DNA of 64,000 nucleotides. Origin: Agromyces cavernae (GTDB lineage: Bacteria; Actinomycetota; Actinomycetes; Actinomycetales; Microbacteriaceae). A model generated the notes under the pieces. The model saw only the letters and a list, made by a program, of their open reading frames with translations, did no database searches and was not told where the DNA came from. The stretch lies in assembly GCF_021044935.1 (NCBI RefSeq), contig NZ_JAJNMP010000003.1, positions 1-64,000 on the forward strand, in the 5' to 3' direction. Below are positions 1 to 64,000 of this stretch, in pieces. How positions within the stretch are numbered: the stretch's first letter is position 1; the number at the start of each line of letters is the position of its first letter. The position numbers and the translations under genes are program-made.

Positions 1-110
1 GCTGGCGCGCCTACTCGACCGACGGGCTGCGCTGGCGCGCCTACTCGACCGACGGGCTGCGCTGGCGCGCCTACTCGACCGACGGGCTGCGCTGGCGCGG
101 CTACTCGACG
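1..110. repeat. 30-bp tandem repeat, four copies
   Basis: A 30-bp unit starting GCTGGCGCGCCTACTCGACC is repeated at 1, 31 and 61 without change, and a fourth, decaying copy starts at 91. Each unit carries the CTACTCGACCGACGG half of the dispersed element called A in this annotation, so the array looks like local amplification of one arm of that element. It lies just downstream of the stop of the minus-strand ABC-F gene. The array may extend leftward beyond the window. Confidence 0.9.
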
Positions 111-124
111 ACTGCGAAATGCGG

Positions 125-1951
125 CTACAGAGCCGGCGCGAGCGCGGCGGCGCGGCCGGCAGTGAGCTCGAGCCGCTCTCCCGCCCAGCGGTGGCGCAGC
201 CAGCGGTCGTGGCTCGCGATCACGACGGCCCCGGGGTACGTGCCGAGCGCCTCCTCGAGGTCGGTCGCGAGACCGAGCGAGAGGTGGTTCGTCGGCTCGT
301 CGAGCAGGAACACGTGCGGCGGCCTCGCGATCACGAGCGCGAGCGCGAGCCGACGCTGCTGCCCCACCGAGAGCGCTCCGACCGGGCGGGCTTCGTCGCG
401 CGGGGCGATCAACCCGAGCGACCCCAGCGGCACCTGCTCGGCCCGGCGCTCGCCGAGCACCCGCGCGTAGTGCTCGCGCGGCGAGCGCCCGGGATCGGCG
501 AACCGCACATCCTGCTCGAGCAGCTGCACACGCAGGCCCTTGCGCCGATGCACGACGCCGCGATCGACCGCGAGTGCTCCGGCGAGCACGTTCAGCAGCG
601 TCGACTTGCCCGCCCCGTTGGCGCCCGTGACGAGCAGCCGCGTGAGCGGCGCCACGCTCAGCGCCCGCAGATCGAGGCGGCCGTCGACCGCGACATCCGA
701 CAGCTGCAGCAGCAGTCCCGACTGCTCGTCGAACGCGTGCGAGCCCGACGGAATCCCCGCGAACGCCAACGGCGACGGCGGCCTGCGCACCTGCTCGCGC
801 TCGAGCGTCGCGAGGCGCTGCTCGGCGTTGCGCACACGACGCGCGACCGCATGCTCGACACCCTCGCGCTTGAAGTGCTTCAGGAACTTGTCGTTGTCGG
901 TCGGTGCGCGCCCGTGCGCGACGTGGCGGGCACCGTCGTTCACCTCGCGCCGGAGGCGCGTGAGCTCCTGCTGCTCGTCGTCGAACCGGCGCTGCCAGCG
1001 CGCCCGCTCATCGGCCTTCACCGTGAGGAACTCGCTGAACCCGCCGCCGAACACCGTGCCGTCGGCACCGCCGAGCGCGCCGCGGCGCGCCGGATCGAGG
1101 TCGAGCAGGCCCGTCGCCACCCGATCGAGGAACGCACGATCATGGCTCGCGAACAGCACCGGCCCACGCCACGACCGCAGGCGTGATTCGAGGAACTCGG
1201 ATGCCCCGTCGTCGAGGTGATTCGTCGGCTCGTCGAGCAGCAGGGCGTCCGGAGCGCTCAGCAACAGGGCCGCGAGCGCGAACCTGCTGCGTTGCCCGCC
1301 CGAGAGCTCGTCGATGCGGCGGTCGAGGCCGAGGTCCCCGACGCCGAGTCCGTCGAGGAGTTCGTCGCGGCGGGACTCGGCCGTCCAGATATCGGCACGC
1401 TCGGCGGCGTCGAGCGCGGCCGCGTAGCGTGCGGCGGAATCCATCGGTCGAGGAGCGCCGGGGGTGACACGTCTCGAGACCTCGTGCGAGGTCTCGCTAC
1501 GGAGCTGCGCGCCGACTCGACCGGCGTCGGGGTCGGCACCATCGGCCAGGGCCGCCGCCGCAGCGTCGAGCTCGCGCTCGATCGCCCGAACGTCGGCGAG
1601 CGCCGACTCGAGCACATCGCCGACCCGGTCGGTCGGCTCGAACGGAAGCTCCTGTGCGAGCAGCCCCGTGCGCGGCGGACGCGTGATGCGGCCGACTGCC
1701 TGGGCGGGGCCGGCGGCGGATGGGACATCCGCCTGCTCATCGGCGCCTTCGGCCGCGGTGCCCGCACCCGCGGTCGTGCTCGCGATCAGGCGGAGCAGCG
1801 TGGACTTGCCCGCGCCGTTCTCGCCGATCAGGCCGAGGCGCTGGCCCGGCGCGACCGAGAAACTGAGATCGGCGAAGATGCGCCGGTCGGAATATGAGGC
1901 CGAGAGTCCGTCGGCGCGGAGGTAGTGGGAGGTCGAGACGTGTACAGCCAA
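125..1951 (-). CDS. ABC-F family ATP-binding protein
   Basis: A soluble protein with two ABC ATPase cassettes and no membrane segment. ABC-F proteins bind the ribosome and rescue translation or protect it from antibiotics; the drug, if any, cannot be told here. Cassette 1 has Walker A GENGAGKST (residues 43-51), signature LSGGQRSR and DEPTNHLD. Cassette 2 has GANGAGKST (about residue 445), LSVGQQRRL and DEPTNHLS. At 608 aa it is a little long for the family. The start is a TTG with AAAGGG 8 nt upstream and is not certain. Residues about 144-166 (GRVGAQLRSET followed by SHEVSRRV) are encoded by a copy of dispersed element A inserted in frame in cassette 1, between the Walker A and signature motifs. 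It stands alone, 334 bp from the next gene. Confidence 0.9.
   Translation of the reverse strand: MAVHVSTSHYLRADGLSASYSDRRIFADLSFSVAPGQRLGLIGENGAGKSTLLRLIASTTAGAGTAAEGADEQADVPSAAGPAQAVGRITRPPRTGLLAQELPFEPTDRVGDVLESALADVRAIERELDAAAAALADGADPDAGRVGAQLRSETSHEVSRRVTPGAPRPMDSAARYAAALDAAERADIWTAESRRDELLDGLGVGDLGLDRRIDELSGGQRSRFALAALLLSAPDALLLDEPTNHLDDGASEFLESRLRSWRGPVLFASHDRAFLDRVATGLLDLDPARRGALGGADGTVFGGGFSEFLTVKADERARWQRRFDDEQQELTRLRREVNDGARHVAHGRAPTDNDKFLKHFKREGVEHAVARRVRNAEQRLATLEREQVRRPPSPLAFAGIPSGSHAFDEQSGLLLQLSDVAVDGRLDLRALSVAPLTRLLVTGANGAGKSTLLNVLAGALAVDRGVVHRRKGLRVQLLEQDVRFADPGRSPREHYARVLGERRAEQVPLGSLGLIAPRDEARPVGALSVGQQRRLALALVIARPPHVFLLDEPTNHLSLGLATDLEEALGTYPGAVVIASHDRWLRHRWAGERLELTAGRAAALAPAL
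1471..1525. repeat. Element A copy inside the ABC-F gene
   Basis: A palindromic stretch, CTCGAGACCTCGTGCGAGGTC followed by CTACGGAGCTGCGCGC and CGACTCGACCGGC, lies in frame in the ABC-F gene. Read on the minus strand it gives GRVGAQLRSETSHEVSRR. The first ten residues match the peptide made by element A copies in the GH42 and alpha/alpha-barrel glycosidase genes of this window, which shows that the DNA element, not the protein family, explains this segment. Confidence 0.85.
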
Positions 1952-1992
1952 GAGGGACGCCCTTTCATGGGTGCCCCCGAGCGGCCACCGGC

Positions 1993-2064
1993 GGTCGAGT
2001 GCGCGAAGCGTGCATCGAGACCTCGTACGAAGTCTCGAAACGGCGCTGCGCGCCGACTCGACCG
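1993..2064. repeat. Element A, intergenic double copy
   Basis: The 334-bp gap between the ABC-F gene (start 1951) and mqo (stop 2286) holds GGTCGAG...CATCGAGACC followed at once by ACGAAGTCTCGAAACGGCGC...CGACTCGACC. This is two element A modules head to head. The rest of the gap (2065-2285) shows no recognisable gene or clear terminator; the ABC-F promoter must lie in it. Confidence 0.8.
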
Positions 2065-2285
2065 GCGCGGCGACCGCCCGGGAGCGGGAGGGTGGATCCC
2101 GCCGGGCATGTTGCCGAGAGTCGGGTGTGCACGTGCTCGTGTGCTGTCGCGATCAGCGAGGAGGTTGTGGGCACACCCAGGGTCTACGGCGCCTCAGGCG
2201 CGGGACGATGGGGTGTGCTCACTTCATAGCGGGGACGACGCTAGCAGAGGTCGCCGCGAAAGGGAAGCGCGAGCGGATGTCGCGA

Positions 2286-3764
2286 CTACGCGCTGAGGTG
2301 CAGGGTCGCGGCCGTGGCTGCGAGCGACGCCTCGGCGGCTGCCGGGTCATCCGACAGGTTCGTGCCGTAGCTCGGGATCATCTCGCGCAGTTTCGGCTCC
2401 CAGCCGGCCATGCGGTCTGGGAAGCAGCGCGACAGCACGTCGAGCATGATCGGCGCGGCCGTCGACGCGCCGGGGGAAGCGCCGAGCAGGCCCGCGATGG
2501 TGCCGTCGGCCCCGGTGATGACCTCGGTGCCGAACTGCAGCACGCCGCCCTTCTCGGGGTCCTTCTTCATGACCTGCACGCGCTGGCCGGCCGTGATGAG
2601 CTCCCAGTCGCGGTCCTTCGCGGTGGGCATGAACTCGCGCAGCGCCTTCATCTTCTTGGCGCGCGACGCGAGCAGCTCGGAGACGAGGTACTTGACGAGG
2701 TCGAAGTTCTTGAGCCCCACCTGCAGCATCGGCCCCAGGTTGTGGAACCTGATCGAGAAGGGCAGGTCGAACCACGTGCTCGACTTCAGGAACTTCGGCG
2801 TGAAGCCCGCGTAGGGCCCGAAGAGCAGCGCGGTCTCGCCGTCGACGACACGCGTGTCGAGGTGCGGCACCGACATCGGCGGGGCGCCCACGGCTGCCTT
2901 TCCGTAGACCTTCGCCTGGTGCAGCGCGACGATCTTGGGGTTCGTCGTCTTGAAGAACTGACCCGAGATCGGGAACCCGCCGAAGCCCTTGATCTCGGGA
3001 ATGCCCGAGTGCTGCAGCAGCGCGAGCGCCCCACCGCCGGCGCCGACGAACACGAACCTGGCGCGCACCACCTTGGGCGTCTGGCCGACGGTCTGACGCA
3101 GCTTGAGCCGCCACGTGCCGTCTTTCTTGCGCTTGAGCGACGTGACGTGGTGGTTGGTCTGCACCTGGCCGCCGCGTCGTTCGAGGTCGCGAAGCAGGAA
3201 CTTCGTGAGCGCGCCGAAGTCGACGTCGGTGCCGGCCTCGATGCGGGTCGCGGCGACCTTGACACCCGAGTTGCGCTTCTTCGCGAGCAGCGGGGTCCAC
3301 TGGGCGATGCGCTCGAGGTCTTCGGTGTACTCGAGGTCCGCGAACAGCGGCTGGCCCTTCAGAGCCTCGACGCGCTTGCGGAGGTACTCGATGTTGGCCG
3401 CGCCCTTGACGAAGGTCATGTGGGGCGTCGTGTTGATGAAGTTGTGCGGCTCGGGCAGCGCACCATGTTCGACGAGGTACGCCCAGTACTGGCGGCTCAC
3501 TTGGAACTGCTCGTTGATGGAGATCGCCTTGGCCGCGCTCACCGAGCCGTCGGGGTTCTCGGGCATGTAGTTGAGCTCGCAGAGGGCGGCGTGGCCGGTG
3601 CCCGCGTTGTTCCACGCGTTCGAGGACTCCTGTGCGACCTCGCCCAGGCGCTCGTAGAGCCGGATGCTCCAGTCGGGCTGGAGCTGCGAGAGGAGGGAGC
3701 CGAGCGTGGCGCTCATGATGCCCCCGCCGATGAGCACGACGTCGACGGTTTCCTCGGAATTCAC
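2286..3764 (-). CDS. mqo: Malate:quinone oxidoreductase
   Basis: Membrane-associated FAD enzyme that oxidises malate to oxaloacetate and passes electrons to the quinone pool, the usual TCA malate step in many actinobacteria. The N-terminus has the FAD-binding Rossmann motif (VVLIGGGIMSATLG), followed by typical Mqo blocks (SSNAWNNAGTGHAALCELNY, NFINTTPHMTFVKG, LFGPYAGFTPKFLK, LLGASPGASTAAPIML). About 492 aa matches the family. The chosen start is the GTG at 3764: a TAGAGT -10 box at 3777-3772 stands 7 nt before it and overlaps the upstream in-frame GTG (3773), so the mRNA is probably leaderless. It is monocistronic. Confidence 0.96.
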   Translation of the reverse strand: MNSEETVDVVLIGGGIMSATLGSLLSQLQPDWSIRLYERLGEVAQESSNAWNNAGTGHAALCELNYMPENPDGSVSAAKAISINEQFQVSRQYWAYLVEHGALPEPHNFINTTPHMTFVKGAANIEYLRKRVEALKGQPLFADLEYTEDLERIAQWTPLLAKKRNSGVKVAATRIEAGTDVDFGALTKFLLRDLERRGGQVQTNHHVTSLKRKKDGTWRLKLRQTVGQTPKVVRARFVFVGAGGGALALLQHSGIPEIKGFGGFPISGQFFKTTNPKIVALHQAKVYGKAAVGAPPMSVPHLDTRVVDGETALLFGPYAGFTPKFLKSSTWFDLPFSIRFHNLGPMLQVGLKNFDLVKYLVSELLASRAKKMKALREFMPTAKDRDWELITAGQRVQVMKKDPEKGGVLQFGTEVITGADGTIAGLLGASPGASTAAPIMLDVLSRCFPDRMAGWEPKLREMIPSYGTNLSDDPAAAEASLAATAATLHLSA

Positions 3765-3847
3765 GGATTCCACTCTAACGGCGCGTCAGGGGTCGCTTTT
3801 ACCGCAAGGTGAGGCGTCGAGACAACTGCGGCGGGCCGTGTATTCGC

Positions 3848-3967
3848 CGAGAGTGCAGTTGCAGCCCTTTGAGGGGCGATGACTGCACTCTCGACGAGAG
3901 GCTGCGAGGGCATTCGCGCCGAAAGTGCCGTTGCAGCCCTCGGATGCGGCGACGAGTGCACACTCGG
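3848..3967. repeat. Element B, two copies
   Basis: Copy 1 has 12-bp perfect arms, CGAGAGTGCAGT (3848-3859) and ACTGCACTCTCG (3882-3893), with an inner GCCC/GGGC stem. Copy 2 (3919-3967) has the decayed arms CCGAAAGTGCC and TGCACACTCGG. Both sit between the start of mqo and the stop of the VOC-family gene. The same design recurs at 20.6, 35.6, 54.9 and 56.2 kb. Confidence 0.85.
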
Positions 3968-3990
3968 TGCGAAGGAAATCCGTGCCGGCC

Positions 3991-4431
3991 TCAGACGACC
4001 TGCGGCAGCCCTCGCTCGTCGAGGGGCCAGCCCGGATTGTGCGCGAGCTCCCAGAGGTTGCCGTCGGGGTCGGCGACGTAGGCGCTGTAGCCGCCCCACT
4101 CGGTCTCGGCCGCGGCCTTCGAGATCTGGCCGCCGGCGACCACCCAGTCGCCGATCGCATCGTCGACCTCCTCGCGCGATGCGAGGTTGATCGCCAGAGC
4201 CACCGCCCGGAACGCCGGCGCATTGGCGTGCATCGTCTGCACCGCGGCGTCTTTGGCGAGCTCGGCCGTCTCCCACAGCGCGATGACACCGCCGGGGGTC
4301 GCGAAGAACGTGACCTCGCCGACCTGCGACGAGCGCGCCGGGGTCCAGCCCAGCCGGTGGTAGAAGGCGGTCGCCGCCTCGACATCGTGGACGCCCAGCG
4401 TGACGAGGGAGAAGCGCTGCGGGATGCTCAT
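3991..4431 (-). CDS. VOC (glyoxalase/bleomycin-resistance fold) protein
   Basis: A single-domain, 146-aa member of the vicinal-oxygen-chelate superfamily. It shows the usual pattern: SLVTLGVHDVEAATAFYHRL at the N-terminus, then FFATPGGVIALWE, and the C-terminal YVADPDGNLWELAHNPGWPL, in which the Asp-Pro-x-Gly-Asn and Glu are typical. Substrate is unknown; members include lyases, dioxygenases and drug-binding proteins. The ATG at 4431 follows TAGCCT by exactly 6 nt (TAGCCT-CGCCAC-ATG), so the transcript is probably leaderless. No operon partner. Confidence 0.88.
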   Translation of the reverse strand: MSIPQRFSLVTLGVHDVEAATAFYHRLGWTPARSSQVGEVTFFATPGGVIALWETAELAKDAAVQTMHANAPAFRAVALAINLASREEVDDAIGDWVVAGGQISKAAAETEWGGYSAYVADPDGNLWELAHNPGWPLDERGLPQVV

Positions 4432-4480
4432 GTGGCGAGGCTAGCCCAGCCCGGCGGCGTTCGTCACGAGTTCCCCCGCC

Positions 4481-4565
4481 GGTCGAGTAGCGCCCGACGA
4501 AGGAGGGCGCGTATCGAGACCCGCCCACCGGAGGTCTCGATACGGCGCTTCGCGCCTACTCGACC
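4481..4565. repeat. Element A, intergenic double copy
   Basis: GGTCGAGTAGCGCCCGACGA...GTATCGAGACC is followed by GGTCTCGATACGGCGCTTCG...CTACTCGACC, so the two modules form one large inverted repeat. It fills the gap between the VOC gene start and the stop of the downstream membrane-protein gene. Confidence 0.88.
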
Positions 4566-4571
4566 GACGGA

Positions 4572-4988
4572 TCACAGGGCGGCGACGCCGCCCACGATCA
4601 GGCCGACGCCGGCGGTGATGAGGGCGGCGGTGAGCACGGCGGCACCGATCCAGATCAGCCAGATGAGGCGGTTGGGGCGCTGCGGGTCGCTGCCGATCAC
4701 CGAGAGGAAGAACCCTGCGGGCATGAGGATCGCCGCCACCGGCACGCCGGTGCCGGCGAGCCAGAGCCAGAATCCGTCGAGCGCGGCGTTCGAGATCACC
4801 GCGAGGATCGCGATCGAGAGCACGAGCAGTACCGCGGCGTGGGCGTGGCCGGCGCGGAAGAAGCTCATCTGCAGCCGGTTCGCGGGCACGTTGCCCCGCA
4901 CGACCTTCGTGAGGAAATAGCCGCCCGACTCGACGGTGACGAGTGCGAGCAGCAGGATGCCGACGAGGATGACGTCTTGTGCGGGCAT
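4572..4988 (-). CDS. Small four-helix integral membrane protein
   Basis: About 138 aa with four predicted membrane helices: VILVGILLLALVTV near the N-terminus, ILLVLSIAILAVI, VPVAAILMPAGFFLSVI and VLTAALITAGVGLIVGGVAA. The family is not recognised and no catalytic motif is seen. The ATG at 4988 is preferred over the one at 5003 because AAAGGA lies 6 nt upstream of it. The gene is divergent from the MerR-type regulator at 5103, with a 46-bp palindrome between them, so it is very likely that regulator's target. Confidence 0.8.
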   Translation of the reverse strand: MPAQDVILVGILLLALVTVESGGYFLTKVVRGNVPANRLQMSFFRAGHAHAAVLLVLSIAILAVISNAALDGFWLWLAGTGVPVAAILMPAGFFLSVIGSDPQRPNRLIWLIWIGAAVLTAALITAGVGLIVGGVAAL

Positions 4989-5042
4989 GCTCGGTCCTTT
5001 CATTGAGGTACGACGGGAGGTGCGTCGGGGAGGTGCGACATG

Positions 5043-5088
5043 ATTGGATAGTGTTACTCTCCAATATTAGAGAGTGTCACTATCCAAT
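5043..5088. promoter_or_regulatory. Long palindromic operator between membrane-protein gene and merR
   Basis: Two 19-bp arms, ATTGGATAGTGTTACTCTC (5043-5061) and GAGAGTGTCACTATCCAAT (5070-5088), match at 17 of 19 positions around an 8-bp AT-rich centre (CAATATTA). It lies in the middle of the divergent intergenic region, 14 bp before the regulator's ATG. Its size and symmetry fit a MerR-family operator overlapping both promoters; binding is inferred, not shown. Confidence 0.85.
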
Positions 5089-5102
5089 GCAAGGGGTCGC
5101 CG

Positions 5103-5723
5103 ATGCGCATCTCCGCACTCGCCGCCGAAGCCGGCCTGCCCGTCGCCACCGTGAAGTTCTACCTGCGCGAGGGACTGCTGCACGCGGGCACGGCGACCTC
5201 TGCGACCCAGGCCGCCTACGACGAGAGCCACCTGCGGCGCCTGCGGCTCGTGCGCGCCCTGCTCGGACCGGTCGGTCTCAGCGTGCAGCAGGCCCACGCC
5301 GTGCTGCAGCTCGTCGACGACCCCGGCGACGATCTGTACGCGACCCTCGGGCGCGCGGTGAGCGCACTGCCCCCGGCCGCCGCCGAGCGGGGCGATGCAT
5401 CCGATCCATTCCCACGAGCCCGCGCCGCCCTGGCCGCGCTCGGCCAGGTGTACGACCCCGACTTCCCCGCGGTCGCGCAGCTCGAGGGCGCACTCGCGGC
5501 CGCCGAGTCCGCGGGCATGCCGATCAGTGCGGAGCGCCTTGCGCATTACGGCCGGGCGCTGTCGGATGTCGCGGAGTTCGACCTCGCCCGCATGCCCGAC
5601 GAACCCCACGCGGCGGTCGAGTACACGGTGCTCGGCACGGCGCTCTACGAACCGGTGCTGACGGCGCTGCGCCGGCTCGCCCACCAGGATGCCGCCGTGC
5701 GGCGCCTCCGCGGCGCGGGCTGA
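5103..5723 (+). CDS. MerR family transcriptional regulator
   Basis: 206 aa. The N-terminal winged helix-turn-helix (MRISALAAEAGLPVATVKFY, then LREGLL) is that of MerR proteins, and a YDESHLRRLRLVRAL segment follows. The C-terminal 120 residues are helical and have no cysteine pair for metal binding, so a small organic inducer is more likely than a metal. AAGGGG stands 6 nt before the ATG. It probably controls itself and the divergent membrane-protein gene through the palindrome directly upstream. Confidence 0.93.
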   Translation: MRISALAAEAGLPVATVKFYLREGLLHAGTATSATQAAYDESHLRRLRLVRALLGPVGLSVQQAHAVLQLVDDPGDDLYATLGRAVSALPPAAAERGDASDPFPRARAALAALGQVYDPDFPAVAQLEGALAAAESAGMPISAERLAHYGRALSDVAEFDLARMPDEPHAAVEYTVLGTALYEPVLTALRRLAHQDAAVRRLRGAG

Positions 5724-5868
5724 GGTGCGCGCCGATGGGCTCGCGGCGGGGCATCCGTTCGCTGAGTGTCGCGCGCGTCCTCGAACCGGGTGTTCGCGCT
5801 ACCCACCGCCCGCATCTCGTGGATCAAGAGTCCCATTGATCGCTGGAGATTCCCGGGAATATTGCAGT

Positions 5869-5885
5869 TGTGAACGCAAACATTC
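5869..5885 (+). promoter_or_regulatory. LacI-family operator before the sugar ABC operon
   Basis: TGTGAACGCAAACATTC at this site is identical over 17 bp to the inverse of 11138-11154, upstream of the GH35 beta-galactosidase gene. It overlaps a possible promoter (TTGTGA at 5868-5873, 17-nt spacer, TTCAAT at 5891-5896). It has the quasi-palindromic shape with a central CG that is usual for LacI-type regulators, and a LacI gene lies at 11226. The other sequence in the 265-bp gap 5724-5988 shows no gene. Confidence 0.8.
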
Positions 5886-5988
5886 TGGTGTTCAATAGAT
5901 CGGGCCGGCTCGGACGACCCGCGTGCGTCGGTCCACCGACTCCGCCCGGGTACCCGAGCCGGCGACGAACACTCAACGAGGAGATCAC

Positions 5989-7299
5989 ATGCCATCACAG
6001 TTCCGCATGATCCGCACGGCTGCGTTCGTCGCAGTCGGCGCCATGTCCGCCTTCGGCCTCGCAGCGTGCAGCTCTGACGCCCCCTCGAACGGCGGCGACA
6101 GCTCCCCCGTCACGATCTCGTACCTGCACCGCCTGCCCGACGGTGAGGGCATGACCCCCGTCGCCGACATCGTGAAGAAGTGGAACGATGAGAACCCCGA
6201 CATTCAGGTCGAGGCCACCAAGTTCGACGGGGCGTCCGGCGACATGATCCTGAAGCTCGAGACCGACATCAACGCCGGCAATGGCCCGTGCCTCGCGCAG
6301 CTCGGTTACGCCGAGGTGCCGCAGATGTTCGTCAAGGGCCTGGTCGAAGACGTCGCCGACGAGGCCGCCGAGTACGCCGACGACTTCTCCGCAGGCGCAT
6401 ACGGCATGATGCAGGTCGGCGACGCGGTGGTGGGCCTTCCGCAGGACACCGGCCCCCTCGTGTACTTCTTCAACGCGACCGAGTTCGAGAAGCTGGGCCT
6501 CGCCGTCCCCGAGACGATCGACCAGCTTGCGAGCGAAGCCGCAACCTCTGCCGCCTCCGGCAAGTACCTCGCCGCGTTCACGCCCGATGAGGCGATGTAC
6601 TGGCTCTCGGCGCAGTCCGCCGCGGCCGGCGACACCTGGTTCACCACCGAGGGCGATGAGTGGAGCGTCGACGCCGAGGGCCCCGGCTCGCAGAAGGTCG
6701 CCGCATTCTGGCAGGGCCTCGTCGACGACAAGCAGGTCATCACGACCGAGCGTTGGGGCGAAGGATTCACTCAGGCGCTCAACGACGGCAGCCTCATCGG
6801 GCACGTCGGCGCCGCATGGGAGGCCGGCTTCCTGCTCGACTCGCTCGACGGCACGCCGGCCGAGGGCCAGTGGCGCGTCGCCCAGCTGCCCGACTTCGGC
6901 GCCGGCCAGGTCAGCGGCCCTGACGGCGGATCCGGCGTCGCGGTGATGAAGGGCTGCGAGCACCCGGCAGAAGCGATGGAGTTCAACGCGTGGTTCAACA
7001 CGCAGATCGATGACCTCGCCTCGCAGGGCCTGGTCGTCGCCGCGAACGGCACGCCGCAGACCAGCGAGAAGATGCTGCGCCAGTTCGGCGGCCAGGACGT
7101 GCTCGCCGAGCTCGCAACGGCATCGGCGAACCTGAACCCCGATTTCACGTACGCTCCCGGCTTCGCCTCGCTGACCAAGATGAACGAGACCGCCGCCGGT
7201 GTACCCGACGGGACGAGCACGGTCGCCGATGTCTTCACCACGGCGCAGACCACGGCGGTCGCGACGCTGCAGGATCTCGGCCTTCCGGTCGCCGAGTGA
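5989..7299 (+). CDS. Sugar ABC transporter substrate-binding lipoprotein
   Basis: 436-aa extracytoplasmic binding protein of the family 1 (maltose/oligosaccharide) type. The signal peptide ends in a lipobox, FGLAAC|SS, so the protein is probably anchored to the outer face of the membrane. Typical features are TISYLHRLPDGEGMTPVADI near the mature N-terminus and the PQDTGPLVYFFNATEFEKLG block. The ATG at 5989 is supported by ACGAGGAG 5 nt upstream. It is the first gene of a three-gene operon with two permeases, under a probable LacI operator at 5869. The neighbouring GH35 enzyme suggests that the ligand is a galactoside; this is an inference. Confidence 0.94.
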   Translation: MPSQFRMIRTAAFVAVGAMSAFGLAACSSDAPSNGGDSSPVTISYLHRLPDGEGMTPVADIVKKWNDENPDIQVEATKFDGASGDMILKLETDINAGNGPCLAQLGYAEVPQMFVKGLVEDVADEAAEYADDFSAGAYGMMQVGDAVVGLPQDTGPLVYFFNATEFEKLGLAVPETIDQLASEAATSAASGKYLAAFTPDEAMYWLSAQSAAAGDTWFTTEGDEWSVDAEGPGSQKVAAFWQGLVDDKQVITTERWGEGFTQALNDGSLIGHVGAAWEAGFLLDSLDGTPAEGQWRVAQLPDFGAGQVSGPDGGSGVAVMKGCEHPAEAMEFNAWFNTQIDDLASQGLVVAANGTPQTSEKMLRQFGGQDVLAELATASANLNPDFTYAPGFASLTKMNETAAGVPDGTSTVADVFTTAQTTAVATLQDLGLPVAE

Positions 7300-7385
7300 C
7301 TGGCCGAGACGATTGAACACCGCGCCGGCGGAGGACACGACACCTCGTGGCCTCCGCCGGCGCTCTTCACCCTGACGGGAGAACC

Positions 7386-8360
7386 ATGACCCTGACCACC
7401 CCCGCAACCGCCTCTGCGGCCGTCGCTGTGGCCGCCCCCGGCCCTACGCGACGTCGCCGCGGTCGCCGTCGACGTGAGGCGGTGACCGGCTGGCTGTTCA
7501 TGCTGCCGTTCGCGATCCTCTTCGTGGTCGTCTTCCTCATCCCGATCCTCGTCTCGATCCAGTCCTCGCTGTTCGCGCAGCAGTCGGCAGGCGACGGCCT
7601 GTACGGCGGCGGCGAGATCGTCGACACGTTCGTCGGGTTCGACAACTTCGCACTGGCGATCGGCAGCCAGACGTTCTGGGCCGGCATGGGCCGCGTCGTC
7701 CTGTACGCCGCCATCCAGATCCCCGTCATGATCATCGCTGCGCTCTTCCTCGCGCTGCTCCTCGATTCACTTATCGTCCGCCGGCCGGGCTTCTTCCGCC
7801 TCGCGTTCTTCCTGCCGTTCGCGATCCCCGGCATCATCGCCGCGATGATCTGGCTGTACCTGTACACGCCCGAGGTCTCGCCCTTCATGCAGTACCTGCC
7901 CGAAGGCACCGACCTCATGGCGCCGGGAACGATCCTCTTCTCGATGGCGAACATGACGACGTGGACCTACACGGGCTACAACATGCTCATCTTCCTGGCC
8001 GCGCTCCAGGCGGTGCCGCGGGAACTGTACGAGGCGGCGCGCATCGACGGCGCATCCGGCTGGCAGATCGCGACGCGCATCAAGGTGCCGCTCGTGCGCG
8101 GAGCCGCCCTGCTGGCCGTGTTGCTGTCGATCATCGGCACGATCCAGCTGTTCAACGAACCGGTCATCATGGAGAGCGCGAATCCGTGGATGGGCAAGGA
8201 CTACACCCCGATGATGCTCACGTACAACTCACTGCTGGGTGCCGTCTCTCCGTCGGGCACGGGCATCGCCTCGGCCTATTCGGTGCTGATGGCGGTCATC
8301 GCCGGGGTGCTCGCGATCGTGTACGCGCTGTTGCAGCGCCGAAGGGGAGAAGCCGCATGA
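7386..8360 (+). CDS. Sugar ABC transporter permease (MalF/UgpA type)
   Basis: 324-aa inner-membrane subunit with about six helices, beginning with GWLFMLPFAILFVVVFLIPI. The cytoplasmic EAA loop that contacts the ATPase reads YEAARIDGASGWQIATRIKV. It starts at the ATG at 7386 after an 86-nt gap and ends by overlapping the next permease by 4 nt (ATGA). An Arg-rich N-terminal tail (TRRRRGRRRR) precedes helix 1. No ATPase gene accompanies it, so a shared MsiK-like ATPase encoded elsewhere probably powers it. Confidence 0.94.
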   Translation: MTLTTPATASAAVAVAAPGPTRRRRGRRRREAVTGWLFMLPFAILFVVVFLIPILVSIQSSLFAQQSAGDGLYGGGEIVDTFVGFDNFALAIGSQTFWAGMGRVVLYAAIQIPVMIIAALFLALLLDSLIVRRPGFFRLAFFLPFAIPGIIAAMIWLYLYTPEVSPFMQYLPEGTDLMAPGTILFSMANMTTWTYTGYNMLIFLAALQAVPRELYEAARIDGASGWQIATRIKVPLVRGAALLAVLLSIIGTIQLFNEPVIMESANPWMGKDYTPMMLTYNSLLGAVSPSGTGIASAYSVLMAVIAGVLAIVYALLQRRRGEAA

Positions 8361-9265
8361 GCGCCGCGACGCAGATCAGGGCCGTGAAGCGGCTGAAGTC
8401 GAATCCCCCGTCTGACGCCCCGCCGAAGGCAGTCGCGCCGCCGCCGCTCGCGAGGGGGTTGGGCATCGTCGCCCTCGTCGTCGCCACGCTGTACTTCCTC
8501 GTTCCGGTGTACTGGGTCTTCGTCGCCTCGACCAAGAACAACCGCGACCTGACCTCGACGTTCGGGTTCTGGTTCGCCGAGTGGAACCTCGCCGAGAACT
8601 ACGACAGCCTGATGGCCTGGACACAGGGGATGTTCTGGCAATGGGTCGGCAATTCGATCTTCTACTCGGTGACCGCGGGCGTCATCGGCACGCTGTTCGC
8701 CGTCATGGCCGGGTATGCGATCGCGAAGTTCGTGTTCCCCGGCAGGAGGATCGCCGTCGGCGTCATCATGGCGGGTCTGCTCATGCCGGTGGCGCTGCTC
8801 ACGGTACCGCTGTACATCGAGTTCCACGCGCTCGGCCTGGTCGACACTGCGTGGGCGATCATCATTCCCTCGGCGGTATCGCCGTTCGGCGTCTTCCTCG
8901 GCATGGTCTATGCGCAGAGTTCGGTGCCGACGGAACTGCTCGAGGCTGCTCGCATCGACGGCGCCGGCGAGGCGCGCATCTTCTTCACGATCGTGCTGCG
9001 GCTGCTGGGGCCGGCGATGGTGACGATCTTCCTCTTCATCTTCGTGGCCACGTGGAACAACTTCCTGTTGCCGCTCCTGATGGTGTCCTCGCCCGACCTG
9101 AAGCCCGTCACGCTGGGCCTGTTCGGCATGGTGAGCTATTTCGCGCCCAACAAGGGGGCCGTCATGCTCGGCGCGCTGCTGGGCGTGATTCCGCTGATCG
9201 TGCTGTTCTTCAGCCTGCAGCGCTATTGGCGGTCGGGCTTGGCTGCGGGCGCGGTCAAGGGCTGA
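8357..9265 (+). CDS. Sugar ABC transporter permease (MalG/UgpE type)
   Basis: 302-aa inner-membrane subunit paired with the preceding permease. Helix 1 is LGIVALVVATLYFLVPVYWV, and the EAA loop reads LEAARIDGAGEARIFFTIVL. The start overlaps the upstream stop (ATGA at 8357). It is the last gene of the operon, 8 nt before a strong bidirectional terminator-like hairpin. Confidence 0.94.
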   Translation: MSAATQIRAVKRLKSNPPSDAPPKAVAPPPLARGLGIVALVVATLYFLVPVYWVFVASTKNNRDLTSTFGFWFAEWNLAENYDSLMAWTQGMFWQWVGNSIFYSVTAGVIGTLFAVMAGYAIAKFVFPGRRIAVGVIMAGLLMPVALLTVPLYIEFHALGLVDTAWAIIIPSAVSPFGVFLGMVYAQSSVPTELLEAARIDGAGEARIFFTIVLRLLGPAMVTIFLFIFVATWNNFLLPLLMVSSPDLKPVTLGLFGMVSYFAPNKGAVMLGALLGVIPLIVLFFSLQRYWRSGLAAGAVKG

Positions 9266-9272
9266 CCCGGCC

Positions 9273-9319
9273 ATGCAGAAGGCCCGCGGTGCGCTGTGCG
9301 CGCCGCGGGCCTTCTGCAT
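9273..9319. terminator. Bidirectional terminator hairpin
   Basis: Perfect 17-bp arms ATGCAGAAGGCCCGCGG (9273-9289) and CCGCGGGCCTTCTGCAT (9303-9319), with an inner GCGC/GCGC stem in the loop. It lies between the stops of the convergent permease gene (9265) and GH35 gene (9326). There is no long T-run, which is usual for actinobacterial stem terminators. Confidence 0.88.
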
Positions 9320-9325
9320 CAGCGG

Positions 9326-11092
9326 TCAGGAGCCGATGAACTCCTCGGTCTCGCCGAACTCGGGTCGCTCGCGCACCTCGACGACGGCGCCGAGCCGCTC
9401 GAGGTCGAGCACCCGCACCTCGTTGCATCCGGCCCGCCACAGCGGAGCCGGCGCGTACAGCGTCACCTGCGGGCCGGCCTCCCAGTACCGGCCGAGCAGG
9501 AAGCCGTTGAGCCAGACCATGCCCTTGGCGCCGCCGGGGAAGGCGAGCCATGCGTCGGCGGGTTGCGCGACCTCGATCAGGGCGGAGGCCACGCCGTCGG
9601 TGCCGGCCGAGCCGATCGGCTGCCAGGTACCGAGTGGCAGCACGCGATGCGTCCAGCCGTGCACGAAGCGGCTGCCGAGCCTGACCCCGTGCAGAATGCC
9701 CTTTCGCTCGCCGAGGTGCGGGCCGTAGTTGATGCGACCCAGGCTCTCCACGGCGATCGTGATGACGGCTTCACGTGCGGCCCCGCCGATCGTGACGGAT
9801 GTCTCGCGGTCGCGGTCGAGCGTCGCGATGCGCCGACCGTCGAGGAACACCCCGGCGCGATCGTGCAGGCCATCGATCGTGAGCACCGCGCCCTCGGGGA
9901 CATCCGCCGTCGCCTCGTAGACGACGACGCCGTCGGCGACGCCGAGGTCCTCGAATGTGAGCGGGGCCACGTGTGATTCACCCGCCGGGATCGAGCGCAG
10001 CGCCTCGATGAGCGAGACCTCGGCGGTGAGGGGCACGGCCTGCTCGCGCTGGAATCGCGGCGCGGCGGGCACAGGCGGCAGCGCGCCGTCGTGGAACGGC
10101 GCGAACGACGCGCGCAACGCCTCGAACTTCGGGCCGAGCGTGCCGTCTTCAGCGATCGGCGCGTCCGAGTCGTAGCTCGTCACGGTGGGCTGCAGCCCGC
10201 CGTCCCAGTTGGCCCCGTTCCACAGGCCGAAGTTCGTGCCGCCATGCGCCATGTAGAGGCTGACCGAGCCGCCGGCCGCGAGCATCTCGTCGACCGTGCC
10301 GATCATGCCCTCGGCGCTGCGCACGTGATGGCGCTCACCCCAGTGGTCGAACCACCCGCCCCACAGCTCGCTGCACATGAGCGCGGCGCCCTCGGGAGCC
10401 AGGTTCTGGGCCACGGCGACGCCGGTGCCGAATGTGAAGGTCGGCAACGCACCCTCGACCGAGCCGTGTCGCAACATGTCGGCGGTGATGCCGTCGGCGG
10501 TCGTGAACATCTCGACGATGCCGTGCGCGCGCAACGAGTCACGCTGGTGCTCGAGATAGCCGCGATCCGACCCGAAGGAGCCGTACTCGTTCTCGATCTG
10601 CACGGCGACGATCGGCCCGCCGTAGGCGGCCTGCAGCGGCACCATGCGCGGCAGCAGTTCGCCGTACCAGGCGTCGACGGCAGCGAGGAATGCGGGGTCG
10701 CTCGTGCGCAGCGCCCGCACCCGGGCCGTGAGCCACGCCGGCAGGCCGCCATTCGACCATTCGGCGCAGATGTAGGGGCTCGGGCGCAGCAGCACACTCA
10801 GGCCCAGGTCTCCCGCGAGACGAACGAATCGTTCGAGGTCGCGCCAGCCGTCGAAGCGGCGGACGCCTTCGACCTCCTCATGGAAGTTCCATGCGACATA
10901 AGTGTCGACCGTGTTCGCGCCCATCGCCGCGAGTCGCCGAAGGCGGTCCTCCCACTGGTCGGGGTGCACCCGGAAGTAGTGGATCGCGCCGGAGAGCATG
11001 CGGTACGGCTTTCCGTCTCGCTCGAGCGTTCCGTCGCGCCATGTCAGCGCGGCCGCGGCTGCGGGAGGCGGCAGCACAGAGGTGTCGGTCAT
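9326..11092 (-). CDS. Beta-galactosidase, glycoside hydrolase family 35
   Basis: 588-aa retaining exo-beta-galactosidase, probably cytoplasmic since no signal peptide is seen. Family blocks are present: SGAIHYFRVHPDQWEDRLRR, LRPSPYICAEWSNGGLPAWL and VAVQIENEYGSFGSD (the Glu of NEYG is the expected acid/base), MCSELWGGWFDHWG (expected nucleophile) and YMAHGGTNFG. The ATG at 11092 is chosen because GAGAAGG lies 6 nt upstream; the longer open frame to 11125 has no such site. It faces the LacI gene, and the intergenic region holds a 17-bp operator shared with the transporter operon, so import and hydrolysis of a galactoside are probably co-regulated. Confidence 0.93.
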   Translation of the reverse strand: MTDTSVLPPPAAAAALTWRDGTLERDGKPYRMLSGAIHYFRVHPDQWEDRLRRLAAMGANTVDTYVAWNFHEEVEGVRRFDGWRDLERFVRLAGDLGLSVLLRPSPYICAEWSNGGLPAWLTARVRALRTSDPAFLAAVDAWYGELLPRMVPLQAAYGGPIVAVQIENEYGSFGSDRGYLEHQRDSLRAHGIVEMFTTADGITADMLRHGSVEGALPTFTFGTGVAVAQNLAPEGAALMCSELWGGWFDHWGERHHVRSAEGMIGTVDEMLAAGGSVSLYMAHGGTNFGLWNGANWDGGLQPTVTSYDSDAPIAEDGTLGPKFEALRASFAPFHDGALPPVPAAPRFQREQAVPLTAEVSLIEALRSIPAGESHVAPLTFEDLGVADGVVVYEATADVPEGAVLTIDGLHDRAGVFLDGRRIATLDRDRETSVTIGGAAREAVITIAVESLGRINYGPHLGERKGILHGVRLGSRFVHGWTHRVLPLGTWQPIGSAGTDGVASALIEVAQPADAWLAFPGGAKGMVWLNGFLLGRYWEAGPQVTLYAPAPLWRAGCNEVRVLDLERLGAVVEVRERPEFGETEEFIGS

Positions 11093-11137
11093 CTTGGGCC
11101 TTCTCGTTCGAACCACACGCGTCAATGCGGCAGCTAG

Positions 11138-11154
11138 GAATGTTTGCGTTCACA
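11138..11154 (-). promoter_or_regulatory. LacI-family operator before the GH35 gene
   Basis: GAATGTTTGCGTTCACA on the plus strand is the exact inverse of the operator at 5869-5885. It abuts a possible -10 box for the GH35 gene (GATAAT, minus strand, 11159-11154). The shared 17-mer at two units of one functional locus is strong evidence for a common repressor. Confidence 0.82.
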
Positions 11155-11200
11155 TTATCGTGCCACACACCCACGCTGCGAAACGATTTCCCTCCCGGAA

Positions 11201-11214
11201 AGTGAGCGTTCACT
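11201..11214 (+). promoter_or_regulatory. Probable autoregulatory operator and leaderless promoter of lacI
   Basis: AGTGAGCGTTCACT matches its own inverse at 12 of 14 positions and has the central CG of LacI operators. It is followed at once by TATCAT (11214-11219) and, 6 nt later, the ATG of the LacI gene (11226). The operator would therefore sit just upstream of the -10 box of a leaderless promoter, an ideal place for self-repression. Confidence 0.75.
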
Positions 11215-11225
11215 ATCATGGCGGG

Positions 11226-12245
11226 ATGCCGCGCCGTCATAATCAGAAATCTGCACCGAGTCAGGTCGATGTCGCCCGCGCCGCCGGCGTGTCGACCCAG
11301 ACCGTGTCTCGCGTGATATCCGGGCAGTCGAACGTGCGCCCCGAGACCGCGCGGCGGGTGCTCGCTGCCGTCGAGGAGCTCGGATACCGCGTCCACGCGG
11401 CGGCTGCATCACTCGCCTCCGGCCGAACCCGCATACTCGGCGTCATCGTCGTCTCCACCGCGCGATACTCGACGAGCGCGATCACCGTCGGCATCGAGGC
11501 CGTCGCGACTGAAGAGGGATATTCGGTCACGACGGCGAGCGTTGCCGATCACGCCACCCGCGATTCCTTCTTCGACGCGTTCGACCGCCTCGAGCGGCAG
11601 GGCGCCGAGGGCGTGATCCTGCTCGCTCCCTTCAGTTTCCTCGACCCTGGCATGGACACGCGCATCGAGCGCACCCCGACCGTGCTGATGCACCGCCTCA
11701 CCGGCGGCGTCGGCACGGAGTCCGTCGTCGACCAGTCCGCGATCGCACGCCTCGCGACCGAGCACCTGCTGAGCCTCGGCCACCGCACGGTCTGGCATGT
11801 CTCCGGCGACGACTACTGGCTCGAATCGCGAGTGCGACGGGAGACCTGGGAACAGGTGCTGATCGAGCATGGCGTGACGCCTCCGCCCGTCATCCCCGCA
11901 GATTGGACGCCCGAGTCCGGCTATCGCGCCGGACGCACGATCGCCGCGATCCCCGACGCGACCGCCGTGTTCGTCGCGAGCGATGAGATGGCGTTCGGCG
12001 TAATCCGTGCGCTGCACGAGGCCGGACGCACGGTGCCAGACGACGTCTCAGTCGTGAGCGTCGACGACATCGCACTCGCGGCCTATGCCGCGCCCGCGCT
12101 GACGACCGTACGCCAGCCATTCGAAGCAGTCGGCCGAGCAGCGGCGTCCCGCATCATCGACATGATCGAGGAGCGGGAGCCGACCCCCGTCGAACCGATC
12201 CACCCCGAGTTGATCGTGCGCGCTTCAACGGCGCCGCCGGCGTGA
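11226..12245 (+). CDS. LacI family transcriptional regulator
   Basis: 339-aa sugar-responsive repressor. The N-terminal HTH (SQVDVARAAGVSTQTVSRVI, then SGQSNVRPETARRVLAAV) and hinge (ELGYRVHAAAASLASGRT) are typical. The C-terminal periplasmic-binding-like domain ends with VSVVSVDDIALAAYAAPALT and LTTVRQP. The start at 11226 fits the HTH position and a leaderless TATCAT-N6-ATG promoter; the frame is open much further upstream but has no LacI character there. Likely targets are itself, the GH35 gene and the ABC operon at 5989. Confidence 0.94.
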   Translation: MPRRHNQKSAPSQVDVARAAGVSTQTVSRVISGQSNVRPETARRVLAAVEELGYRVHAAAASLASGRTRILGVIVVSTARYSTSAITVGIEAVATEEGYSVTTASVADHATRDSFFDAFDRLERQGAEGVILLAPFSFLDPGMDTRIERTPTVLMHRLTGGVGTESVVDQSAIARLATEHLLSLGHRTVWHVSGDDYWLESRVRRETWEQVLIEHGVTPPPVIPADWTPESGYRAGRTIAAIPDATAVFVASDEMAFGVIRALHEAGRTVPDDVSVVSVDDIALAAYAAPALTTVRQPFEAVGRAAASRIIDMIEEREPTPVEPIHPELIVRASTAPPA

Positions 12246-12320
12246 CACCGCACCGGGGTGCCGCGCGCGCGGCCGGGCCCGGGGCGCGCGCCCGGGGTGC
12301 CGTGAACCCGCCCTACGACG
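12246..12320. other. Very GC-rich convergent intergenic stretch
   Basis: Between the convergent LacI and SDR genes are two perfect 12-bp palindromes, CCGCGCGCGCGG (12261-12272) and GGGCGCGCGCCC (12282-12293), inside a direct repeat of CCGGGGTGCCG. It may act as a terminator for both genes, but there is no T-run and this is only a suggestion. Confidence 0.5.
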
Positions 12321-13079
12321 TCATGCGATGCCACCCCCGTCGACGACGAGCGCCGATCCGGTGACGTAGCTGGCGTCGTCGCTCGCGAGCCACACGACGG
12401 CGGCGGCGATCTCACGCGGCTCGCCCATGCGCTGCAGCGGCCGGTCGGCGGCCTCGGCGAGGAACGCATCCGCATCCTGCGAGAGCTGGCGTGCCTCGTC
12501 GCGCAGCATCCCGGTGTTCACGTCGCCGGGGTTCACCGAGTTCACGCGGATGCCCTGCGGCCCGTGGTCGATCGCGAGCGCGCGCGTCATGTTCACGACC
12601 GCGCCCTTCGAGGCGCAGTACGAGATCGCCCGGCCGCCGCCCTTGAGGCCCCAGCCCGAGCCGGTGTTCACGATCGAGCCGCCGCCCGCGGCCGCCATGA
12701 CGGGCACGACGTGCTTGCACATCAGGAAGATCGAGCGCACGTTGACGCCGAACACCCGGTCCCACTCCTCGACCGTCGTCTCGACCGCGGTCGTGCGCCG
12801 GATGATCCCGGCATTGTTGAAGACGACGTTCACCCCGCCGAACTCGGCGACGGTCGTCCCGACCACCCGTTCGATATCGGTCTCGCTCGAGACATCCGCC
12901 CCGATCGCGATCGCGGTTCCGCCCGCCTCGCGGATCTCGGCGGCGACCGCCTCTGCGGCCTCGCCGTTCAGGTCGACGACCGCGACCGCGGCGCCCTCTG
13001 CGGCGAGCGCGATCGACGTCGCGCGGCCGATGCCGCCGGCGCCGCCCGTGACGATGGCCTGCTTGTTCTCAAGGCGCAT
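12321..13079 (-). CDS. Short-chain dehydrogenase/reductase
   Basis: 252-aa NAD(P)-dependent oxidoreductase of the classical SDR type. The cofactor motif is TGGAGGIGRA (residues 11-20), with VVDLNG after strand beta2, whose Asp favours NAD over NADP. NNAG, the catalytic Ser of NTGSGWGLKG, and YCASK (Tyr and Lys) are all present. The start overlaps the upstream NAD-kinase-like gene by 11 nt, and it is the last gene of the operon that begins with the GH42 enzyme. Substrate is unknown; the operon hints at a sugar- or glycine-derived alcohol. Confidence 0.93.
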   Translation of the reverse strand: MRLENKQAIVTGGAGGIGRATSIALAAEGAAVAVVDLNGEAAEAVAAEIREAGGTAIAIGADVSSETDIERVVGTTVAEFGGVNVVFNNAGIIRRTTAVETTVEEWDRVFGVNVRSIFLMCKHVVPVMAAAGGGSIVNTGSGWGLKGGGRAISYCASKGAVVNMTRALAIDHGPQGIRVNSVNPGDVNTGMLRDEARQLSQDADAFLAEAADRPLQRMGEPREIAAAVVWLASDDASYVTGSALVVDGGGIA

Positions 13080-14349
13080 GGCCTTCTCCTTCGTGTTCCG
13101 GTGCGTGGACAGGGTAGATGCTGGTGGTGCGCTGCCCGGTGATGACGCGGACGAAACCGGCGAGCGCGGCGTCGACATCGGCGTCGCCGGTGTCGACGAG
13201 CAGGGGACGCCCGCCGAGGTCGATGAGCTTCTGCTCGGGCGCGACGACGAGCAGCGGATCGTCGCCGAGCGCACCGAGCACGCGGGCGGAGAGTTGCTGG
13301 TTGCCGCGGCCGAGAAGGAAGCCCTGGCCACCGATCACGGTGACGACGGCCTGCGCCGGGCCGCGGGCGGCCTCGTCGAGGAGCTCCCGCTCCGATGCGT
13401 CGGCGAGCACGCGTCGCCCGTCGAGCACGACGTCGACGCCGAGCGGTGTCTTCGACACGCCGAGTTCGCGCGCGAGCTCGCTCATCGTGCCGCCGGGGCC
13501 GAGCAGGTAGCGAACGCCGGGTCGAAGGGCGGATGCCGCTCCCCGCGCCGCGGCGCGCACCGCGGCGAACTCGTCCGCGGGCGTCGCCGCCTTGCGCGCC
13601 TGGGTGCGTCCCGGCCGATACGGCACGGCGAGCGTGCCGTACAGCTGCGGCTCGACGCGGGCACGCCGCAGCGCGGCCTCGTCGACGTCGAGCACCTCGC
13701 GTTCGATCAGCGGAAGCGAGCCGTCTACGAGCCATGCCGCGGCGATGCCGCCCGCCGCCCGCGGGCTCACCGCGAACACCGGGGAGTACATCTTCACGCC
13801 CGCCGGGATGCCGATCGCCGCCACCCCGTCGGTCGAGTAGGCGCGCAGTGTCATATCGAGACCCCCGGCCACCCCGCCGGTCGAGTAGCGAGCGCCAGCG
13901 AGCGTATCGAGACCCTCGCCGTGCACGGGTCTCGATACGCGCCCTCCTTCGTCGGGTGCTACTCGACCGACGGATGCGAGACCTTCGGCGACATCGCGCG
14001 CGGTGCCGTCGCCGCCTGCGAACAGCACGAGCGACGCGCCCGCGTCGGCGAGCGCCCGCGCCGCGGCCGACGTGTCGCTCCCGGTCGTGTGCACCGGCGG
14101 GTGCGCCACCAAGACCGGCTCGAGACCCGCCTCGCGCACGACATCCTCGCCCATCGGCCCCGCCACCGTCAGCACGCGTATGCCGGGACGCGCCGAGGCG
14201 ACCACGGCGAGCGCCGTGAGCGCACGTTCGGCCGCGCGTGACGCGCCACCGCGCTGACTCGCGCGCGCCTGCACGTCGGCGCCGTCGCTTCCGGCGAGCC
14301 CCGCGGGCCCGCCGATGCCGGCGACGGGGTTGACGATGAGGCCGAGCAT
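13069..14349 (-). CDS. ATP-NAD kinase family protein (AcoX-like) with repeat-encoded insert
   Basis: 426-aa member of the NAD/diacylglycerol kinase superfamily. It starts MLGLIVNPVAGIGG and has the nucleotide-binding GGDGTARD (residues 112-119). Family members usually carry the sequence GIPAGVKMYS a short distance after this; here it comes at residue 180, because residues about 126-176 come from three element A modules read in frame (GRV..., GLDTLAGARYSTG, LRAYSTDG). Whether the protein still works is unknown. AcoX-like proteins accompany dehydrogenase operons but their role is not settled. It lies 2 nt after gcvPB and overlaps the SDR gene. Confidence 0.85.
   Translation of the reverse strand: MLGLIVNPVAGIGGPAGLAGSDGADVQARASQRGGASRAAERALTALAVVASARPGIRVLTVAGPMGEDVVREAGLEPVLVAHPPVHTTGSDTSAAARALADAGASLVLFAGGDGTARDVAEGLASVGRVAPDEGGRVSRPVHGEGLDTLAGARYSTGGVAGGLDMTLRAYSTDGVAAIGIPAGVKMYSPVFAVSPRAAGGIAAAWLVDGSLPLIEREVLDVDEAALRRARVEPQLYGTLAVPYRPGRTQARKAATPADEFAAVRAAARGAASALRPGVRYLLGPGGTMSELARELGVSKTPLGVDVVLDGRRVLADASERELLDEAARGPAQAVVTVIGGQGFLLGRGNQQLSARVLGALGDDPLLVVAPEQKLIDLGGRPLLVDTGDADVDAALAGFVRVITGQRTTSIYPVHAPEHEGEGHAP
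13831..13968. repeat. Element A, triple copy inside the NAD-kinase-like gene
   Basis: GGTCGAGTAG at 13831, another at about 13882, and an inverse GGTCTCGATACG...CTACTCGACC ending at 13968 together make roughly 138 bp of repeat DNA. Read on the minus strand the whole stretch stays open and multiple-of-three, so the gene is not broken. It separates two blocks that are close neighbours in the family. Confidence 0.88.
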
Positions 14350-14351
14350 GG

Positions 14352-15968
14352 TCAGGCGGCGGCCTCGGTGCTGTCGGCGGGAATCCCGAAGTACTTGCGC
14401 TGGTACGCGCGCCAGGTGATCGCCCAGCGCTCGGGGTCGTCGAGGTCGTCGTGGTGGGTGTGGTGCACGGTCTGCCGGTGGGGTGCGGTGCGCACGGTCT
14501 CGGCGTCTTCACGTGCCTCGCGGGCGATCTCCGCGAGCACGGCCGCGTACTCGTCGAGCTCAGCCATCGAATACGACTCGGTGGGCTCGAGGGTGAACGG
14601 CTGAGGCACGACGTAGGGGTGGTGGCTCGTCCAGTAGTGCATACCGAAGTCGCTCGCACGAACGCCGATCTCCTCGGAGGTGACGCCGGTCTCTTCGAAC
14701 AGCTCCTGCCACGAGTACCGCACCTGCTCGATGCGGCGGCGCCCGGTCGCGTACGGCGCCGAGGCGCCCGGGATCTCGAGCACCTTCTTCAGCAGATAGT
14801 TGTTGTTCAGCACGGCGATCTCGGCGACCGCGCGCAGACCGTCGGCGCCGAGCGCCATCATCCACGCGTAGGCGCGCACGATGTTCGGCACCACCCCGAA
14901 GAACGGTGCGACGGCGCCGATCGACTGCTCGCCCGGCTCGCGCACGACGAACCGCGCCGAGCTGGCGGAGCCGTCGGCGCCGCCCTCGCGCACGACACGC
15001 GGGCCGGGCAGGAACGGCGCGAGCGCCGCGCTCACGCCGTTCGCGCCGGCGCCCGGGCCGCCGCAGCCGTGCGGGGTGCCGAAGGTTTTATGCAGGTTGA
15101 AGTGGCAGACGTCGAAGCCGGCGTCACGGGCCCGGGTGATGCCGAGGATGCCGTTGGCGTTCGCTTGGTCGTACGACGCGAGCGCGCCGACGCCGTGCGC
15201 CGCGTCGACCCATTCCTTGATCGCCGGGTTGTAGATGCCCGTGTCTTCGGGGTTCGTGACCATGATCGCGGCCGTACGCGGCGAGAGCGCGCGCTTCAGC
15301 GCGTCGAGGTCGGGATAGCCGTCGGCGTCGGGATACAGGGTGATGACGTCGTAGCCGGCCGCCTTCGCGGCCGCCGCGTTCGAGGGGTGGCTGAAGATCG
15401 TCGTGATGACCTCGCGACGCTGCTCGCCCTCGCCGTTGGCCTCGTGGTAGGCGCGGATCATGGCGATGTTCGACCAGATCGCGGCGGAGCCGCCCTGCGT
15501 GTGCAGCGACACCTCGTCCATGCCCGAGATCTCGGCGATCATGCGTTCGGTGTTCCAGACGATCTCGAGCACGCCCTGCGCGTCGGCCGGGTCCTGCAGC
15601 GGGTGCATCGCCGTCAGCGCAGGAGTGCCGACGAGCTGGTCGTTGACCTTCGGCGCGTACTTCATGGTGCAGGTGCCCTGTCCGATGTCGACATTGAAGT
15701 CGGCGCCGAGGTTCTCCTGCGAGAGCCGCAGGTAGTGCTTCAGCACTCGCATCTGGCCCATCTCGGGCAGGGCCGGCGGCACCGCACGGCGAAGGCCCGC
15801 CGGAAGGTCTCCGACGACGTCGCCGACGGCATCGCGAACCCCGGCCTCGAGTCCGGTCACGAGCACGCCGCGCTCACCGGGCGTCGAGAGCTCGAAGATG
15901 ATGGGCTCGTCCCAGCTGGCCTGGTGGAAGCGGCGAAGGGCGGGCTTGGGTGCGACGGGGAGGCTCAT
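14352..15968 (-). CDS. gcvPB: Glycine dehydrogenase (decarboxylating) subunit 2
   Basis: 538-aa PLP-binding half of the split glycine-cleavage P-protein. The PLP lysine lies in FNLHKTFGTPHGCGGPGAG, and upstream blocks such as GTCTMKYAPKVNDQL, QGGSAAIWSN and TIFSHPSNAAAAKAAGYDVI are typical. P-protein decarboxylates glycine and loads the aminomethyl group on lipoyl-GcvH. The ATG at 15968 overlaps the gcvPA stop (ATGA). No gcvT, gcvH or lpd is near, so the subunit pair either serves H-protein encoded elsewhere or has a different substrate. Confidence 0.92.
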   Translation of the reverse strand: MSLPVAPKPALRRFHQASWDEPIIFELSTPGERGVLVTGLEAGVRDAVGDVVGDLPAGLRRAVPPALPEMGQMRVLKHYLRLSQENLGADFNVDIGQGTCTMKYAPKVNDQLVGTPALTAMHPLQDPADAQGVLEIVWNTERMIAEISGMDEVSLHTQGGSAAIWSNIAMIRAYHEANGEGEQRREVITTIFSHPSNAAAAKAAGYDVITLYPDADGYPDLDALKRALSPRTAAIMVTNPEDTGIYNPAIKEWVDAAHGVGALASYDQANANGILGITRARDAGFDVCHFNLHKTFGTPHGCGGPGAGANGVSAALAPFLPGPRVVREGGADGSASSARFVVREPGEQSIGAVAPFFGVVPNIVRAYAWMMALGADGLRAVAEIAVLNNNYLLKKVLEIPGASAPYATGRRRIEQVRYSWQELFEETGVTSEEIGVRASDFGMHYWTSHHPYVVPQPFTLEPTESYSMAELDEYAAVLAEIAREAREDAETVRTAPHRQTVHHTHHDDLDDPERWAITWRAYQRKYFGIPADSTEAAA

Positions 15969-17407
15969 GCGCTCTGCTCCTCGAGGGTCGGGATGGACAC
16001 GGATGTCTGGTGGTCGGCGTCTCGCCGGTCGAGTAGGGCGGAGCCCGTATCGAGACCAGCGATCGCCTCGGCGAGCCGGTCGATGTCTGCTTGGCTCGTC
16101 ATCTCGGTGATGCAGACGAGCAGTCGGTGCTCGCCGACGGGAACGCCGGGCTCGATGCCCTCGGCACGAAGCGCCTCGACGAGACCGGCCGCCGTGACTC
16201 CCGCGCCCGAGAGGTCGATCGTGAACTCGCGCAGGTGCACGGCGGTGTCGCCGAGCGCGATCCCGGGGATCGCCGCGAGCCGCTGCTGCGCGTAGCGCGT
16301 GCGGGCGAGCAGCACCTCGCCGAGATCGCGCATGCCCTGCGGGCCCATGAGCGCGAGGTAGACCCCCGCGGCGATGCCCCAGAGGGCGGCGGCGGTGCCG
16401 ACCCACTCCTTGCCCTCCTCGCGGTGCGCGAACGAGGTTCGGTCGTACGCCACGTCGCCGAAGCCGTACTCCCCCGGCACGTCGGTCGTCGCGAGGCCGA
16501 AGAGCCGCGACGGCATCTCCATGATGAACTTCGGGTCGTCGTGCACCGCGATGAAACCGCCGTGCGCGCCGCCGAACCACTGGTGCAGGCCGAGCGACTG
16601 GATGTCGCCGCAGACGATGTCGGCGCCCTGCTCGGCGGGCGGCGTCAGCACGCCGTAGCCGATCGGGTCGGTGCCGACCACGAGCACGGCCCCGGCGGCG
16701 TGGGCCGCGTCGGCGATCTGCCGCAGCTGCGCCTCGACCGCGCCCGTGTGGCTCGGGGTCTCGACCCAGACGGCGGCGACGTCGTCACCGAGCCGCGAGA
16801 CCAGCCCCGCGACATCCGCAACGCCGTCGATCGTCTCGACGAACTCGAGATCGAGGTGCACGCGCACGAAGTCGCGCACCTTCGAGAGCTTCGCGGGCAG
16901 CACGTCGCTCGCGACGAGGATACGGCGCCGGCCGCTCATGCGACCCGCCATCGAGAGCGCCGTCGCCGTGGCCTGGTACCCGTCGTAGGTGGGCACGTTC
17001 ACGACGTCCATGGCGAGCAGCTCGGCCATGAGCGACTGGTACTGGAACAGCGCCTGGAAGCGGCCGTGGTCTTCGTAGGGCTCCCCGGCGTACGCGGTGA
17101 GAAACTCACTGCGCCCGATGACCTCGTCGACGACGGCAGGCACGTAGTGGTTGTAGGTGCCTGCGCCGAGGAAGCTCAGGCGCTGCCGGGTCGAGACGTT
17201 CTTCGCGAGCAGTCCCTCGACGTGGCGCACGAGATCCTGCTCGGCGGTGAACGGCGCCGGCAGGTCGAGCGCGCGGCCGAGGCGAAGCTCCGCCGGCACA
17301 TCGGCGTAGAACTCGTCGACGGATGCCGCTCCCACGGCCGCGAGCATCGCCGCCTTCGATTCGGGGGCGGTGTTCGGAATGTACGGGTGTACGAATGGTT
17401 CGGTCAT
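15965..17407 (-). CDS. gcvPA: Glycine dehydrogenase (decarboxylating) subunit 1
   Basis: 480-aa N-terminal-type half of split P-protein, starting FVHPYIPNTAPESKAAML with the typical YAGEPYEDHGRFQALFQYQS, YDGYQATATALSMA and YGFGDVAYDRTSFAHRE blocks. It forms an alpha2beta2 enzyme with GcvPB in species with split genes. Most actinobacteria have the fused GcvP, so the split type suggests a distinct lineage or transfer. The final 30 residues include AGLDTGSALLDRRD, encoded by element A. The ATG at 17407 lies 7 nt after the GH42 stop, so it is in one operon with that gene. Confidence 0.92.
   Translation of the reverse strand: MTEPFVHPYIPNTAPESKAAMLAAVGAASVDEFYADVPAELRLGRALDLPAPFTAEQDLVRHVEGLLAKNVSTRQRLSFLGAGTYNHYVPAVVDEVIGRSEFLTAYAGEPYEDHGRFQALFQYQSLMAELLAMDVVNVPTYDGYQATATALSMAGRMSGRRRILVASDVLPAKLSKVRDFVRVHLDLEFVETIDGVADVAGLVSRLGDDVAAVWVETPSHTGAVEAQLRQIADAAHAAGAVLVVGTDPIGYGVLTPPAEQGADIVCGDIQSLGLHQWFGGAHGGFIAVHDDPKFIMEMPSRLFGLATTDVPGEYGFGDVAYDRTSFAHREEGKEWVGTAAALWGIAAGVYLALMGPQGMRDLGEVLLARTRYAQQRLAAIPGIALGDTAVHLREFTIDLSGAGVTAAGLVEALRAEGIEPGVPVGEHRLLVCITEMTSQADIDRLAEAIAGLDTGSALLDRRDADHQTSVSIPTLEEQSA
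16027..16057. repeat. Element A copy near the 3' end of gcvPA
   Basis: GGTCGAGTAGGGCGGAGCCC followed by GTATCGAGACC, inside the gcvPA frame. On the minus strand it encodes GLDTGSALLDR at about residues 450-460 of 480, giving the protein an extra C-terminal segment without stopping the frame. Confidence 0.85.
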
Positions 17408-17414
17408 TGGTGCC

Positions 17415-19583
17415 TCAGTCGGTGGAGTCGGACAGGGTGATGAACGGGGCGTGCGCCGCGCGCGGGCTCGCGAGCACGGCCGCGCCGAAGCTCGGAAGAG
17501 TGAGCGTGGCGTCGGTCGAGTAGCGGAGCGTATCGAGACCCCCGCCGAGCAGGTCGACCGCCCCTTCGGGCACGTCGACCGTGAGCTCATGGCGGCCGTG
17601 GTTCAGCAGGAACGTGTAGTCGGTGGTCTCGTCGCTGCGCGTCACTGCTTCGAGGTCGGTGTCGGTGCGTTCGCGGGCGGGCAGGTTCGCGGCGGCGAGC
17701 ACCGTGCGGAACACCGCGAGCATGCCCGCCGACTCGAGAACGGCACTCACGTACCAGGCGGTGCCGTCGACGTGCATGCGGCGCGTCACGGCCGCTCGGC
17801 CGGCCAGCTCGCCGCTCGCGTATCGCCCGACGACCTCGGTACCGTCGTGCACCTCGAGCCACTCGCCCCAGATCGGGTTCGCATAGCCCTCGCCGGTCGA
17901 GTAGCGAGCGCCAGCGAGCGTATCGAGACCCTCGCCGGCCGTGGTCTCGATACGGCGCTGCGCGCCTACTCGACCGACGGAAACCAGCTCGACGCGCTCG
18001 GCGTGCCCGTCGGGCACCGGCCAGTGCTCGTCGACTTCCACGCCGAGCAGGTCGCGCAGGGGCCCGGGCGCTCCCCCGTCGTGCACCTTCTCGGTGGCGT
18101 CGACGACCCCAGAGAACGGCCCGACGACGAGCTGCCCTCCGGCGGCGACGTAGTCGGCCAGCGCCGCGGCCTGCGCGACATCCGCAATGTAGAGGTTCGG
18201 CACCACGACGAGGTCGTACCCGTCGAACGGCCCGGTCGCCCGCACCGCGTCGACAGGGTGGCCGAGCTCGTAGAGCGCGGCATTCCAGGCGCGGGCCTGC
18301 GCGAGCCAGTCGAGTCGCTGCGACGGCAACGACTCGGGCGCCGACGAGCCCCACCACGAATCCCAGTCGACGACGAGCGCGACCCGCGAACGCACGCGAG
18401 TGCCGCGCACCGGCGCGAGCCGCTCGAGCTCGGCACCGAACGCCTTCGTCTCCTGGAAGCTGCGCGAGGCCTCGCCGCGGTGGCCGAGCATCGCCGAGTG
18501 GAACTTCTCCTGCCCGTACTTCGCCTGCCGCCACTGGAAGAACATCGCCCCGTCGGAGCCGTGCGCGATCGCCTGCAGGCTGTCGATGCGCATCCGGCCC
18601 GGCGCCTTCGGCACGTTGACGTCGCGCCAGCTGACGGCGCTCGCCGCCTGCTCGAGCAGCAGCCACGGCTGCCCGCCCTTCAGCGAGCGCATGAGCCCGT
18701 AGTTGAGGGCGGCCGGCACGTGGGCGTGCGGATCGGCGGGATCGGGGTAGGCGTCATCGGTCACGAGGTCCTCGACCTCGGCGAAGGTCCAGTAGTCGAG
18801 CTCGCGGAACAGGCTCATGAAGTTCGTGGTCACCGCGACGTCGGGGGTCACCTCGCGCAGCACGTCGATCTCGAGCTGGAAGAGCTCGAGCAGCGCGTCC
18901 GACGAGAACCGCTCGAAGTCGAGCAGCTGTGTCGGGTTCACCGGCCCGGTCGCCTGGCGCGGTGCCTCGATGTGCTCCCACGCGGTGTATCGCTGACCCC
19001 ACACGTTCACGCCCCACGCGTCGTTGAGGCCGTCGAGGTCGCCGTAGCGCGCCTGCAGCCAGCGACGGAAGTGAGCGGATGACTCGGGGCACCAGCATCG
19101 CGCGACGTGATCGCCGTATTCGTTCGAGATGTGCCAGAGCGCGAGTGCCGGGTGCTCGCCGTATCGTTCGGCCATGGCGCGGGACATCCGCACGACGTGC
19201 TCGCGCCAGACCGGCGAGCTCGGGCAGTACGCCTGGCGCGACCCGAACTCGAGGCGCTGGCCCTGCTCGTTCCACGGCAGCATCTCGGGGTGGCTCCTGA
19301 TGAGCCACGACGGCGGCGTCGCCGTCGCCGTCGCCAGGTCGATGCGGATGCCCTCGTTCCAGAGGATCTCGATGACGCGGTCGAGCCAGCTCCAGTCGTA
19401 GACGCCCGGCTCGGGCTCGAGTTGCGGCCACGAGAACACCGGAAGGCTCACGAGGTTGACGCCGGCCTCGCGCATGAGCCGCGCGTCTTCGAGCCAGACC
19501 TCTTCGGGCCACTGGTCGGGGTTGTAGTCGCCACCGTACGCGAGGGCGTCGAGTCGGATGCTGCGTGGAGCGCCGTCGGCCAC
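17415..19583 (-). CDS. Beta-galactosidase, glycoside hydrolase family 42
   Basis: 722-aa intracellular GH42 enzyme. The start region (YGGDYNPDQWPEEVWLED) and PVFSWPQLEPEPGVYDWSWL are signature sequences. ALWHISNEYGDHVARCWC holds the acid/base Glu (NEYG) and zinc-type cysteines. LLEQAASAVSWRDVN holds the likely nucleophile. The GTG at 19583 is chosen because AGGAG stands 5 nt upstream; the frame runs 16 codons further without support. Two element A copies lie in the C-terminal half (residues about 536-562 and 681-690). It heads the operon with gcvPA, gcvPB, the NAD-kinase-like and SDR genes, and is divergent from gntR. Confidence 0.92.
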   Translation of the reverse strand: MADGAPRSIRLDALAYGGDYNPDQWPEEVWLEDARLMREAGVNLVSLPVFSWPQLEPEPGVYDWSWLDRVIEILWNEGIRIDLATATATPPSWLIRSHPEMLPWNEQGQRLEFGSRQAYCPSSPVWREHVVRMSRAMAERYGEHPALALWHISNEYGDHVARCWCPESSAHFRRWLQARYGDLDGLNDAWGVNVWGQRYTAWEHIEAPRQATGPVNPTQLLDFERFSSDALLELFQLEIDVLREVTPDVAVTTNFMSLFRELDYWTFAEVEDLVTDDAYPDPADPHAHVPAALNYGLMRSLKGGQPWLLLEQAASAVSWRDVNVPKAPGRMRIDSLQAIAHGSDGAMFFQWRQAKYGQEKFHSAMLGHRGEASRSFQETKAFGAELERLAPVRGTRVRSRVALVVDWDSWWGSSAPESLPSQRLDWLAQARAWNAALYELGHPVDAVRATGPFDGYDLVVVPNLYIADVAQAAALADYVAAGGQLVVGPFSGVVDATEKVHDGGAPGPLRDLLGVEVDEHWPVPDGHAERVELVSVGRVGAQRRIETTAGEGLDTLAGARYSTGEGYANPIWGEWLEVHDGTEVVGRYASGELAGRAAVTRRMHVDGTAWYVSAVLESAGMLAVFRTVLAAANLPARERTDTDLEAVTRSDETTDYTFLLNHGRHELTVDVPEGAVDLLGGGLDTLRYSTDATLTLPSFGAAVLASPRAAHAPFITLSDSTD
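17514..17540. repeat. Element A, short copy in the GH42 gene
   Basis: GGTCGAGTAGCGGAGCGTAT then CGAGACC. On the minus strand it encodes GLDTLRYSTD in the last 45 residues of the GH42 enzyme. Confidence 0.82.
17895..17975. repeat. Element A, double copy in the GH42 gene
   Basis: GGTCGAGTAGCGAGCGCCAG...GTATCGAGACC followed by GGTCTCGATACGGCGCTGCG...CTACTCGACC. On the minus strand it reads VGRVGAQRRIETT, then GEGLDTLAGARYSTG, between conserved stretches of the GH42 C-terminal domains. Same arrangement as the intergenic copy at 4481-4565. Confidence 0.88.
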
Positions 19584-19666
19584 ATCGGCTCCTCTCTGAG
19601 TTCGCGGGTTTCGTTTTCCGGGGTGTTGCAAGTTCGTGGGTGTACAGGCTTACGTGCAGACTGTAT

Positions 19667-19678
19667 TCTGTATACAGA
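19667..19678. promoter_or_regulatory. GntR (FadR-type) operator between GH42 and gntR
   Basis: TCTGTATACAGA is a perfect 12-bp palindrome in the divergent GH42-gntR region. The surrounding 14-mer GTATTCTGTATACA recurs exactly at 25805-25818, before the binding-protein gene of the same locus. The form T-x-GTATAC-x-A fits the known FadR-subfamily GntR operator style. Confidence 0.85.
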
Positions 19679-19787
19679 CACAGTATGTCGGATGCGGCGC
19701 ACGGTCAAGCCGCCGAGCAAGCTCTAGGCTTGCCGCGACGGCCTCCGGCCCGAACCCGGCCCGCCAGGCCACGAAGGACGAGGACAC

Positions 19788-20444
19788 ATGGCGATCGAAC
19801 GCAAGAACCTTCGCTCGCAGGTGCGCGACGAACTGCTCGCACGCATGCGCACCGGACTCGTGCAGCCCGGCGAGGGCATCAACGAGGTGCAGCTCGCCGC
19901 CGAGCTCGGGGTCAGCCGCACGCCCCTGCGCGAGGCGCTGATCGCGCTCGAGAGCGAAGGGCAGATCGAGAGCGAGAACGGCAAGGGCTTCCGCTTCGTG
20001 CCGCTGAGCGCCCAGGAGTTCGAGGACCTCGCGCCCGTCATGGCGACGCTCGAGGGCCTCGCGCTCGAGCTCAGCCCGCTCGACGAGCTTCGCCCGATCG
20101 GCGTGCGGCTCGCAGCGCTCGCCGCCGAGTTCGACCAGGAGCTCGCCCAGCACGCCCTCGTCGTCACGAAGGACGACGAGTGGCACGGAATCATGCTCTC
20201 GGCGTGCCCGAACCAGCGCCTGCTCGACGTGATCGCGAGCGTGCGCGGCGCCTTCCACCGCTACGAGTCGCTCCTCGTGCCGAACGACGTGATGATCGAG
20301 CGGGTCGCCGCCGAGCACGCCGCGATCGCCGAGCACCTCGCGGCCGGCGACGTGCCCGGCGCGACCGTCGCCCTGCGGGCGAACTGGATGAACGGCATGC
20401 GTCGCATCGTCGACAGCGCCTCGAGCGCCTACTTCACCGCCTAG
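19788..20444 (+). CDS. GntR family regulator (FCD/FadR type)
   Basis: 218-aa regulator. The N-terminal winged HTH (RSQVRDELLARMRTGLVQPG, EVQLAAELGVSRTPLREALI) is followed by an all-helical ligand-binding domain with His in DEWHGIMLSACPNQRLLDVI and EHAAIAEHLAAGD, as in metal-containing FCD domains. GAGGA lies 5 nt before the ATG. It stands between the GH42-gcvP operon and the glycosidase-transporter operon, and both carry the CTGTATACA site, so it probably represses both until a sugar-derived acid or similar ligand appears. Confidence 0.94.
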   Translation: MAIERKNLRSQVRDELLARMRTGLVQPGEGINEVQLAAELGVSRTPLREALIALESEGQIESENGKGFRFVPLSAQEFEDLAPVMATLEGLALELSPLDELRPIGVRLAALAAEFDQELAQHALVVTKDDEWHGIMLSACPNQRLLDVIASVRGAFHRYESLLVPNDVMIERVAAEHAAIAEHLAAGDVPGATVALRANWMNGMRRIVDSASSAYFTA

Positions 20445-20467
20445 CGTCGGTCCCCCTCGCCGAAATG

Positions 20468-20534
20468 CAGGAAGAACTGCGGCCAGCCCGGCGGGTCGCG
20501 GGGCAACACGCTGCAGACCGGTGAGTTCTTCCTG
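20468..20534. repeat. Long-loop inverted repeat (third repeat type)
   Basis: CAGGAAGAACT (20468-20478) and AGTTCTTCCTG (20524-20534) are exact 11-bp inverse arms with a 45-nt loop, within the 337-bp gap downstream of gntR. Flanking bases CGAAATG and AATTTGCG extend the symmetry imperfectly. Only one copy is in the window. Confidence 0.7.
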
Positions 20535-20628
20535 AATTTGCGTGGCGGCGGCGGGTCACCTATGCGTCATCGGATGTCCCCTGAGGAGGCCGAGGGCACC
20601 CTCGGCCACTACCCCCAATCGCGGCGCA

Positions 20629-20759
20629 CCGAAAGTGCACTCGTCGCCTGAGAAGCGGCGGCCTCTGCACTCTCGGCAGGGGTTCACGGTCGATCGCGCC
20701 AGTTGAATCCACCGAGAGTGCACTCGCCGCCCTCATCTGGGCGATGTCTGCACTCTCGG
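20629..20759. repeat. Element B, two copies
   Basis: Copy 1 (20629-20676) has arms CCGAAAGTGCA and TGCACTCTCGG. Copy 2 (20712-20759) has CCGAGAGTGCA and TGCACTCTCGG. Both have the inner CGCC/GGCG stem. They fill most of the convergent gap between gntR and the glycosidase gene, where they may also end transcription. Nothing else is seen in 20445-20781 apart from the inverted repeat at 20468. Confidence 0.87.
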
Positions 20760-20781
20760 CGGGGTGCCGTAAGGCGGCAGT

Positions 20782-22509
20782 TCAGGACCGCGCCGCCCCC
20801 GAGAGGCCGACCGCGAGGTCGACGAACAGGGCCGCCGACCAGCCGAACGCCGTCGTGGCGGTGGCCGCCTTCTCGCCCGTGATCGGGTTGAAGTACTCGT
20901 GCGGACCACCGCCGTGCATGACGAGCGCGACCGTGCGCTCCGCCAGGTCGAGTGCGAGCCCCGCGCGCCCCGACGCCCGCAGGCCGGCGACGACGAGCGC
21001 GTTCGTGTTCACCCACACCGGGCCGCGCCACATGCGCTCGGGCGAGAAGTCGGGGTCGTCGAGGGCGACCGTCGGCACCGCCCACGCGGCCCCGAATCGC
21101 CGCTCGTCGGCGAGCGCGGCCACCAGCCGGTCGACGATCCGCTCGGGAAGGTGCCCGGTGAGCAACGGCATCAATCCCACCACGGTGTCGCTCGCGACAT
21201 CGGTGCCGGCCGCCCGCGCTCGGAACAGCCCGCGCTCGTCGTCCCAGAGGTCGAGGAGCAGCCCGAGCGTCCGCTCGGCGCGCGCACGGTGTGCTGCGGC
21301 ATCCGCATCGCCGAACCGCTCGGCGAACCGCGCGAGCTCGAGATCCTGCAGCACGACGTACGCGCCGAGGTCAGGCGCCGTCGTCGGCAGCGGGCCGTCG
21401 AAGATCGGGCTGTCGTCGAGCCCCGACGAGTACGGATGACCGTACTCGGGCATGCCGTCGCCGTCGAGGTCCGACTCGGCGAACCACCAGTCCTGCGAGC
21501 GGCGGATCGTCGCGAGCTGCTCGCGCGCCCAGTCGTCGGCGGGCTCGACCTCGAGCACCTTCGCGAGCGCCCACGCGGCGAGCGGCGGCTTGGTCAGCGG
21601 CACCGGCGCCGAGGGATCCGCGATCGCCGAGCCTGCCCTGCGCAGGTTCTCGCGATCTCCGGGCGGCAGGTCGTCGCTCGTCGCGAGCACGCCCAGCTCG
21701 TGCACGACATCGGGCAACTGTCCGTCGGGGCTCGGGAACCGGAATGCGAGCTCGAGCTGCTCGCGGGCGAGATCGGGGTCGCCGTGCCGCAGGCCGACGG
21801 CGATGAAGTAGGCGTCCCACTGCCAGAGCCCGACGTACCCGATCTTCGAGGGCACGACTGCGCGTGCGCGCCCGAGCGTCGGCAGCTCGACGATGTTGGC
21901 CCCGAGCACCCACCAGCAGAACGCCGTCATCGCCTGCAGGTCGCGCCGCACGCGCGGGCAGCGAGAGAACCAGTCGAGCCAGATCGCCTCGGTCGCCGCC
22001 AGGTCGGCGAGGTGCGAGTCGGATGCCGCGTGCCGAACACCGCGGTCGGCGCCGATGTCGATGCGCACGGCGGTGTTTTCTCCATGGAGCTCAATTCGGG
22101 TGAGCGCGCCGTCGGGCGTCGTCCACTCGATGATCGCTGCGGCCTCGGCGCCAGCGCGGAGCCCTAGGGTGAGCGCGCCGGGACCGGCGAACGTCAGGTC
22201 GACCACGCCGCCGAACTCGATCACGTGCGGCAGCACCCGCGTGATCGGCTGCGCCGCACCGCCGCGGTCGCGCACGATGAGCGTGTCGAGCACCCGGCAC
22301 TCGGCGAGCGACCGCTCGTACTCCGAGGTGTGCACGCGCACGCCGTCGCCCTCGCGGAAGACGAGGATGCGCGAGCGGGGCAGGGTGAACGGCGCCCGCA
22401 CGAGGTCGAGGTGCTCGCCCGCGAGCGCGGCGATGGCAGCGGCATCCGTGGTCTCGATACGGAGCTGCGCGCCGACTCGACCGGCGAAATCTGCTCGATC
22501 GTCCGCCAT
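20782..22509 (-). CDS. Alpha/alpha-barrel glycosidase (GH63/MGH1-like)
   Basis: 575-aa predicted glucosidase or glycogen-debranching-like hydrolase of the six-hairpin class. Key blocks are GYVGLWQWDAYFIAVGLRHG (the Trp-Asp pair lies where the catalytic acid is in this clan), PDGQLPDVVHELG, GLDDSPIFDGPLPTTAPDLG and MWRGPVWVNTNALVVAGLR. Specificity cannot be given. No signal peptide, so it acts on imported sugar. Residues about 9-20 (GRVGAQLRIETT) come from element A. Start at 22509 overlaps the permease stop by 1 nt, so it is translationally coupled, last in the binding-protein operon. Confidence 0.87.
   Translation of the reverse strand: MADDRADFAGRVGAQLRIETTDAAAIAALAGEHLDLVRAPFTLPRSRILVFREGDGVRVHTSEYERSLAECRVLDTLIVRDRGGAAQPITRVLPHVIEFGGVVDLTFAGPGALTLGLRAGAEAAAIIEWTTPDGALTRIELHGENTAVRIDIGADRGVRHAASDSHLADLAATEAIWLDWFSRCPRVRRDLQAMTAFCWWVLGANIVELPTLGRARAVVPSKIGYVGLWQWDAYFIAVGLRHGDPDLAREQLELAFRFPSPDGQLPDVVHELGVLATSDDLPPGDRENLRRAGSAIADPSAPVPLTKPPLAAWALAKVLEVEPADDWAREQLATIRRSQDWWFAESDLDGDGMPEYGHPYSSGLDDSPIFDGPLPTTAPDLGAYVVLQDLELARFAERFGDADAAAHRARAERTLGLLLDLWDDERGLFRARAAGTDVASDTVVGLMPLLTGHLPERIVDRLVAALADERRFGAAWAVPTVALDDPDFSPERMWRGPVWVNTNALVVAGLRASGRAGLALDLAERTVALVMHGGGPHEYFNPITGEKAATATTAFGWSAALFVDLAVGLSGAARS
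22450..22482. repeat. Element A copy at the 5' end of the glycosidase gene
   Basis: GGTCTCGATACGGAGCTGCG then CGCCGACTCGACC, inside the first 20 codons of the glycosidase. It encodes GRVGAQLRIET, the same peptide as in the ABC-F gene. Confidence 0.85.
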
Positions 22510-23459
22510 CAACGCCCGCCGAGGCCCGATGCGGCCATGCTGTTGAGGATTCGGCGCTGGCCGATGACGAAGGCGATCAGCATCGGGATCGTCGCGACCG
22601 CCGACGCCGCCATCACGAGCCCGTAGTTGAGCGAGCCGAACTGCCCGCGGAAGCTCGACAGCAGCAGCGGCACCGTGAACAGGTCGGGCGAGTTCAGCAG
22701 CACGAGCGGGAACAGGAAGCTGTTCCACACGTCGAGCGCGACGATGATGCTGAGCGCGCCGAGCCCTGGCTTCAGGTTCGGCAGGATGACGCTCCAGAAG
22801 ATCCGCCAGCGGCCGGCGCCGTCGACGAGCGCCGCTTCCTCGAGTTCCTTGGGCAGGGAGAGCACGAACTGGCGCATCAGGAACACCGCGAACGGGTTCA
22901 CGAGCATCGCGGGCACGATGAGCGACAGATGCGAATCGACCCATCCGAACTGCGCCATGAGCAGGTAGAAGGGAACGAGCGTCACCTGCTTCGGGATCAT
23001 CTGCGTCGCGAGGAACACGACGAAGATGATCCGGCTGCCGCGGAAGCGGATGCGCGCGAAGGCGTACCCCGCCATCGAGGCGGTCAGCAGCGTGCCGATG
23101 ACCGCGAGCACGACGATGTAGATGCTGTTGAAGTAGGCCTGCGCGAACGGCGCGGCGTTCCAGGCTTCGACGTAGTTGTCGAGGGTCCATGGCGCCGGCC
23201 AGAAGCTCAGCGGATCCTGCAGCAGCTGCGGCAGCGTCTTGAACGACGTGATGAGCATCCACACGAACGGGAACACCATCGCGACGCCCGCCACGATGAG
23301 GGCGACGTGCAGCACGGTCGCGCTCAGCCGGCGCCGCCCGCGCCCGGGTCGACCGCCGCCCGGGCGGGGCTCGAGCTCGGGAGCCACGATCGCGATGGTC
23401 GAATCGGTCGGAACCGAGAGCTCGTCGCGGGTCAGTGAGGGAATCGGTTTGGCGATCAT
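22509..23459 (-). CDS. Sugar ABC transporter permease (MalG/UgpE type)
   Basis: 316-aa inner-membrane permease. Helix 1 is HVALIVAGVAMVFPFVWMLI, and the EAA loop is EEAALVDGAGRWRIFWSVIL, in which an Ala-Leu-Val replaces the usual Ala-Arg-Ile. A Pro/Gly/Arg-rich cytoplasmic tail of about 45 residues precedes the first helix. Its start overlaps the upstream permease stop (ATGA). Part of the GntR-linked importer. Confidence 0.94.
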   Translation of the reverse strand: MIAKPIPSLTRDELSVPTDSTIAIVAPELEPRPGGGRPGRGRRRLSATVLHVALIVAGVAMVFPFVWMLITSFKTLPQLLQDPLSFWPAPWTLDNYVEAWNAAPFAQAYFNSIYIVVLAVIGTLLTASMAGYAFARIRFRGSRIIFVVFLATQMIPKQVTLVPFYLLMAQFGWVDSHLSLIVPAMLVNPFAVFLMRQFVLSLPKELEEAALVDGAGRWRIFWSVILPNLKPGLGALSIIVALDVWNSFLFPLVLLNSPDLFTVPLLLSSFRGQFGSLNYGLVMAASAVATIPMLIAFVIGQRRILNSMAASGLGGR

Positions 23460-24445
23460 GCTGCGTCGTCCTCGTAGTGCACGAACTTCTTCTGGGCGCC
23501 GAACTGGATCGCCGTGATCACGAGCGTGAGCAGCAGCAGGATCACCGAGGCAGCGCTCGACGGGCCGAACTCGAAGCGCCCGAAGCCGAGGTCGTAGATG
23601 TGGTAGACGATGGTGCGGGTCGCGTTGTCGGGTCCGGCGTCGGCGGTGAGGATGAACACCGTGTCGAACGTCTGCAGCGACGAGATGAAGGCCACGATCG
23701 ACGAGAAGAAGATGATCGGCGAGAGCAGGGGCAGGCGGATGCTGCGCAGCAGCCGGAATGCGCCGGCACCGTCGATGCGCGCCGCCTCGATGACCGACGG
23801 CGAGATGTTCTGCAGGCCCGCCAGGAAGATGATGACGTTGAGGCCGAGCGCCGACCAGATCGACACGATGCACACGGCGATGAGCGCGAGGCGCGGGTCG
23901 CCGAGCCAGTCGGGCGGCGCGATGCCGAAGATCGCCGAGATCGTCTGGCTCAGCACGCCGTCGACGCGGAACATCTGCTGCCAGATCATCGCGACGGCGA
24001 CCGTGCTCGTCACGACCGGCGCGAAGAACAGGATCAGGTAGAGCGTGCGGGTCTTGAGCTTCTCGAGCGCGACGGCGATGACGACCGCGAGGCCGAGGCC
24101 GATGGGCACGGTGATGATCGCGATGAGCAGCGTGTTGACGATCGAGCGGAGCAGCAGTTCGTCCTGCAGCTGCGCGGTGAAGTTCTCGAGGCCGACCCAC
24201 GTGAGCTCAGTGAGACCGTTCCACGAGGCGAATGCCAGCACCATGCTGGCGACGAACGGCAGCAGCACGAAGACCGCCATGCCCACCACCTGCGGGCCGA
24301 TGAAGACGTAGCCCCATCGACGGTCGCGCCGCCGCCAGGCGGACTCCTTGTTGAGTCCGCCCGGCGCGGATGCCGCGGGGTCAGCGGGTGGCGCGACGGT
24401 CGTCGCGGCCGCGCCACCCGGCTGGAGCGTCATCTCGTCGCTCAC
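23456..24445 (-). CDS. Sugar ABC transporter permease (MalF/UgpA type)
   Basis: 329-aa permease starting with a low-complexity cytoplasmic tail, then GYVFIGPQVVGMAVFVLLPF as helix 1. The EAA loop is IEAARIDGAGAFRLLRSIRL. It overlaps both neighbours by 4 nt, so binding protein, two permeases and glycosidase are one transcript. No ATPase gene is present, as in the LacI locus. Confidence 0.94.
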   Translation of the reverse strand: MSDEMTLQPGGAAATTVAPPADPAASAPGGLNKESAWRRRDRRWGYVFIGPQVVGMAVFVLLPFVASMVLAFASWNGLTELTWVGLENFTAQLQDELLLRSIVNTLLIAIITVPIGLGLAVVIAVALEKLKTRTLYLILFFAPVVTSTVAVAMIWQQMFRVDGVLSQTISAIFGIAPPDWLGDPRLALIAVCIVSIWSALGLNVIIFLAGLQNISPSVIEAARIDGAGAFRLLRSIRLPLLSPIIFFSSIVAFISSLQTFDTVFILTADAGPDNATRTIVYHIYDLGFGRFEFGPSSAASVILLLLTLVITAIQFGAQKKFVHYEDDAA

Positions 24446-25740
24446 TTACCCGTCTTGTCGGCCACGAGGTCGGCGACCGCGTCGAGCGTGCCCTGCGCGT
24501 CGGCCTTGCCATCGTAGAGGGCGAGGAACAGGTCGCTGATGTCGGTCGACAGGCCCGGCACCGCTGCCTCGCCCGGGTGGTTCGCGAAGCCGATGTCGCG
24601 CATGTCGAGGAAGGTCTGCGCGTGAGCCGGGTAGTCGGCCTCGAGCACCACGTCGTCGGCGCCCTGGATCGACGGCACGGCGTTGCCGCCGCCTTCGAGG
24701 CGGAAGGTCTGTCCTTCGGCGCTCAAGAACTCCGTCCAGAACGTGAAGGCGGCTTCCGACGCGTCGGTGCGACCGTTGATCGCGAGGTACGACGCGGCGA
24801 CACCCGTCGGCGCCTCTGCGCCGTCGGGCGTGGGCCAGCGGACGATGTCGTAGGACTCCGCCACGCCGGCCGATTCGACCGTGCCGATCGTGTAGCGGCC
24901 CTGCGAGAAGAATCCGGCCTTGTGGGTCACGAAGGTGCTGTCGGCGCCGGCGCCCTCGGGCATCGTGTCCGCGACGACGAAGGTGCCGTCCTGGAAGTAC
25001 TCGCCGAGGGTGTCGACCGCGGCGACCGTCGTCGGGTCATCGTTCCCGACGAACGCGCCCGACTCGTCGTACGCGGTGCCGCCCTGAGATGAGACCCAGC
25101 TCCAGTGCGTCGCCCAGTAGTTCCAGTACATGCTGCCGATGAGACCGGCCGCAGCGAGCTTGTCGTTCATCTCGAGGAACTTCTCGGTCGTCCACTCGCC
25201 GCTCTCGGCGAGGGCCGCAGGGTCCTCCGTGATGCCGGCGGCGGCGAGCGCCTCCTTGTCGTACCAGAGCACGTCGGGGTTCGAGTCGTTCGGGGCCGCG
25301 TAGGTCTCGCCGTCCTTCTGGGCGGCGCCGAACAGGCCGGGGAAGAAGTCGTCGGGCTTGGTCTGGCTCGCCTCCGACTCCATGAGCTCGTTCAGGGGCG
25401 CCAGCACGCCCGCGTCGACGAACTCGCCGATCTTGTCGTCGCCGACGTAGAAGACGTCGGGCGCGGTGTTGCTCGTGAGCTGGGCGAGCAGCTTCGAGTG
25501 GTAGTCGGCGTAGCTCGCGACGGGCTGGAGTTCGACCTTGATGTCGGGGTGTCGCTTCATGAACTCGTCGTTGAACTCCTCGAAGCGCGTGAGCTCCTCG
25601 GGGGTTCCCCACGTCGACCAGACGACGGTGTCACTGTCGGATCCACCTCCTCCCGCGCTGCATGCTGCCAGACCGATCATCAGGGCGCTCGCGGCTCCAA
25701 CCGCGAGTAGGCGCCTCATCTTCGAGTTCGCGCGGGGCAT
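24442..25740 (-). CDS. Sugar ABC transporter substrate-binding lipoprotein
   Basis: 432-aa family 1 binding protein. The lipobox is MIGLAAC|SA after a 25-residue signal peptide. TVVWSTWGTPEELTRFEEFN and FMKRHPDIKVELQPVASYAD are typical N-terminal lobe sequences, and APDVFYVGDDKIGEFVDAGV follows. First gene of the operon. A GntR operator lies 65 bp before its start. The ligand is probably an oligosaccharide processed by the co-transcribed glycosidase and the divergent GH42 enzyme. Confidence 0.94.
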   Translation of the reverse strand: MPRANSKMRRLLAVGAASALMIGLAACSAGGGGSDSDTVVWSTWGTPEELTRFEEFNDEFMKRHPDIKVELQPVASYADYHSKLLAQLTSNTAPDVFYVGDDKIGEFVDAGVLAPLNELMESEASQTKPDDFFPGLFGAAQKDGETYAAPNDSNPDVLWYDKEALAAAGITEDPAALAESGEWTTEKFLEMNDKLAAAGLIGSMYWNYWATHWSWVSSQGGTAYDESGAFVGNDDPTTVAAVDTLGEYFQDGTFVVADTMPEGAGADSTFVTHKAGFFSQGRYTIGTVESAGVAESYDIVRWPTPDGAEAPTGVAASYLAINGRTDASEAAFTFWTEFLSAEGQTFRLEGGGNAVPSIQGADDVVLEADYPAHAQTFLDMRDIGFANHPGEAAVPGLSTDISDLFLALYDGKADAQGTLDAVADLVADKTGK

Positions 25741-25804
25741 TCCGCCACCTCTTTCGTCATTGCAGGGGTACCGGCGGGGGCCGGTAACAGGAAATCACTC
25801 GCTC

Positions 25805-25820
25805 GTATTCTGTATACAAA
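25805..25820 (-). promoter_or_regulatory. GntR operator before the binding-protein operon
   Basis: GTATTCTGTATACAAA shares its first 14 bases exactly with the site at 19663-19676. It lies in the 118-bp gap upstream of the binding-protein gene, so the two arms of the locus appear to answer to the same regulator. Confidence 0.83.
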
Positions 25821-25858
25821 ACGCAGAATCGTCAAGTGCAGAAGGACTGGTGGTCGGA

Positions 25859-26548
25859 TCAGAGCCCCAGTCGCTCGAGCTCCTGGTCCATGCGACGGGC
25901 GATCTCGGCGTAACCGTCATCGTTCGGATGGACGGTGTCGGCGGACATCCACTCAGGGTGCCCCTCGATCCACCTCGACGCGCCGTCGATGTAGTCGGCG
26001 CCGACGAGTGCGGCAGCGGACTCGACCCACCCGATGATCTGCCCGACCGACTCGGGCCGCTCATCGAGGTGCCAGAAGGGCTCGACGACGACCAGTCGGG
26101 CATCGGGCAGCTCCGCCCTGAATCGCGTCAGGTCCGCCTCGATCGCGGACTCGATGTCGTCCGCGTCGGGCGGCAGCACGAAGTTGTCGTTGAGCCCCAT
26201 CGTGACGATCACGACATCGGGCGGCGGCTCGTGATCGACGATCTGGTCGACGAGATCGTCACCGGCGAAGAAGTCGCGGTTGCTGACGTACCCGATCCCA
26301 TCGACGCTCGGATTGAACTCGAACCAGCCGCGCCCGGCGCTCACGATCGTCGACCAGCGCCGCTCGGGCGAGCTCGCCCCGGTGCCGCGCGTGTACGAGT
26401 CGCCGTAGAAGGCGGCCACGACCTGACCCGCGGAAGGGGATGCCGCCTGCCCCGGCGCGGAGGTCACCGGCATCGTGCAGGCCGTCAGCGCGAGGCATCC
26501 GATCGCGACGACGATCGCCGTCGTTCGCCGGAAGCCTCGAGCGATCAC
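25859..26548 (-). CDS. SGNH/GDSL hydrolase lipoprotein
   Basis: 229-aa predicted esterase or acyl hydrolase on the outer face of the membrane. The signal peptide ends at a lipobox, LALTAC|TM. Block I is FYGDSYTRGTG with the catalytic Ser, block III is VTMGLNDNF with the Asn, and block V is DTVHPNDDG with the Asp-His pair, so the catalytic set is complete. Substrate unknown. The GTG at 26548 lies 19 nt after the asd stop, so it may be co-transcribed with asd. Confidence 0.9.
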   Translation of the reverse strand: MIARGFRRTTAIVVAIGCLALTACTMPVTSAPGQAASPSAGQVVAAFYGDSYTRGTGASSPERRWSTIVSAGRGWFEFNPSVDGIGYVSNRDFFAGDDLVDQIVDHEPPPDVVIVTMGLNDNFVLPPDADDIESAIEADLTRFRAELPDARLVVVEPFWHLDERPESVGQIIGWVESAAALVGADYIDGASRWIEGHPEWMSADTVHPNDDGYAEIARRMDQELERLGL

Positions 26549-26567
26549 GGCTCGAGCCGGGTCCGCC

Positions 26568-27740
<1,173 letters not shown>

Positions 27741-29015
27741 TCAGCGACCCGTGCCGCCGTGCACGACCGCATCGTCGTCGCCGTCGAGGTCGAACGCCGC
27801 ATGCACCGCGCGCGCGGCCGCATGCACGCTGTCGGCGCGCGTGACGACCGAGATGCGGATCTCGCTCGTCGAGATCATCTCGATGTTGATGCCCGCGTCG
27901 TAGAGCGCCTCGAACAGGCCCGCCGACACGCCCGTGGCCGAGCGCATCGCGTTGCCGACGAGCGAGAGCTTGCCGATCTGGTCGTCGTACTGCAGCGACA
28001 GGAACCCGATGGCGTCCTGTGCGCCCGCGAGGGCCGTGAGGGCCTTCTCGCCCTCGGTCTTCGGCAGCGTGAACGAGATGTCGGTGCGGCCGGTCGACGC
28101 GGCCGAGACGTTCTGCACGATCATGTCGACGTTCGCGTTCGTGTTCGCGACGATCTTGAAGATCTTGGCGGCGACACCGGGCTTGTCGGGCACGCCGACG
28201 ACCGTGATCTTGGCCTCCGAGAGGTCGACGGCGACACCGGCGATGACGGACTCTTCCACAGTTGCTCCTTCGGGAAGACGCGAGGGGTCGTAGACGATCG
28301 TCCCCTCGTTGTTGTTGAACGACGAACGCACGTGCAGGGTGACGCCGTGCCGGCGCGCGAACTCGACGGCGCGGATGTGCAGGACCTTGGCACCGGATGA
28401 GGCGAGCTCGAGCATCTCTTCGGACGTGATGCGTTCGAGCTTTCGCGCCTTCTTGACGACGCGCGGGTCGGCCGTGAACACGCCGTCGACGTCCGTGTAG
28501 ATCTCGCACACGTCGGCCTCGAGCGCCGCCGCGAGGGCGACCGCGGTCGTGTCGCTGCCGCCGCGGCCGAGGGTCGTGATGTCGCGAGTGTCGCGGTTGA
28601 AGCCCTGGAAGCCCGCCACGATGACGATCGCACCGTCGTCGAGCGCCTCACGCAACCGCACGGGGGTGACATCGACGATACGTGCGGCGCCGTGCGTGGC
28701 ATCCGTGATCATTCCGGCCTGGCTGCCGGTGAAGCTGCGCGCCTCGTGCCCCATGCTCTTGATGGCCATCGCGAGCAGCGCCATCGAGATGCGCTCACCC
28801 GCCGAGAGCAGCATGTCGAGCTCGCGCGGCGCCGGAAGCGGCGTGACCTCATTGGCGAGGTCGAGCAGCTCGTCGGTGGTGTCGCCCATCGCCGACACCG
28901 CGACGACCACGTCATTGCCCGCCTTGCGGGTCTCGACGATGCGCTTGGCGACCCGCTTGATGCTCTCCGCGTCGGCGACGGACGACCCGCCGAACTTCTG
29001 CACGATCAAGCTCAC
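27741..29015 (-). CDS. lysC: Aspartate kinase, alpha subunit
   Basis: 424-aa kinase making 4-phospho-aspartate, the first step to lysine, threonine and methionine. [20 protein letters not shown] at the N-terminus, [20 protein letters not shown] and [13 protein letters not shown] are the catalytic blocks. Two ACT domains follow (from about residue 255) with [13 protein letters not shown] and the second [20 protein letters not shown]; concerted lysine plus threonine inhibition is usual for this type. GTG start at 29015 with AGGAG 5 nt upstream. An internal start for a beta subunit lies at 28259. Confidence 0.97.
28257..28270 (-). promoter_or_regulatory. Internal ribosome binding site and GTG start of LysC beta
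   Basis: On the minus strand AAGGAG (28270-28265) is followed after 5 nt by an in-frame GTG (28259-28257) encoding the V of [12 protein letters not shown]. This is the same place where corynebacterial lysC starts its regulatory beta subunit. The product would be about 172 aa, the two ACT domains only. Confidence 0.8.
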
Positions 29016-29182
29016 GTGGTCTCCTGGGGGTGGATTGCCCGCGCCGTGCTCTGCGATCGGCGCCGAAAGTCCAATCATACGGCGGGGTGCATGCGGCACC
29101 CTTCATGTGACGCCTGGGGTCGGTGCGTCCGGCTGACGACACGGCGGGTGCTTCCCCGCGGGTGCAGCGCTAGAGTGCGGTC

Positions 29183-29698
29183 ATGGCCGACGCGATCGAA
29201 GGCTGGAGCGAGTTCAACGTGGCGATGCTCGGCGCCACCGCCGCGCTCGCCGGTCTGCTCATCGTGGCGATGTCGGTGAACATCGGCGAGATCATGAAGA
29301 CGGCCACGCTCCCCTCGCGGGCCGCCGCCGCGATCGCGACGCTCGTGGTCGCGATCGTCGCGACCGCGCTCGGGCTCGTGCCCGGCCAGCCGCATTGGCT
29401 CTACGGCGCCGAGGTACTCGCGGCCACCCTCGTCGCCGGCGAGCTCGAAGTCCACGCGATGCGCACGATCCTCAACGAGCCGGGAACGAGCGGCGGGCAG
29501 CGCATCGCAAAATCGGTGGTCGGACTCCTGCCGCTCGCCTCGTTCATCGTCGGCGCGGTGCTGCTCATCGTGGGCGGCGCCGGCGGCGGGCTCGCCCTCG
29601 TCGCGGCCGGCCTCGCGTTCCTCGCCGCGGGTTCGGTGCTCGCGGTCGTGACGGCGATCCTGTACGCGTGGATCGTGCTCGTCGAGGTACTGCGCTGA
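29183..29698 (+). CDS. Hypothetical integral membrane protein
   Basis: 171 aa with about five membrane helices: FNVAMLGATAALAGLLIVAM, AIATLVVAIVATALGLV, LYGAEVLAATLVAG, LLPLASFIVGAVLLIVGGAG and LALVAAGLAFLAAGSVLAVV. Family not recognised. TAGAGT at 29171-29176 lies 6 nt before the ATG, so the mRNA is probably leaderless. Divergent from lysC; no partner. Confidence 0.83.
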   Translation: MADAIEGWSEFNVAMLGATAALAGLLIVAMSVNIGEIMKTATLPSRAAAAIATLVVAIVATALGLVPGQPHWLYGAEVLAATLVAGELEVHAMRTILNEPGTSGGQRIAKSVVGLLPLASFIVGAVLLIVGGAGGGLALVAAGLAFLAAGSVLAVVTAILYAWIVLVEVLR

Positions 29699-29754
29699 CC
29701 GGATGACCCGTAGCGCGGGCTGCCTGCGGCGCGCCGCGCGCCCTCGACGGGCGG

Positions 29755-30120
29755 TCAGTGCGGGCGGGGCATGTACCACTCGGTGTATTCGGTGGCACGG
29801 CCGCTGGGGTCGAGTCGGATGACCCAGAGGTTCAGGTAGTCCTTCTCGGCCGGGTACTCGGTGCGTCCTTGCACGATCACGAAATTGCCGGTGGGCGTCT
29901 CGTCTTCGTGGAGCAGCTTCCAGTCGAACGCCCACGTGCCCGGATCGTCGAGGTCTTCGAGCCACCCCGCGATGATCGCCTCACGGCCGCGCCTCGGCTG
30001 CGCATCGGGGGCGGTCAGGTACACGGCGTCGTCGGTGAAGAGCGCCCCGATCTGCTTGGGATCGTTCGACTCCCACGCGGCCACGTACCCTGCCACCCAC
30101 TTCGCGCCCGCGCTCACCAT
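29755..30120 (-). CDS. SnoaL-like/NTF2-fold protein
   Basis: 121 aa, a cone-shaped alpha+beta barrel protein of the nuclear-transport-factor-2 superfamily. AKWVAGYVAAWESNDPKQIG and LFTDDAVYLTAPDAQPRRGR are the classic start of the fold. Members are polyketide cyclases, isomerases or binding proteins; no substrate can be given. TAGAAC stands 6 nt before the ATG, and the GGGGAG between them could serve as a ribosome site. Confidence 0.86.
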   Translation of the reverse strand: MVSAGAKWVAGYVAAWESNDPKQIGALFTDDAVYLTAPDAQPRRGREAIIAGWLEDLDDPGTWAFDWKLLHEDETPTGNFVIVQGRTEYPAEKDYLNLWVIRLDPSGRATEYTEWYMPRPH

Positions 30121-30186
30121 CTCCCCGTTCTAGTGCCGCCGCCCGAGTGCGTCAAGCTCGGCGCACCGAGGGCCCCGCACCGCACG

Positions 30187-30783
30187 TCAGCCGACGATGC
30201 GGCGACCCTCGAACGCGCGCCCGAGGGTGACCTCGTCGGCGTACTCGAGGTCGCCGCCGACGGGCAGGCCGGAAGCGAGGCGGGTGACCTTGATCTCGAG
30301 GGTCGTGAGCAGCCGGCTGAGGTAGGTTGCCGTGGCCTCGCCCTCGAGGTTCGGGTCGGTCGCGATGATGACCTCGGTGACCGTGCCGTCGGCGAGCCGC
30401 TGCATGAGCTGGCGGATGCGAAGCTCGTCGGGGCCGATGCCGTCGATCGGGCTGATCGCGCCGCCGAGCACGTGGTAGAGCCCCCGGAACTCGCGCGTGC
30501 GCTCGATCGCGACGACGTCTTTCGCCTCTTCGACGACGCAGATGAGCGCGGGGTCGCGCCGCGGGTCGCGGCAGATCGAACACGTCGCCTGTTCGGACAC
30601 GTTGCCGCAGATCTCGCAGAACCGCACTTTGTCGCGGATCTGCACCAGGATCTCGGCGAGCCGGCTGACGTCGAAGTGCTCGGTCTGCACGATGTGGAAC
30701 GCGATGCGCTGCGCCGACTTCGGCCCGATGCCGGGCAGGCGCCCGAGCTCGTCGATCAACTCTTGGACGATGCCTTCGTACAC
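30187..30783 (-). CDS. recR: Recombination protein RecR
   Basis: 198-aa RecF-pathway protein that helps load RecA on gapped DNA with RecO. N-terminal helix-hairpin-helix ([20 protein letters not shown]), a four-Cys zinc finger ([18 protein letters not shown]) and a Toprim domain ([13 protein letters not shown] ... [16 protein letters not shown]) are all visible. Full family length. It starts 3 nt after dnaX, so it is translationally linked to it. The small ybaB gene often found between dnaX and recR is absent. Confidence 0.97.
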
Positions 30784-30786
30784 GGG

Positions 30787-33045
30787 CTAGCCACGCTCCC
30801 CGAAGCCGGTGCGGGCCTGCGGGGCCTCGGTCTCTTCGATGAAGGTCGCCCCGAGCACCTCGCGCACGACCGCCTCGCCGTAACGTTGGATGCCGCCGTC
30901 GGTCGCTGCCGGCGCCGAGGGCGCGCGGCGCGACTTCGAGGGCGCGGCCTTGGTCGCCGATGCAGGGGCACTCTTCGGCGCGGATGCCTCGACCACGACC
31001 TCGGGCTCGGGACCCGGGTCGAACGGCGGCTCGAGGTCTTCAGGCGGGGCGGCGCTGTCGTCGAGCGGCGGTGCGTCGTCGGCCGCGGCCGGCACGACTT
31101 CACGCTCGGCGACCAAGGTCGTGACGCGTGCACGCGAATCGGGCTCAGCCGCTGCGTCGACAGCAGGATCGGTCGGGATCGCCACGGTCGCCCACGAGTC
31201 GACCGGACCTGCCGGCGCGCTCGGGGCGGTGGACATGGGAGCCTGTGCCTTCGGAGCCGCGGCCTGTTGCGCGGGTCGGTCGGCCGGCTGCGGAGCGGCC
31301 GCCCCGACTCGATCGGACCCGCCGTCGGCGGCGGGCGCGCTCGCCTGCGGCGGCCCGGCGGGACCGTCGGCGCCGGGACCGGGTGCGGCATTCGCGCCGA
31401 TGACCCGCGGGAGGAACTTGACGGTCACGCCGAGCACGTCGTGGATCGCCGTGCGCAGGAGCTCGGCGGAGTTCTGGGTGCCGGTGCCCGAGCGCAGGCC
31501 CTGCACCTCGCTCGGGCTCGCGAAGCCGAGCACGAGCACGTCGTCGTCGGTGCGGTACTCGAGGACCTGCGCCGAGAGTGCGGCCATCCACGCGGTGCGC
31601 TTGGTGCGCTGCAGCGCCTGGAGCACCTCGGGCCACGCATCGCGGATCTGCTGGAGGGTCACCGGGCCGACCGGCTTCGCCTCGGCCGCAACAGCAGGTG
31701 CCGGTGCTGGGGCGGCGCGTGGCGCCGGGGCCGGGGCCGGGGCCCTGTCGGCCTCGGAAGCTCTTTGAGCCGCCGACGCATCGACGCCGACCGACGCTGC
31801 GCGGGCTGCCGGGGCCTCGGTGCGCGGCTCGGCCACTCGACCCGCCGCGGGCTCTGCAGCTCGCCCGGCGGCGAACTCGCCCCCCGCGACGCGCCGCTCG
31901 AGCTGCTCGACCCTCGCGATCGCTCCGCGCTCGGAGTCGTCGGCGCTCGGCACGAGCACTCGGGCGAGCATGAGCTCGAGGTGCAGGCGCGGCGAGGTGG
32001 CCCCGGTCATCTCGGTGAGGGTCTGGTTGACGAGGTCTGCCACGCGCGACAGTTCGGCGGAGCCGAACGCGCCGGCCTGCACGGCCATGCGGGCGAGCTC
32101 GTCTTCGGGCACCCCGCGCAGCACTGCCGCAGCCGCCGCGGGCGATGAGGCCGCGACGACGATGAGGTCGCGCAGTCGCTCGAGCAGGTCTTCGACGAAC
32201 CGCCGCGGGTCTTGCCCCGTCTGCACGACGCGGTCGGCCGCGGCGAACGCCCCCGCCGCATCGCGTGCGCCGATGGCGTCGACGACCTCGTCGAGCAGTG
32301 CGCCGTGGGTGTAGCCGAGCAGCGCCACCGCACGCTCGTAGTCGATGGTCGTGCCCTCGGAGCCGGCGATGAGCTGGTCGAGCAGCGACAGCGTGTCGCG
32401 CGGCGAACCGCCACCCGCCCGCACGACGAGCGCGAGCACCCCCGGCTCGACCGTGATGCCCTCTTCGGCGCACAGCTGCTGCACGTACTCGAGCATGGGC
32501 GCCGGCGGCACGAGCCGGAACGGGTAGTGATGCGTGCGCGAACGGATGGTGCCGAGCACTTTGTCGGGCTCGGTGGTCGCGAAGATGAACTTCACGTGCT
32601 CGGGCGGCTCTTCGACGATCTTGAGCAGCGCGTTGAACCCGCCCGACGTGACCATGTGCGCCTCGTCGATGATGAAGATCTTGAAGCGGTCGCGCGCCGG
32701 GGCGAAGATGGCGCGCTCGCGCAGGTCGCGGGCGTCGTCGACGCCGCCGTGGCTCGCCGCGTCGATCTCGACGACGTCGAGCGCCCCGCCCCCGCCCCGC
32801 GACAGCTCGACGCAACTGGGGCACACGCCGCACGGGGCATCGGTCGGACCCTCGACGCAGTTCAGGCAGCGCGCGAGAATGCGCGCCGACGTGGTCTTTC
32901 CACACCCGCGCGGACCGCTGAACAGGTACGCGTGATTGACTCGATCGGTGCGGAGCGCCGTCATCAGCGGCTCCGTCACCTGGGACTGGCCGATCATCTC
33001 GGCGAACGTCTCTGGCCGGTAGCGGCGATACAGGGCGGTGACCAC
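30787..33045 (-). CDS. dnaX: DNA polymerase III subunit gamma/tau
   Basis: 752-aa clamp-loader ATPase. It starts ALYRRYRPETFAEMIGQSQV. Walker A is SGPRGCGKTTSARI, the four-Cys zinc module is CLNCVEGPTDAPCGVCPSCV, and DEAHMVTSGGFNALLKIVEE is the Walker B region. After about residue 370 comes a long Ala/Pro-rich linker and a tau-like C-terminal domain. The GTG at 33045 follows TACGAT by 6 nt, so the mRNA is probably leaderless. No clear slippery sequence for a short gamma form was found. Confidence 0.97.
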   Translation of the reverse strand: MVTALYRRYRPETFAEMIGQSQVTEPLMTALRTDRVNHAYLFSGPRGCGKTTSARILARCLNCVEGPTDAPCGVCPSCVELSRGGGGALDVVEIDAASHGGVDDARDLRERAIFAPARDRFKIFIIDEAHMVTSGGFNALLKIVEEPPEHVKFIFATTEPDKVLGTIRSRTHHYPFRLVPPAPMLEYVQQLCAEEGITVEPGVLALVVRAGGGSPRDTLSLLDQLIAGSEGTTIDYERAVALLGYTHGALLDEVVDAIGARDAAGAFAAADRVVQTGQDPRRFVEDLLERLRDLIVVAASSPAAAAAVLRGVPEDELARMAVQAGAFGSAELSRVADLVNQTLTEMTGATSPRLHLELMLARVLVPSADDSERGAIARVEQLERRVAGGEFAAGRAAEPAAGRVAEPRTEAPAARAASVGVDASAAQRASEADRAPAPAPAPRAAPAPAPAVAAEAKPVGPVTLQQIRDAWPEVLQALQRTKRTAWMAALSAQVLEYRTDDDVLVLGFASPSEVQGLRSGTGTQNSAELLRTAIHDVLGVTVKFLPRVIGANAAPGPGADGPAGPPQASAPAADGGSDRVGAAAPQPADRPAQQAAAPKAQAPMSTAPSAPAGPVDSWATVAIPTDPAVDAAAEPDSRARVTTLVAEREVVPAAADDAPPLDDSAAPPEDLEPPFDPGPEPEVVVEASAPKSAPASATKAAPSKSRRAPSAPAATDGGIQRYGEAVVREVLGATFIEETEAPQARTGFGERG

Positions 33046-33120
33046 GCATCAATCGTAGTTGCCGCGTCTGACACGCCAGCGGATGCCGCGGGGCGTACGA
33101 TGCTCGGACGGAAGGACGTG

Positions 33121-33495
33121 ATGACGGTGACGATGATGACTCCGGCACAGCTCGAGCGGTTCCAGGCGCGTCTGCTCGCCGAACGCGCCGACGCAGAGGA
33201 ACGGCTCGTCGAGTTCGACGACGCCATGACCGAGGTGCGCGCCGCCCGTGCGGGTGCCACGGCCGACGACGAGCACGACCCCGAGGGCCCGACGATGACG
33301 CAGGAATGGTCGCAGCGCACCGCCGTGCTCGCGGACGTCAACGGCGAGCTCGCCGACATCGACCGCGCCCTCGCGCGCATCGCGGACGGCACCTACGGCG
33401 TGTGCGCGCGGTGCGGCAAGCGCATCACGGTCGGGCGCCTCGACGCGAGGCCGACCGCGACACTCTGCATCGACTGCGCGCGCCTCGCGCGCTGA
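33121..33495 (+). CDS. DksA/TraR-type zinc-finger protein
   Basis: 124 aa. An N-terminal coiled coil (PAQLERFQARLLAERADAEE, then RLVEFDDAMTEVRAAR) is followed by the C-terminal C4 finger CARCGKR ... CIDCARLAR, with two CxxC pairs 17 residues apart. DksA-family proteins enter the RNA polymerase secondary channel; actinobacterial short forms are less well known. The acidic coiled-coil tip of true DksA (DxxDxA) is not seen. ATG at 33121 with GGAAGG 5 nt upstream and TACGAT further up. Divergent from dnaX. Confidence 0.88.
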   Translation: MTVTMMTPAQLERFQARLLAERADAEERLVEFDDAMTEVRAARAGATADDEHDPEGPTMTQEWSQRTAVLADVNGELADIDRALARIADGTYGVCARCGKRITVGRLDARPTATLCIDCARLAR

Positions 33496-33500
33496 CGCGA

Positions 33501-33533
33501 GGTCTCGATACGCGGCTGCGCCGCTATTCGACC
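33501..33533. repeat. Element A copy that supplies the stop codon of the MFS gene
   Basis: GGTCTCGATACGCGGCTGCG then CCGCTATTCGACC lies between the convergent zinc-finger and MFS genes. On the minus strand its GGTCGAATAG arm is read G-GTC-GAA-TAG, so the MFS protein ends SVE-stop inside the element. Confidence 0.83.
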
Positions 33534-34879
33534 GACGTGGCGGCAGCCCCGCGCGCGGCCGCGAGACCGCCGAACGAACGCAGGTAGAGCGGGCTCGAGC
33601 CGAGCACGAGGTACAGCAGGCCGCAGGCGACGAGCGTCGGGATCAGCCCCAGCTGCTCGGCGGCGAACCCGCCGAGGAACGCCCCGAGCGGCATCGTCGC
33701 CGCGACGCCGGCCGTCGTGGCGCCGAACACCCGCGCCCGCATGCCGTTCGGGATCAGCCCGTACATCGCCGTCGAGATCATCGGGTTCAGCGCTCCGGCC
33801 GCGAGTCCCGACGCTGCGAGCACCGGCAGCAGCACGTGCACCGGCGCGCCCGCCGCCATCGCCAGGTACGGCGCAGTGCCCGCCAGCACGAAGCACATCG
33901 CGAACATCACCCGCCCCGAGAACCGGTGGCCTACGACCCCGAACAGCGCCGACCCGGCGAGGGCGCCCGCTGCGAAGCATCCGACCATGAATCCCAGCAG
34001 CGCCGGATCGCCGAGCACCTCGGTCGCGTAGAGCGGCTTCAGCACCATGACCCCGGCCGCGTCGATCGCGTTCGTGAGCGTCACGAGCACCACGATCGCC
34101 CGCAGGAGCGGCGAGGTCACGACGAACCTGATGCCGGCGACGAAGCCGGGGCCCGAGGCATCCCCCGGCTCGTGCGCATCGGTTTCGTGCGAATCGGATG
34201 CCTCGACCCGGCGTGGCACGAAGCACAGCACGAGCAGCGCCGAGACCAGGAACCCGCCTGCGTCGACGACGAGCGCCGGCATCGGGCCGAGCAGCGCGAC
34301 CAGGGCACCTGCGGCGCCCGCGCCCACCATCATCGCGGTGCGCTGCACGGCCGACTGGGCTCCGGCGGCGCGGGCGATCGGGGTGCGGGCGAGCGCCGCG
34401 AGGTCGGGCGTGATCGAGGTCTTCGCGGTGTCGCCAGGAGGGTCGAGCAAGCCGCCGAGGAAGACGAGCGCGAGCAGCACGCCGAACGGCAGGCCGACCG
34501 TCGCGTGCAGCACGGGGATCGCGAGGACCGTGAGACCGCTCGCGACATCGGCGACGATGCTCGACGTGCGGTAGCCGAAGCGGTCGACGAGGACGCCGCC
34601 GAAGGCTCCGCCGATGACGAGCGGCACCGTGGCGAACACGCCGACCACACCCGCCGCGAGCGGGGAGCCGGTCTGCGTCAGGGCGATGATCGGAATCGCG
34701 ACGAGCGCGATCGCATTGCCGCCGAGCGAGAAGAAGGCCGCGGTGAGGTTCGCGATGAGCGGGAGGCGGCGGCGCTGCGGCTGCGTCGGTCGAATCGGGC
34801 GCGCAGCGCCCGTATCGAGACCACCCGAGGGATCGAGTGCGGTAGCGGATGTCCCGGCGCCGGTTGTCGCGCCTGTCAT
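33524..34879 (-). CDS. MFS transporter (drug/enterobactin-exporter type)
   Basis: 451-aa proton-driven exporter with twelve predicted helices, starting LIANLTAAFFSLGGNAIALV. The loop 2-3 motif GGVLVDRFGYRTSSIVADV is the MFS motif A variant. A soluble His/Glu-rich central loop (EASDSHETDAHEPGDASG) separates the halves. The N-terminal tail includes GGLDTGAARPIRPTQ from element A, and the C-terminus ends in another copy. It overlaps the ArsR-type regulator stop by 4 nt, so the two form a regulator-exporter operon; the exported compound is unknown. Confidence 0.92.
   Translation of the reverse strand: MTGATTGAGTSATALDPSGGLDTGAARPIRPTQPQRRRLPLIANLTAAFFSLGGNAIALVAIPIIALTQTGSPLAAGVVGVFATVPLVIGGAFGGVLVDRFGYRTSSIVADVASGLTVLAIPVLHATVGLPFGVLLALVFLGGLLDPPGDTAKTSITPDLAALARTPIARAAGAQSAVQRTAMMVGAGAAGALVALLGPMPALVVDAGGFLVSALLVLCFVPRRVEASDSHETDAHEPGDASGPGFVAGIRFVVTSPLLRAIVVLVTLTNAIDAAGVMVLKPLYATEVLGDPALLGFMVGCFAAGALAGSALFGVVGHRFSGRVMFAMCFVLAGTAPYLAMAAGAPVHVLLPVLAASGLAAGALNPMISTAMYGLIPNGMRARVFGATTAGVAATMPLGAFLGGFAAEQLGLIPTLVACGLLYLVLGSSPLYLRSFGGLAAARGAAATSVE
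34788..34822. repeat. Element A copy in the N-terminal tail of the MFS gene
   Basis: GGTCGAATCGGGCGCGCAGC then GCCCGTATCGAGACC. On the minus strand it encodes GLDTGAARPIRPT at residues about 19-30, in the cytoplasmic tail before helix 1. Confidence 0.83.
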
Positions 34880-35502
34880 GATGCGCTCCTCGGGAACGTG
34901 TGCGTGATCCAGCGCACGAGGCGCGTCCCCTCGCGGGCGTCGTGGCGGCGGGCCCACCACTTCTCGCGCACCGCGGCGAGGTCGGCGTTGAGCTCGCGGA
35001 ACTCGTCGAGTGTCAGGTGCGCAGCGCCGTCGCTCGAGTCGGACGCCGCGACCCACTCGGGCTCGAGGTCGATCTCGGCGTTCAGCGCGTCGACCAGCTC
35101 GCGGTGATACGAATCGAGCACGGTGCGGCGCATGGCCTCGGCCGCCTCTCGCCGCTCGGGGTCGCCGATGAACTCCTCGGTGCGCCAACTCGTCATCTCG
35201 TGCGCGGCGCGCCACCAGCGCTCGCGGCCGTCGCGCTCGAACTCGGGCGCCGGCACGACGAACCCGTGCTTCGCGAGCGTCGAGAGGTGGTAGCTCACCG
35301 AACCCGACGCCACGCCCGTCGCTTCGGCGAGCATGCCGACCGACTGCGGGCCGCCGCCGCGCAGCAGTCCGAGAATGCGCAGTCGCAGCGGGTGCGCGAG
35401 CGCTCGCATGGGCCCGGCGTCGTGCAGGTCGATGGCCCTGCGCTCGTGAGCGTCGCCGGACCGTGCGTCGCCCCCTTCGCGGGGTGTGATCGGTTCGCTC
35501 AT
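34876..35502 (-). CDS. ArsR-type helix-turn-helix regulator
   Basis: 208-aa winged-HTH protein. ALAHPLRLRILGLLRGGGPQ and LAEATGVASGSVSYHLSTLA, then KHGFVVPAPE, are ArsR/HTH-20 sequences. The C-terminal half (EFIGDPERREAAEAMRRTVL) is a helical dimer or sensor region of unknown ligand; no metal-binding Cys set is seen. The ATG at 35502 follows TACCAT by 6 nt, so it is probably leaderless. First gene of a two-gene unit with the MFS exporter. Confidence 0.91.
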   Translation of the reverse strand: MSEPITPREGGDARSGDAHERRAIDLHDAGPMRALAHPLRLRILGLLRGGGPQSVGMLAEATGVASGSVSYHLSTLAKHGFVVPAPEFERDGRERWWRAAHEMTSWRTEEFIGDPERREAAEAMRRTVLDSYHRELVDALNAEIDLEPEWVAASDSSDGAAHLTLDEFRELNADLAAVREKWWARRHDAREGTRLVRWITHTFPRSAS

Positions 35503-35508
35503 GCTCTG

Positions 35509-35567
35509 ATGGTACTTCTACAAGAGTCCTTGCACAATAGTTCTTGCACAATATCTCTTGCTGAACT
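35509..35567 (-). promoter_or_regulatory. Promoter and iterated operator of the regulator-exporter operon
   Basis: On the minus strand TTGTGC (35537-35532), a 17-nt spacer and TACCAT (35514-35509) form a promoter ending 6 nt before the ATG at 35502. On the plus strand CTTGCACAATA occurs at 35529 and again at 35543, with a third partial CTTGC at 35557, a regular 14-bp step; CAAGAG (35521) and CTCTTG (35555) flank them inversely. The repeats cover the -35 box, so the regulator probably represses its own operon. Confidence 0.82.
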
Positions 35568-35620
35568 TCGGCGAGCTGAAGGAGCACTGTGGGATGCGCC
35601 CAAGCCCGCTCACCCGTAAA

Positions 35621-35785
35621 CCGAGAGTGCACCTGCCGCCCACCCCGGGGCGAGGACTGCACTCTCGGACAACGAGGCCCGGGAAGCCCGCTCACGCGCA
35701 CACCCGAGAGTGCACCTGCCGCCCACGCCGGGGCGACGACTGCACTCTCGGACAACGAAGACGACTGCACTCTCGGACAACGAAG
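35621..35785. repeat. Element B, two copies and one amplified arm
   Basis: Copies at 35621-35668 and 35704-35751 have arms CCGAGAGTGCA and TGCACTCTCGG. A 25-bp unit, ACGACTGCACTCTCGGACAA plus CGAAG, is then repeated exactly (35736-35760 and 35761-35785), so one arm has been copied in tandem. They occupy the gap between the ArsR-type gene start and the ackA stop. Confidence 0.88.
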
Positions 35786-35801
35786 CCGAGCCGTGCCGCG
35801 C

Positions 35802-37028
35802 CTACGCCTCGACGACCTCGAGCGTCTGACGGGCGATCTCGAGCTCCTCGTTCGTGGGCACGACGAGCACGACGACCTCGGAGGCGTCGGTCGAGATCAC
35901 CCGCGCCTCACGCGAGCGAACCTCATTCCGCGACGCGTCGAGCTCGATGCCGAGGCGCTCGAGTCCGGCGAGCGCCGCGGCGCGCACGGGCGCGGCATTC
36001 TCGCCCACACCCGCGGTGAACGAGATCACGTCGACGCCGCCGAGCTGGGCGAAGTACGCCCCGACGTACGCCTTGAGCCGATGCACGTACACATCGAAGG
36101 CGAGGGTCGCCGCCGGGTCTCCTGCGGCGCGGCTCTCGAGCACGTCGCGCACATCGTTGGTCCCCGCGAGCCCGAGCAGGCCGCTGCGCTTGTTGAGCAG
36201 CGTGTCGAGCGCGTCGAAGTCGTACCCGGCCCGACGGTGCAGGTGCACGAGCACAGCGGGGTCGATGTCGCCCGAACGCGTGCCCATGACGAGGCCCTCG
36301 AGCGGGGTCATCCCCATCGAGGTCTCGACCGACCGGCCGCCGTCGATCGCCGTGATCGACGCGCCATTGCCGAGGTGCAGCACCAACTGGCGCAGCTCGC
36401 CGAGCGGTCGCCCGACGAGCAGCGCCGCCTGCTCGGAGACGTACTTGTGCGAGGTGCCGTGGAAACCGTAACGCCGCACCCGGTACTGCTCGGCGACGTC
36501 GGCGTCGATCGCGTAGCTGTACGCGGCCGGCGGCAGCGTCTGGTGGAACGCCGTGTCGAACACCACGACGTGCGGCACGTCGGGGAACACGTGCTCGGCC
36601 GCCTCGATGCCCTGCAGGTTCGCCGGGTTGTGCAGCGGCGCGAGCTCGGCGAGATCGGCGATGTTGATCTTCACGAGCTCGGTCACGACGGTCGGCTCGA
36701 AGAACCGCTTGCCGCCGTGCACAACCCGATGGCCGACGGCGACCGGCCGGTGCTCGGCGAGCGACGGTCCGTGCGCCTCGAATGCGTCGAGCATGACCCT
36801 GAACGCAGCGACGTGATCGGGAATCGGAAGCTCGCGCTCGGTGGTCGAGGGTGCGTCGGCGCGGTCGACCGACGGCACCTCGTCCCACGGGATCGTGTGC
36901 ACCGCCCGCCCTGCACCTTCGCCGATGCGCTCGATGAGCCCCGATGCGAGCGTGCGCTCGGTCGCCATCTCGATGAGCTGGTACTTCAGCGACGAAGAAC
37001 CCGAATTGACGACGAGGATGTCGCTCAC
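35802..37028 (-). CDS. ackA: Acetate kinase
   Basis: 408 aa. Interconverts acetyl phosphate plus ADP and acetate plus ATP. N-terminal ILVVNSGSSSLKYQLIEM, HRVVHGG, VVVFDTAFHQTLPP, YGFHGTSHKYVS and LHLGNGASITAIDGGRSVET are the ASKHA-fold family blocks; the catalytic Asp (FDTAFH) and His/Arg are present. It overlaps the pta stop by 4 nt (ATGA), so acetate overflow or uptake is made as one unit. Confidence 0.97.
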   Translation of the reverse strand: MSDILVVNSGSSSLKYQLIEMATERTLASGLIERIGEGAGRAVHTIPWDEVPSVDRADAPSTTERELPIPDHVAAFRVMLDAFEAHGPSLAEHRPVAVGHRVVHGGKRFFEPTVVTELVKINIADLAELAPLHNPANLQGIEAAEHVFPDVPHVVVFDTAFHQTLPPAAYSYAIDADVAEQYRVRRYGFHGTSHKYVSEQAALLVGRPLGELRQLVLHLGNGASITAIDGGRSVETSMGMTPLEGLVMGTRSGDIDPAVLVHLHRRAGYDFDALDTLLNKRSGLLGLAGTNDVRDVLESRAAGDPAATLAFDVYVHRLKAYVGAYFAQLGGVDVISFTAGVGENAAPVRAAALAGLERLGIELDASRNEVRSREARVISTDASEVVVLVVPTNEELEIARQTLEVVEA

Positions 37029-39163
37029 GGGGCATCGGCCGCCTGGATCGCGGTGATCGCCACGGTGTTGACGATGTCTTGAACGGTCGCGCCGCGCGAG
37101 AGGTCGTTGATGGGCTTGCGCAACCCCTGCAGCACCGGGCCGATGGCGACCGCGCCCGCCGAGCGCTGCACCGCCTTGTACGTGTTGTTGCCTGTATTCA
37201 GATCGGGGAATATGAACACGGTCGCTCGCCCGGCCACGTCGGACTCGGGCAGTTTCGTGCGCGCGACCGCGGCGTCGGCGGCGGCGTCGTACTGGATCGG
37301 GCCCTCGACCGCGAGCTCGGGAGCCCGCTCTCGCACGAGCGACGTCGCCCGCCGCACCTTGTCGACGTCGGCGCCGAATCCCGACTCGCCCGTCGAGTAC
37401 GACAGCATCGCCACGCGCGGCTCGATGCCGAACTGCGACGCCGTCGCCGCCGATGAGACCGCGATGTCGGCGAGCTGCTCGGCCGTGGGATCGGGCACCA
37501 CTGCGCAGTCGCCGTAGACGAGCACCCGGTCGGCGAGTGCCATGAGGAACACGCTCGACACCACGTCGACCTCGGGCGCCGTCTTGATGACCTCGAACGC
37601 CGGACGGATGGTGTGCGCCGTGGTGTGCGCGGCTCCCGACACCATGCCGTCGGCGAGTCCCATGGCGACCATCATGGTGCCGAAGTACGACACGTCTTGA
37701 ACGGTGTCGCGCGCCTGCTCGAGCGTGACGCCCTTGTGCGCACGGCGACGCTGGTACTCGTCGGCGAGGCGGTAGACGAGCACGTGGTCGTGGTTCGAGA
37801 GCACGGTCGCCCGCGAGATGTCGAGGCCGAGCCCGATCGCCCTGGCGCGGATCTCGATCTCCTCGCCGAGGATCGTGAGGTCGGCGACGTCGCGCGCGAG
37901 CAGCGTGGCCGCGGCACGCAGGATGCGGTCATCGTATCCCTCGGGCAGCACGATGTGCTTGCGCACGCGTCGCGCGCGCTCGAGCAGGTCGTACTCGAAC
38001 ATGAGCGGCGTGACGACTTCGGGCCGTGCGATCTCGAGCCGGTCGAGCAGTGCGGCGCCGTCGACGTGCTGCTCGAACAGCGAGAGCGCGGTGTCGCGCT
38101 TGCGCTGCGATTCGGCGGCGAGGCGCCCGCGGGTGTTCCTGATCGCGAGCGCCGTGTCGTAGGTGCCGAGCGAGGTCTTGATGATCGGCAGGCCCGCCTT
38201 GAGGCCCTCGATGAGTCGCTCGATGTGCTCGGAGAGCGGGAATCCGCCGTTCAGCACGATGCCCGAGATCGACGGGAACGTCGCCGACGTGTGCGCTGTG
38301 AGCACGCCGAGCAGCACCTCGCTGCGATCGCCCGGCACGATCACGACCGAGCCCTCGATGAGCCGCGGCAGCACGTTCTCCATCGACATCGCCGCGATCA
38401 CCACGCCGAGCGCCTCGCGATCGAGAAGGTCGGGATCGCCCGCGTACAGCTCGCCGTCGACGGCCTGCATGATCGTGCGCATCGAGGGAGCGACGAGGAA
38501 CGGGTCCTCGGGGATCGCCCAGACGGCGACGCCGCCTCCACCATCCCATCGCGCCGCCACACGCACCGCCTCGACGATCTCATCGAGGCGTTCGGGGTCG
38601 GCCCGGTTGACGACGATGCCGAGCACGCTCGCGTGTTCGCGCTCGAGTTCTTCGGCGGCGAGTTCGGTGAGCTGCGCGAGGTCGCCGGAAGTGCGCGCAT
38701 CGCTGTGCCCGAGTCGCTCGGTGTGGCCCAGAACCGTGCCCTCGCCGACTCGGCCCCCGAGCACGAGCAGCACGGGCGCCCCCAGGTTCGCCGCGATCCG
38801 GGCGTTGTAGGCGAGCTCGGTCGGGCTGCCGACGTCGGTGAAGTCGGAGCCGAGGATGACGACCGCATCGCAGCGATCTTCGACGGCCTTGAACCGGCGC
38901 ACGATCGTGGCGAGGGCGGCATCGGGGTCGGCGTGCACGTCGTCGTAGCCGACGCCGATCGCCTCGTCGTACGACAGCTCGACCACCGCGTCGTGGGCGA
39001 GCAGCAATTCGAGCACGTAGTCGCGCTCATCGATCGAGCGCGCCACAGGCCGGAACACGCCCACGCGAGTGGCCCGGCGGGTCAGGGTGTCGAGGGTTCC
39101 GAGGGCGACCGTCGACTTGCCGGTGTTGCCTTCGGCCGAGCAGATGTAGATGCGGTGCGCCAC
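37025..39163 (-). CDS. pta: Phosphate acetyltransferase
   Basis: 712-aa long-form Pta. It converts acetyl-CoA and phosphate to acetyl phosphate. The N-terminal P-loop-like domain starts IYICSAEGNTGKSTVALGTL, a DRTGG-type middle domain follows, and the C-terminal catalytic domain (from about residue 385) has HIVLPEGYDDRILRAA, GLADGMVSGAAHTTAHTIRP and FPDLNTGNNTYKAVQRSAG. The GTG at 39163 follows TAGGCT by 6 nt, so it is probably leaderless, and its promoter lies in the last codons of the upstream DUF1254 gene. Confidence 0.96.
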   Translation of the reverse strand: MAHRIYICSAEGNTGKSTVALGTLDTLTRRATRVGVFRPVARSIDERDYVLELLLAHDAVVELSYDEAIGVGYDDVHADPDAALATIVRRFKAVEDRCDAVVILGSDFTDVGSPTELAYNARIAANLGAPVLLVLGGRVGEGTVLGHTERLGHSDARTSGDLAQLTELAAEELEREHASVLGIVVNRADPERLDEIVEAVRVAARWDGGGGVAVWAIPEDPFLVAPSMRTIMQAVDGELYAGDPDLLDREALGVVIAAMSMENVLPRLIEGSVVIVPGDRSEVLLGVLTAHTSATFPSISGIVLNGGFPLSEHIERLIEGLKAGLPIIKTSLGTYDTALAIRNTRGRLAAESQRKRDTALSLFEQHVDGAALLDRLEIARPEVVTPLMFEYDLLERARRVRKHIVLPEGYDDRILRAAATLLARDVADLTILGEEIEIRARAIGLGLDISRATVLSNHDHVLVYRLADEYQRRRAHKGVTLEQARDTVQDVSYFGTMMVAMGLADGMVSGAAHTTAHTIRPAFEVIKTAPEVDVVSSVFLMALADRVLVYGDCAVVPDPTAEQLADIAVSSAATASQFGIEPRVAMLSYSTGESGFGADVDKVRRATSLVRERAPELAVEGPIQYDAAADAAVARTKLPESDVAGRATVFIFPDLNTGNNTYKAVQRSAGAVAIGPVLQGLRKPINDLSRGATVQDIVNTVAITAIQAADAP

Positions 39164-39172
39164 TCCCCCAGC

Positions 39173-40528
39173 CTATTGGGCGGCACTCGACTCGGGGCTG
39201 GATCGTTCGATCGCTGGCAGCTCGTACGAGCCGTCGAACACGGCGGCCTCAGGGGCGTACATGCGCAGGATCGGGCGGAAGGGCGCGTTCGGCGCTGGGA
39301 GCCAATTCGCAACCGCGTTCGCGTCGCTCGGCCTTGCGTTGCTCATCGTGATCGTGAGCCCGCCGTCGTCGTCGAAGACGATTCCGGGGGTGCGGTCGCC
39401 GATCGAGTACCGGCGGATGTCGTTCGCGACGAGGAAGAAGTCGGGGATCGAGTACATGGTGAGCGACCAGAACGCCCCGACCGGCGGGGTCGGGCGCAGC
39501 CGCAACGTGTACTCGTTGGCGCCATCGAGCTGCTCACCATCGGAGTCGAGGTAGATCATCGCGTATGCGGCCTCGTAGCCGTGGTTGCCCCACAGGCCCG
39601 CGAGGGCTGCGGCCGCTCGCTCGCCGATGCGCACCTCCGGATCGGCGAGCTTCCACTCCGGTGCGTCGATGGTGCCGACCTCGAAGTAGTCGAGGTTGTA
39701 GTCGAACACGTGATACGTGAGGTTCCAGCCGTTCACCACGGGGCTGCTGCCCGAATGGAGGCTGTTCTCGAGGGTCGCCTTGCCCTCGATGAATCCCGCC
39801 TCGAGCACCGCCTTCGTCTCGTGGTCGGCGTCGGCGAGCGATGCCTCCCCAGTGAGGCCGAGAGGCGCGAACGATGCCTGCAGCGGCTCGTCGCGAGGCG
39901 CCGGCGGGAACTCCCGCGAGTACAGCCGCAGCTTCTCGTAGAACTCGAGCGCGTCACTCAGCCCGGTCGTGAGGTCGGGCAACCCGGTCGGCGGCATGAG
40001 CGAGCGCCGCAGCGGCGTGAGCGTCAACGCGTCCTGCATGGCGTGCACGGCGGGCAGGTCGTCGACGCCGTCGCAGGCCCATCGCCCCACGATCGACGCG
40101 ATGCGGGTCGGGAAGCGGACCGCCGTGGCATCCCCCACGCCGTCGCCCTCCCAGTCGGGCGGAAGCAGCAGGAAGTCGCGCGCGCCCGTGCCGGTGGCGC
40201 GCTTGCCGACATAGGCGAAGTTGTCCGTCCACGCGTCGACGAACTGCAGTACGTAGTAGCGCCCGGCGGTATCGGGGACGCTCAGCAGCACCGGCCCGAC
40301 GCTCAGGTCGACCTGAGCCATCGAGTACACGGTGTCGTTGTTGATCGACACGAACGTGTCGTCGGGCGTGGCAAGCTCGCGGGCGTGCCCGAACGTGTTG
40401 AACGGCGCGGCCGGATTCGACCCGACACCCGTGGTGACGAACCGTCGCACCTGGTCGAGATCGAACACGATCGGGAACCCGTACACGTACGCGTCTGCCG
40501 CCAGCTTCACGAGCCCTGCATCAACCAT
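39173..40528 (-). CDS. DUF1254/DUF1214 domain protein
   Basis: 451 aa without signal peptide. The N-terminal domain has AADAYVYGFPIVFDLDQVRR, TPDDTFVSINNDTVYSMAQV and VPDTAGRYYVLQFVDAWTDN, which define DUF1254. The C-terminal part (GAFWSLTMYSIPDFFLVAND, YSIGDRTPGI) is DUF1214. Function is unknown; many homologues are secreted, but this one looks cytoplasmic. ATG at 40528 is preferred because GGGGGAG stands just upstream; ATG 40540 is possible. It ends 9 nt before pta. Confidence 0.87.
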   Translation of the reverse strand: MVDAGLVKLAADAYVYGFPIVFDLDQVRRFVTTGVGSNPAAPFNTFGHARELATPDDTFVSINNDTVYSMAQVDLSVGPVLLSVPDTAGRYYVLQFVDAWTDNFAYVGKRATGTGARDFLLLPPDWEGDGVGDATAVRFPTRIASIVGRWACDGVDDLPAVHAMQDALTLTPLRRSLMPPTGLPDLTTGLSDALEFYEKLRLYSREFPPAPRDEPLQASFAPLGLTGEASLADADHETKAVLEAGFIEGKATLENSLHSGSSPVVNGWNLTYHVFDYNLDYFEVGTIDAPEWKLADPEVRIGERAAAALAGLWGNHGYEAAYAMIYLDSDGEQLDGANEYTLRLRPTPPVGAFWSLTMYSIPDFFLVANDIRRYSIGDRTPGIVFDDDGGLTITMSNARPSDANAVANWLPAPNAPFRPILRMYAPEAAVFDGSYELPAIERSSPESSAAQ

Positions 40529-40596
40529 GATCTCCCCCATCACATCGGTGCTCGAAGCATATGGGGCGCGCCCGCTCACGGGCGAGACCCAACGCC

Positions 40597-40770
40597 GGGC
40601 ACGAAAAGACCCCCCGCGCACCTCGCCCATGAACGCAGCCCCGGTTACCCCTGGGCACGAAAAGACCCCCGCGCACCTCGCCCATGAACGCAGCCCCGGT
40701 TACCCCCGGGCACGAAAAAGACCCCCCGCGCACCCGCCAGAGCCCGGTTACCCTTGCTGCGTTTCCGCCC
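40597..40770. repeat. Tandem copies of the SRP RNA 3' end and terminator
   Basis: A 56-bp unit (40597-40652) starting GGGCACGAAAAGACCCCCCG is repeated at 40653-40707 with one base lost. A third, diverged copy (40708 onward) is the real 3' end of the SRP RNA gene. Each unit, read on the minus strand, contains the GGTAACC...GTGCGCGGGGGGTC and T-run of the RNA's terminator, so the RNA is followed by two extra terminators. Confidence 0.88.
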
Positions 40771-40808
40771 TGGGGGAGTTGGCCTGGATGGCGCCACGCG
40801 GGGAGCCG
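40715..40808 (-). ncRNA. ffs: Signal recognition particle RNA, small type
   Basis: On the minus strand the conserved domain IV hairpin is present: GGCCAACTCCCCCAGGGCGG, AAACGCAGCAAGGGTAACC and GGGCTCTGGCGGGTGCGC. The 5' part (GGCTCCCCGCGTGGCGCC) pairs with the 3' GGCGGGTGCGCGGGGGGTC. The RNA is about 94 nt and ends in a T-run. A TAGAAT -10 box (40820-40815) places the 5' end near 40808. With Ffh it targets membrane proteins to the Sec machinery. Ends are accurate to a few bases. Confidence 0.9.
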
Positions 40809-40954
40809 TCGTCCATTCTACCTGCTCCCCGCTGCAACTGAGACACCGAGCGGATGTCGCGGCACGAGGCATCCGCTCGCCCGTGAACTGAACGCCGCCG
40901 GAAGTCGGGTAGCATTTCATGAGGTCGCGCGCGTGTTCGCATGCTCGCGCCCAC

Positions 40955-41042
40955 GGAGGATTCGCCTAGTGGCCTATGGCGCACGCTTGGAAAGCGTGTT
41001 GGGTGAAAGCCCTCGGGGGTTCGAATCCCCCATCCTCCGCCA
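40955..41042 (+). tRNA. tRNA-Ser (anticodon GGA)
   Basis: 88 nt including CCA. The 7-bp acceptor stem pairs GGAGGAT with ATCCTCC. The anticodon arm is CACGC-TTGGAAA-GCGTG with GGA at 40989-40991. A long variable arm (GTTGGGTGAAAGCCCTC) and the T arm GGGGGTTCGAATCCCCC identify a class II seryl tRNA. It is divergent from the SRP RNA gene. Confidence 0.97.
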
Positions 41043-41172
41043 AGCAACACCCGCCGGGTCAGCGCGCAGCGCCCACTCACGGGGTTCGAATCCCCCATCC
41101 TCCGCCAAGGAACACCCGCCGGGTGAGCGCGCAGCGCCCACTCACGGGGTTCGAATCCCCCATCCTCCGCCA
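41016..41172. repeat. 65-bp tandem repeat of the tRNA-Ser 3' end
   Basis: The last 27 nt of tRNA-Ser (GGGGTTCGAATCCCCCATCC then TCCGCCA) recur exactly at 41081-41107 and 41146-41172. The step is exactly 65 bp and the spacer (ACACCCGCCGGGT...CACTCAC) is also kept. It is therefore a tandem duplication of tRNA 3' end plus flank, not scattered attachment sites. A short T-run (CCATTTTC) follows the last copy. Confidence 0.93.
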
Positions 41173-41517
41173 TTTTCATCACGACGGCAGGTGCGCCCAC
41201 TCGCCCGAATGGCTCTTCACTCAGGGTTGCACCTATGCTGTCCTGAGCCGGGTCGTGAGGGCCCGGGGTGTCGACGAAGACGAAGGCGTTTCGTAGACCC
41301 CACGACGCCGGCATCAGCTTCCTCCACCCATCCGTTCAACCCCCTCAGCGGGCGCCCTGCTCAGGAGAATTGCACCGAGCCCCCGGACCACGGGGGCATG
41401 CCGCCTCTTTTCCTCAGTCGCGGCGACCGAGAACGTCTCCACGTCGGCCAACTCGGCACCCGTGTCCTCATTAATGCCGAATAGCGGCCGTTCGCGGCCC
41501 GACGGATGATATGAGGG
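41173..41517. other. Non-coding gap, no recognised content
   Basis: 345 bp between the tRNA-Ser repeat and the next gene. Open frames here are short and lack family sequence. TTGCAC followed by TATGCT near 41225 could be promoter-like but the spacing is too short. It may be a decayed gene remnant; nothing can be named. Confidence 0.5.
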
Positions 41518-42126
41518 ATGTCGGTTGCAGGGGTGGAAACACGGAGTGGGGATGCAGGGGGCTCCTCCGCTCGAGCAACGGCAGTAAGGGGCGAGGGCCT
41601 CAGGGTGATCACCCTGAGGCCTCGCCGTTCCCTCGGCTGGAGCGTCGGGCTCCCGGTCGCCGCACTCGCATTGCCGTTGCTCGCGGCCGAGCTGTGGATG
41701 CTCGACCCGAGCGGCGCCTGGCCGATCGTGGCGTGGACCGCTGCTGTCATCGCCGCACTCAGCCTTGCGGCGTGGATCGCGTACCGGCGAACGCAGGTGT
41801 CGATCAGCCGCTACGGCATCGTCGAGCGGGGTTTCTTCGGGGCCACGACCACGGTCGCCGCGCGCGACATCGACGAGGTGCTGCGCCTGCCGCTGTATCG
41901 CGCGAACAGCCTCGAGACCACGCGGGAGCTCTTCGTCGTCTGCCGCGGCGGACGTGGGCGGTTCCGCATGCGCGGCAAGTTCTGGGACCAGCGCTCGATG
42001 GACCTGGTCGCCGCGACCCTCGGCGCCGACGAGTCGATTCGCACCGAGCCGGTGACGCTCGCCGAGCTGCGGGCGAGCGACCCGAAGCTGCTGTATTGGT
42101 TCGAACGGCGCACGCTGAGCGCCTAG
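41518..42126 (+). CDS. PH-like domain membrane protein
   Basis: 202 aa. Two adjacent helices (LGWSVGLPVAALALPLLAAE and IVAWTAAVIAALSLAAWIAY) are followed by a bacterial PH-like domain: TQVSISRYGIVERGFFGATT, LRLPLYRANSLETTRELFVV, CRGGRGRFRMRGKFWD. Role unknown. The ATG at 41518 has GAGGG directly against it, and TGATAT just upstream could make it nearly leaderless; the GTG at 41536 region is an alternative, so the start is uncertain. Confidence 0.78.
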   Translation: MSVAGVETRSGDAGGSSARATAVRGEGLRVITLRPRRSLGWSVGLPVAALALPLLAAELWMLDPSGAWPIVAWTAAVIAALSLAAWIAYRRTQVSISRYGIVERGFFGATTTVAARDIDEVLRLPLYRANSLETTRELFVVCRGGRGRFRMRGKFWDQRSMDLVAATLGADESIRTEPVTLAELRASDPKLLYWFERRTLSA

Positions 42127-42280
42127 CCTCTCGCGCGCTGCGACTGCGACCAGCATCCGTTGACCCCCATCCGCCGCGAAACACCCCCCGAACAGGGGTC
42201 GCCGCCGCCGCTGCGTCGCGGGATGATTCGAGCGCGGCACTGCGGGCCCGGGCACTGTCGCCTGACGGAACGAGGGAACC

Positions 42281-42871
42281 ATGTCTGCATCCACCCGGCA
42301 CTCCGGCGCGCGCCGACTTCTCGCCACCGGAATCGCGGTCGGCCTCGCCGCGACGGCGCTGCTCGCGGCCCCGGCCACGGCCAAGCCACTCGAACACAGC
42401 TCCTTCTCCGAGGAGTTCTTCGAATCGATCGATGACTTCTGCGACGTGCCCGGTCTCACCATCGACCGGGAGGCGACGGCCGAGGGGAAGATCCTGTTCA
42501 ACGCCCGCAAACCCGGCACCGCTCCCTACTTCCATCTGGTTGCCTCGTCCGAGGCGCGATACAGCAACGCCGAAGGCGATTTCGTGACCGAGAAGGTGAA
42601 CATCGTCGAGAAAGACCTCAAGATCACCGACAATGGCGACGGCACGCTGACGATCCTGGTCCTCGTCACGGGCAACGCCACGACCTTCGGCCCTGACGGT
42701 AAGGCGATCGCCCGCAACCCGGGTCAGGTGCGGTTCGAGGTCCTGATCGACCACAATGGCACCGTCGACGACCCGTCCGATGACGTGTTCCTCGCGGACC
42801 TCGGTCTGGTGAAGGGCTCGACGGGGCGGAGCGACGACTTCTGCGCCGCCGTGGTCCCCATCCTCGGTTGA
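42281..42871 (+). CDS. Secreted protein of unknown function
   Basis: 196 aa with a Sec signal peptide (LLATGIAVGLAATALLAAPA, cleavage near ATA|KPL). The mature protein has only two cysteines, in SIDDFCDVPG at the start and SDDFCAAVVP at the end, placed to join the termini by a disulfide. The middle is beta-rich (KITDNGDGTLTILVLVTGNA, VRFEVLIDHNGTVDDPSDDV). Family not recognised; it resembles small extracytoplasmic beta-sandwich proteins. Confidence 0.82.
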   Translation: MSASTRHSGARRLLATGIAVGLAATALLAAPATAKPLEHSSFSEEFFESIDDFCDVPGLTIDREATAEGKILFNARKPGTAPYFHLVASSEARYSNAEGDFVTEKVNIVEKDLKITDNGDGTLTILVLVTGNATTFGPDGKAIARNPGQVRFEVLIDHNGTVDDPSDDVFLADLGLVKGSTGRSDDFCAAVVPILG

Positions 42872-42914
42872 ACCCGGGGCGCTCATTCGCCGAGCCGAAT
42901 GCGCGGCTCCCGCG

Positions 42915-43529
42915 TCAGCTCGTCGCGATTCCGAGCAGCGGCGCGTTCAGTGTGCTCGACGGCAGCTCGTGGAAGCCGAGCCGGTCGTAGAACGCCCGCG
43001 CGCCGGTGTTCGCCGCGTCCATGCCGAGGTGAACGGCGGCGACACCACGCGCGGCGAGCGCGCCCCGCAGCGCGTCGATGAGGCGGCGCCCGAACCCCAT
43101 CCCCTGCAACTCGGGCAGCAGGTCGATGTGCAGGTGGGCCGGATAGTCGGCGAGCTCGGCGATGCGCATGCGTTCGGGATCGAGGCCGGCCGCGATGAGG
43201 TCGGCCTCGGTGAACGACGGGTCGTGTCGGGTCGGCGATCCGGCCGACGGATGCCTCGCGGCGAACCCCGGGGTCCACTCGCGCTTCCACCACTCGATGA
43301 AGGCGGCGGTGTCGGCCACGGCGATCACGTAGCCGAGCACCCGGTCGGCGTCGGCGACGACGAACGCGAGCTCGGGCGCGTATTCGACGTAGGGCAGCGC
43401 GTAGACCTCGGGCATGAGGGTGTCGTCGGAGTACACGCCCGTCGCGTCGCCGCCGCCGGCTGCGGTGAGCAGGCAGATGCGGGCGACAGCCTCGCGGTCG
43501 GCGGGTCGGTAGGGGCGGATCTCGGGCAC
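42915..43529 (-). CDS. GNAT family N-acetyltransferase
   Basis: 204 aa. IRPYRPADREAVARICLLTA is the usual first strand and helix. LAFVVADADRVLGYVIAVAD is the central sheet. LLPELQGMGFGRRLIDALRG contains the acetyl-CoA pyrophosphate loop (QGMGFG), and VHLGMDAANTGARAFYDRLG the C-terminal motif B. Substrate unknown. The GTG at 43529 is the best start in frame, 14 nt after the upstream stop, but no strong ribosome site is seen. Confidence 0.85.
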   Translation of the reverse strand: MPEIRPYRPADREAVARICLLTAAGGGDATGVYSDDTLMPEVYALPYVEYAPELAFVVADADRVLGYVIAVADTAAFIEWWKREWTPGFAARHPSAGSPTRHDPSFTEADLIAAGLDPERMRIAELADYPAHLHIDLLPELQGMGFGRRLIDALRGALAARGVAAVHLGMDAANTGARAFYDRLGFHELPSSTLNAPLLGIATS

Positions 43530-43543
43530 GAGCGTGTGTGGGC

Positions 43544-45427
43544 CTACTTGCGCTTGGCCATGCCGAAGATGCCCGTGATGACCTGCTTGAGGATGGTCTG
43601 CGTGGTGCGGGAGCCGAGCACCTCTTCGAGCGCCGACTTCTCGGGCGACTTCCGCGACCGGCTTCGCGACGAGCTCGACGTCTGCTTCATGAGCCGGTCG
43701 TACTCGGCCTGGGCCTTCTTGTCGGCCTTCGCCGCATCGGCCTGGATCTTCGCCTGCATCTTCGCGTACTCGGCGTCGGCCTCGGCCTTGGCGGCGGCCG
43801 CGGCTTCGGCGTCGACCTTGGCAGCGGCATCCGCCAGCTTCTTCGTCAGGATCTCGTGCGCCGACTCGCGGTCGAGCCCCGTGCCGTACTTCGCCAACAG
43901 CGGCGACGCGGCGACCGTGGCGTCGATCGACGCGTCGGGCGACGGCGACATCGACGCCTGCGGGGCGCGCAGGCGCGTCCAGGCCACTGGCGACGGCGCG
44001 CCCTTCTCGTTCATGACGGTGACGATCGCCTCGCCGGTGCCGAGCACGGTGAGCGTCTCTTCGAGGTCGTAGCCCGACTTCGGGTAGGTCGACACGGTGG
44101 CGCGAAGCGCCTTCGCATCGTCGGGGGTGAACGCCCGCAACTGGTGCTGCACGCGCGAGCCGAGCTGGGCGAGTACGTCGCCGGGCACGTCCTTCGGCGT
44201 TTGCGTGACGAAGAACACGCCGACGCCTTTCGAGCGGATGAGGCGCACGGTCTGGGTGATCTGCGCGAGGAACTCCTTCGAGGCGTCCTTGAACAGCAGG
44301 TGCGCCTCGTCGAAGAAGAAGACGAGCTTGGGCTTGTCGAGGTCGCCGACCTCGGGCAGGTCGGTGAACAGGTCGGCGAGCAGCCACATGAGGAACGTCG
44401 AGTAGAGCGCCGGCTTGTCGGCGACGCCCGGCACCTCGAGCAGGCTGATGATGCCGCGGCCGTCGGGTGCGGTGCGAAGGAACTCGGCCGTGTCGATCTC
44501 GGGCTCGCCGAAGAACACGTCGGCGCCCTGGTCGGCGAAGGTGATGAGCTCGCGAAGGATGACCCCGACGGTCGCCTTGGAGAGGCCGCCGAGGCCCTCG
44601 AGTTCGCCCTTGCCCTGGTCGCTCACGAGGTAGGCGAGCACGGCCCGGAGGTCTTCGAGGTCGAGCAGCGCGAGGTTGTTCTTGTTGGCGTAGTGGAAGA
44701 CGAGCCCGAGGCTCGACTCCTGCGTGTCGTTGAGGCCGAGCACCTTGCTCAGCAGCAGCGGGCCGAAGCCCGAGATCGTCGCCCGGATCGGCACGCCGCG
44801 GCCGACGCCGCCGAGGGAGAAGTACTCGGTGGGGAAGCTCGCGGCCGCCCACTGCTGGCCGATGCCCTCGGTGCGCTTCAGCAGCTTCTCGTTGCCCCCG
44901 CCCGGGGTCGCGACGCCCGACAGGTCGCCCTTGATGTCGGCGGCGAACACCGCGACCCCGGCGGCCGAGAGCTGCTCGGCGAGCACCTGCAGGGTGCGGG
45001 TCTTGCCGGTGCCGGTCGCACCCGCGACGAGCCCGTGGCGGTTGGTCATCGCGATGGGGATGCGCACCGGCACATCGGGCATCGCCTCGCCGTTGACGAG
45101 CGCGCCCATCTCGAGCGCGGGCCCCTCGAAGGCGTAGCCCGCACGGATCGCGTCGACGTGCTCGGCGTCGAGCGGGCCGCCGGATGTCGCGGACGCGGCC
45201 TGCTTCGCCGGCTCGGGCTTCGCCGGCTCGGGCTGCTCGGGCTCGGCCTCGGCAGGGACATCCGCTGCCGGTTCGCTCTGCTCTGCCTGTTCGGCCGCCG
45301 CCTTCGCGAGCGCTGCCGCCTCTTCGGCCGCCTTGATGGCGGCTTCGGCCTGCGCCTGCAGCGCCTTCGCCGCTTCGGCCGCAGCGGCGGCCGCCTCCTG
45401 TGCCTGCTTCACCGCGTCATCGGCCAT
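43544..45427 (-). CDS. HerA-like ATPase/helicase (DUF853)
   Basis: 627 aa. A 75-residue Ala/Glu-rich helical N-terminal region leads into a HerA/VirB4-like RecA core: Walker A is GATGTGKTRTLQVL (about residue 137), VFAADIKGDLSGVATPGGG follows, and Walker B is KLVFFFDEAHLLFKDASKEF. The C-terminal 110 residues are a coiled coil ending in KQVITGIFGMAKRK. These are DNA-pumping-type ATPases of unclear role in bacteria; no NurA partner is next to it. ATG at 45427 with AGGA 8 nt upstream. Confidence 0.88.
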   Translation of the reverse strand: MADDAVKQAQEAAAAAAEAAKALQAQAEAAIKAAEEAAALAKAAAEQAEQSEPAADVPAEAEPEQPEPAKPEPAKQAASATSGGPLDAEHVDAIRAGYAFEGPALEMGALVNGEAMPDVPVRIPIAMTNRHGLVAGATGTGKTRTLQVLAEQLSAAGVAVFAADIKGDLSGVATPGGGNEKLLKRTEGIGQQWAAASFPTEYFSLGGVGRGVPIRATISGFGPLLLSKVLGLNDTQESSLGLVFHYANKNNLALLDLEDLRAVLAYLVSDQGKGELEGLGGLSKATVGVILRELITFADQGADVFFGEPEIDTAEFLRTAPDGRGIISLLEVPGVADKPALYSTFLMWLLADLFTDLPEVGDLDKPKLVFFFDEAHLLFKDASKEFLAQITQTVRLIRSKGVGVFFVTQTPKDVPGDVLAQLGSRVQHQLRAFTPDDAKALRATVSTYPKSGYDLEETLTVLGTGEAIVTVMNEKGAPSPVAWTRLRAPQASMSPSPDASIDATVAASPLLAKYGTGLDRESAHEILTKKLADAAAKVDAEAAAAAKAEADAEYAKMQAKIQADAAKADKKAQAEYDRLMKQTSSSSRSRSRKSPEKSALEEVLGSRTTQTILKQVITGIFGMAKRK

Positions 45428-45468
45428 GGGCACGATCCTATCGACGGACACCACTTCCCCATCCGGGA

Positions 45469-45497
45469 TTTTCATGTCAAGCTGATTAACATGAAAA
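45469..45497. promoter_or_regulatory. Palindromic operator at the tetR start
   Basis: TTTTCATGT (45469-45477) and ACATGAAAA (45489-45497) are perfect inverse arms around an 11-bp spacer whose inner bases are also mostly symmetric. It overlaps the proposed ATG of the TetR gene (45491) and lies in the HerA-TetR divergent gap, where autorepression is expected. Confidence 0.8.
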
Positions 45498-46072
45498 CTC
45501 GCTCGTACACGATGTCGACCCGCGCGCACTCCGTGCGGGCGACCGGCGAGCGGATCCTCAAGGCTGCCCTCGCACGGTTCTCCACCGACTACTACGACGA
45601 CGTCACCCTCGACGCGATCGCAGCGGATGCGGGGGTGACCGTGCAGACCGTCATGCGCAGGTTCGGCTCGAAAGAAGGCCTGGCACGCACGCTCACCGAG
45701 TCGACGGTCGCGTCGGTGACCGCCCAACGCGCGGAGGCGCCGGCCGGCGACGTCGCGGGTGCGATCGCGAACCTCATCGAGCACTACGAGCAGGTCGGAG
45801 ATCTCGCCATGCTCCTGCTGCGCCAAGAGGAGCGCGTCCCCCCGATCGCAGAGACGACGACGATCGGCAAGCGCGTCCACCTCGACTGGGTCACCCGCGT
45901 CTTCGCACCATGGCTCGACGAGATGTCGAACCCAGGCCGCGAACTGCTGCATGCGCAACTGACTGCGACGTGCGACGTCTACACCTGGTACCTGCTACGC
46001 CGGCAGGCGGGGCTGTCCCGCGACCGCACCCAGCAGGCTCTGACCGAACTCGTGAAGGGAGTACTGCCATGA
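45491..46072 (+). CDS. TetR family transcriptional regulator
   Basis: 193 aa. HTH region SVRATGERILKAALARFSTD, TLDAIAADAGVTVQTVMRRF and GSKEGLARTL are typical; the C-terminal helical domain binds an unknown ligand. ATG 45491 is used; ATG 45512 would put the palindrome wholly upstream and is equally possible. Its stop overlaps the start of the glycosyltransferase (ATGA), so both form one operon, and the palindrome at the start suggests self-control. Confidence 0.9.
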   Translation: MKTRSYTMSTRAHSVRATGERILKAALARFSTDYYDDVTLDAIAADAGVTVQTVMRRFGSKEGLARTLTESTVASVTAQRAEAPAGDVAGAIANLIEHYEQVGDLAMLLLRQEERVPPIAETTTIGKRVHLDWVTRVFAPWLDEMSNPGRELLHAQLTATCDVYTWYLLRRQAGLSRDRTQQALTELVKGVLP

Positions 46073-47319
46073 AGGTCCTCGCCTACACCACGCCCGCTCG
46101 CGGGCATCTGTACCCCACCGTGCCGATCCTCCTCGAATTGCGCCGCCGTGGTCACGCCGTCACCGTGCGGACGCTCGGCGCGGAGGTCGGGCACCTGCAG
46201 CAGCTGGGCTTCACCGCCGAGCCGATCGATCCGCGCATCGAGGGCATCGAGTTCGACGACTACCTCGCGCGATCGTCGGTCGGGGCCATCAGGCGCTCGA
46301 TCCGCACCATGTCGGCACGAGCGGTATTCGAGGTCGACGACCTGCAGCAGGCGATCGAGACCGAGTCGCCCGACGTGCTCCTGATCGACGGCAACGCAGC
46401 TGGGGCCGTCGCTGCCGCCGAGGCGTGGGGAGGTCCGTGGGCGCTGCTGCAGCACTTTCCCACACCCCTGCCGGCCGACGAGATCCCGCCGTTCGGTCCG
46501 GGGTTCCCTCCCGCGCGCGGCTGGTTGGGGCGAATGCGCGATCGGATGCTGCGGCCGGCGATCCTCGGCGGCTTCGAGCGCGTGCTGCTCCCTCCGCTCA
46601 ACGAGATCCGCCGCGGGCTCGGCCTGCGGCCGGTGCACGATGCAACCGACCTGTACACGCGCGCACCGCTCACCCTGTACCTGACGTCGACGACATTCGA
46701 ATACCCACGCGAAGCCTGGCCCGACTCGTTCTGCCTCACAGGCCCGATCCTGTGGGAGCCGCCTGCGGACCGGCCGGAATGGCTCGCCGCAGTTCGACGC
46801 CCGCTCGTACTCGTCACGACATCGTCCGAATACCAAGACGACGGCGCGCTGGTCGCTGCGGCGCTCGCGGGACTCGCGGGCGACGAGTACGAGGTCGTCG
46901 CGACGGTTCCTGCCGGAGCCGTCCCCGACGATGCGCCCGCGAATGCCCAGGTCGAGAGATTCCTGCCGCACACGCCGTTGCTCGGGGCGGCCGCGGTCGC
47001 CGTCACCCACGGCGGCATGGGCGCGACGCAGAAGGCGCTCAGCGCGGGCGTTCCCGTCGTCGTCGTTCCGTGGGGTCGCGACCAATCCGAGGTCGCCCGC
47101 CGCGCCGAGACGGCAGGGGTGGGGGTGCTGCTGCCCAAGCGCAAGCTCTCGCCGCGGGCGCTGCACGGGGCCGTCGAACGGGCGCGCGCGCTCGGCCCTG
47201 CGGCATCCGCGTTCGCCGAAGCCATGCGCCGAGAGGGCGGCGCACCACTGGCGGTCGACCGACTCGAGCACCTCGCGATCGAGAACGCGCAGGTCCGCGG
47301 GGCGCCGCACGCCGGCTGA
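46069..47319 (+). CDS. UGT-type glycosyltransferase (MGT family)
   Basis: 416-aa GT-B enzyme of family GT1. MKVLAYTTPARGHLYPTVPI is the N-terminal acceptor-side motif. The C-terminal nucleotide-sugar block is VERFLPHTPLLGAAAVAVTH, with HGGMGATQKALSAGVPVVVV and PWGRDQSEVARR. Such enzymes glucosylate macrolides or other hydrophobic compounds; with the TetR gene in front, an inducible detoxifying glycosylation is a reasonable guess. Confidence 0.92.
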   Translation: MKVLAYTTPARGHLYPTVPILLELRRRGHAVTVRTLGAEVGHLQQLGFTAEPIDPRIEGIEFDDYLARSSVGAIRRSIRTMSARAVFEVDDLQQAIETESPDVLLIDGNAAGAVAAAEAWGGPWALLQHFPTPLPADEIPPFGPGFPPARGWLGRMRDRMLRPAILGGFERVLLPPLNEIRRGLGLRPVHDATDLYTRAPLTLYLTSTTFEYPREAWPDSFCLTGPILWEPPADRPEWLAAVRRPLVLVTTSSEYQDDGALVAAALAGLAGDEYEVVATVPAGAVPDDAPANAQVERFLPHTPLLGAAAVAVTHGGMGATQKALSAGVPVVVVPWGRDQSEVARRAETAGVGVLLPKRKLSPRALHGAVERARALGPAASAFAEAMRREGGAPLAVDRLEHLAIENAQVRGAPHAG

Positions 47320-47346
47320 GCGGTGCCCGCCCGTCAGCGTGTGTGA

Positions 47347-47823
47347 TCAGAGCCGCAGTCGAGGCGGCGGCCGTAGCCGCTCGGGCTTCGCGAAGCCCCC
47401 TCGGGTCAGTCGCACCGCCGAGTTCAGGTACAGGAACGCGAGTACCGCGAACTGCAGTGCGCCGATGATCGAGTCGACGACCGAGAACATCTCGACGGCC
47501 CCGACGGCCCGCACCGCGAGGAATACGAACGACACCGCCATGAACGCGAACAGGATGCCCAGGTTCTTGCTCAGCGTCGGCCACGCGGTCATGCGCCACC
47601 ACGGCCGGGGCGGCGCGACCGCCTCACCGGCGCCACGGAACCACCGCGCCCCGAGCACGAACGCGCCGATCGTCACGGTCGCGTCGACGAGGCCGGGCAC
47701 GAACGGCGCCGCACCCGCCGCGAAGAGCAGTGCGCGGATCGGGTACCCGATGCCGTAGGCCACGGCGACGTAGAGCAGCTTCAGCTCCCAGCGCACGATG
47801 CGCAGGCCGAGGATGCGCCGCAT
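47347..47823 (-). CDS. Four-helix membrane protein of unknown function
   Basis: 158 aa with about four helices (LKLLYVAVAYGIGYPIRALL, VDATVTIGAFVLGARWF, LGILFAFMAVSFVFLAV, DSIIGALQFAVLAFLYLNSA) and an Arg/Pro-rich tail (PERLRPPPRLRL). Family not recognised. ATG at 47823 with GAGAGGA 6 nt upstream; the longer open frame is unsupported. Confidence 0.8.
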   Translation of the reverse strand: MRRILGLRIVRWELKLLYVAVAYGIGYPIRALLFAAGAAPFVPGLVDATVTIGAFVLGARWFRGAGEAVAPPRPWWRMTAWPTLSKNLGILFAFMAVSFVFLAVRAVGAVEMFSVVDSIIGALQFAVLAFLYLNSAVRLTRGGFAKPERLRPPPRLRL

Positions 47824-47890
47824 CGGGGTCCTCTCGTTCGGGGCAGGTGGCACCACGCTACCGTGCGGCTTCCGCGCGTACGCTGAACAG

Positions 47891-48760
47891 ATGACGGATG
47901 CCGCCCTCATCGGAGGGGTGACCGCGCCCGAGGTGCACGTGATGACGTACAACATCCGTCGACGTGTGTCGGGAAATCGACCGGGCAGCCCCGACCGGTG
48001 GGCGACGCGAAAGGTCCTGGTCGAGCGGATCCTCGCCGCCGAGCAGCCCACGATCGTCGGTGCGCAGGAGGCCCTCGCCGATCAGGCCGACTTCGTCGCC
48101 GAGGCCCTCGGCTCTCGATATCGCTGGGTCGGCGACGGCCGAGACCCCTCGGGGCGCGGCGAGAAGTGCCCGATCTACTACGACGCCGAGCGCCTCGACC
48201 TCACCGGGTGGCGTCAGCGTGCGCTCTCGTCGACACCCGACCACCACGGATCGCGATCTTGGGGCAACGTGACGCGGCGGATCCTGGTTTCCGCCGAGTT
48301 CACCGACGTCGAGACGGGCACCCGCCTGTTCGTCTTCAACACCCATCTCGACCATCTGTCGCGGCGCTCGCGGCTGCACTCGGCGCACATGATCGTGCGC
48401 CTTGCGCGGGCCGCCACGACCGCCGAGCCCGACGCGGCGATCGTCGTCATGGGCGACTTCAACGCCGATGAGTCGTCGCCCGTGTACCAGACACTCATCG
48501 CCGGCGGCACACTGCACGATGCATGGGAGGCTGCCGCAGAACGGGTCACGCCGCCGTTCGGCACCTTCTCGAACTACCGGGGCCGTCGACCCGGCGGGCG
48601 GCGCATCGACCACATCCTCGTCGGCGGCGCCGTCGAGGTGACCCGCACCGGCATCAACACGACGAGGTTCGACGGCAGGGCGGCCTCCGACCACGAACCG
48701 GTGCAGACGGTGCTGCGTGCAGGCTCCGCGACGGTGGACGGGTCTAGAGTGCTGCCATGA
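47891..48760 (+). CDS. Endonuclease/exonuclease/phosphatase family protein
   Basis: 289-aa metal-dependent hydrolase of the DNase I/sphingomyelinase fold. VHVMTYNIRRR (Asn), GAQEA (Glu), LFVFNTHLDHLS (His), VVMGDFNADESS (Asp, Asn), RRIDHILVGG and ASDHEPVQT (Asp-His) form the complete catalytic set. No signal peptide. Substrate is unknown, phosphodiester or sugar-phosphate. The ATG follows TACGCT by 6 nt, so it is leaderless-type. Overlaps the next gene by 4 nt. Confidence 0.92.
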   Translation: MTDAALIGGVTAPEVHVMTYNIRRRVSGNRPGSPDRWATRKVLVERILAAEQPTIVGAQEALADQADFVAEALGSRYRWVGDGRDPSGRGEKCPIYYDAERLDLTGWRQRALSSTPDHHGSRSWGNVTRRILVSAEFTDVETGTRLFVFNTHLDHLSRRSRLHSAHMIVRLARAATTAEPDAAIVVMGDFNADESSPVYQTLIAGGTLHDAWEAAAERVTPPFGTFSNYRGRRPGGRRIDHILVGGAVEVTRTGINTTRFDGRAASDHEPVQTVLRAGSATVDGSRVLP

Positions 48761-49356
48761 TGCGCACGGCGCTGCGTGCTCCAGACGGTCCCGCCGAGGT
48801 GATCGCCGACGTGCTGCGCCTGCTCGCCGTGCTGAGCATCGTGGTCGCCGCCATCGGTTGGGGTCCGCTCTCGGGCCTCAGCTTCCTCGCCGTCCTCGCC
48901 GTGATGCTCATCCCGCGACTGCTGCACCTGCGGGCCGGCTTCGACATCGCGTTCGGCATCGCCGTGCTGTTCTCGACCTGGAGCAGCGTGCTGGGCGTCT
49001 ATCACACGACCCGCTGGTGGGATGTGCCGATGCACTTCCTCACCAACGGGCTCCTCGCGGCGCTGGCCTTCGTCGTGCTCGTGCGGCTCGGCGTGCTCGC
49101 CGACCCCGCGACACTGCCGCACCCGATGCTGTCCGCGACCGTGGCGACCACCGCGCTCGGACTGACGATGGGGGTGATCTGGGAGCTCTTCGAGTGGTTC
49201 GGCCGCGCGTTCATCGACGACGACATCCTGGTCGGATACGCCGACACGCTCGGCGATCTCCTCGCCGGCGGCCTCGGCTCGGTGGTCGCAGGCCTCAGCA
49301 TGCGGTTCCTGATGGCCCGACCACGTGCGCGAACGCAACCCGAGGTGAAGACATGA
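48757..49356 (+). CDS. DUF2238-like membrane protein
   Basis: 199 aa with about six helices. WWDVPMHFLTNGLLAALAFV, MGVIWELFEWFGR and GYADTLGDLLAGGLGSVVAG contain the His, the Glu pair (WELFEW) and the Asp-Asp (DTLGD) that define this family of uncertain function, thought to be membrane-embedded enzymes or carriers. ATG 48757 overlaps the upstream gene, and TAGAGT also stands 6 nt before it, so an extra leaderless transcript is likely. Confidence 0.82.
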   Translation: MMRTALRAPDGPAEVIADVLRLLAVLSIVVAAIGWGPLSGLSFLAVLAVMLIPRLLHLRAGFDIAFGIAVLFSTWSSVLGVYHTTRWWDVPMHFLTNGLLAALAFVVLVRLGVLADPATLPHPMLSATVATTALGLTMGVIWELFEWFGRAFIDDDILVGYADTLGDLLAGGLGSVVAGLSMRFLMARPRARTQPEVKT

Positions 49357-50597
49357 GTACCGCGAACGGCGACGCCCGCGTGCTCGAGATCGGCGGCCGC
49401 GAGGTGCGCATCTCGAACCCCGACAAGGTGGTGTTCCCCGAGCCCGGGCTCACCAAGCTCGACCTCGTGCAGTACTACCTGGCAGTCGCCGATGGCGCCC
49501 TGCGGGGCGTCGACCGCCGGCCGATGGTGCTCAAGCGCTTCGTGAAGGGCATCTCGCAGGAGGCGTTCTTCCAGAAGCGGGCACCCGAGAAACGCCCCGA
49601 ATGGATCGAGACGGCGACGCTGCACTACGCGTCGGGCAATTCGGCCGAAGAGGTCGTCGTGACGGATGCCGCGGCCCTCGCCTGGGTCGTGAACCTCGGC
49701 TGCCTCGACCTCAATCCGCACCCGGTGCGCGCCGACGATCTCGAGCATCCCGATGAGCTGCGCGTCGACCTCGACCCCATGCCCGGGGTCGACTGGAGCC
49801 AGATCGTCGACGTCGCCATGGTCGCGCGCGAGGTGCTCACCGACCACGGGCTCGTGGGCTGGCCCAAGACGTCGGGTTCACGAGGCATCCATATCTATGC
49901 GCGCATCGAGCCGAGCTGGGACTTCCGCCAGGTGCGACACGCGGCCGAGACGCTCGCCCGTGAGGTCGAGCTGCGAGCGCCCGGCCTCGCGACGGCGCGC
50001 TGGTGGAAGGAGGAGCGCGGCGAGAGCGTGTTCGTCGACTTCAACCAGAATGCGAAGGACCGCACGGTCGCGTCGGCGTACTCGATCCGGCCGTTGCCCG
50101 ACGCGCGCGTCTCGACGCCCCTCGACTGGGGCGAGGTGCGGGACAGCCGCCCCGAGCGCTTCACCGTCGCGACAGTGCTCGAGCGGTTCGCCGAGCGCGG
50201 CGACCCCGCCGCGGGGATCGACGAGGCGGTCGGCAGGCTCGACGGGTTGCTGGCGCTCGCCGAGCAGCTCGGACCTGCCGAGAAGCCGCCGCGGGCGTCG
50301 GGTGCGGCAGGGGGCACGGGCCGGCGCCAATCGACCATGCCGCTCATCGAGATCGCCCGGGCCAAGACGAAGCCCGAGGCGCTCGAAGGGCTCGAGCGTT
50401 GGAAGGCCCGGCACCCCGACGTGGTCGCGCTGCTGCAGCCTGCCGACGTGCTCGTCGACGGCATGCGCGGCAGTTCGTCGCTGTGGTACCGCATCCGCGT
50501 GAACCTGCAGCACGTCCCCGAGGCGCAGCGCCCCGCGCAGGAGCCGCTCGAAATCGACTACGACCCGTGGGCCGGCAAGGAGTGGAACCGCTCGTGA
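49353..50597 (+). CDS. Stand-alone LigD-type polymerase/primase
   Basis: 414 aa. The archaeo-eukaryotic primase-like polymerase domain of LigD (PolDom), here without ligase or nuclease domains. ISNPDKVVFPEPGLTKLDLV is the usual start. RVDLDPMPG holds the metal-binding Asp pair, and KTSGSRGIHIYARIE, VFVDFNQNAKDRTVASAYS complete the active site. Such proteins fill gaps in non-homologous end joining with Ku; no Ku or ligase gene is in the window. ATG overlaps the membrane gene stop. Confidence 0.92.
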   Translation: MSTANGDARVLEIGGREVRISNPDKVVFPEPGLTKLDLVQYYLAVADGALRGVDRRPMVLKRFVKGISQEAFFQKRAPEKRPEWIETATLHYASGNSAEEVVVTDAAALAWVVNLGCLDLNPHPVRADDLEHPDELRVDLDPMPGVDWSQIVDVAMVAREVLTDHGLVGWPKTSGSRGIHIYARIEPSWDFRQVRHAAETLAREVELRAPGLATARWWKEERGESVFVDFNQNAKDRTVASAYSIRPLPDARVSTPLDWGEVRDSRPERFTVATVLERFAERGDPAAGIDEAVGRLDGLLALAEQLGPAEKPPRASGAAGGTGRRQSTMPLIEIARAKTKPEALEGLERWKARHPDVVALLQPADVLVDGMRGSSSLWYRIRVNLQHVPEAQRPAQEPLEIDYDPWAGKEWNRS

Positions 50598-51469
50598 GCG
50601 ACCTGGGTCCGGTCAATCCCGGTCATGCCGCGGAGGCCGCCTGGGTGCGGCGCTGGCGCCTGCGCCCCGACGCCGATCCGGTCACCACGTCGTCGAGCAC
50701 CCTCATCCCGGTGCGCACCGAGTTCGGCGAGCCGGCGATGCTCAAGCTCGCGCAGACCGACGAAGAGGCACGCGGTGCCGACCTGCTCGTCGCGCTCGAC
50801 GGGCGCGGCGCCGCCCGGGTGCTCGAGCGCGACGGTGCGGCGGTGCTGCTCGAACGAGCCACCGGCGGTCGCGACCTCGTGCGCATGGTCGAGGCAGGCC
50901 ACGACGACGAGGCCACGCGCATCGTCTGCGCCGCGGCCGAAGTCATCCACGGTGCATCCGCGCTGGTGCAGGCGGCCGACGACCCGCCCGAGCTCATCGG
51001 CCTGCCGACCTGGTTCCGGCACCTGTTCTCGAACGCCGACGAGCTCGGCGCGTTCCATCGGCGCGGTGCCGACACCGCCGCGAGGCTGCTCGACGACCCG
51101 CGCGAGGCCGTGGTGCTGCACGGCGACCTGCACCACGGCAACGTGCTCGACTTCGGCGAGCGCGGCTGGCTGGCGATCGACCCGAAGGGCCTCCTCGGCG
51201 AGGCCGCGTTCGACTACTGCAACCTGCTGTGCAACCCCTCGCACGAGCGGGCCCTCGCCCCCGGCCGACTCCAGCGGCAGTTCGGCGTCGTCGTCGACGC
51301 GACCGGCGTCGACGCCGCGCGGCTCGCCGACTGGCTCGTCGCGTGGTGCGCCCTCTCGTCGACGTGGTTCGAGATCGACGACGATCCGCGACTCGCGGCC
51401 TCGGCTGCGGCGATCGGCCACGCGGCGGTCGAGCTGCGTCGCGAGGCGGGGGCGCCGTTCAGCGCGTGA
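50594..51469 (+). CDS. Aminoglycoside/hydroxyurea-type phosphotransferase
   Basis: 291-aa kinase of the APH(6)/HUR type. The catalytic loop is VVLHGDLHHGNVLDFGE (Asp, Asn), followed by WLAIDPKGLLGEAAFDYCNL with the second metal Asp. These phosphorylate streptomycin-like drugs or hydroxyurea; the real substrate here is not known. GTG 50594 overlaps the LigD-like gene stop (GTGA), so it is last in a run of four overlapping genes from 47891, which may be chance clustering. Confidence 0.88.
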   Translation: MSDLGPVNPGHAAEAAWVRRWRLRPDADPVTTSSSTLIPVRTEFGEPAMLKLAQTDEEARGADLLVALDGRGAARVLERDGAAVLLERATGGRDLVRMVEAGHDDEATRIVCAAAEVIHGASALVQAADDPPELIGLPTWFRHLFSNADELGAFHRRGADTAARLLDDPREAVVLHGDLHHGNVLDFGERGWLAIDPKGLLGEAAFDYCNLLCNPSHERALAPGRLQRQFGVVVDATGVDAARLADWLVAWCALSSTWFEIDDDPRLAASAAAIGHAAVELRREAGAPFSA

Positions 51470-52646
51470 GCGTCACGGGCTGCGCCGACGCCCACTCGCG
51501 AATCAGCTCGTCCCGCACGGTGACACCCGTGCCCGGGCCATCCGGAACCTGCAGCTGGCCGTGGTGCTCGCCGGTGCCGAGCACGAACGGCTCGGTGAGG
51601 TCCTCGGCGTAGTAGCGCGATGACCCCGACGTGTCGCCGGGCAGCACGAACCCCGGCAGCGCGGCCAGCGCCACGTTGGCCGCGCGGCCGACCCCGGTCT
51701 CGAGCATGCCACCGCACCAGGCCGGCACGTCGAGCTCGACGCAGATGTCGTGCACCCGCAGCGCCTCGAGATAGCCGCCCATGCGGCCCGGCTTGATGTT
51801 GATGATCGACGTGGCGCCGCGCTCGATGGCGTCGATCGCCGTCGAGACGCCGAGGATCGACTCGTCGAGGCACACGGGCGTATCGCACTCGGCGGCGAGC
51901 CGCGCGTGCGTCGCGAGGTCCTCCTCGGCGAACGGCTGCTCGATGAGGAGCAGGTCGAGATCGTCGAGGCGGGCGAGCAGCGGGATGTCATCGGCCGTGT
52001 AGGCCGTGTTCGCATCGACCTGCAGCATTCCGGCGGGCCCCATGAGCTCGCGCACCGCGCTGACGGGCACGAGGTCCCATCCGGGCCGGATCTTCAGCTT
52101 GATGCGCCGGTACCCCTCCTCGAGGTAGCCCGTGACCTCGTCGAGCAGCTCCTCGAGGGTGGGCGCGATGCCGACGGACACGCCGCAGTCGACCCAGTCG
52201 CGCTCGGCGCCGAACGCCGCGCCCATCGACCGTCCCTGCGCACGCAGTTCGGCGTCGAGCACCGCCGCCTCGAGCGCGCCCTTCGCCATGCGGTGCCCGG
52301 CGACGAACGCGAGCGCAGGCGCGACCGCGGCCGCGAGCGGCACCGAGGCGCCGCGCGGCATCAGGTCGCGAGGCGCCGGCTGCGGTCCCTCGACCCGCAG
52401 CCGGTCGAGCAGGGCCGGGCCGAGATGGCGTTCGATCACGGATGTCGCGCCGTCGACGTACTCCGACGAGTAGAACGGGTCGCGACCGGCCACGCACTCG
52501 CCCCAGCCGTCGCCCGCATCGGTGCGCACCCGCACCATGAGCACCTCGCGCACCGTCTCGCGGCCGAAGCTCGTCTCGAACGGGCGGATGAGCGGCACCT
52601 CGATGCGGTGCAGCTCGATCGCGTCGATGCGGGTCGTCTCGCTCAT
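51459..52646 (-). CDS. Enolase-superfamily enzyme (o-succinylbenzoate synthase/N-succinylamino acid racemase type)
   Basis: 395 aa. IDAIELHRIEVPLIRPFETS and GWGECVAGRDPFYSSE are the capping domain. The barrel has YRRIKLKIRPGW (KxK catalytic Lys), LQVDANTAY (Asp), IEQPFAEED (Glu), CLDESI (Asp) and NIKPGRMGG (Lys), the MenC/NSAR arrangement. In menaquinone clusters it is MenC; here it follows a GNAT and a saccharopine-dehydrogenase-like gene, so N-acylamino acid racemase activity is as likely. Overlaps the GNAT stop (ATGA). Confidence 0.9.
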   Translation of the reverse strand: MSETTRIDAIELHRIEVPLIRPFETSFGRETVREVLMVRVRTDAGDGWGECVAGRDPFYSSEYVDGATSVIERHLGPALLDRLRVEGPQPAPRDLMPRGASVPLAAAVAPALAFVAGHRMAKGALEAAVLDAELRAQGRSMGAAFGAERDWVDCGVSVGIAPTLEELLDEVTGYLEEGYRRIKLKIRPGWDLVPVSAVRELMGPAGMLQVDANTAYTADDIPLLARLDDLDLLLIEQPFAEEDLATHARLAAECDTPVCLDESILGVSTAIDAIERGATSIINIKPGRMGGYLEALRVHDICVELDVPAWCGGMLETGVGRAANVALAALPGFVLPGDTSGSSRYYAEDLTEPFVLGTGEHHGQLQVPDGPGTGVTVRDELIREWASAQPVTLTR

Positions 52647-53467
52647 CGGGCCTCCCGGTCGGGGTCGTCGGTCGTGAAGACGTAGTCGCCCGCGGCGTCG
52701 AGCTCGACGCGGAGCCCCAGCCCGCGGTCGCCCAGGGCGGCGAAAGCCGAACGGGACTGCTCGCGCAGGCGCGCGGCCTCGGCCGGGTCATCCGACCGCA
52801 GCCCCTCGAAGTCGGGGACGAGCGCGAGGCCGCCGCGCGCCGACCAGACGGGCTGCGGTTCGCCGGCGAGCGCGCGCGTCGTGCGCGGCGAGTCGAGGCG
52901 CCAGCGCACCTCGAAGCGGTCGCTGCGGTCGGCGCCCGTGATGGCGTCGTCGAGCCGACCGTAGAAGTCGGGGTGGTACGCGATGACCTCGGCGCCGAGG
53001 CGCACCAGGTTCATGCGGGCGTTGCGGCGGATGAGGGGATCGTAGGTCCAGCGCACCTCGTCGATGCCGTGCTCGAGGCAGATCGCGCGCTGGCGCAACT
53101 TCAGGGCCAGGCCGATGCCTCGGCCGCGCGCGGCCGGGTCGACGGCGTTCATGTGGGAGTGCAGGTGCACGCCGTCGCCCCAGCCGAGAAAACCGAGGAG
53201 TGCACCGAGGGCTGGGACGGGTGCGCTACCCGGCCCCGTCGGGATCGCGATGAGCAGCGTGTTGCCCGCATGGTCGAGCGCCTGCAGCATCGACCGGTCG
53301 GGGCCGCGGCCCACGCCCCACGTCACCGTGAAACGGGCGAGCACGGCATCGAGCTCATCACCCACGGCCGGGCGCGTGATGACGGCGGCGCGCCGATCGG
53401 CGACATCCGCCGCCGCATGCGCCTCGCGAACGATCGCGGCGACGACGTGTGGCGGAGCGGCGGTCAC
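52643..53467 (-). CDS. GNAT family N-acetyltransferase
   Basis: 274 aa. The acetyl/acyl-CoA loop is PAARGRGIGLALKLRQRAIC (RGRGIG), with VRWTYDPLIRRNARMNLVRL and YHPDFYG downstream. The C-terminal 90 residues form an extra domain. GTG 53467 overlaps the upstream stop (GTGA). In this operon it may acylate the amino acid handled by the racemase-like enzyme. Confidence 0.88.
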   Translation of the reverse strand: MTAAPPHVVAAIVREAHAAADVADRRAAVITRPAVGDELDAVLARFTVTWGVGRGPDRSMLQALDHAGNTLLIAIPTGPGSAPVPALGALLGFLGWGDGVHLHSHMNAVDPAARGRGIGLALKLRQRAICLEHGIDEVRWTYDPLIRRNARMNLVRLGAEVIAYHPDFYGRLDDAITGADRSDRFEVRWRLDSPRTTRALAGEPQPVWSARGGLALVPDFEGLRSDDPAEAARLREQSRSAFAALGDRGLGLRVELDAAGDYVFTTDDPDREAR

Positions 53468-54738
53468 GCGGCCCGGTCCTCGATGCGCCACGCCTGACCG
53501 TACCCGCCGTCGGTCACCGGGCGCGCCATGAGCTCGAGGAACGGCGCGGCGTCGAACGCCTCGGGTCCGAGCACTCCGCGGCCTTCCCACACGCCGGTCG
53601 CGAGCAGTTCGAGCGCGATCACCGGGTTCAGGGCGGTCTGCCACACGACGCACTGGCTGTCGTACTCGCGCATCGTCCACTCGTTGTCGGCGACGTGGTA
53701 CAGGTACGACGACCTCGGGGCGCCGTCGGTGCCCGTGCCCGTGACCCACAGGCTCGCACAGGTCTTGCCAGTCATGCGCGGGCCGATCGTGGCCGGGTCG
53801 GGCAGCGACGCCGCGACCACGTCGCGCGGCGCGACGTGGACCGGCCCGTTCTCGCTGCGCACCCGCACCGGACTCGTCGAATCGAGCCCGAGCAGGTGCA
53901 GCACCTGCAGCACGTTGATGAACTCGGCGCCGAGGCCGTACTTGAATGTCACGCGCTTCGCGTCGACCCATCGCGGCATGAGCAGCACCTCTTCGTGCTC
54001 GACGTTCACGCACTCGACCGGCCCGATGCCCTCGGGGAACTCGAACACCTCGGGCTCGCTGAACGGCGCCGTCGTGTACCAGCCGGTGTCCTCCTCCCAG
54101 ATCACCGGCGGGTTCAGGCACTCCTCGATCGTCGTCCAGATCGAGAACGACGGAGCGAAGATCTCATTGCCCTCGTCGTCGGTCACGACGAGGTTGGCGC
54201 CGTCGCGCACCCCGAGCTCGTCGATCTCGCTGAAGAGGTGGTCGGCGGCGAAACGGGCGAACACGTCGGAGAGGCCGGGCTCGACCCCCATGCCGACGAG
54301 TGCCAGCCTCCCCGCGGCATCCCAATCGGTCGTCTGCGCGAACTGGTCGTCGCCCAGTTTCACGCCCGTCTTCTCATATGGGTCGGTCGGATGCGGCTCG
54401 CTCAGGCTCATCGCCATGTCGAGGTAGTCGGCCCCGGCCGCAAGCGCGCCCGCGAAGATCGCCGGCACGAACTTCGGCTCGACCGCGTTCATCACGTGGG
54501 TCGCCTCGTACTCGCGAGCGACGGACGTCACGACCTCGGGATCCGACGCGTCGATCTGCGCCGTGGCGAACCGGGCCGCGACCTCATCCCCGTGCCTGGC
54601 CCTGATCCAGTCGACCGTGCGTTGCGCACGGGACTCGTCGTAGTCGCTCACCACGAGCAGCTCGTAGAAGTTTCGACGGGCCGCGATCTTGGCGATGGCG
54701 TCTCCGACGCCTCCGGCGCCGACGAGGAGGATGCGCAT
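53464..54738 (-). CDS. Saccharopine dehydrogenase family protein
   Basis: 424 aa. Rossmann motif RILLVGAGGVGDAIAKIAAR, then VVSDYDESRAQRTVDWIR. YLDMAMSLSEPHPTDPY and VGMGVEPGLSDVFARFAADH are conserved in the Lys9-like group, which contains saccharopine, carboxynorspermidine and related imine reductases. The exact amino acid is unknown. ATG 54738 follows TAGCGT by 6 nt (leaderless type). First of three overlapping genes with GNAT and the racemase-like enzyme. Confidence 0.92.
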   Translation of the reverse strand: MRILLVGAGGVGDAIAKIAARRNFYELLVVSDYDESRAQRTVDWIRARHGDEVAARFATAQIDASDPEVVTSVAREYEATHVMNAVEPKFVPAIFAGALAAGADYLDMAMSLSEPHPTDPYEKTGVKLGDDQFAQTTDWDAAGRLALVGMGVEPGLSDVFARFAADHLFSEIDELGVRDGANLVVTDDEGNEIFAPSFSIWTTIEECLNPPVIWEEDTGWYTTAPFSEPEVFEFPEGIGPVECVNVEHEEVLLMPRWVDAKRVTFKYGLGAEFINVLQVLHLLGLDSTSPVRVRSENGPVHVAPRDVVAASLPDPATIGPRMTGKTCASLWVTGTGTDGAPRSSYLYHVADNEWTMREYDSQCVVWQTALNPVIALELLATGVWEGRGVLGPEAFDAAPFLELMARPVTDGGYGQAWRIEDRAA

Positions 54739-54850
54739 GCCTCGACGCTAGCGCGGCAGCGCCCCGCGGTCGAGGGTCGGGGGGTGGGCGGCCGCTCCCG
54801 GGCGCCGCCTGCTGCTCCCCTTCACACCTCCCCTTCACACCTCCCTTTCA

Positions 54851-55109
54851 CACCGAGAGTGCACGCCCCGCCCTGCCATACTCACCGAACGTGCACTCGC
54901 CGCCCTGCCATACTCACCGAACGTGCACTCCCCGCCCGAAGGAGGGCGCCAACTGCACTCTCGGCGCGGGCCCAGCTCACCCGCTCCTTCCCGAGAGTGC
55001 ACCCCCGGCCCCTGGAACGGCGGCAACTGCACTCTCGGCGCGGGCCCAGCTCACCCGCTCCTTCCCGAGAGTGCACCCCCGGCCCCAGCAACGGCGGCAA
55101 CTGCACTCT
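54851..55109. repeat. Element B cluster with nested tandem duplications
   Basis: The 421-bp gap 54739-55159 is nearly filled with element B pieces. A 32-bp unit ending CTCACCGAACGTGCACTC is repeated (second copy 32 bp after the first). A 74-bp unit (54961-55034, starting GGCGCGGGCCCAGCTCACCC and ending TGCACTCTC) is repeated almost exactly at 55035-55108. Each holds one CGAGAGTGCA...TGCACTCTCG hairpin. No gene is seen in the gap. Confidence 0.9.
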
Positions 55110-55159
55110 CGAAACCGCGGAGCGAGCGCAGCCTTGCAAGGGCGGGACCCGAAGACGGA

Positions 55160-56068
55160 CTACGCGCGAGACCAGCCGCGAAGTTCGAGCGCCTCACTCA
55201 GCTGACGTGCGATCGAATCGAATGCGGAGTGCTTGTTCACTCGAATCACGAGCCACCCGTTCGCCGCCAACTCGTTCAGGCGATCGACATCCTTCTCCCA
55301 TTGCGAATCATCCTCGCGGTGGTGATCGCCGTCGTACTCGAGCAGCACCTTCCAGCGGCGGAAGACGAGATCACCATGAGTCGTGCGACCTGAGCGCAGC
55401 ACGATGACCCCGTTCGGCTCGTGATCAGGGAACCCCGCCGCGACGACCTTGAGGCGCAACTGCGTCTCTTTCGGCGATTCGGAGCCAGCACGGAGGTGTT
55501 CGCGCGCAGCTCTGAGCACGCGACATCCGCGCCGCTTGCCGTACCGTGCGACCGCTTCGTCCACCTCCGCAATCGTGGCAAGCGGATGGGGGCGGCCGAG
55601 CAGCCTGTCCCCCGCTTGGATCAACTCGAGTTCGGTCAGCTGCGTTGACAGCTGACACCACGTGTCGGCCGGACTCACGAGCAGCAGCCCACCCTTGCGC
55701 TGCGTGCGCGGCCGCGATGCGGAACGATGGCCGACGACGTTGCGAACCCTGGGCGGGTACACGCCGCCCCAGACGATCACGTGCACAATGCTCGCGGTCT
55801 GCAGGCGGGATGGAAGCGGCAGCCCCCAGAGCAGCGCAGCGGTGGCGTGGCTGAAGGCTGAGGTGTCGTGGGGTAGATGCAGGGTGAGGGCACCGCATCT
55901 CGCCATCATCGAGGACGCTTCAGCCCGCGGAAGCCTCACGCCTCGCACCGGAATCATGAGGTCGGAGCCCCGGAGCCGCTTGTCACTCAACCCCCGCGCG
56001 AGACCCGCGTGCCGCGTGAATGGCCCAAGCGAGAAGTCGAGCGGGAGTGGATGTCGGGCGACCATCAC
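55160..56068 (-). CDS. AbiEi-like/DUF559 domain protein
   Basis: 302 aa. The N-terminal half (TRHAGLARGLSDKRLRGSDL, AFSHATAALLWGLPLPSR) resembles the winged-helix and linker of AbiEi-type proteins. The C-terminal half is a DUF559/Vsr-like nuclease fold: LEYDGDHHREDDSQWEKDVD and LNELAANGWLVIRVNKH carry the Glu/Asp and Lys-type residues of PD-(D/E)xK enzymes. Function unknown. No toxin partner is adjacent. It is isolated between two element B clusters. The start may be the second ATG (56065). Confidence 0.84.
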   Translation of the reverse strand: MMVARHPLPLDFSLGPFTRHAGLARGLSDKRLRGSDLMIPVRGVRLPRAEASSMMARCGALTLHLPHDTSAFSHATAALLWGLPLPSRLQTASIVHVIVWGGVYPPRVRNVVGHRSASRPRTQRKGGLLLVSPADTWCQLSTQLTELELIQAGDRLLGRPHPLATIAEVDEAVARYGKRRGCRVLRAAREHLRAGSESPKETQLRLKVVAAGFPDHEPNGVIVLRSGRTTHGDLVFRRWKVLLEYDGDHHREDDSQWEKDVDRLNELAANGWLVIRVNKHSAFDSIARQLSEALELRGWSRA

Positions 56069-56196
56069 TCAAGGGTGGCCGGTATGTCTCGGTCAAACAC
56101 GGAATCGCGCGGGCCCGTGAACGACTCGTTCGAAGTCGGGGGTGTTGAGGAGGGGTCGAGGCTTGGTGTGCCGCAGTCGAGATTGCATCGGGTGGG

Positions 56197-56410
56197 CCGA
56201 GAGTGCACTTCAGGCCTGAAGAATGGCGGGGGGGTGCACTCTCTACGCGAGGTGCCGCAGATGTCCAGAAGGGCCGGGGAGACGCAGGGCATCGAAAGTG
56301 CAGTCGACGCCCGGGGAACGGCGAGGAGTGCCCTCTCGATGGGAGGGCGCTCGAGCGGTGGCGCCGAGAGTGCATCTGACGCCCGATGGAGGGCGAGGAG
56401 TGCACTCTCG
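56197..56410. repeat. Element B, three copies
   Basis: Copies at 56197-56243, 56291-56340 and 56364-56410, with arms CCGAGAGTGCA, TCGAAAGTGCA and CCGAGAGTGCA facing TGCACTCTC, TGCCCTCTCGA and TGCACTCTCG. Their inner stems differ. They fill the gap between the DUF559 gene start and the uricase stop and could end the purine operon transcript. Confidence 0.87.
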
Positions 56411-56432
56411 ACTGCGGGGTGGTCCGTGCGCG

Positions 56433-57413
56433 TCAGCAGAAGCCCGCGACCGCCTCCCATGCCGCGGCGGGCGAGTCGACGCCCTCGCGGACGACGGCGG
56501 CCTCGATGAGACCGTAGGGGCGGTCGGCGGCGTAGAACACCTCGTTGGGGTTGTCGAGCCCGAACGGCGAGAGGTCGACCACGAAGTGGTGCTTGTTCGG
56601 CATCGAGAGGCGGATCTCGGCGATCTCATCGTGCCGTTCGAGCACCCGGCGGCCCATGTCGAAGAGCGTGGTCTGCAGCGCCGCCGAGTACCCCTCGGTG
56701 AACGTCTCGAGCAGCAGCCCGCGCACGCTGTCGTAGGCGGCGTCGTAGTCGAAGCCCGCGTCGACGCCCGCCCCGCGATACAGCCACCTGGCTGACACGT
56801 CGGTCGCGAGGATGCGGTCGCGGGTCTCGGGCAGCGTCGTGTACCGGTCGCGCGGGTACCCCTCGAACCCCGATTCGGTGGTCTTCAGCACGGTGAGCTC
56901 CTTGAGCCCGGCGAGGACGTGCCGGGTGCGGTCGCCACCACCGCCGCCAGTGCCTCCAGTGCCGCCGACCCCACCCCCGGCGCCCTCCACCACGACGAGC
57001 GCGGTTCGCACTTCCTGCCCCGACCGCACGAACGAGTGGTCGTGCGGTTCGCCGTGCGCGACGATGCGCTGCCACGCGAACTTCTCGGCCTCCCACCGCC
57101 CTCCGGTCACCCAGTCGAACGAGCCCGTGAAGTGGTCGGCGAGGCGCAGCAGGAACGCCTCGGGCGACCCGATGCCGTCGCGCGCGAACGCGAAGATCGT
57201 GTTCTTCTGCGTGTCGGTGGGCACGACGTGCGCGTTGTCGCCGGCGAGGTGCGCGGCGGAGAAGTCGCCGCGCAGCTGCGAGGTCACGTTGAGGTCGTCG
57301 ATCTCGTGCCGGGCGGTGTCGCGCGTGACCTTGACGACTCGCACCTCGGCCTTGCCGTACTGGTTGGCGCCGAGGACGATGCCGGATGCCGCGGACGATT
57401 GCTGCTCGGTCAT
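56433..57413 (-). CDS. pucL: Urate oxidase (uricase)
   Basis: 326 aa. Cofactor-free oxidation of urate to 5-hydroxyisourate. GANQYGKAEVRVVKVTRDTA holds the catalytic Lys (NQYGKA), PTDTQKNTIFAFARDGIGSP the Thr/Asp of the first T-fold, and SMPNKHHFVVDLSPFGLDNP the second. A Gly/Thr-rich loop (GAGGGVGGTGGTGGGGG, about residues 145-161) from a simple DNA repeat interrupts the sequence near the middle. 3 nt after uraH; last gene of the operon. Confidence 0.96.
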   Translation of the reverse strand: MTEQQSSAASGIVLGANQYGKAEVRVVKVTRDTARHEIDDLNVTSQLRGDFSAAHLAGDNAHVVPTDTQKNTIFAFARDGIGSPEAFLLRLADHFTGSFDWVTGGRWEAEKFAWQRIVAHGEPHDHSFVRSGQEVRTALVVVEGAGGGVGGTGGTGGGGGDRTRHVLAGLKELTVLKTTESGFEGYPRDRYTTLPETRDRILATDVSARWLYRGAGVDAGFDYDAAYDSVRGLLLETFTEGYSAALQTTLFDMGRRVLERHDEIAEIRLSMPNKHHFVVDLSPFGLDNPNEVFYAADRPYGLIEAAVVREGVDSPAAAWEAVAGFC

Positions 57414-57416
57414 GGA

Positions 57417-57758
57417 TCAGCTCCCTCGGTAGGTCGAATAGGCGAATGGGCTCAGCAGCAGAGGGGCGTGCACGTGCCGGCCGTCGTCTTCGATGCGCAC
57501 GGTGATGACGACCTCTGGGTAGAACGTGTCGACGCCCCGCGCGGCGAACCAGGCTCCCGTGTCGAATCGCAGCCGGTATTCCCCGGGCAGCAGTTCGTCG
57601 GGTCCGAAGTGCGAGATGCGGCCGTCGTCGTCGGTGACGGATGCCGCGACGCGGCCCCACTCGTCACCCGAGGGGCCGAGCAGCTCGACGGTGAGGCCCG
57701 CGGCCGGCCGGCCGGTCGTCGCGTCGAGCACGTGGGTGGTGATGCGCGAGGTGCTCAT
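57417..57758 (-). CDS. uraH: 5-Hydroxyisourate hydrolase
   Basis: 113-aa transthyretin-like enzyme. ITTHVLDATTGRPAAGLTVE holds the N-terminal His, YHVPLLLSP-like VHAPLLLSPFAYSTYRGS the second His, and the C-terminal YRGS is the family signature. It hydrolyses 5-hydroxyisourate to OHCU. Start 16 nt after uraD. Confidence 0.97.
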   Translation of the reverse strand: MSTSRITTHVLDATTGRPAAGLTVELLGPSGDEWGRVAASVTDDDGRISHFGPDELLPGEYRLRFDTGAWFAARGVDTFYPEVVITVRIEDDGRHVHAPLLLSPFAYSTYRGS

Positions 57759-57759
57759 G

Positions 57760-57793
57760 ATTCGAACAGTCCCTTCATTCGAACAGTCCCTTC
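57760..57793. repeat. 17-bp exact tandem duplication at the uraD stop
   Basis: ATTCGAACAGTCCCTTC occurs at 57760-57776 and again at 57777-57793. It covers the last codons of uraD and the gap to uraH. The first copy read on the minus strand gives the extra KGLFE-like tail just after the uraD stop. Confidence 0.9.
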
Positions 57794-58281
57794 AACCGCA
57801 GTACGGCGATCTGGCGCAACTGCTCGGCGACCACGGGCAGCTCCTCGTCGTCGGTGTGCCCGAGGCGCTCGTTGAGCGCGCCGAGGATCTCGGTCGCCGA
57901 CCGTCCCGCCACCCGGATCAGGAAGACCCGGCCGAATCTCCGCTCGTACGCGAGGTTGCCCTCGGCGAGCGCGGCGGCGACCGCCGTCTTGGGCGTGCCC
58001 ACTCCCGCCTGCTCGGCGCGCGACATCCGTGCCTCGGCACTCGAACCGCCCGCGCGCTCGCCGATGCGGGGATGCTGCGCGAGGGCGCCGTCGACCTCGG
58101 CGGTGGTGAACGGCGATGCGGCCACCTCGGCCGCCGCCACGAGGTCGCCCGCTGAGGCGTACGGACGGCCGTCGACGAGCGATTCGCACCAGCGCGGGAT
58201 GTCGAGGCACGGCCGCAGCGACGCGATCGCCTCGTCGCGCGCGGCGGAGTTGAACACGTGCAGCGCGTGCGCCGGGCTCAC
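57775..58281 (-). CDS. uraD: OHCU decarboxylase
   Basis: 168 aa. Decarboxylates 2-oxo-4-hydroxy-4-carboxy-5-ureidoimidazoline to S-allantoin. FNSAARDEAIASLRPCLDIP is the usual start. AQHPRIGERAGGSSAEARMS carries the catalytic HPRIG, and SRAEQAG, NLAYERRFGRVFLIRVAGRS and the final region are conserved. GTG 58281 overlaps the allB stop (GTGA). Confidence 0.95.
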   Translation of the reverse strand: MSPAHALHVFNSAARDEAIASLRPCLDIPRWCESLVDGRPYASAGDLVAAAEVAASPFTTAEVDGALAQHPRIGERAGGSSAEARMSRAEQAGVGTPKTAVAAALAEGNLAYERRFGRVFLIRVAGRSATEILGALNERLGHTDDEELPVVAEQLRQIAVLRLKGLFE

Positions 58282-59669
58282 CGCGCCACCTCCCTTCGCA
58301 GCAGCCGCCCGCGCGGGGCCGACCGGTCGACCGGCTCGCCAGCGAGCAGCGTCGACCGCACGACCCCGGTGAGCTCCTGCCCGTCGTACGGCGAGATCGG
58401 GTGCCGATGCTCGAGCGTCTCGGCGTCGACCGTGAACAGCTCGTCGGGCGCGAACACCACGAGGTCGGCGGCGCGGCCCGCGGCGATCGCTCCCTTCGCG
58501 TTCAGGCCGACGCGACGGGCCGGGGCCTGAGACATCCATTCGACGACCTGGGTCAGCCCGATGCCGCGCCCGCGCGCCTCGGTCCACACGAGCGGCAGCC
58601 CGAGCTGCAGCGAGGCGATGCCGCCCCATGCCTCGACGAAGTCGCCGTCGCCGGCGAACTTCACGGCGGCCGGCGCGGGCGAGTGATCGGAGACGACGAA
58701 GTCGATGATCCCGGACTCGAGCCCGCGCCAGAGCGCGTCGCGGTTGCCCGCCTCGCGGATCGGGGGGCAGCACTTGTATGCCGTCGCCCCGGGGGGAACG
58801 TCCTCGGCGCACAGCGTCAGGTAGTGCGGACAGGTCTCGACGGTGAGCCGCACGCCGTGACGTTTCGCGGCGTCGATGCGGTCGAGCGCGTCGGCGTCGC
58901 TGAGGTGCAGGATGTGCGCGCGCACCCCGGTGCGGGCGGCCCGCTCGATGACCGCGGCGATCGCTGCGCCCTCGGCCGCGCGGGGACGTGACGCGAGGAA
59001 GTCGGCGTACGACGAGCTGTGCGGGTGCGCTGCGCCCTCGATGAGTGCCGCGTCCTCGGCGTGCACGATGATCAGCGAGTCATCGGCCTCGACGAGCACC
59101 CGCATCGCCGCCTCGAGTTCGTCGACCGTGACGGGCGGGAACTCGTCGACGCCCGAGTGCACGAGGAAGCACTTGAACCCGAACACCCCGGCCTCGACGA
59201 GCGGCACGAGGTGGCCGTCGTTGCCAGGCACGACGCCGCCCCAGAACCCGACGTCGACGAACACCTCACCCTCGGCCGCCGCACGCTTGATCGCGAGCGC
59301 GTCGACCGTCGTCGTCGGCGGGATGCTGTTGAGCGGCATGTCGACGATCGTCGTGACCCCGCCGGCCGCGGCGGCCCGGGTCGCCGACGCGAAGCCCTCC
59401 CACTCCGTGCGCCCCGGCTCGTTGACATGCACGTGCGTGTCGACGAGCCCGGGGATGAGCACCTCGTCGTCCGCGAGCTCGAGGGTGCGCACTGCGCCCG
59501 ACTCCGACACTGATGCCGAAACAGCATCAGTGTCGGAGTCGCCGACCCACGCGATGACTCCTCCGCGCACTCCGACCGTCGCGGGCACGAACTCTCCGCC
59601 GACGAGCACCCGCTCGCCCTTGACGACGAGATCGAACGGTTGGGATGTCGCGACGGGGGCTTCGGTCAT
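58278..59669 (-). CDS. allB: Allantoinase
   Basis: 463-aa cyclic amidohydrolase that opens allantoin to allantoate. LIPGLVDTHVHVNEPGRTEW has the metal-binding HxH. FGFKCFLVHSGVDEFP has the carbamylated Lys, VHAEDAALIEG and HILHLSDADAL the other His residues, and FVVSDHSPAP the Asp. Residues 43-57 (GDSDTDAVSASVSESG) are encoded by a perfect 17-bp inverted repeat, probably an inserted element in a surface loop. Overlaps allE by 1 nt. Confidence 0.96.
   Translation of the reverse strand: MTEAPVATSQPFDLVVKGERVLVGGEFVPATVGVRGGVIAWVGDSDTDAVSASVSESGAVRTLELADDEVLIPGLVDTHVHVNEPGRTEWEGFASATRAAAAGGVTTIVDMPLNSIPPTTTVDALAIKRAAAEGEVFVDVGFWGGVVPGNDGHLVPLVEAGVFGFKCFLVHSGVDEFPPVTVDELEAAMRVLVEADDSLIIVHAEDAALIEGAAHPHSSSYADFLASRPRAAEGAAIAAVIERAARTGVRAHILHLSDADALDRIDAAKRHGVRLTVETCPHYLTLCAEDVPPGATAYKCCPPIREAGNRDALWRGLESGIIDFVVSDHSPAPAAVKFAGDGDFVEAWGGIASLQLGLPLVWTEARGRGIGLTQVVEWMSQAPARRVGLNAKGAIAAGRAADLVVFAPDELFTVDAETLEHRHPISPYDGQELTGVVRSTLLAGEPVDRSAPRGRLLRREVAR
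59500..59540. repeat. Perfect inverted repeat inside allB
   Basis: GACTCCGACACTGATGC (59500-59516) and GCATCAGTGTCGGAGTC (59524-59540), a perfect 17-bp stem with a 7-nt loop, within the coding region at a place variable among allantoinases. Read as protein it gives an Asp/Ser/Val-rich stretch. Confidence 0.92.
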
Positions 59670-60532
59670 CAGAATCCGCTCTTCCCGGCGCCGGTGAGCC
59701 GGACTTGGCGGTTCACGTCCTTGTAGAGCAGGTAGCGGAACGGCCCGGGGCCGCCCGCGTAGCAGGCCTGCGGGCAAAAGGCCCGCAGCCACATGAAGTC
59801 GCCCGCCTCGACCTCGACCCAGTCGCCGTTGAGCCGGTAGACGCCCTTGCCCTCGAGCACGAACAGCCCGTGCTCCATGACGTGCGTCTCGGCGAACGGG
59901 ATGACGCCGCCGGGCTGGAACGTCACGATGTTCACGTGCATGTCGTGCGCGAAGTCGTCGGGGTCGACGAACCGGGTGGTCGCCCAAGCGCCGTCGGTAT
60001 CGGGCATCGGCCGCGGCGCGACATCCTGGTCGCGAGTGACGAACGAGGCGGGCGGTTCGATGCCGTCGACGGGCTCGTACGCCTTGCGGATCCAGTGGAA
60101 GCTCGTCGGCGCGCCGCCCTCGTTCGCGACCGACCACGTCTCGCCCGCGGCGAGGTAGGCGTAGCCGCCGTGGGCGAGCACATGCCGCTCGCCGCCCGCT
60201 CCCGCGCCCGCGCCCGCGCCCCCGCCGAGCGTCAGCGTGAGCTCGCCCGCCGTGACGAACACGACGCCCTCGACCCCGGCCTCGACCTCGGGCCGCTCGG
60301 CGCCGCCGCCGGGCGCGATCTCGACGATGAGCTGCGCGAACGTCGTGGCGAACCCGGCGATGGGTCGCGCGAGGATCCACGAGCGGGTGCCGGTGAACCC
60401 GGGCAGGTTGCTCGTCACGATGTCGCGGAGCACGCCCTTGGGGATGACCGTGTACGCCTCGGTGACGATCGCCCGGTCGGTGAGCAGTTCGCTCTGGGCG
60501 GGCAGGCCGCCCGGCGGGGTGTAGTAGCTCAT
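59669..60532 (-). CDS. allE: (S)-ureidoglycine aminohydrolase
   Basis: 287-aa bicupin. It releases ammonia from ureidoglycine to give S-ureidoglycolate, fixing the stereochemistry. Start YYTPPGGLPAQSELLTDRAI; first cupin about 60-120 with VEGVVFVTAGELTLTLGG; second cupin with PGGVIPFAETHVMEHGLFVL (metal His and Glu) and KGVYRLNGDWVEVEAGDF. A GGGAGAGAGAGGE run in cupin 1 again comes from a simple repeat. ATGA overlap with the next gene. Confidence 0.94.
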   Translation of the reverse strand: MSYYTPPGGLPAQSELLTDRAIVTEAYTVIPKGVLRDIVTSNLPGFTGTRSWILARPIAGFATTFAQLIVEIAPGGGAERPEVEAGVEGVVFVTAGELTLTLGGGAGAGAGAGGERHVLAHGGYAYLAAGETWSVANEGGAPTSFHWIRKAYEPVDGIEPPASFVTRDQDVAPRPMPDTDGAWATTRFVDPDDFAHDMHVNIVTFQPGGVIPFAETHVMEHGLFVLEGKGVYRLNGDWVEVEAGDFMWLRAFCPQACYAGGPGPFRYLLYKDVNRQVRLTGAGKSGF

Positions 60533-61794
60533 GTCGCCTCCTGGTGACGCGTGGGGTGTGCGAGCGCGACGAGGGTCGCCTCGTCGATGCCGGTGGCGTC
60601 GGCGACCTCGTCGGCCGAGATGGCGCCGCAGCGCACGCCGCGCAGCACGAATCCGGCGAGCGCGCGAACCGTGGCCGGTTCGTCGAGCACCGCCCCGGTG
60701 GCGGTACCGCGGCGGGCGTCGCGAAGGCGTTCGGATGCCTCGGGCCAGCCTTCGCGGTAGAAGGCGTAGGTGGCGAGGTACCGCGTGACGAGCTGGTTGG
60801 GGTGCAGGTCCCACCCTTGGAAGAATCCGCGCTCGAGCGACCTGCGGACGAGCCGTGCGTGCAGCCGCCACGCGTCGGCGGTGCGCCTGCCGACGGGCAG
60901 GATGTTGGTCGACCCGTCGGAGAGCCGGATGCCCGTGCCGGCCGCCGCGAGCTGCATGATGCCCTTCGCGAGGTCGGCCGCCGGATGCTCCATCGACTGG
61001 TAGCGCGCCGCGATGCCGAGCGCGGCGCTGTAGTCGTACGTACCGTAGTGCAGCCCGCTGATGCGGCCGGGCACGGCGAGTGCGAGTTGCGCCACGGGCG
61101 AGGAGCCGTACACGCCGAGCACGAGCTGCGGGGTCTCGACCTGCACCTCGAAACGCAGCCGCCCGTGCGGCAGTCCGTGCGCCCGCTCGAGGACGGTCAT
61201 GACCTCGGCGGCGGCCTCGACCTGGGCGACCGTCGACACCTTCGGCAGGGTGAGGGCCAGCCCCTCGGGCAATCCGCCGTGCTCCATGAGAGTGCCGATG
61301 AAAAGATCGAGCGTTCGGATGCCCCGGGCCCGGGTCGCGGCTTCGAGCGACTTGAACCTGATGCCGATGAAGGGCGGCGCGAACCCGGCACCCGCCGCGG
61401 CGGCGACGCGCTTGGCGGCGCGCATCGCCTCGGCGTCTTCGGCCTCGTCGCCGTGGTCCCCGTACCCGTCTTCGAAGTCGATGCGCAGGTCTTCGATGGG
61501 CTCGACGGCGAGCTTCTCGCGCACGCGCGGCACGACGTCGGAGGCGAGCGCGGCATCGAGGCCGATGAGCGACGCGACCGCATCGAGCCCGCCGGCGTCG
61601 TCGACGGCGTCGCGCACCGTGCGTCGCCACACGGTCGCCAGCTCGGGCGTGAACCGGTCGGCGGGCACGTAGACGGTGTGCACGGGCTGGCGCGATCCGT
61701 CGTCGCCGGGGTACGCCGTGCGCAGCAGGTCGTCGGTCGTGGAGAGGCGAGCGTCGATCGCGGCGAGATCGGCCGGGGTGAGCGAGGTGACCAC
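60529..61794 (-). CDS. Aldolase-like protein (DUF6986, HpcH/CitE-like)
   Basis: 421 aa. TIM-barrel character of the HpcH/HpaI and citrate-lyase-beta type: LRIDFEDGYGDHGDEAEDAE, PFIGIRFKSLE, LALTLPKVSTVAQVEAAAEV, RFEVQVETPQLVLGVYGS, GLHYGTYDYSAALGI and GWDLHPNQLVTRYLATYAF. These superfamily enzymes make or break C-C bonds next to a carboxylate and often use glyoxylate, but no reaction is assigned. GTG 61794 is 2 nt after the aceB stop. Its place between aceB and allE suggests a step in glyoxylate disposal. Confidence 0.85.
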   Translation of the reverse strand: MVTSLTPADLAAIDARLSTTDDLLRTAYPGDDGSRQPVHTVYVPADRFTPELATVWRRTVRDAVDDAGGLDAVASLIGLDAALASDVVPRVREKLAVEPIEDLRIDFEDGYGDHGDEAEDAEAMRAAKRVAAAAGAGFAPPFIGIRFKSLEAATRARGIRTLDLFIGTLMEHGGLPEGLALTLPKVSTVAQVEAAAEVMTVLERAHGLPHGRLRFEVQVETPQLVLGVYGSSPVAQLALAVPGRISGLHYGTYDYSAALGIAARYQSMEHPAADLAKGIMQLAAAGTGIRLSDGSTNILPVGRRTADAWRLHARLVRRSLERGFFQGWDLHPNQLVTRYLATYAFYREGWPEASERLRDARRGTATGAVLDEPATVRALAGFVLRGVRCGAISADEVADATGIDEATLVALAHPTRHQEAT

Positions 61795-61796
61795 GC

Positions 61797-63395
61797 TCAG
61801 TCCAGCATCTCGTAGGCGGGCAGGGTGAGGAAGTCGACGTACTCGTCGGCGAGGCACAACTCGGCGACGAGTTGCGCGGCGGGCTCGGTGTAGGCGGCGA
61901 ACCACTCGGGCGGGGTGTCTGCGCGCAGGTGCTCGACTTCTTCGTCGAAGACCTCGCGCACGAGTTCGGGCGTCATGGTCCGTCCCGTGTCGGCGAGCAC
62001 GACGTCGTGCTGCACATGCTGCCACACCTGCGAGCGCGAGATCTCAGCCGTGGCGGCGTCCTCCATGAGGCTGTGCAGTGCGACGGCGCCGCTTCCGGCG
62101 AGCCAGGCGGCGGTGTAGGCCACGCCGACCGACAGATTGGTGCGAAGGCCGGCCTCGGTGACGTGACCGCCGCCTGCCGCGATGTCGAGCAGTTGCCCGG
62201 CCGTGACCTCGACTTCGGGACGCTGCCGGTCGAGCTGGTTCGGCCGGTCGCCGAGCACCGCGTCGAACACCTCGCGACAGACGGGCACGAGGTCGGGGTG
62301 CGCGACCCACGACCCGTCGAATCCATCGTTCGCCTCGCGGGTCTTGTCGGCGCGAACCTTCTCGAACGCGACGGCGGTGGCCTCGGGGTCGGCGCGGTTC
62401 GGCACGAACGCCGCCATGCCGCCCATCGCGACGGCGCCCCGGCGGTGGCACGTCTTCACGAGCAGGTCGGTGTACGCGCGCATGAACGGAGCCGTCATCG
62501 CCACCGACGCGCGATCGGGCACGATGAACTCGGGACCCGCGTCGCGGAACACCTTGATGATGCTGAAGAGGTAGTCCCACCGGCCGGCGTTGAGCCCCGA
62601 CGCGTGCTCGCGAAGTTCGTAGAGGATCTCGTCCATCTCGAACGCCGCCGGGATCGTCTCGATGAGCACGGTCGCCCGAACGGTGCCGCGCGGGATGCCG
62701 AGCGCCTCCTGCGCGAACACGAACACGTCGTTCCAGAGCCGTGCCTCGAGACGGCTCTCGAGTTTCGGCAGGTAGTAGAAGGGGCCGTCGCCGTCGTCGA
62801 TGAGCAGTTGCGCCGTGTGGAAGAAGTGCAGCCCGAAGTCGACGAGCGATCCCGAGGCGCGCTCGCCGTCGATGAGCACGTGCTTCTCGGGGAGGTGCCA
62901 GCCGCGAGGACGGGTGACCACGGTCGGCCGGCGCAGGTCGGTGCGCAGTGCGTAGGCCTTGCCCTCGGGCGAGGTGTAGGCGAGCGTTCCGCGCGCCGCA
63001 TCGCGCAGGTTGCGCACGCTGCCGACGACGTTCGCCCAGGTGGGGCTCGACGCGTCCTCCATGTCGGCGAGCCAGACGCGCGCACCCGAATTGAGCGCGT
63101 TGATGGCCATCTTCGCGGGCATCGCGGGCCCCGTGATCTCCACTCTTCGGTCGGTGAGCGCATCGGGCGGGGGCGGCACGTGCCAGTCGGCCGCACGCAC
63201 GTCGGCGGTCTCGGCCAGGAAGTCGAGCGGCTCGCCCGCGGCGATGCGATCGCGACGCGCGTGCCGCGCGGCGAGCAGCTCGCGACGCCGCGCGTCGAAT
63301 CGCTGGTGCAGTTGCTCGACGAAGGCGAGTGCCTCATCCGTGAGGATCTCACGGCTGCCCGCGACTTCGTCGTCGCGGGCGATCTCGATGCTCAT
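61797..63395 (-). CDS. aceB: Malate synthase A
   Basis: 532-aa type A enzyme condensing glyoxylate and acetyl-CoA to malate. KMAINALNSGARVWLADMED, VLIETIPAAFEMDEILYELR and GLNAGRWDYLFSIIKVFRDA carry the Mg2+-binding Glu/Asp and catalytic Arg. The C-terminal GYTEPAAQL-like and VFDEEVEHLR regions are present. First gene of the purine operon; AAGGGAG stands about 11 nt before the ATG at 63395. Actinobacteria usually have type G, so this form in the ureide operon is a dedicated glyoxylate sink. Confidence 0.95.
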   Translation of the reverse strand: MSIEIARDDEVAGSREILTDEALAFVEQLHQRFDARRRELLAARHARRDRIAAGEPLDFLAETADVRAADWHVPPPPDALTDRRVEITGPAMPAKMAINALNSGARVWLADMEDASSPTWANVVGSVRNLRDAARGTLAYTSPEGKAYALRTDLRRPTVVTRPRGWHLPEKHVLIDGERASGSLVDFGLHFFHTAQLLIDDGDGPFYYLPKLESRLEARLWNDVFVFAQEALGIPRGTVRATVLIETIPAAFEMDEILYELREHASGLNAGRWDYLFSIIKVFRDAGPEFIVPDRASVAMTAPFMRAYTDLLVKTCHRRGAVAMGGMAAFVPNRADPEATAVAFEKVRADKTREANDGFDGSWVAHPDLVPVCREVFDAVLGDRPNQLDRQRPEVEVTAGQLLDIAAGGGHVTEAGLRTNLSVGVAYTAAWLAGSGAVALHSLMEDAATAEISRSQVWQHVQHDVVLADTGRTMTPELVREVFDEEVEHLRADTPPEWFAAYTEPAAQLVAELCLADEYVDFLTLPAYEMLD

Positions 63396-63522
63396 GCGGC
63401 TGCCGCTCCCTTCCGGGGATGTCGCTCACACGCTCTGCTTCATCTTCGCGCAGATGCGACCGCGTCGGTACCGGAACACCGGGTACGGCGCGGCGTAGAC
63501 TCCGATCACGAGGAGTTCGACC
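63396..63522. promoter_or_regulatory. Divergent aceB-xdh promoter region
   Basis: 127 bp between the divergent purine operon and xanthine dehydrogenase gene. A TAGACT box at 63496-63501 could serve xdh. No clear long palindrome is seen, so the operator of the expected ureide or urate regulator is not identified. Confidence 0.55.
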
Positions 63523-64000
63523 ATGGATCACATCGTTGTGACGGTCAACGGGCAGGCCCGCCCGCTGCCGGGTGCCGCCGCGCACACGACCCTGCTCGAT
63601 GCGTTGCGCGACCTGGGGCTCACGGGCTGCAAAGAGGGTTGCGCCGAGGGCGAGTGCGGCGCGTGCGCCGTGATGCTCGCCACGTCCGACGAACGCGGCG
63701 GCACCGAGTGGACGGCCGTGAACGCGTGCCTCGTGCCGGTCGCCGCGGTCGACGGTCAGGAGGTCGTCACCGCCGAGGGCCTCGGCACGCCCACGGCGCC
63801 GCACCCCGTGCAGGCCGGTCTCGCCGCAGGTGGCGGCTCGCAGTGCGGGTACTGCACGCCCGGCTTCGCGTGCAGCATGGCCGCCGAGTTCTACCGCGCC
63901 GGGCGAGCGCCGACCGACGGCGCTTCGCAGGACGGCGACGGCGAGCTCGGGCCGAACGGCTTCGACCTGCACGCGCTCAGCGGCAATCTCTGCCGGTGCA
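63523..64000 (+). CDS. Xanthine dehydrogenase small (iron-sulfur) subunit, 5' part
   Basis: Partial; runs off the window after 159 codons. N-terminal plant-type [2Fe-2S] ferredoxin domain with CKEGCAEGECGACAV (first cluster) and then C in NACLV. The second, helical [2Fe-2S] domain has GGGSQCGYCTPGFACSMAAE and begins the final CRC pair. It would oxidise hypoxanthine and xanthine to urate, feeding pucL. AGGAG stands 7 nt before the ATG. A Gly/Asp loop (DGASQDGDGELGPNG) is long for the family. FAD and molybdopterin parts should follow. Confidence 0.93.
   Translation, partial: MDHIVVTVNGQARPLPGAAAHTTLLDALRDLGLTGCKEGCAEGECGACAVMLATSDERGGTEWTAVNACLVPVAAVDGQEVVTAEGLGTPTAPHPVQAGLAAGGGSQCGYCTPGFACSMAAEFYRAGRAPTDGASQDGDGELGPNGFDLHALSGNLCRC

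What the first reader, a model, noticed from the sequence alone, without database searches (positions are those of the whole stretch)
12321..19583. GH42-gcvPA-gcvPB-NADK-like-SDR operon: a possible new pathway
Five minus-strand genes are spaced by -11 to 7 nt. A split glycine decarboxylase P-protein without T, H or L genes, joined to a galactosidase, an AcoX-like protein and an SDR, matches no pathway I know. Actinobacteria normally use fused GcvP. It may break down a glycine- or amino-acid-linked glycoside, or the P-protein-like enzyme may act on another amino acid.
Basis: partly seen in the sequence, partly recalled or inferred. Interest (0 to 1): 0.72.

Follow-up and report, generated by a model that had tools for sequence, protein, structure and literature searches.

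The report
Glycoside-fed amino-acid breakdown operon, uncharacterised
A group of soil bacteria carries a conserved, unstudied set of genes that seems to import a sugar-bearing molecule, cut off its sugars, and break down what is left with an enzyme labelled as part of the glycine cleavage system but differing from it at key positions; in this strain several of these genes also carry short repeat DNA inserted without breaking them.

Summary
The operon is real: five minus-strand genes (GH42, gcvPA-like, gcvPB-like, ATP-NAD-kinase-like, SDR) spaced -11 to +7 nt. The pair belongs to a distinct P-protein subfamily: the PLP lysine is kept, but an active-site tyrosine is missing in 92 of 92 PA (present in 22 of 22 canonical) and an H-protein-contact lysine is Asp/Glu in 83 of 92. 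PA-PB-kinase, usually with SDR, recurs in Actinomycetota, Chloroflexota and Alphaproteobacteria; gcvT/gcvH were found beside it in 0 of 75 testable loci. Many actinomycete loci add an ABC importer, an MGH1-like glycosidase and GH42; of 4 loci with MGH1 but no GH42, 3 carry a GH2 beta-galactosidase. Best reading: a beta-galactoside is imported and deglycosylated, and the core degrades its amino-acid-like aglycone; substrate and chemistry are inferred. Unexpectedly, in-frame REP-like palindromes sit inside the NADK-like, PA and GH42 genes, in low-confidence loops of the two models made, and recur at some of the same loops in related species; intragenic REPs are published for other bacteria. A collagen-hydroxylysine pathway is possible but unsupported by collagenase distribution.

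The parts
12321..13079 (-). SDR-family oxidoreductase (252 aa)
   Evidence: PF13561 2.5e-63; orthologue at >=40% identity in 75 of 84 testable cassette loci
13069..14349 (-). ATP-NAD-kinase-like protein (426 aa) with an in-frame repeat insert
   Evidence: PF01513 and PF20143; 87 of 89 testable loci; model pLDDT 84.8, N-terminal DAGK/NADK fold Z about 11
14352..15968 (-). GcvPB-like PLP subunit (538 aa)
   Evidence: NF003346 538.1 bits against cut-off 441; PLP Lys294 in 95 of 95
15965..17407 (-). GcvPA-like subunit (480 aa)
   Evidence: NF001696 452.3 bits against cut-off 364; active-site Tyr (human Y164) deleted in 92 of 92
17415..19583 (-). GH42 beta-galactosidase-like (722 aa) with in-frame repeat inserts
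   Evidence: PF02449 2.3e-147, PF08532, PF08533 (scanned with the longer frame to 19631)
19788..20444 (+). GntR/FCD regulator, divergent
   Evidence: PF00392, PF07729; 62 of 85 testable loci by tblastn
20782..22509 (-). MGH1-like glycoside hydrolase (575 aa)
   Evidence: PF22422 3.2e-72 on 20782-22359; start; a relative in 63 of 94 loci
22509..23459 (-). ABC sugar permease B; its stop codon shares one base with the MGH1 start
   Evidence: frame; permease B homologue next to MGH1 in relatives, PF00528 in L088; window frame itself not scanned with Pfam
23456..24445 (-). ABC sugar permease A
   Evidence: PF00528 6.4e-18
24445..25794 (-). candidate solute-binding protein (open frame between stops, start not fixed)
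   Evidence: 450-aa open frame with lipoprotein-like start, not scanned with Pfam; the neighbouring frame in relatives is SBP_bac_1
13826..13973 (-). in-frame REP-like cluster in the NADK gene (two exact elements 13879-13914 and 13928-13968, one degenerate)
   Evidence: 48-codon insert against L039; model residues 130-173 pLDDT <50
16027..16057 (-). in-frame REP-like element near the PA C-terminus
   Evidence: not modelled
17895..17975 (-). in-frame REP-like pair in GH42 (site A)
   Evidence: 29-codon insert against L039; model residues 536-562 pLDDT <50
17514..17540 (-). in-frame REP-like element in GH42 (site C)
   Evidence: model residues 682-685 pLDDT <50
22434..22486 (.). degenerate REP-like element near the MGH1 start, in frame
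   Evidence: similar residues in L040/L051 and L061

Best explanation
The locus is a catabolic unit with its own GntR regulator (control inferred). An ABC importer takes up a glycoside (inferred). The MGH1-like hydrolase and a beta-galactosidase (GH42, in some lineages GH2) remove its sugars (inferred from families). The core (P-protein-like PLP heterodimer, NAD-kinase-fold protein and SDR) then degrades the amino-acid-like aglycone (inferred). The heterodimer is a distinct P-protein subfamily (shown by sequence) that most likely makes a PLP carbanion on a substrate other than glycine and does not dock the ordinary lipoyl H protein (inferred from residue changes). The in-frame repeats are REP-like elements lodged in loops that tolerate them, not a functional part of the enzymes (inferred).
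For: Second P-protein beside a complete canonical set. Distinct clades: PA 92 of 92, support 0.997; PB 95 of 95, support 0.999; branches 0.92 and 0.94. PLP Lys294, Asp267 and His194 kept in 95 of 95 PB. Human Y164 (active site in PMC7259800, passages) deleted in 92 of 92 PA and present in 22 of 22 canonical. Human K376 (H-interface in that paper) is Asp/Glu in 83 of 92 against Lys/Arg in 22 of 22. R373 is Arg in 22 of 22 canonical and Leu, His or Val in 72 of 92 here (mapping). Context: NADK 87 of 89, SDR 75 of 84, gcvT and gcvH 0 of 75. GH42 in 65 of 94 loci, MGH1-like in 63, both in 59. Of 4 with MGH1 but no GH42, 3 (L076, L100, L115) have a GH2 beta-galactosidase, and that GH2 rings in no other locus. 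In L115 the GH2 frame overlaps the end of the SDR frame.
Against: No biochemistry. GcvH lies elsewhere in 39 of 42 cassette genomes. Several Chloroflexota loci and all eight plasmid loci show no GH42 or MGH1-like gene in the stretch held, so the core can occur without these glycosidases and the link may be lineage-bound. Split pairs on the canonical side without T and H hits beside them also exist (L201, L203). The gcvT/gcvH test used the own genome's proteins by tblastn at 1e-8 and could miss distant ones. The canonical set was only 22 sequences, 18 of them fused GcvP from the own genus and order. Both NCBIfam equivalog models score above cut-off.
Confidence: 0.55

Rival explanations
1. An accessory glycine decarboxylase that uses the cell's own GcvH, T and L, for glycine released in sugar-rich conditions.
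For: GcvH, T and fused P are present in the own genome; GcvH in 39 of 42 cassette genomes; both NCBIfam GcvPA/GcvPB equivalog cut-offs exceeded.
Against: Y164 deleted in 92 of 92 and the H-contact lysine replaced by Asp/Glu in 83 of 92; T and H neighbours found in 0 of 75; does not explain the kinase-like and SDR genes.
Confidence: 0.2
2. The glycosidases and transporter are merely neighbours; the core PA-PB-NADK-SDR degrades a free amino acid taken up on its own.
For: Alphaproteobacterial and Rhodococcus plasmid loci have NADK-PA-PB without these glycosidases; two show an APC permease and an AMP-binding enzyme, two a DapA-like enzyme, a sugar-phosphate isomerase and oxidoreductases. Several Chloroflexota loci lack these glycosidases in the stretch held.
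Against: ABC-MGH1-PA-PB-NADK-SDR order recurs in Chloroflexota (L100, L115), and beta-galactosidase is kept by replacement.
Confidence: 0.2
3. The operon is decaying, and the repeats are signs of lost selection.
For: Four repeat clusters inside three genes of the window; 5 of 15 same-genus loci examined carry repeat half-signatures in at least one of the five genes.
Against: The window's five frames stay open through the inserts; insert-free NADK orthologues L039 and L050 are 79 and 80% identical; the NADK and GH42 inserts fall in low-confidence loops of the models.
Confidence: 0.07

Closest known systems
Glycine cleavage system P-protein, split form GcvPA/GcvPB (1wyt Thermus)
   Same: Two-subunit PLP fold, adjacent genes, PLP lysine motif NLHKTF; best solved relative
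   Different: Active-site tyrosine deleted, H-contact charge changed, no gcvT/gcvH found beside it, separate clade
NAD kinase / diacylglycerol kinase fold proteins (PF01513, PF20143; the names COG3199 and AcoX are recalled)
   Same: GGDGT invariant; N-terminal domain matches DgkB, DAGK and NADK structures at Z about 11
   Different: No Foldseek match at E <= 0.001; substrate unknown; C-terminal part barely covered by the matches
GH42 beta-galactoside utilisation loci with ABC importer (recalled as a type)
   Same: GH42 with SBP and two permeases
   Different: Here tied to a P-protein-like core and an MGH1-like hydrolase
Rickettsia palindromic elements and intragenic GTAG/CGTC REPs (PMC3733652 and PMC10969869, passages seen)
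   Same: Short palindromic repeats, many copies, some in frame inside genes, partly in dimers
   Different: Different sequence and an actinobacterial genus; no Y1_Tnp (RAYT) match in the genome; several copies in one operon

Membership tests
Glycine cleavage P-protein | PLP-binding lysine in the B half | tested here: met
   K294 in 95 of 95
Glycine cleavage P-protein | NCBIfam GcvPA and GcvPB equivalog cut-offs | tested here: met
   452.3 against 364 and 538.1 against 441 bits
Glycine cleavage P-protein | Active-site tyrosine equivalent to human Y164 | tested here: not met
   gap in 92 of 92; Tyr in 22 of 22 canonical
Glycine cleavage P-protein | H-protein contact residues (human Q366, I372, R373, K376) | tested here: not met
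   Window has Y, A, H, E; K376 column Asp/Glu 83 of 92. The contacts come from a docking model in PMC7259800, passages only
Glycine cleavage P-protein | Encoded with gcvT and gcvH | tested here: not met
   0 of 75 testable loci by tblastn; canonical controls L001, L200, L202 positive, L201 and L203 negative
Glycine cleavage P-protein | Glycine decarboxylation with lipoyl H protein | not testable with these tools
   needs an enzyme assay
NAD kinase (PF01513/PF20143) | Domains and GGDGT motif | tested here: met
NAD kinase (PF01513/PF20143) | Kinase activity and substrate | not testable with these tools
   needs an assay
AcoX of acetoin operons | Encoded with acoABC | not tested
GH42 beta-galactosidase | Three GH42 domains | tested here: met
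   PF02449, PF08532, PF08533 above cut-off
Intragenic REP / Rickettsia palindromic element | Multi-copy palindromic element, some copies in frame inside genes | tested here: met
   101 pattern matches, reversed-pattern control 0; in-frame inserts
Intragenic REP / Rickettsia palindromic element | RAYT (Y1_Tnp) transposase in the genome | tested here: not met
   0 matches to PF01797 in G000; control rings in 5 of 14. Rickettsia elements are not defined by it

The most novel reading that the evidence does not exclude
The locus degrades collagen-type glucosylgalactosyl-hydroxylysine (Glc-alpha-1,2-Gal-beta-O-hydroxylysine): the ABC importer takes it up, the MGH1/YgjK-like hydrolase removes glucose, GH42 or GH2 removes galactose, the kinase-like protein phosphorylates hydroxylysine, and the P-protein-like enzyme acts as a PLP lyase or decarboxylase on its aminomethyl end, with the SDR finishing. 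It would be a bacterial pathway made from a repurposed glycine cleavage enzyme.
Probability: 0.08. Interest if true: 0.85.

Novelty: new variant of a known kind. Interest (0 to 1): 0.6.

Why it matters
A whole subfamily scores above the standard GcvPA/GcvPB models, and is so annotated in plasmid records, although its active-site and H-protein-contact positions differ, so metabolic reconstructions may be wrong. If the galactoside link holds, it gives a testable pathway for a kinase-fold family with no close solved relative and a new job for the P-protein fold. The repeats give an actinobacterial case of palindromic DNA entering several enzymes of one operon without breaking them.

Tried and rejected
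Rejected: 'this pair is simply the cell's glycine cleavage enzyme'. Set low: decay of the operon, since the frames stay open.

Tried with little yield: single-sequence PDB search with the L039 NADK-like protein, 0 hits; profile search, one weak DgkB hit at 0.0072; Foldseek, none at E <= 0.001. NAD kinases and lipid kinases both appear in the VIA list, so the kinase type is unresolved. The GcvH survey did not separate the hypotheses: 39 of 42 have it, the three misses (L074, L118, L129) being MAGs by title. Collagenase M9 test for the hydroxylysine idea: 5 of 41 same-genus genomes have it; of the 13 with the cassette only G013 does, and the own genome has none, which speaks against a collagen link. 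Paper searches: 22 and 86 returned 0 papers; one listed 25 of 40, 45 listed 15 of 804 (mostly acyl-CoA oxidase), 23 listed 20 of 49, 27 15 of 56,985, 46 20 of 23, 55 4 of 4, 97 10 of 11, 106 8 of 9; of these I saw titles and abstract starts only, save the passages cited. YgjK's Glc-alpha-1,2-Gal specificity and the mammalian hydroxylysine kinase and phospho-lyase route are recalled, from no call.

Own errors: my GH42 query was translated out of frame (19588 is not in frame with 17415), so GH42 identities, lengths and repeat counts from those calls are not used; corrected. Searches failed on stop codons from wrong coordinates; resent with corrected ends or without some rows (L108 left out; L050, L045, L105, L113, L117, L124, L126, L128 left out). 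Five duplicate loci (L051, L053, L060, L061, L092) were dropped before the counts; sequences of 380 residues or fewer (cassette) or 300 or fewer (canonical) were dropped. Further duplicates of one species under two locus ids may remain. The repeat comparison (4 of 4 operon clusters in genes, against 6 of 70 elsewhere, Fisher p 1.8e-4) is post hoc: the operon clusters were judged by gene annotation, the others by a GC3 rule with three more cases at gene ends, 91 of the 101 matches lay in the fetched stretches, and the cluster at 4481-4565 was in neither group.
Full report
Observation. All five genes are present where stated, with the stated spacing, and their families are as named, except that 'AcoX-like' is better written as an ATP-NAD-kinase-like protein (PF01513 + PF20143). 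The closest loci retrieved by protein search bear titles of Agromyces and Microbacterium, and same-genus handles share contig lengths with Agromyces records, so the window is most likely Agromyces. The own genome holds a fused gcvP beside gcvH and gcvT.

Conservation. In the own genus 13 of 37 genomes searched (own plus 36) have the close PB type. In an even draw of 396 genomes of the own phylum only 3, own included, reach E <= 1e-110 (only three first-look candidates per listed genome were scored), so it looks rare. Over 94 loci after removal of five duplicates, an NADK-like gene lies nearby in 87 of 89 testable loci, the SDR in 75 of 84, GntR in 62 of 85 and GH42 in 65 of 87; gcvT and gcvH in 0 of 75. 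These loci are the best 80 of a capped list plus same-genus and plasmid ones, so they are not an even sample. Pfam finds GntR/FCD genes also in Chloroflexota loci that tblastn missed (L100, L101, L115, L119, L122). Plasmid loci of Sphingomonas, Gemmobacter, Rhodococcus, Paracoccus, Antarctobacter and Roseicitreum show NADK-PA-PB, annotated as GcvPA/GcvPB; a haloarchaeal one shows no NADK-like gene in the stretch. The eight plasmid loci, with RHA1 (L205, no annotation), form one basal sub-clade.

A distinct subfamily. Trees place all cassette PA (92) and PB (95) apart from 22 canonical sequences, support 0.997 and 0.999, with branches of 0.92 and 0.94. The root was set on the canonical side, so this shows separation, not which came first. 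Of the positions named for human GLDC in PMC7259800 (passages only), Y161 is kept in 83 of 92 while Y164 is deleted in 92 of 92; the window has Y, A, H and E at Q366, I372, R373 and K376. The K376 column is Asp or Glu in 83 of 92 and Lys or Arg in 22 of 22 canonical. K376E is itself a listed patient variant in that paper. PB keeps Lys294, Asp267 and His194 in 95 of 95 but changes the neighbourhood (for example Trp446 and His449 in 95 of 95). This supports an active PLP enzyme with another substrate site; it does not show it.

Glycoside link. In the window a candidate SBP frame, two permeases and an MGH1-like hydrolase lie tightly packed on the same strand beyond the divergent GntR. Over the 94 loci, GH42 occurs in 65, the MGH1-like gene in 63 and both in 59; the six with GH42 alone are L049, L062, L064, L066, L071, L078. 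Four loci have MGH1 without GH42: L076, L077, L100, L115. Three of these carry a GH2 beta-galactosidase; the fourth, L077, ends just after PB, so its downstream side is unseen. In the Chloroflexota locus L115 the order is GntR, SBP, permeases, MGH1-like, PA, PB, NADK, SDR, GH2. Retention of beta-galactosidase by an unrelated family is the strongest evidence that the natural substrate carries a beta-galactosyl residue; the sample is three loci, two of them related to each other (GH2 62% identical). Several Chloroflexota and all eight plasmid loci show no such glycosidase in the stretch held, so the core also occurs without it.

The kinase-like protein. The model (mean pLDDT 84.8) matches DAGK, NAD kinase and sphingosine kinase structures over about 120-146 residues at Z about 9-11, while Foldseek gives none at E <= 0.001. 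It is a kinase-fold protein of unknown substrate.

The repeats. A palindromic element (GGTCTCGATACG...TACTCGACC) gives 101 matches in the genome, control 0, and occurs in 20 of 50 genomes searched, all of the own genus and own included. Inside the operon four clusters are in frame: in NADK (a 48-codon insert against L039), at the PA C-terminus, and at two sites of GH42. Elsewhere 6 of 70 clusters passed my test for lying inside a gene, with three more at gene ends. Of 15 same-genus loci, five (L042, L045, L050, L054, L055) have repeat half-signatures in GH42, L054 also in NADK and PA, L042 also in PB; they fall at the same GH42 loops or at a third one. L040 in GH42 and L039 in PA look alike by peptide only. 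Similar residues stand near the MGH1 start of the window, L040 and L061. The NADK and GH42 inserts fall where the models have pLDDT under 50. No RAYT-type match was found in the genome. REPs inside genes are already described in other bacteria (PMC3733652, passages; PMC10969869, passages); the word Actinobacteria does not occur in the first paper's text. So this is a new case of a known kind.

Most likely mechanism. Shown by sequence: gene content, conservation, subfamily, residue changes, frame-keeping inserts. Inferred: import, deglycosylation, and degradation of an amino-acid-like aglycone by kinase-like, PLP and SDR enzymes. The hydroxylysine version is a guess that fits the pairing of an MGH1/YgjK-like and a beta-galactosidase enzyme (a YgjK N-terminal domain is seen in L105; Glc-alpha-1,2-Gal on hydroxylysine of collagen is described in PMC8626586, passages), but the collagenase distribution does not support it.

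Noticed in passing
window 3848-3893, 20713-20758, 35622-35750, 54917-55119, 56288-56418: A second palindromic family (CGAGAGTGCA...TGCACTCTCG, mostly about 46 bp): 20 places in the genome with reversed-pattern control 0; one search lists 10 copies in register in the window.
   Followed up: partly
window 40955-41210: tRNA-Ser(gga) followed by two further copies of its 3' end in 65-bp steps, as might be left by site-specific integration or tandem duplication.
   Followed up: no
window 1-109: 30-bp tandem repeats made of the same REP-like half (GCTGGCGCGCCTACTCGACCGACGG).
   Followed up: no
window 7347-12245: A second galactoside-type unit downstream: two permease-like frames, a GH35 beta-galactosidase and a LacI regulator (the permeases were not scanned).
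   Followed up: no
G017 (same genus), many places on C1: REP-like elements often in tandem arrays, many about 90-110 bp apart, unlike the scattered copies of the own genome.
   Followed up: no
NADK orthologues in Microbacterium (L056, L064, L066, L067): The same loop, and one before it, carry long insertions without the Agromyces repeat pattern, so the loops are variable beyond Agromyces.
   Followed up: partly
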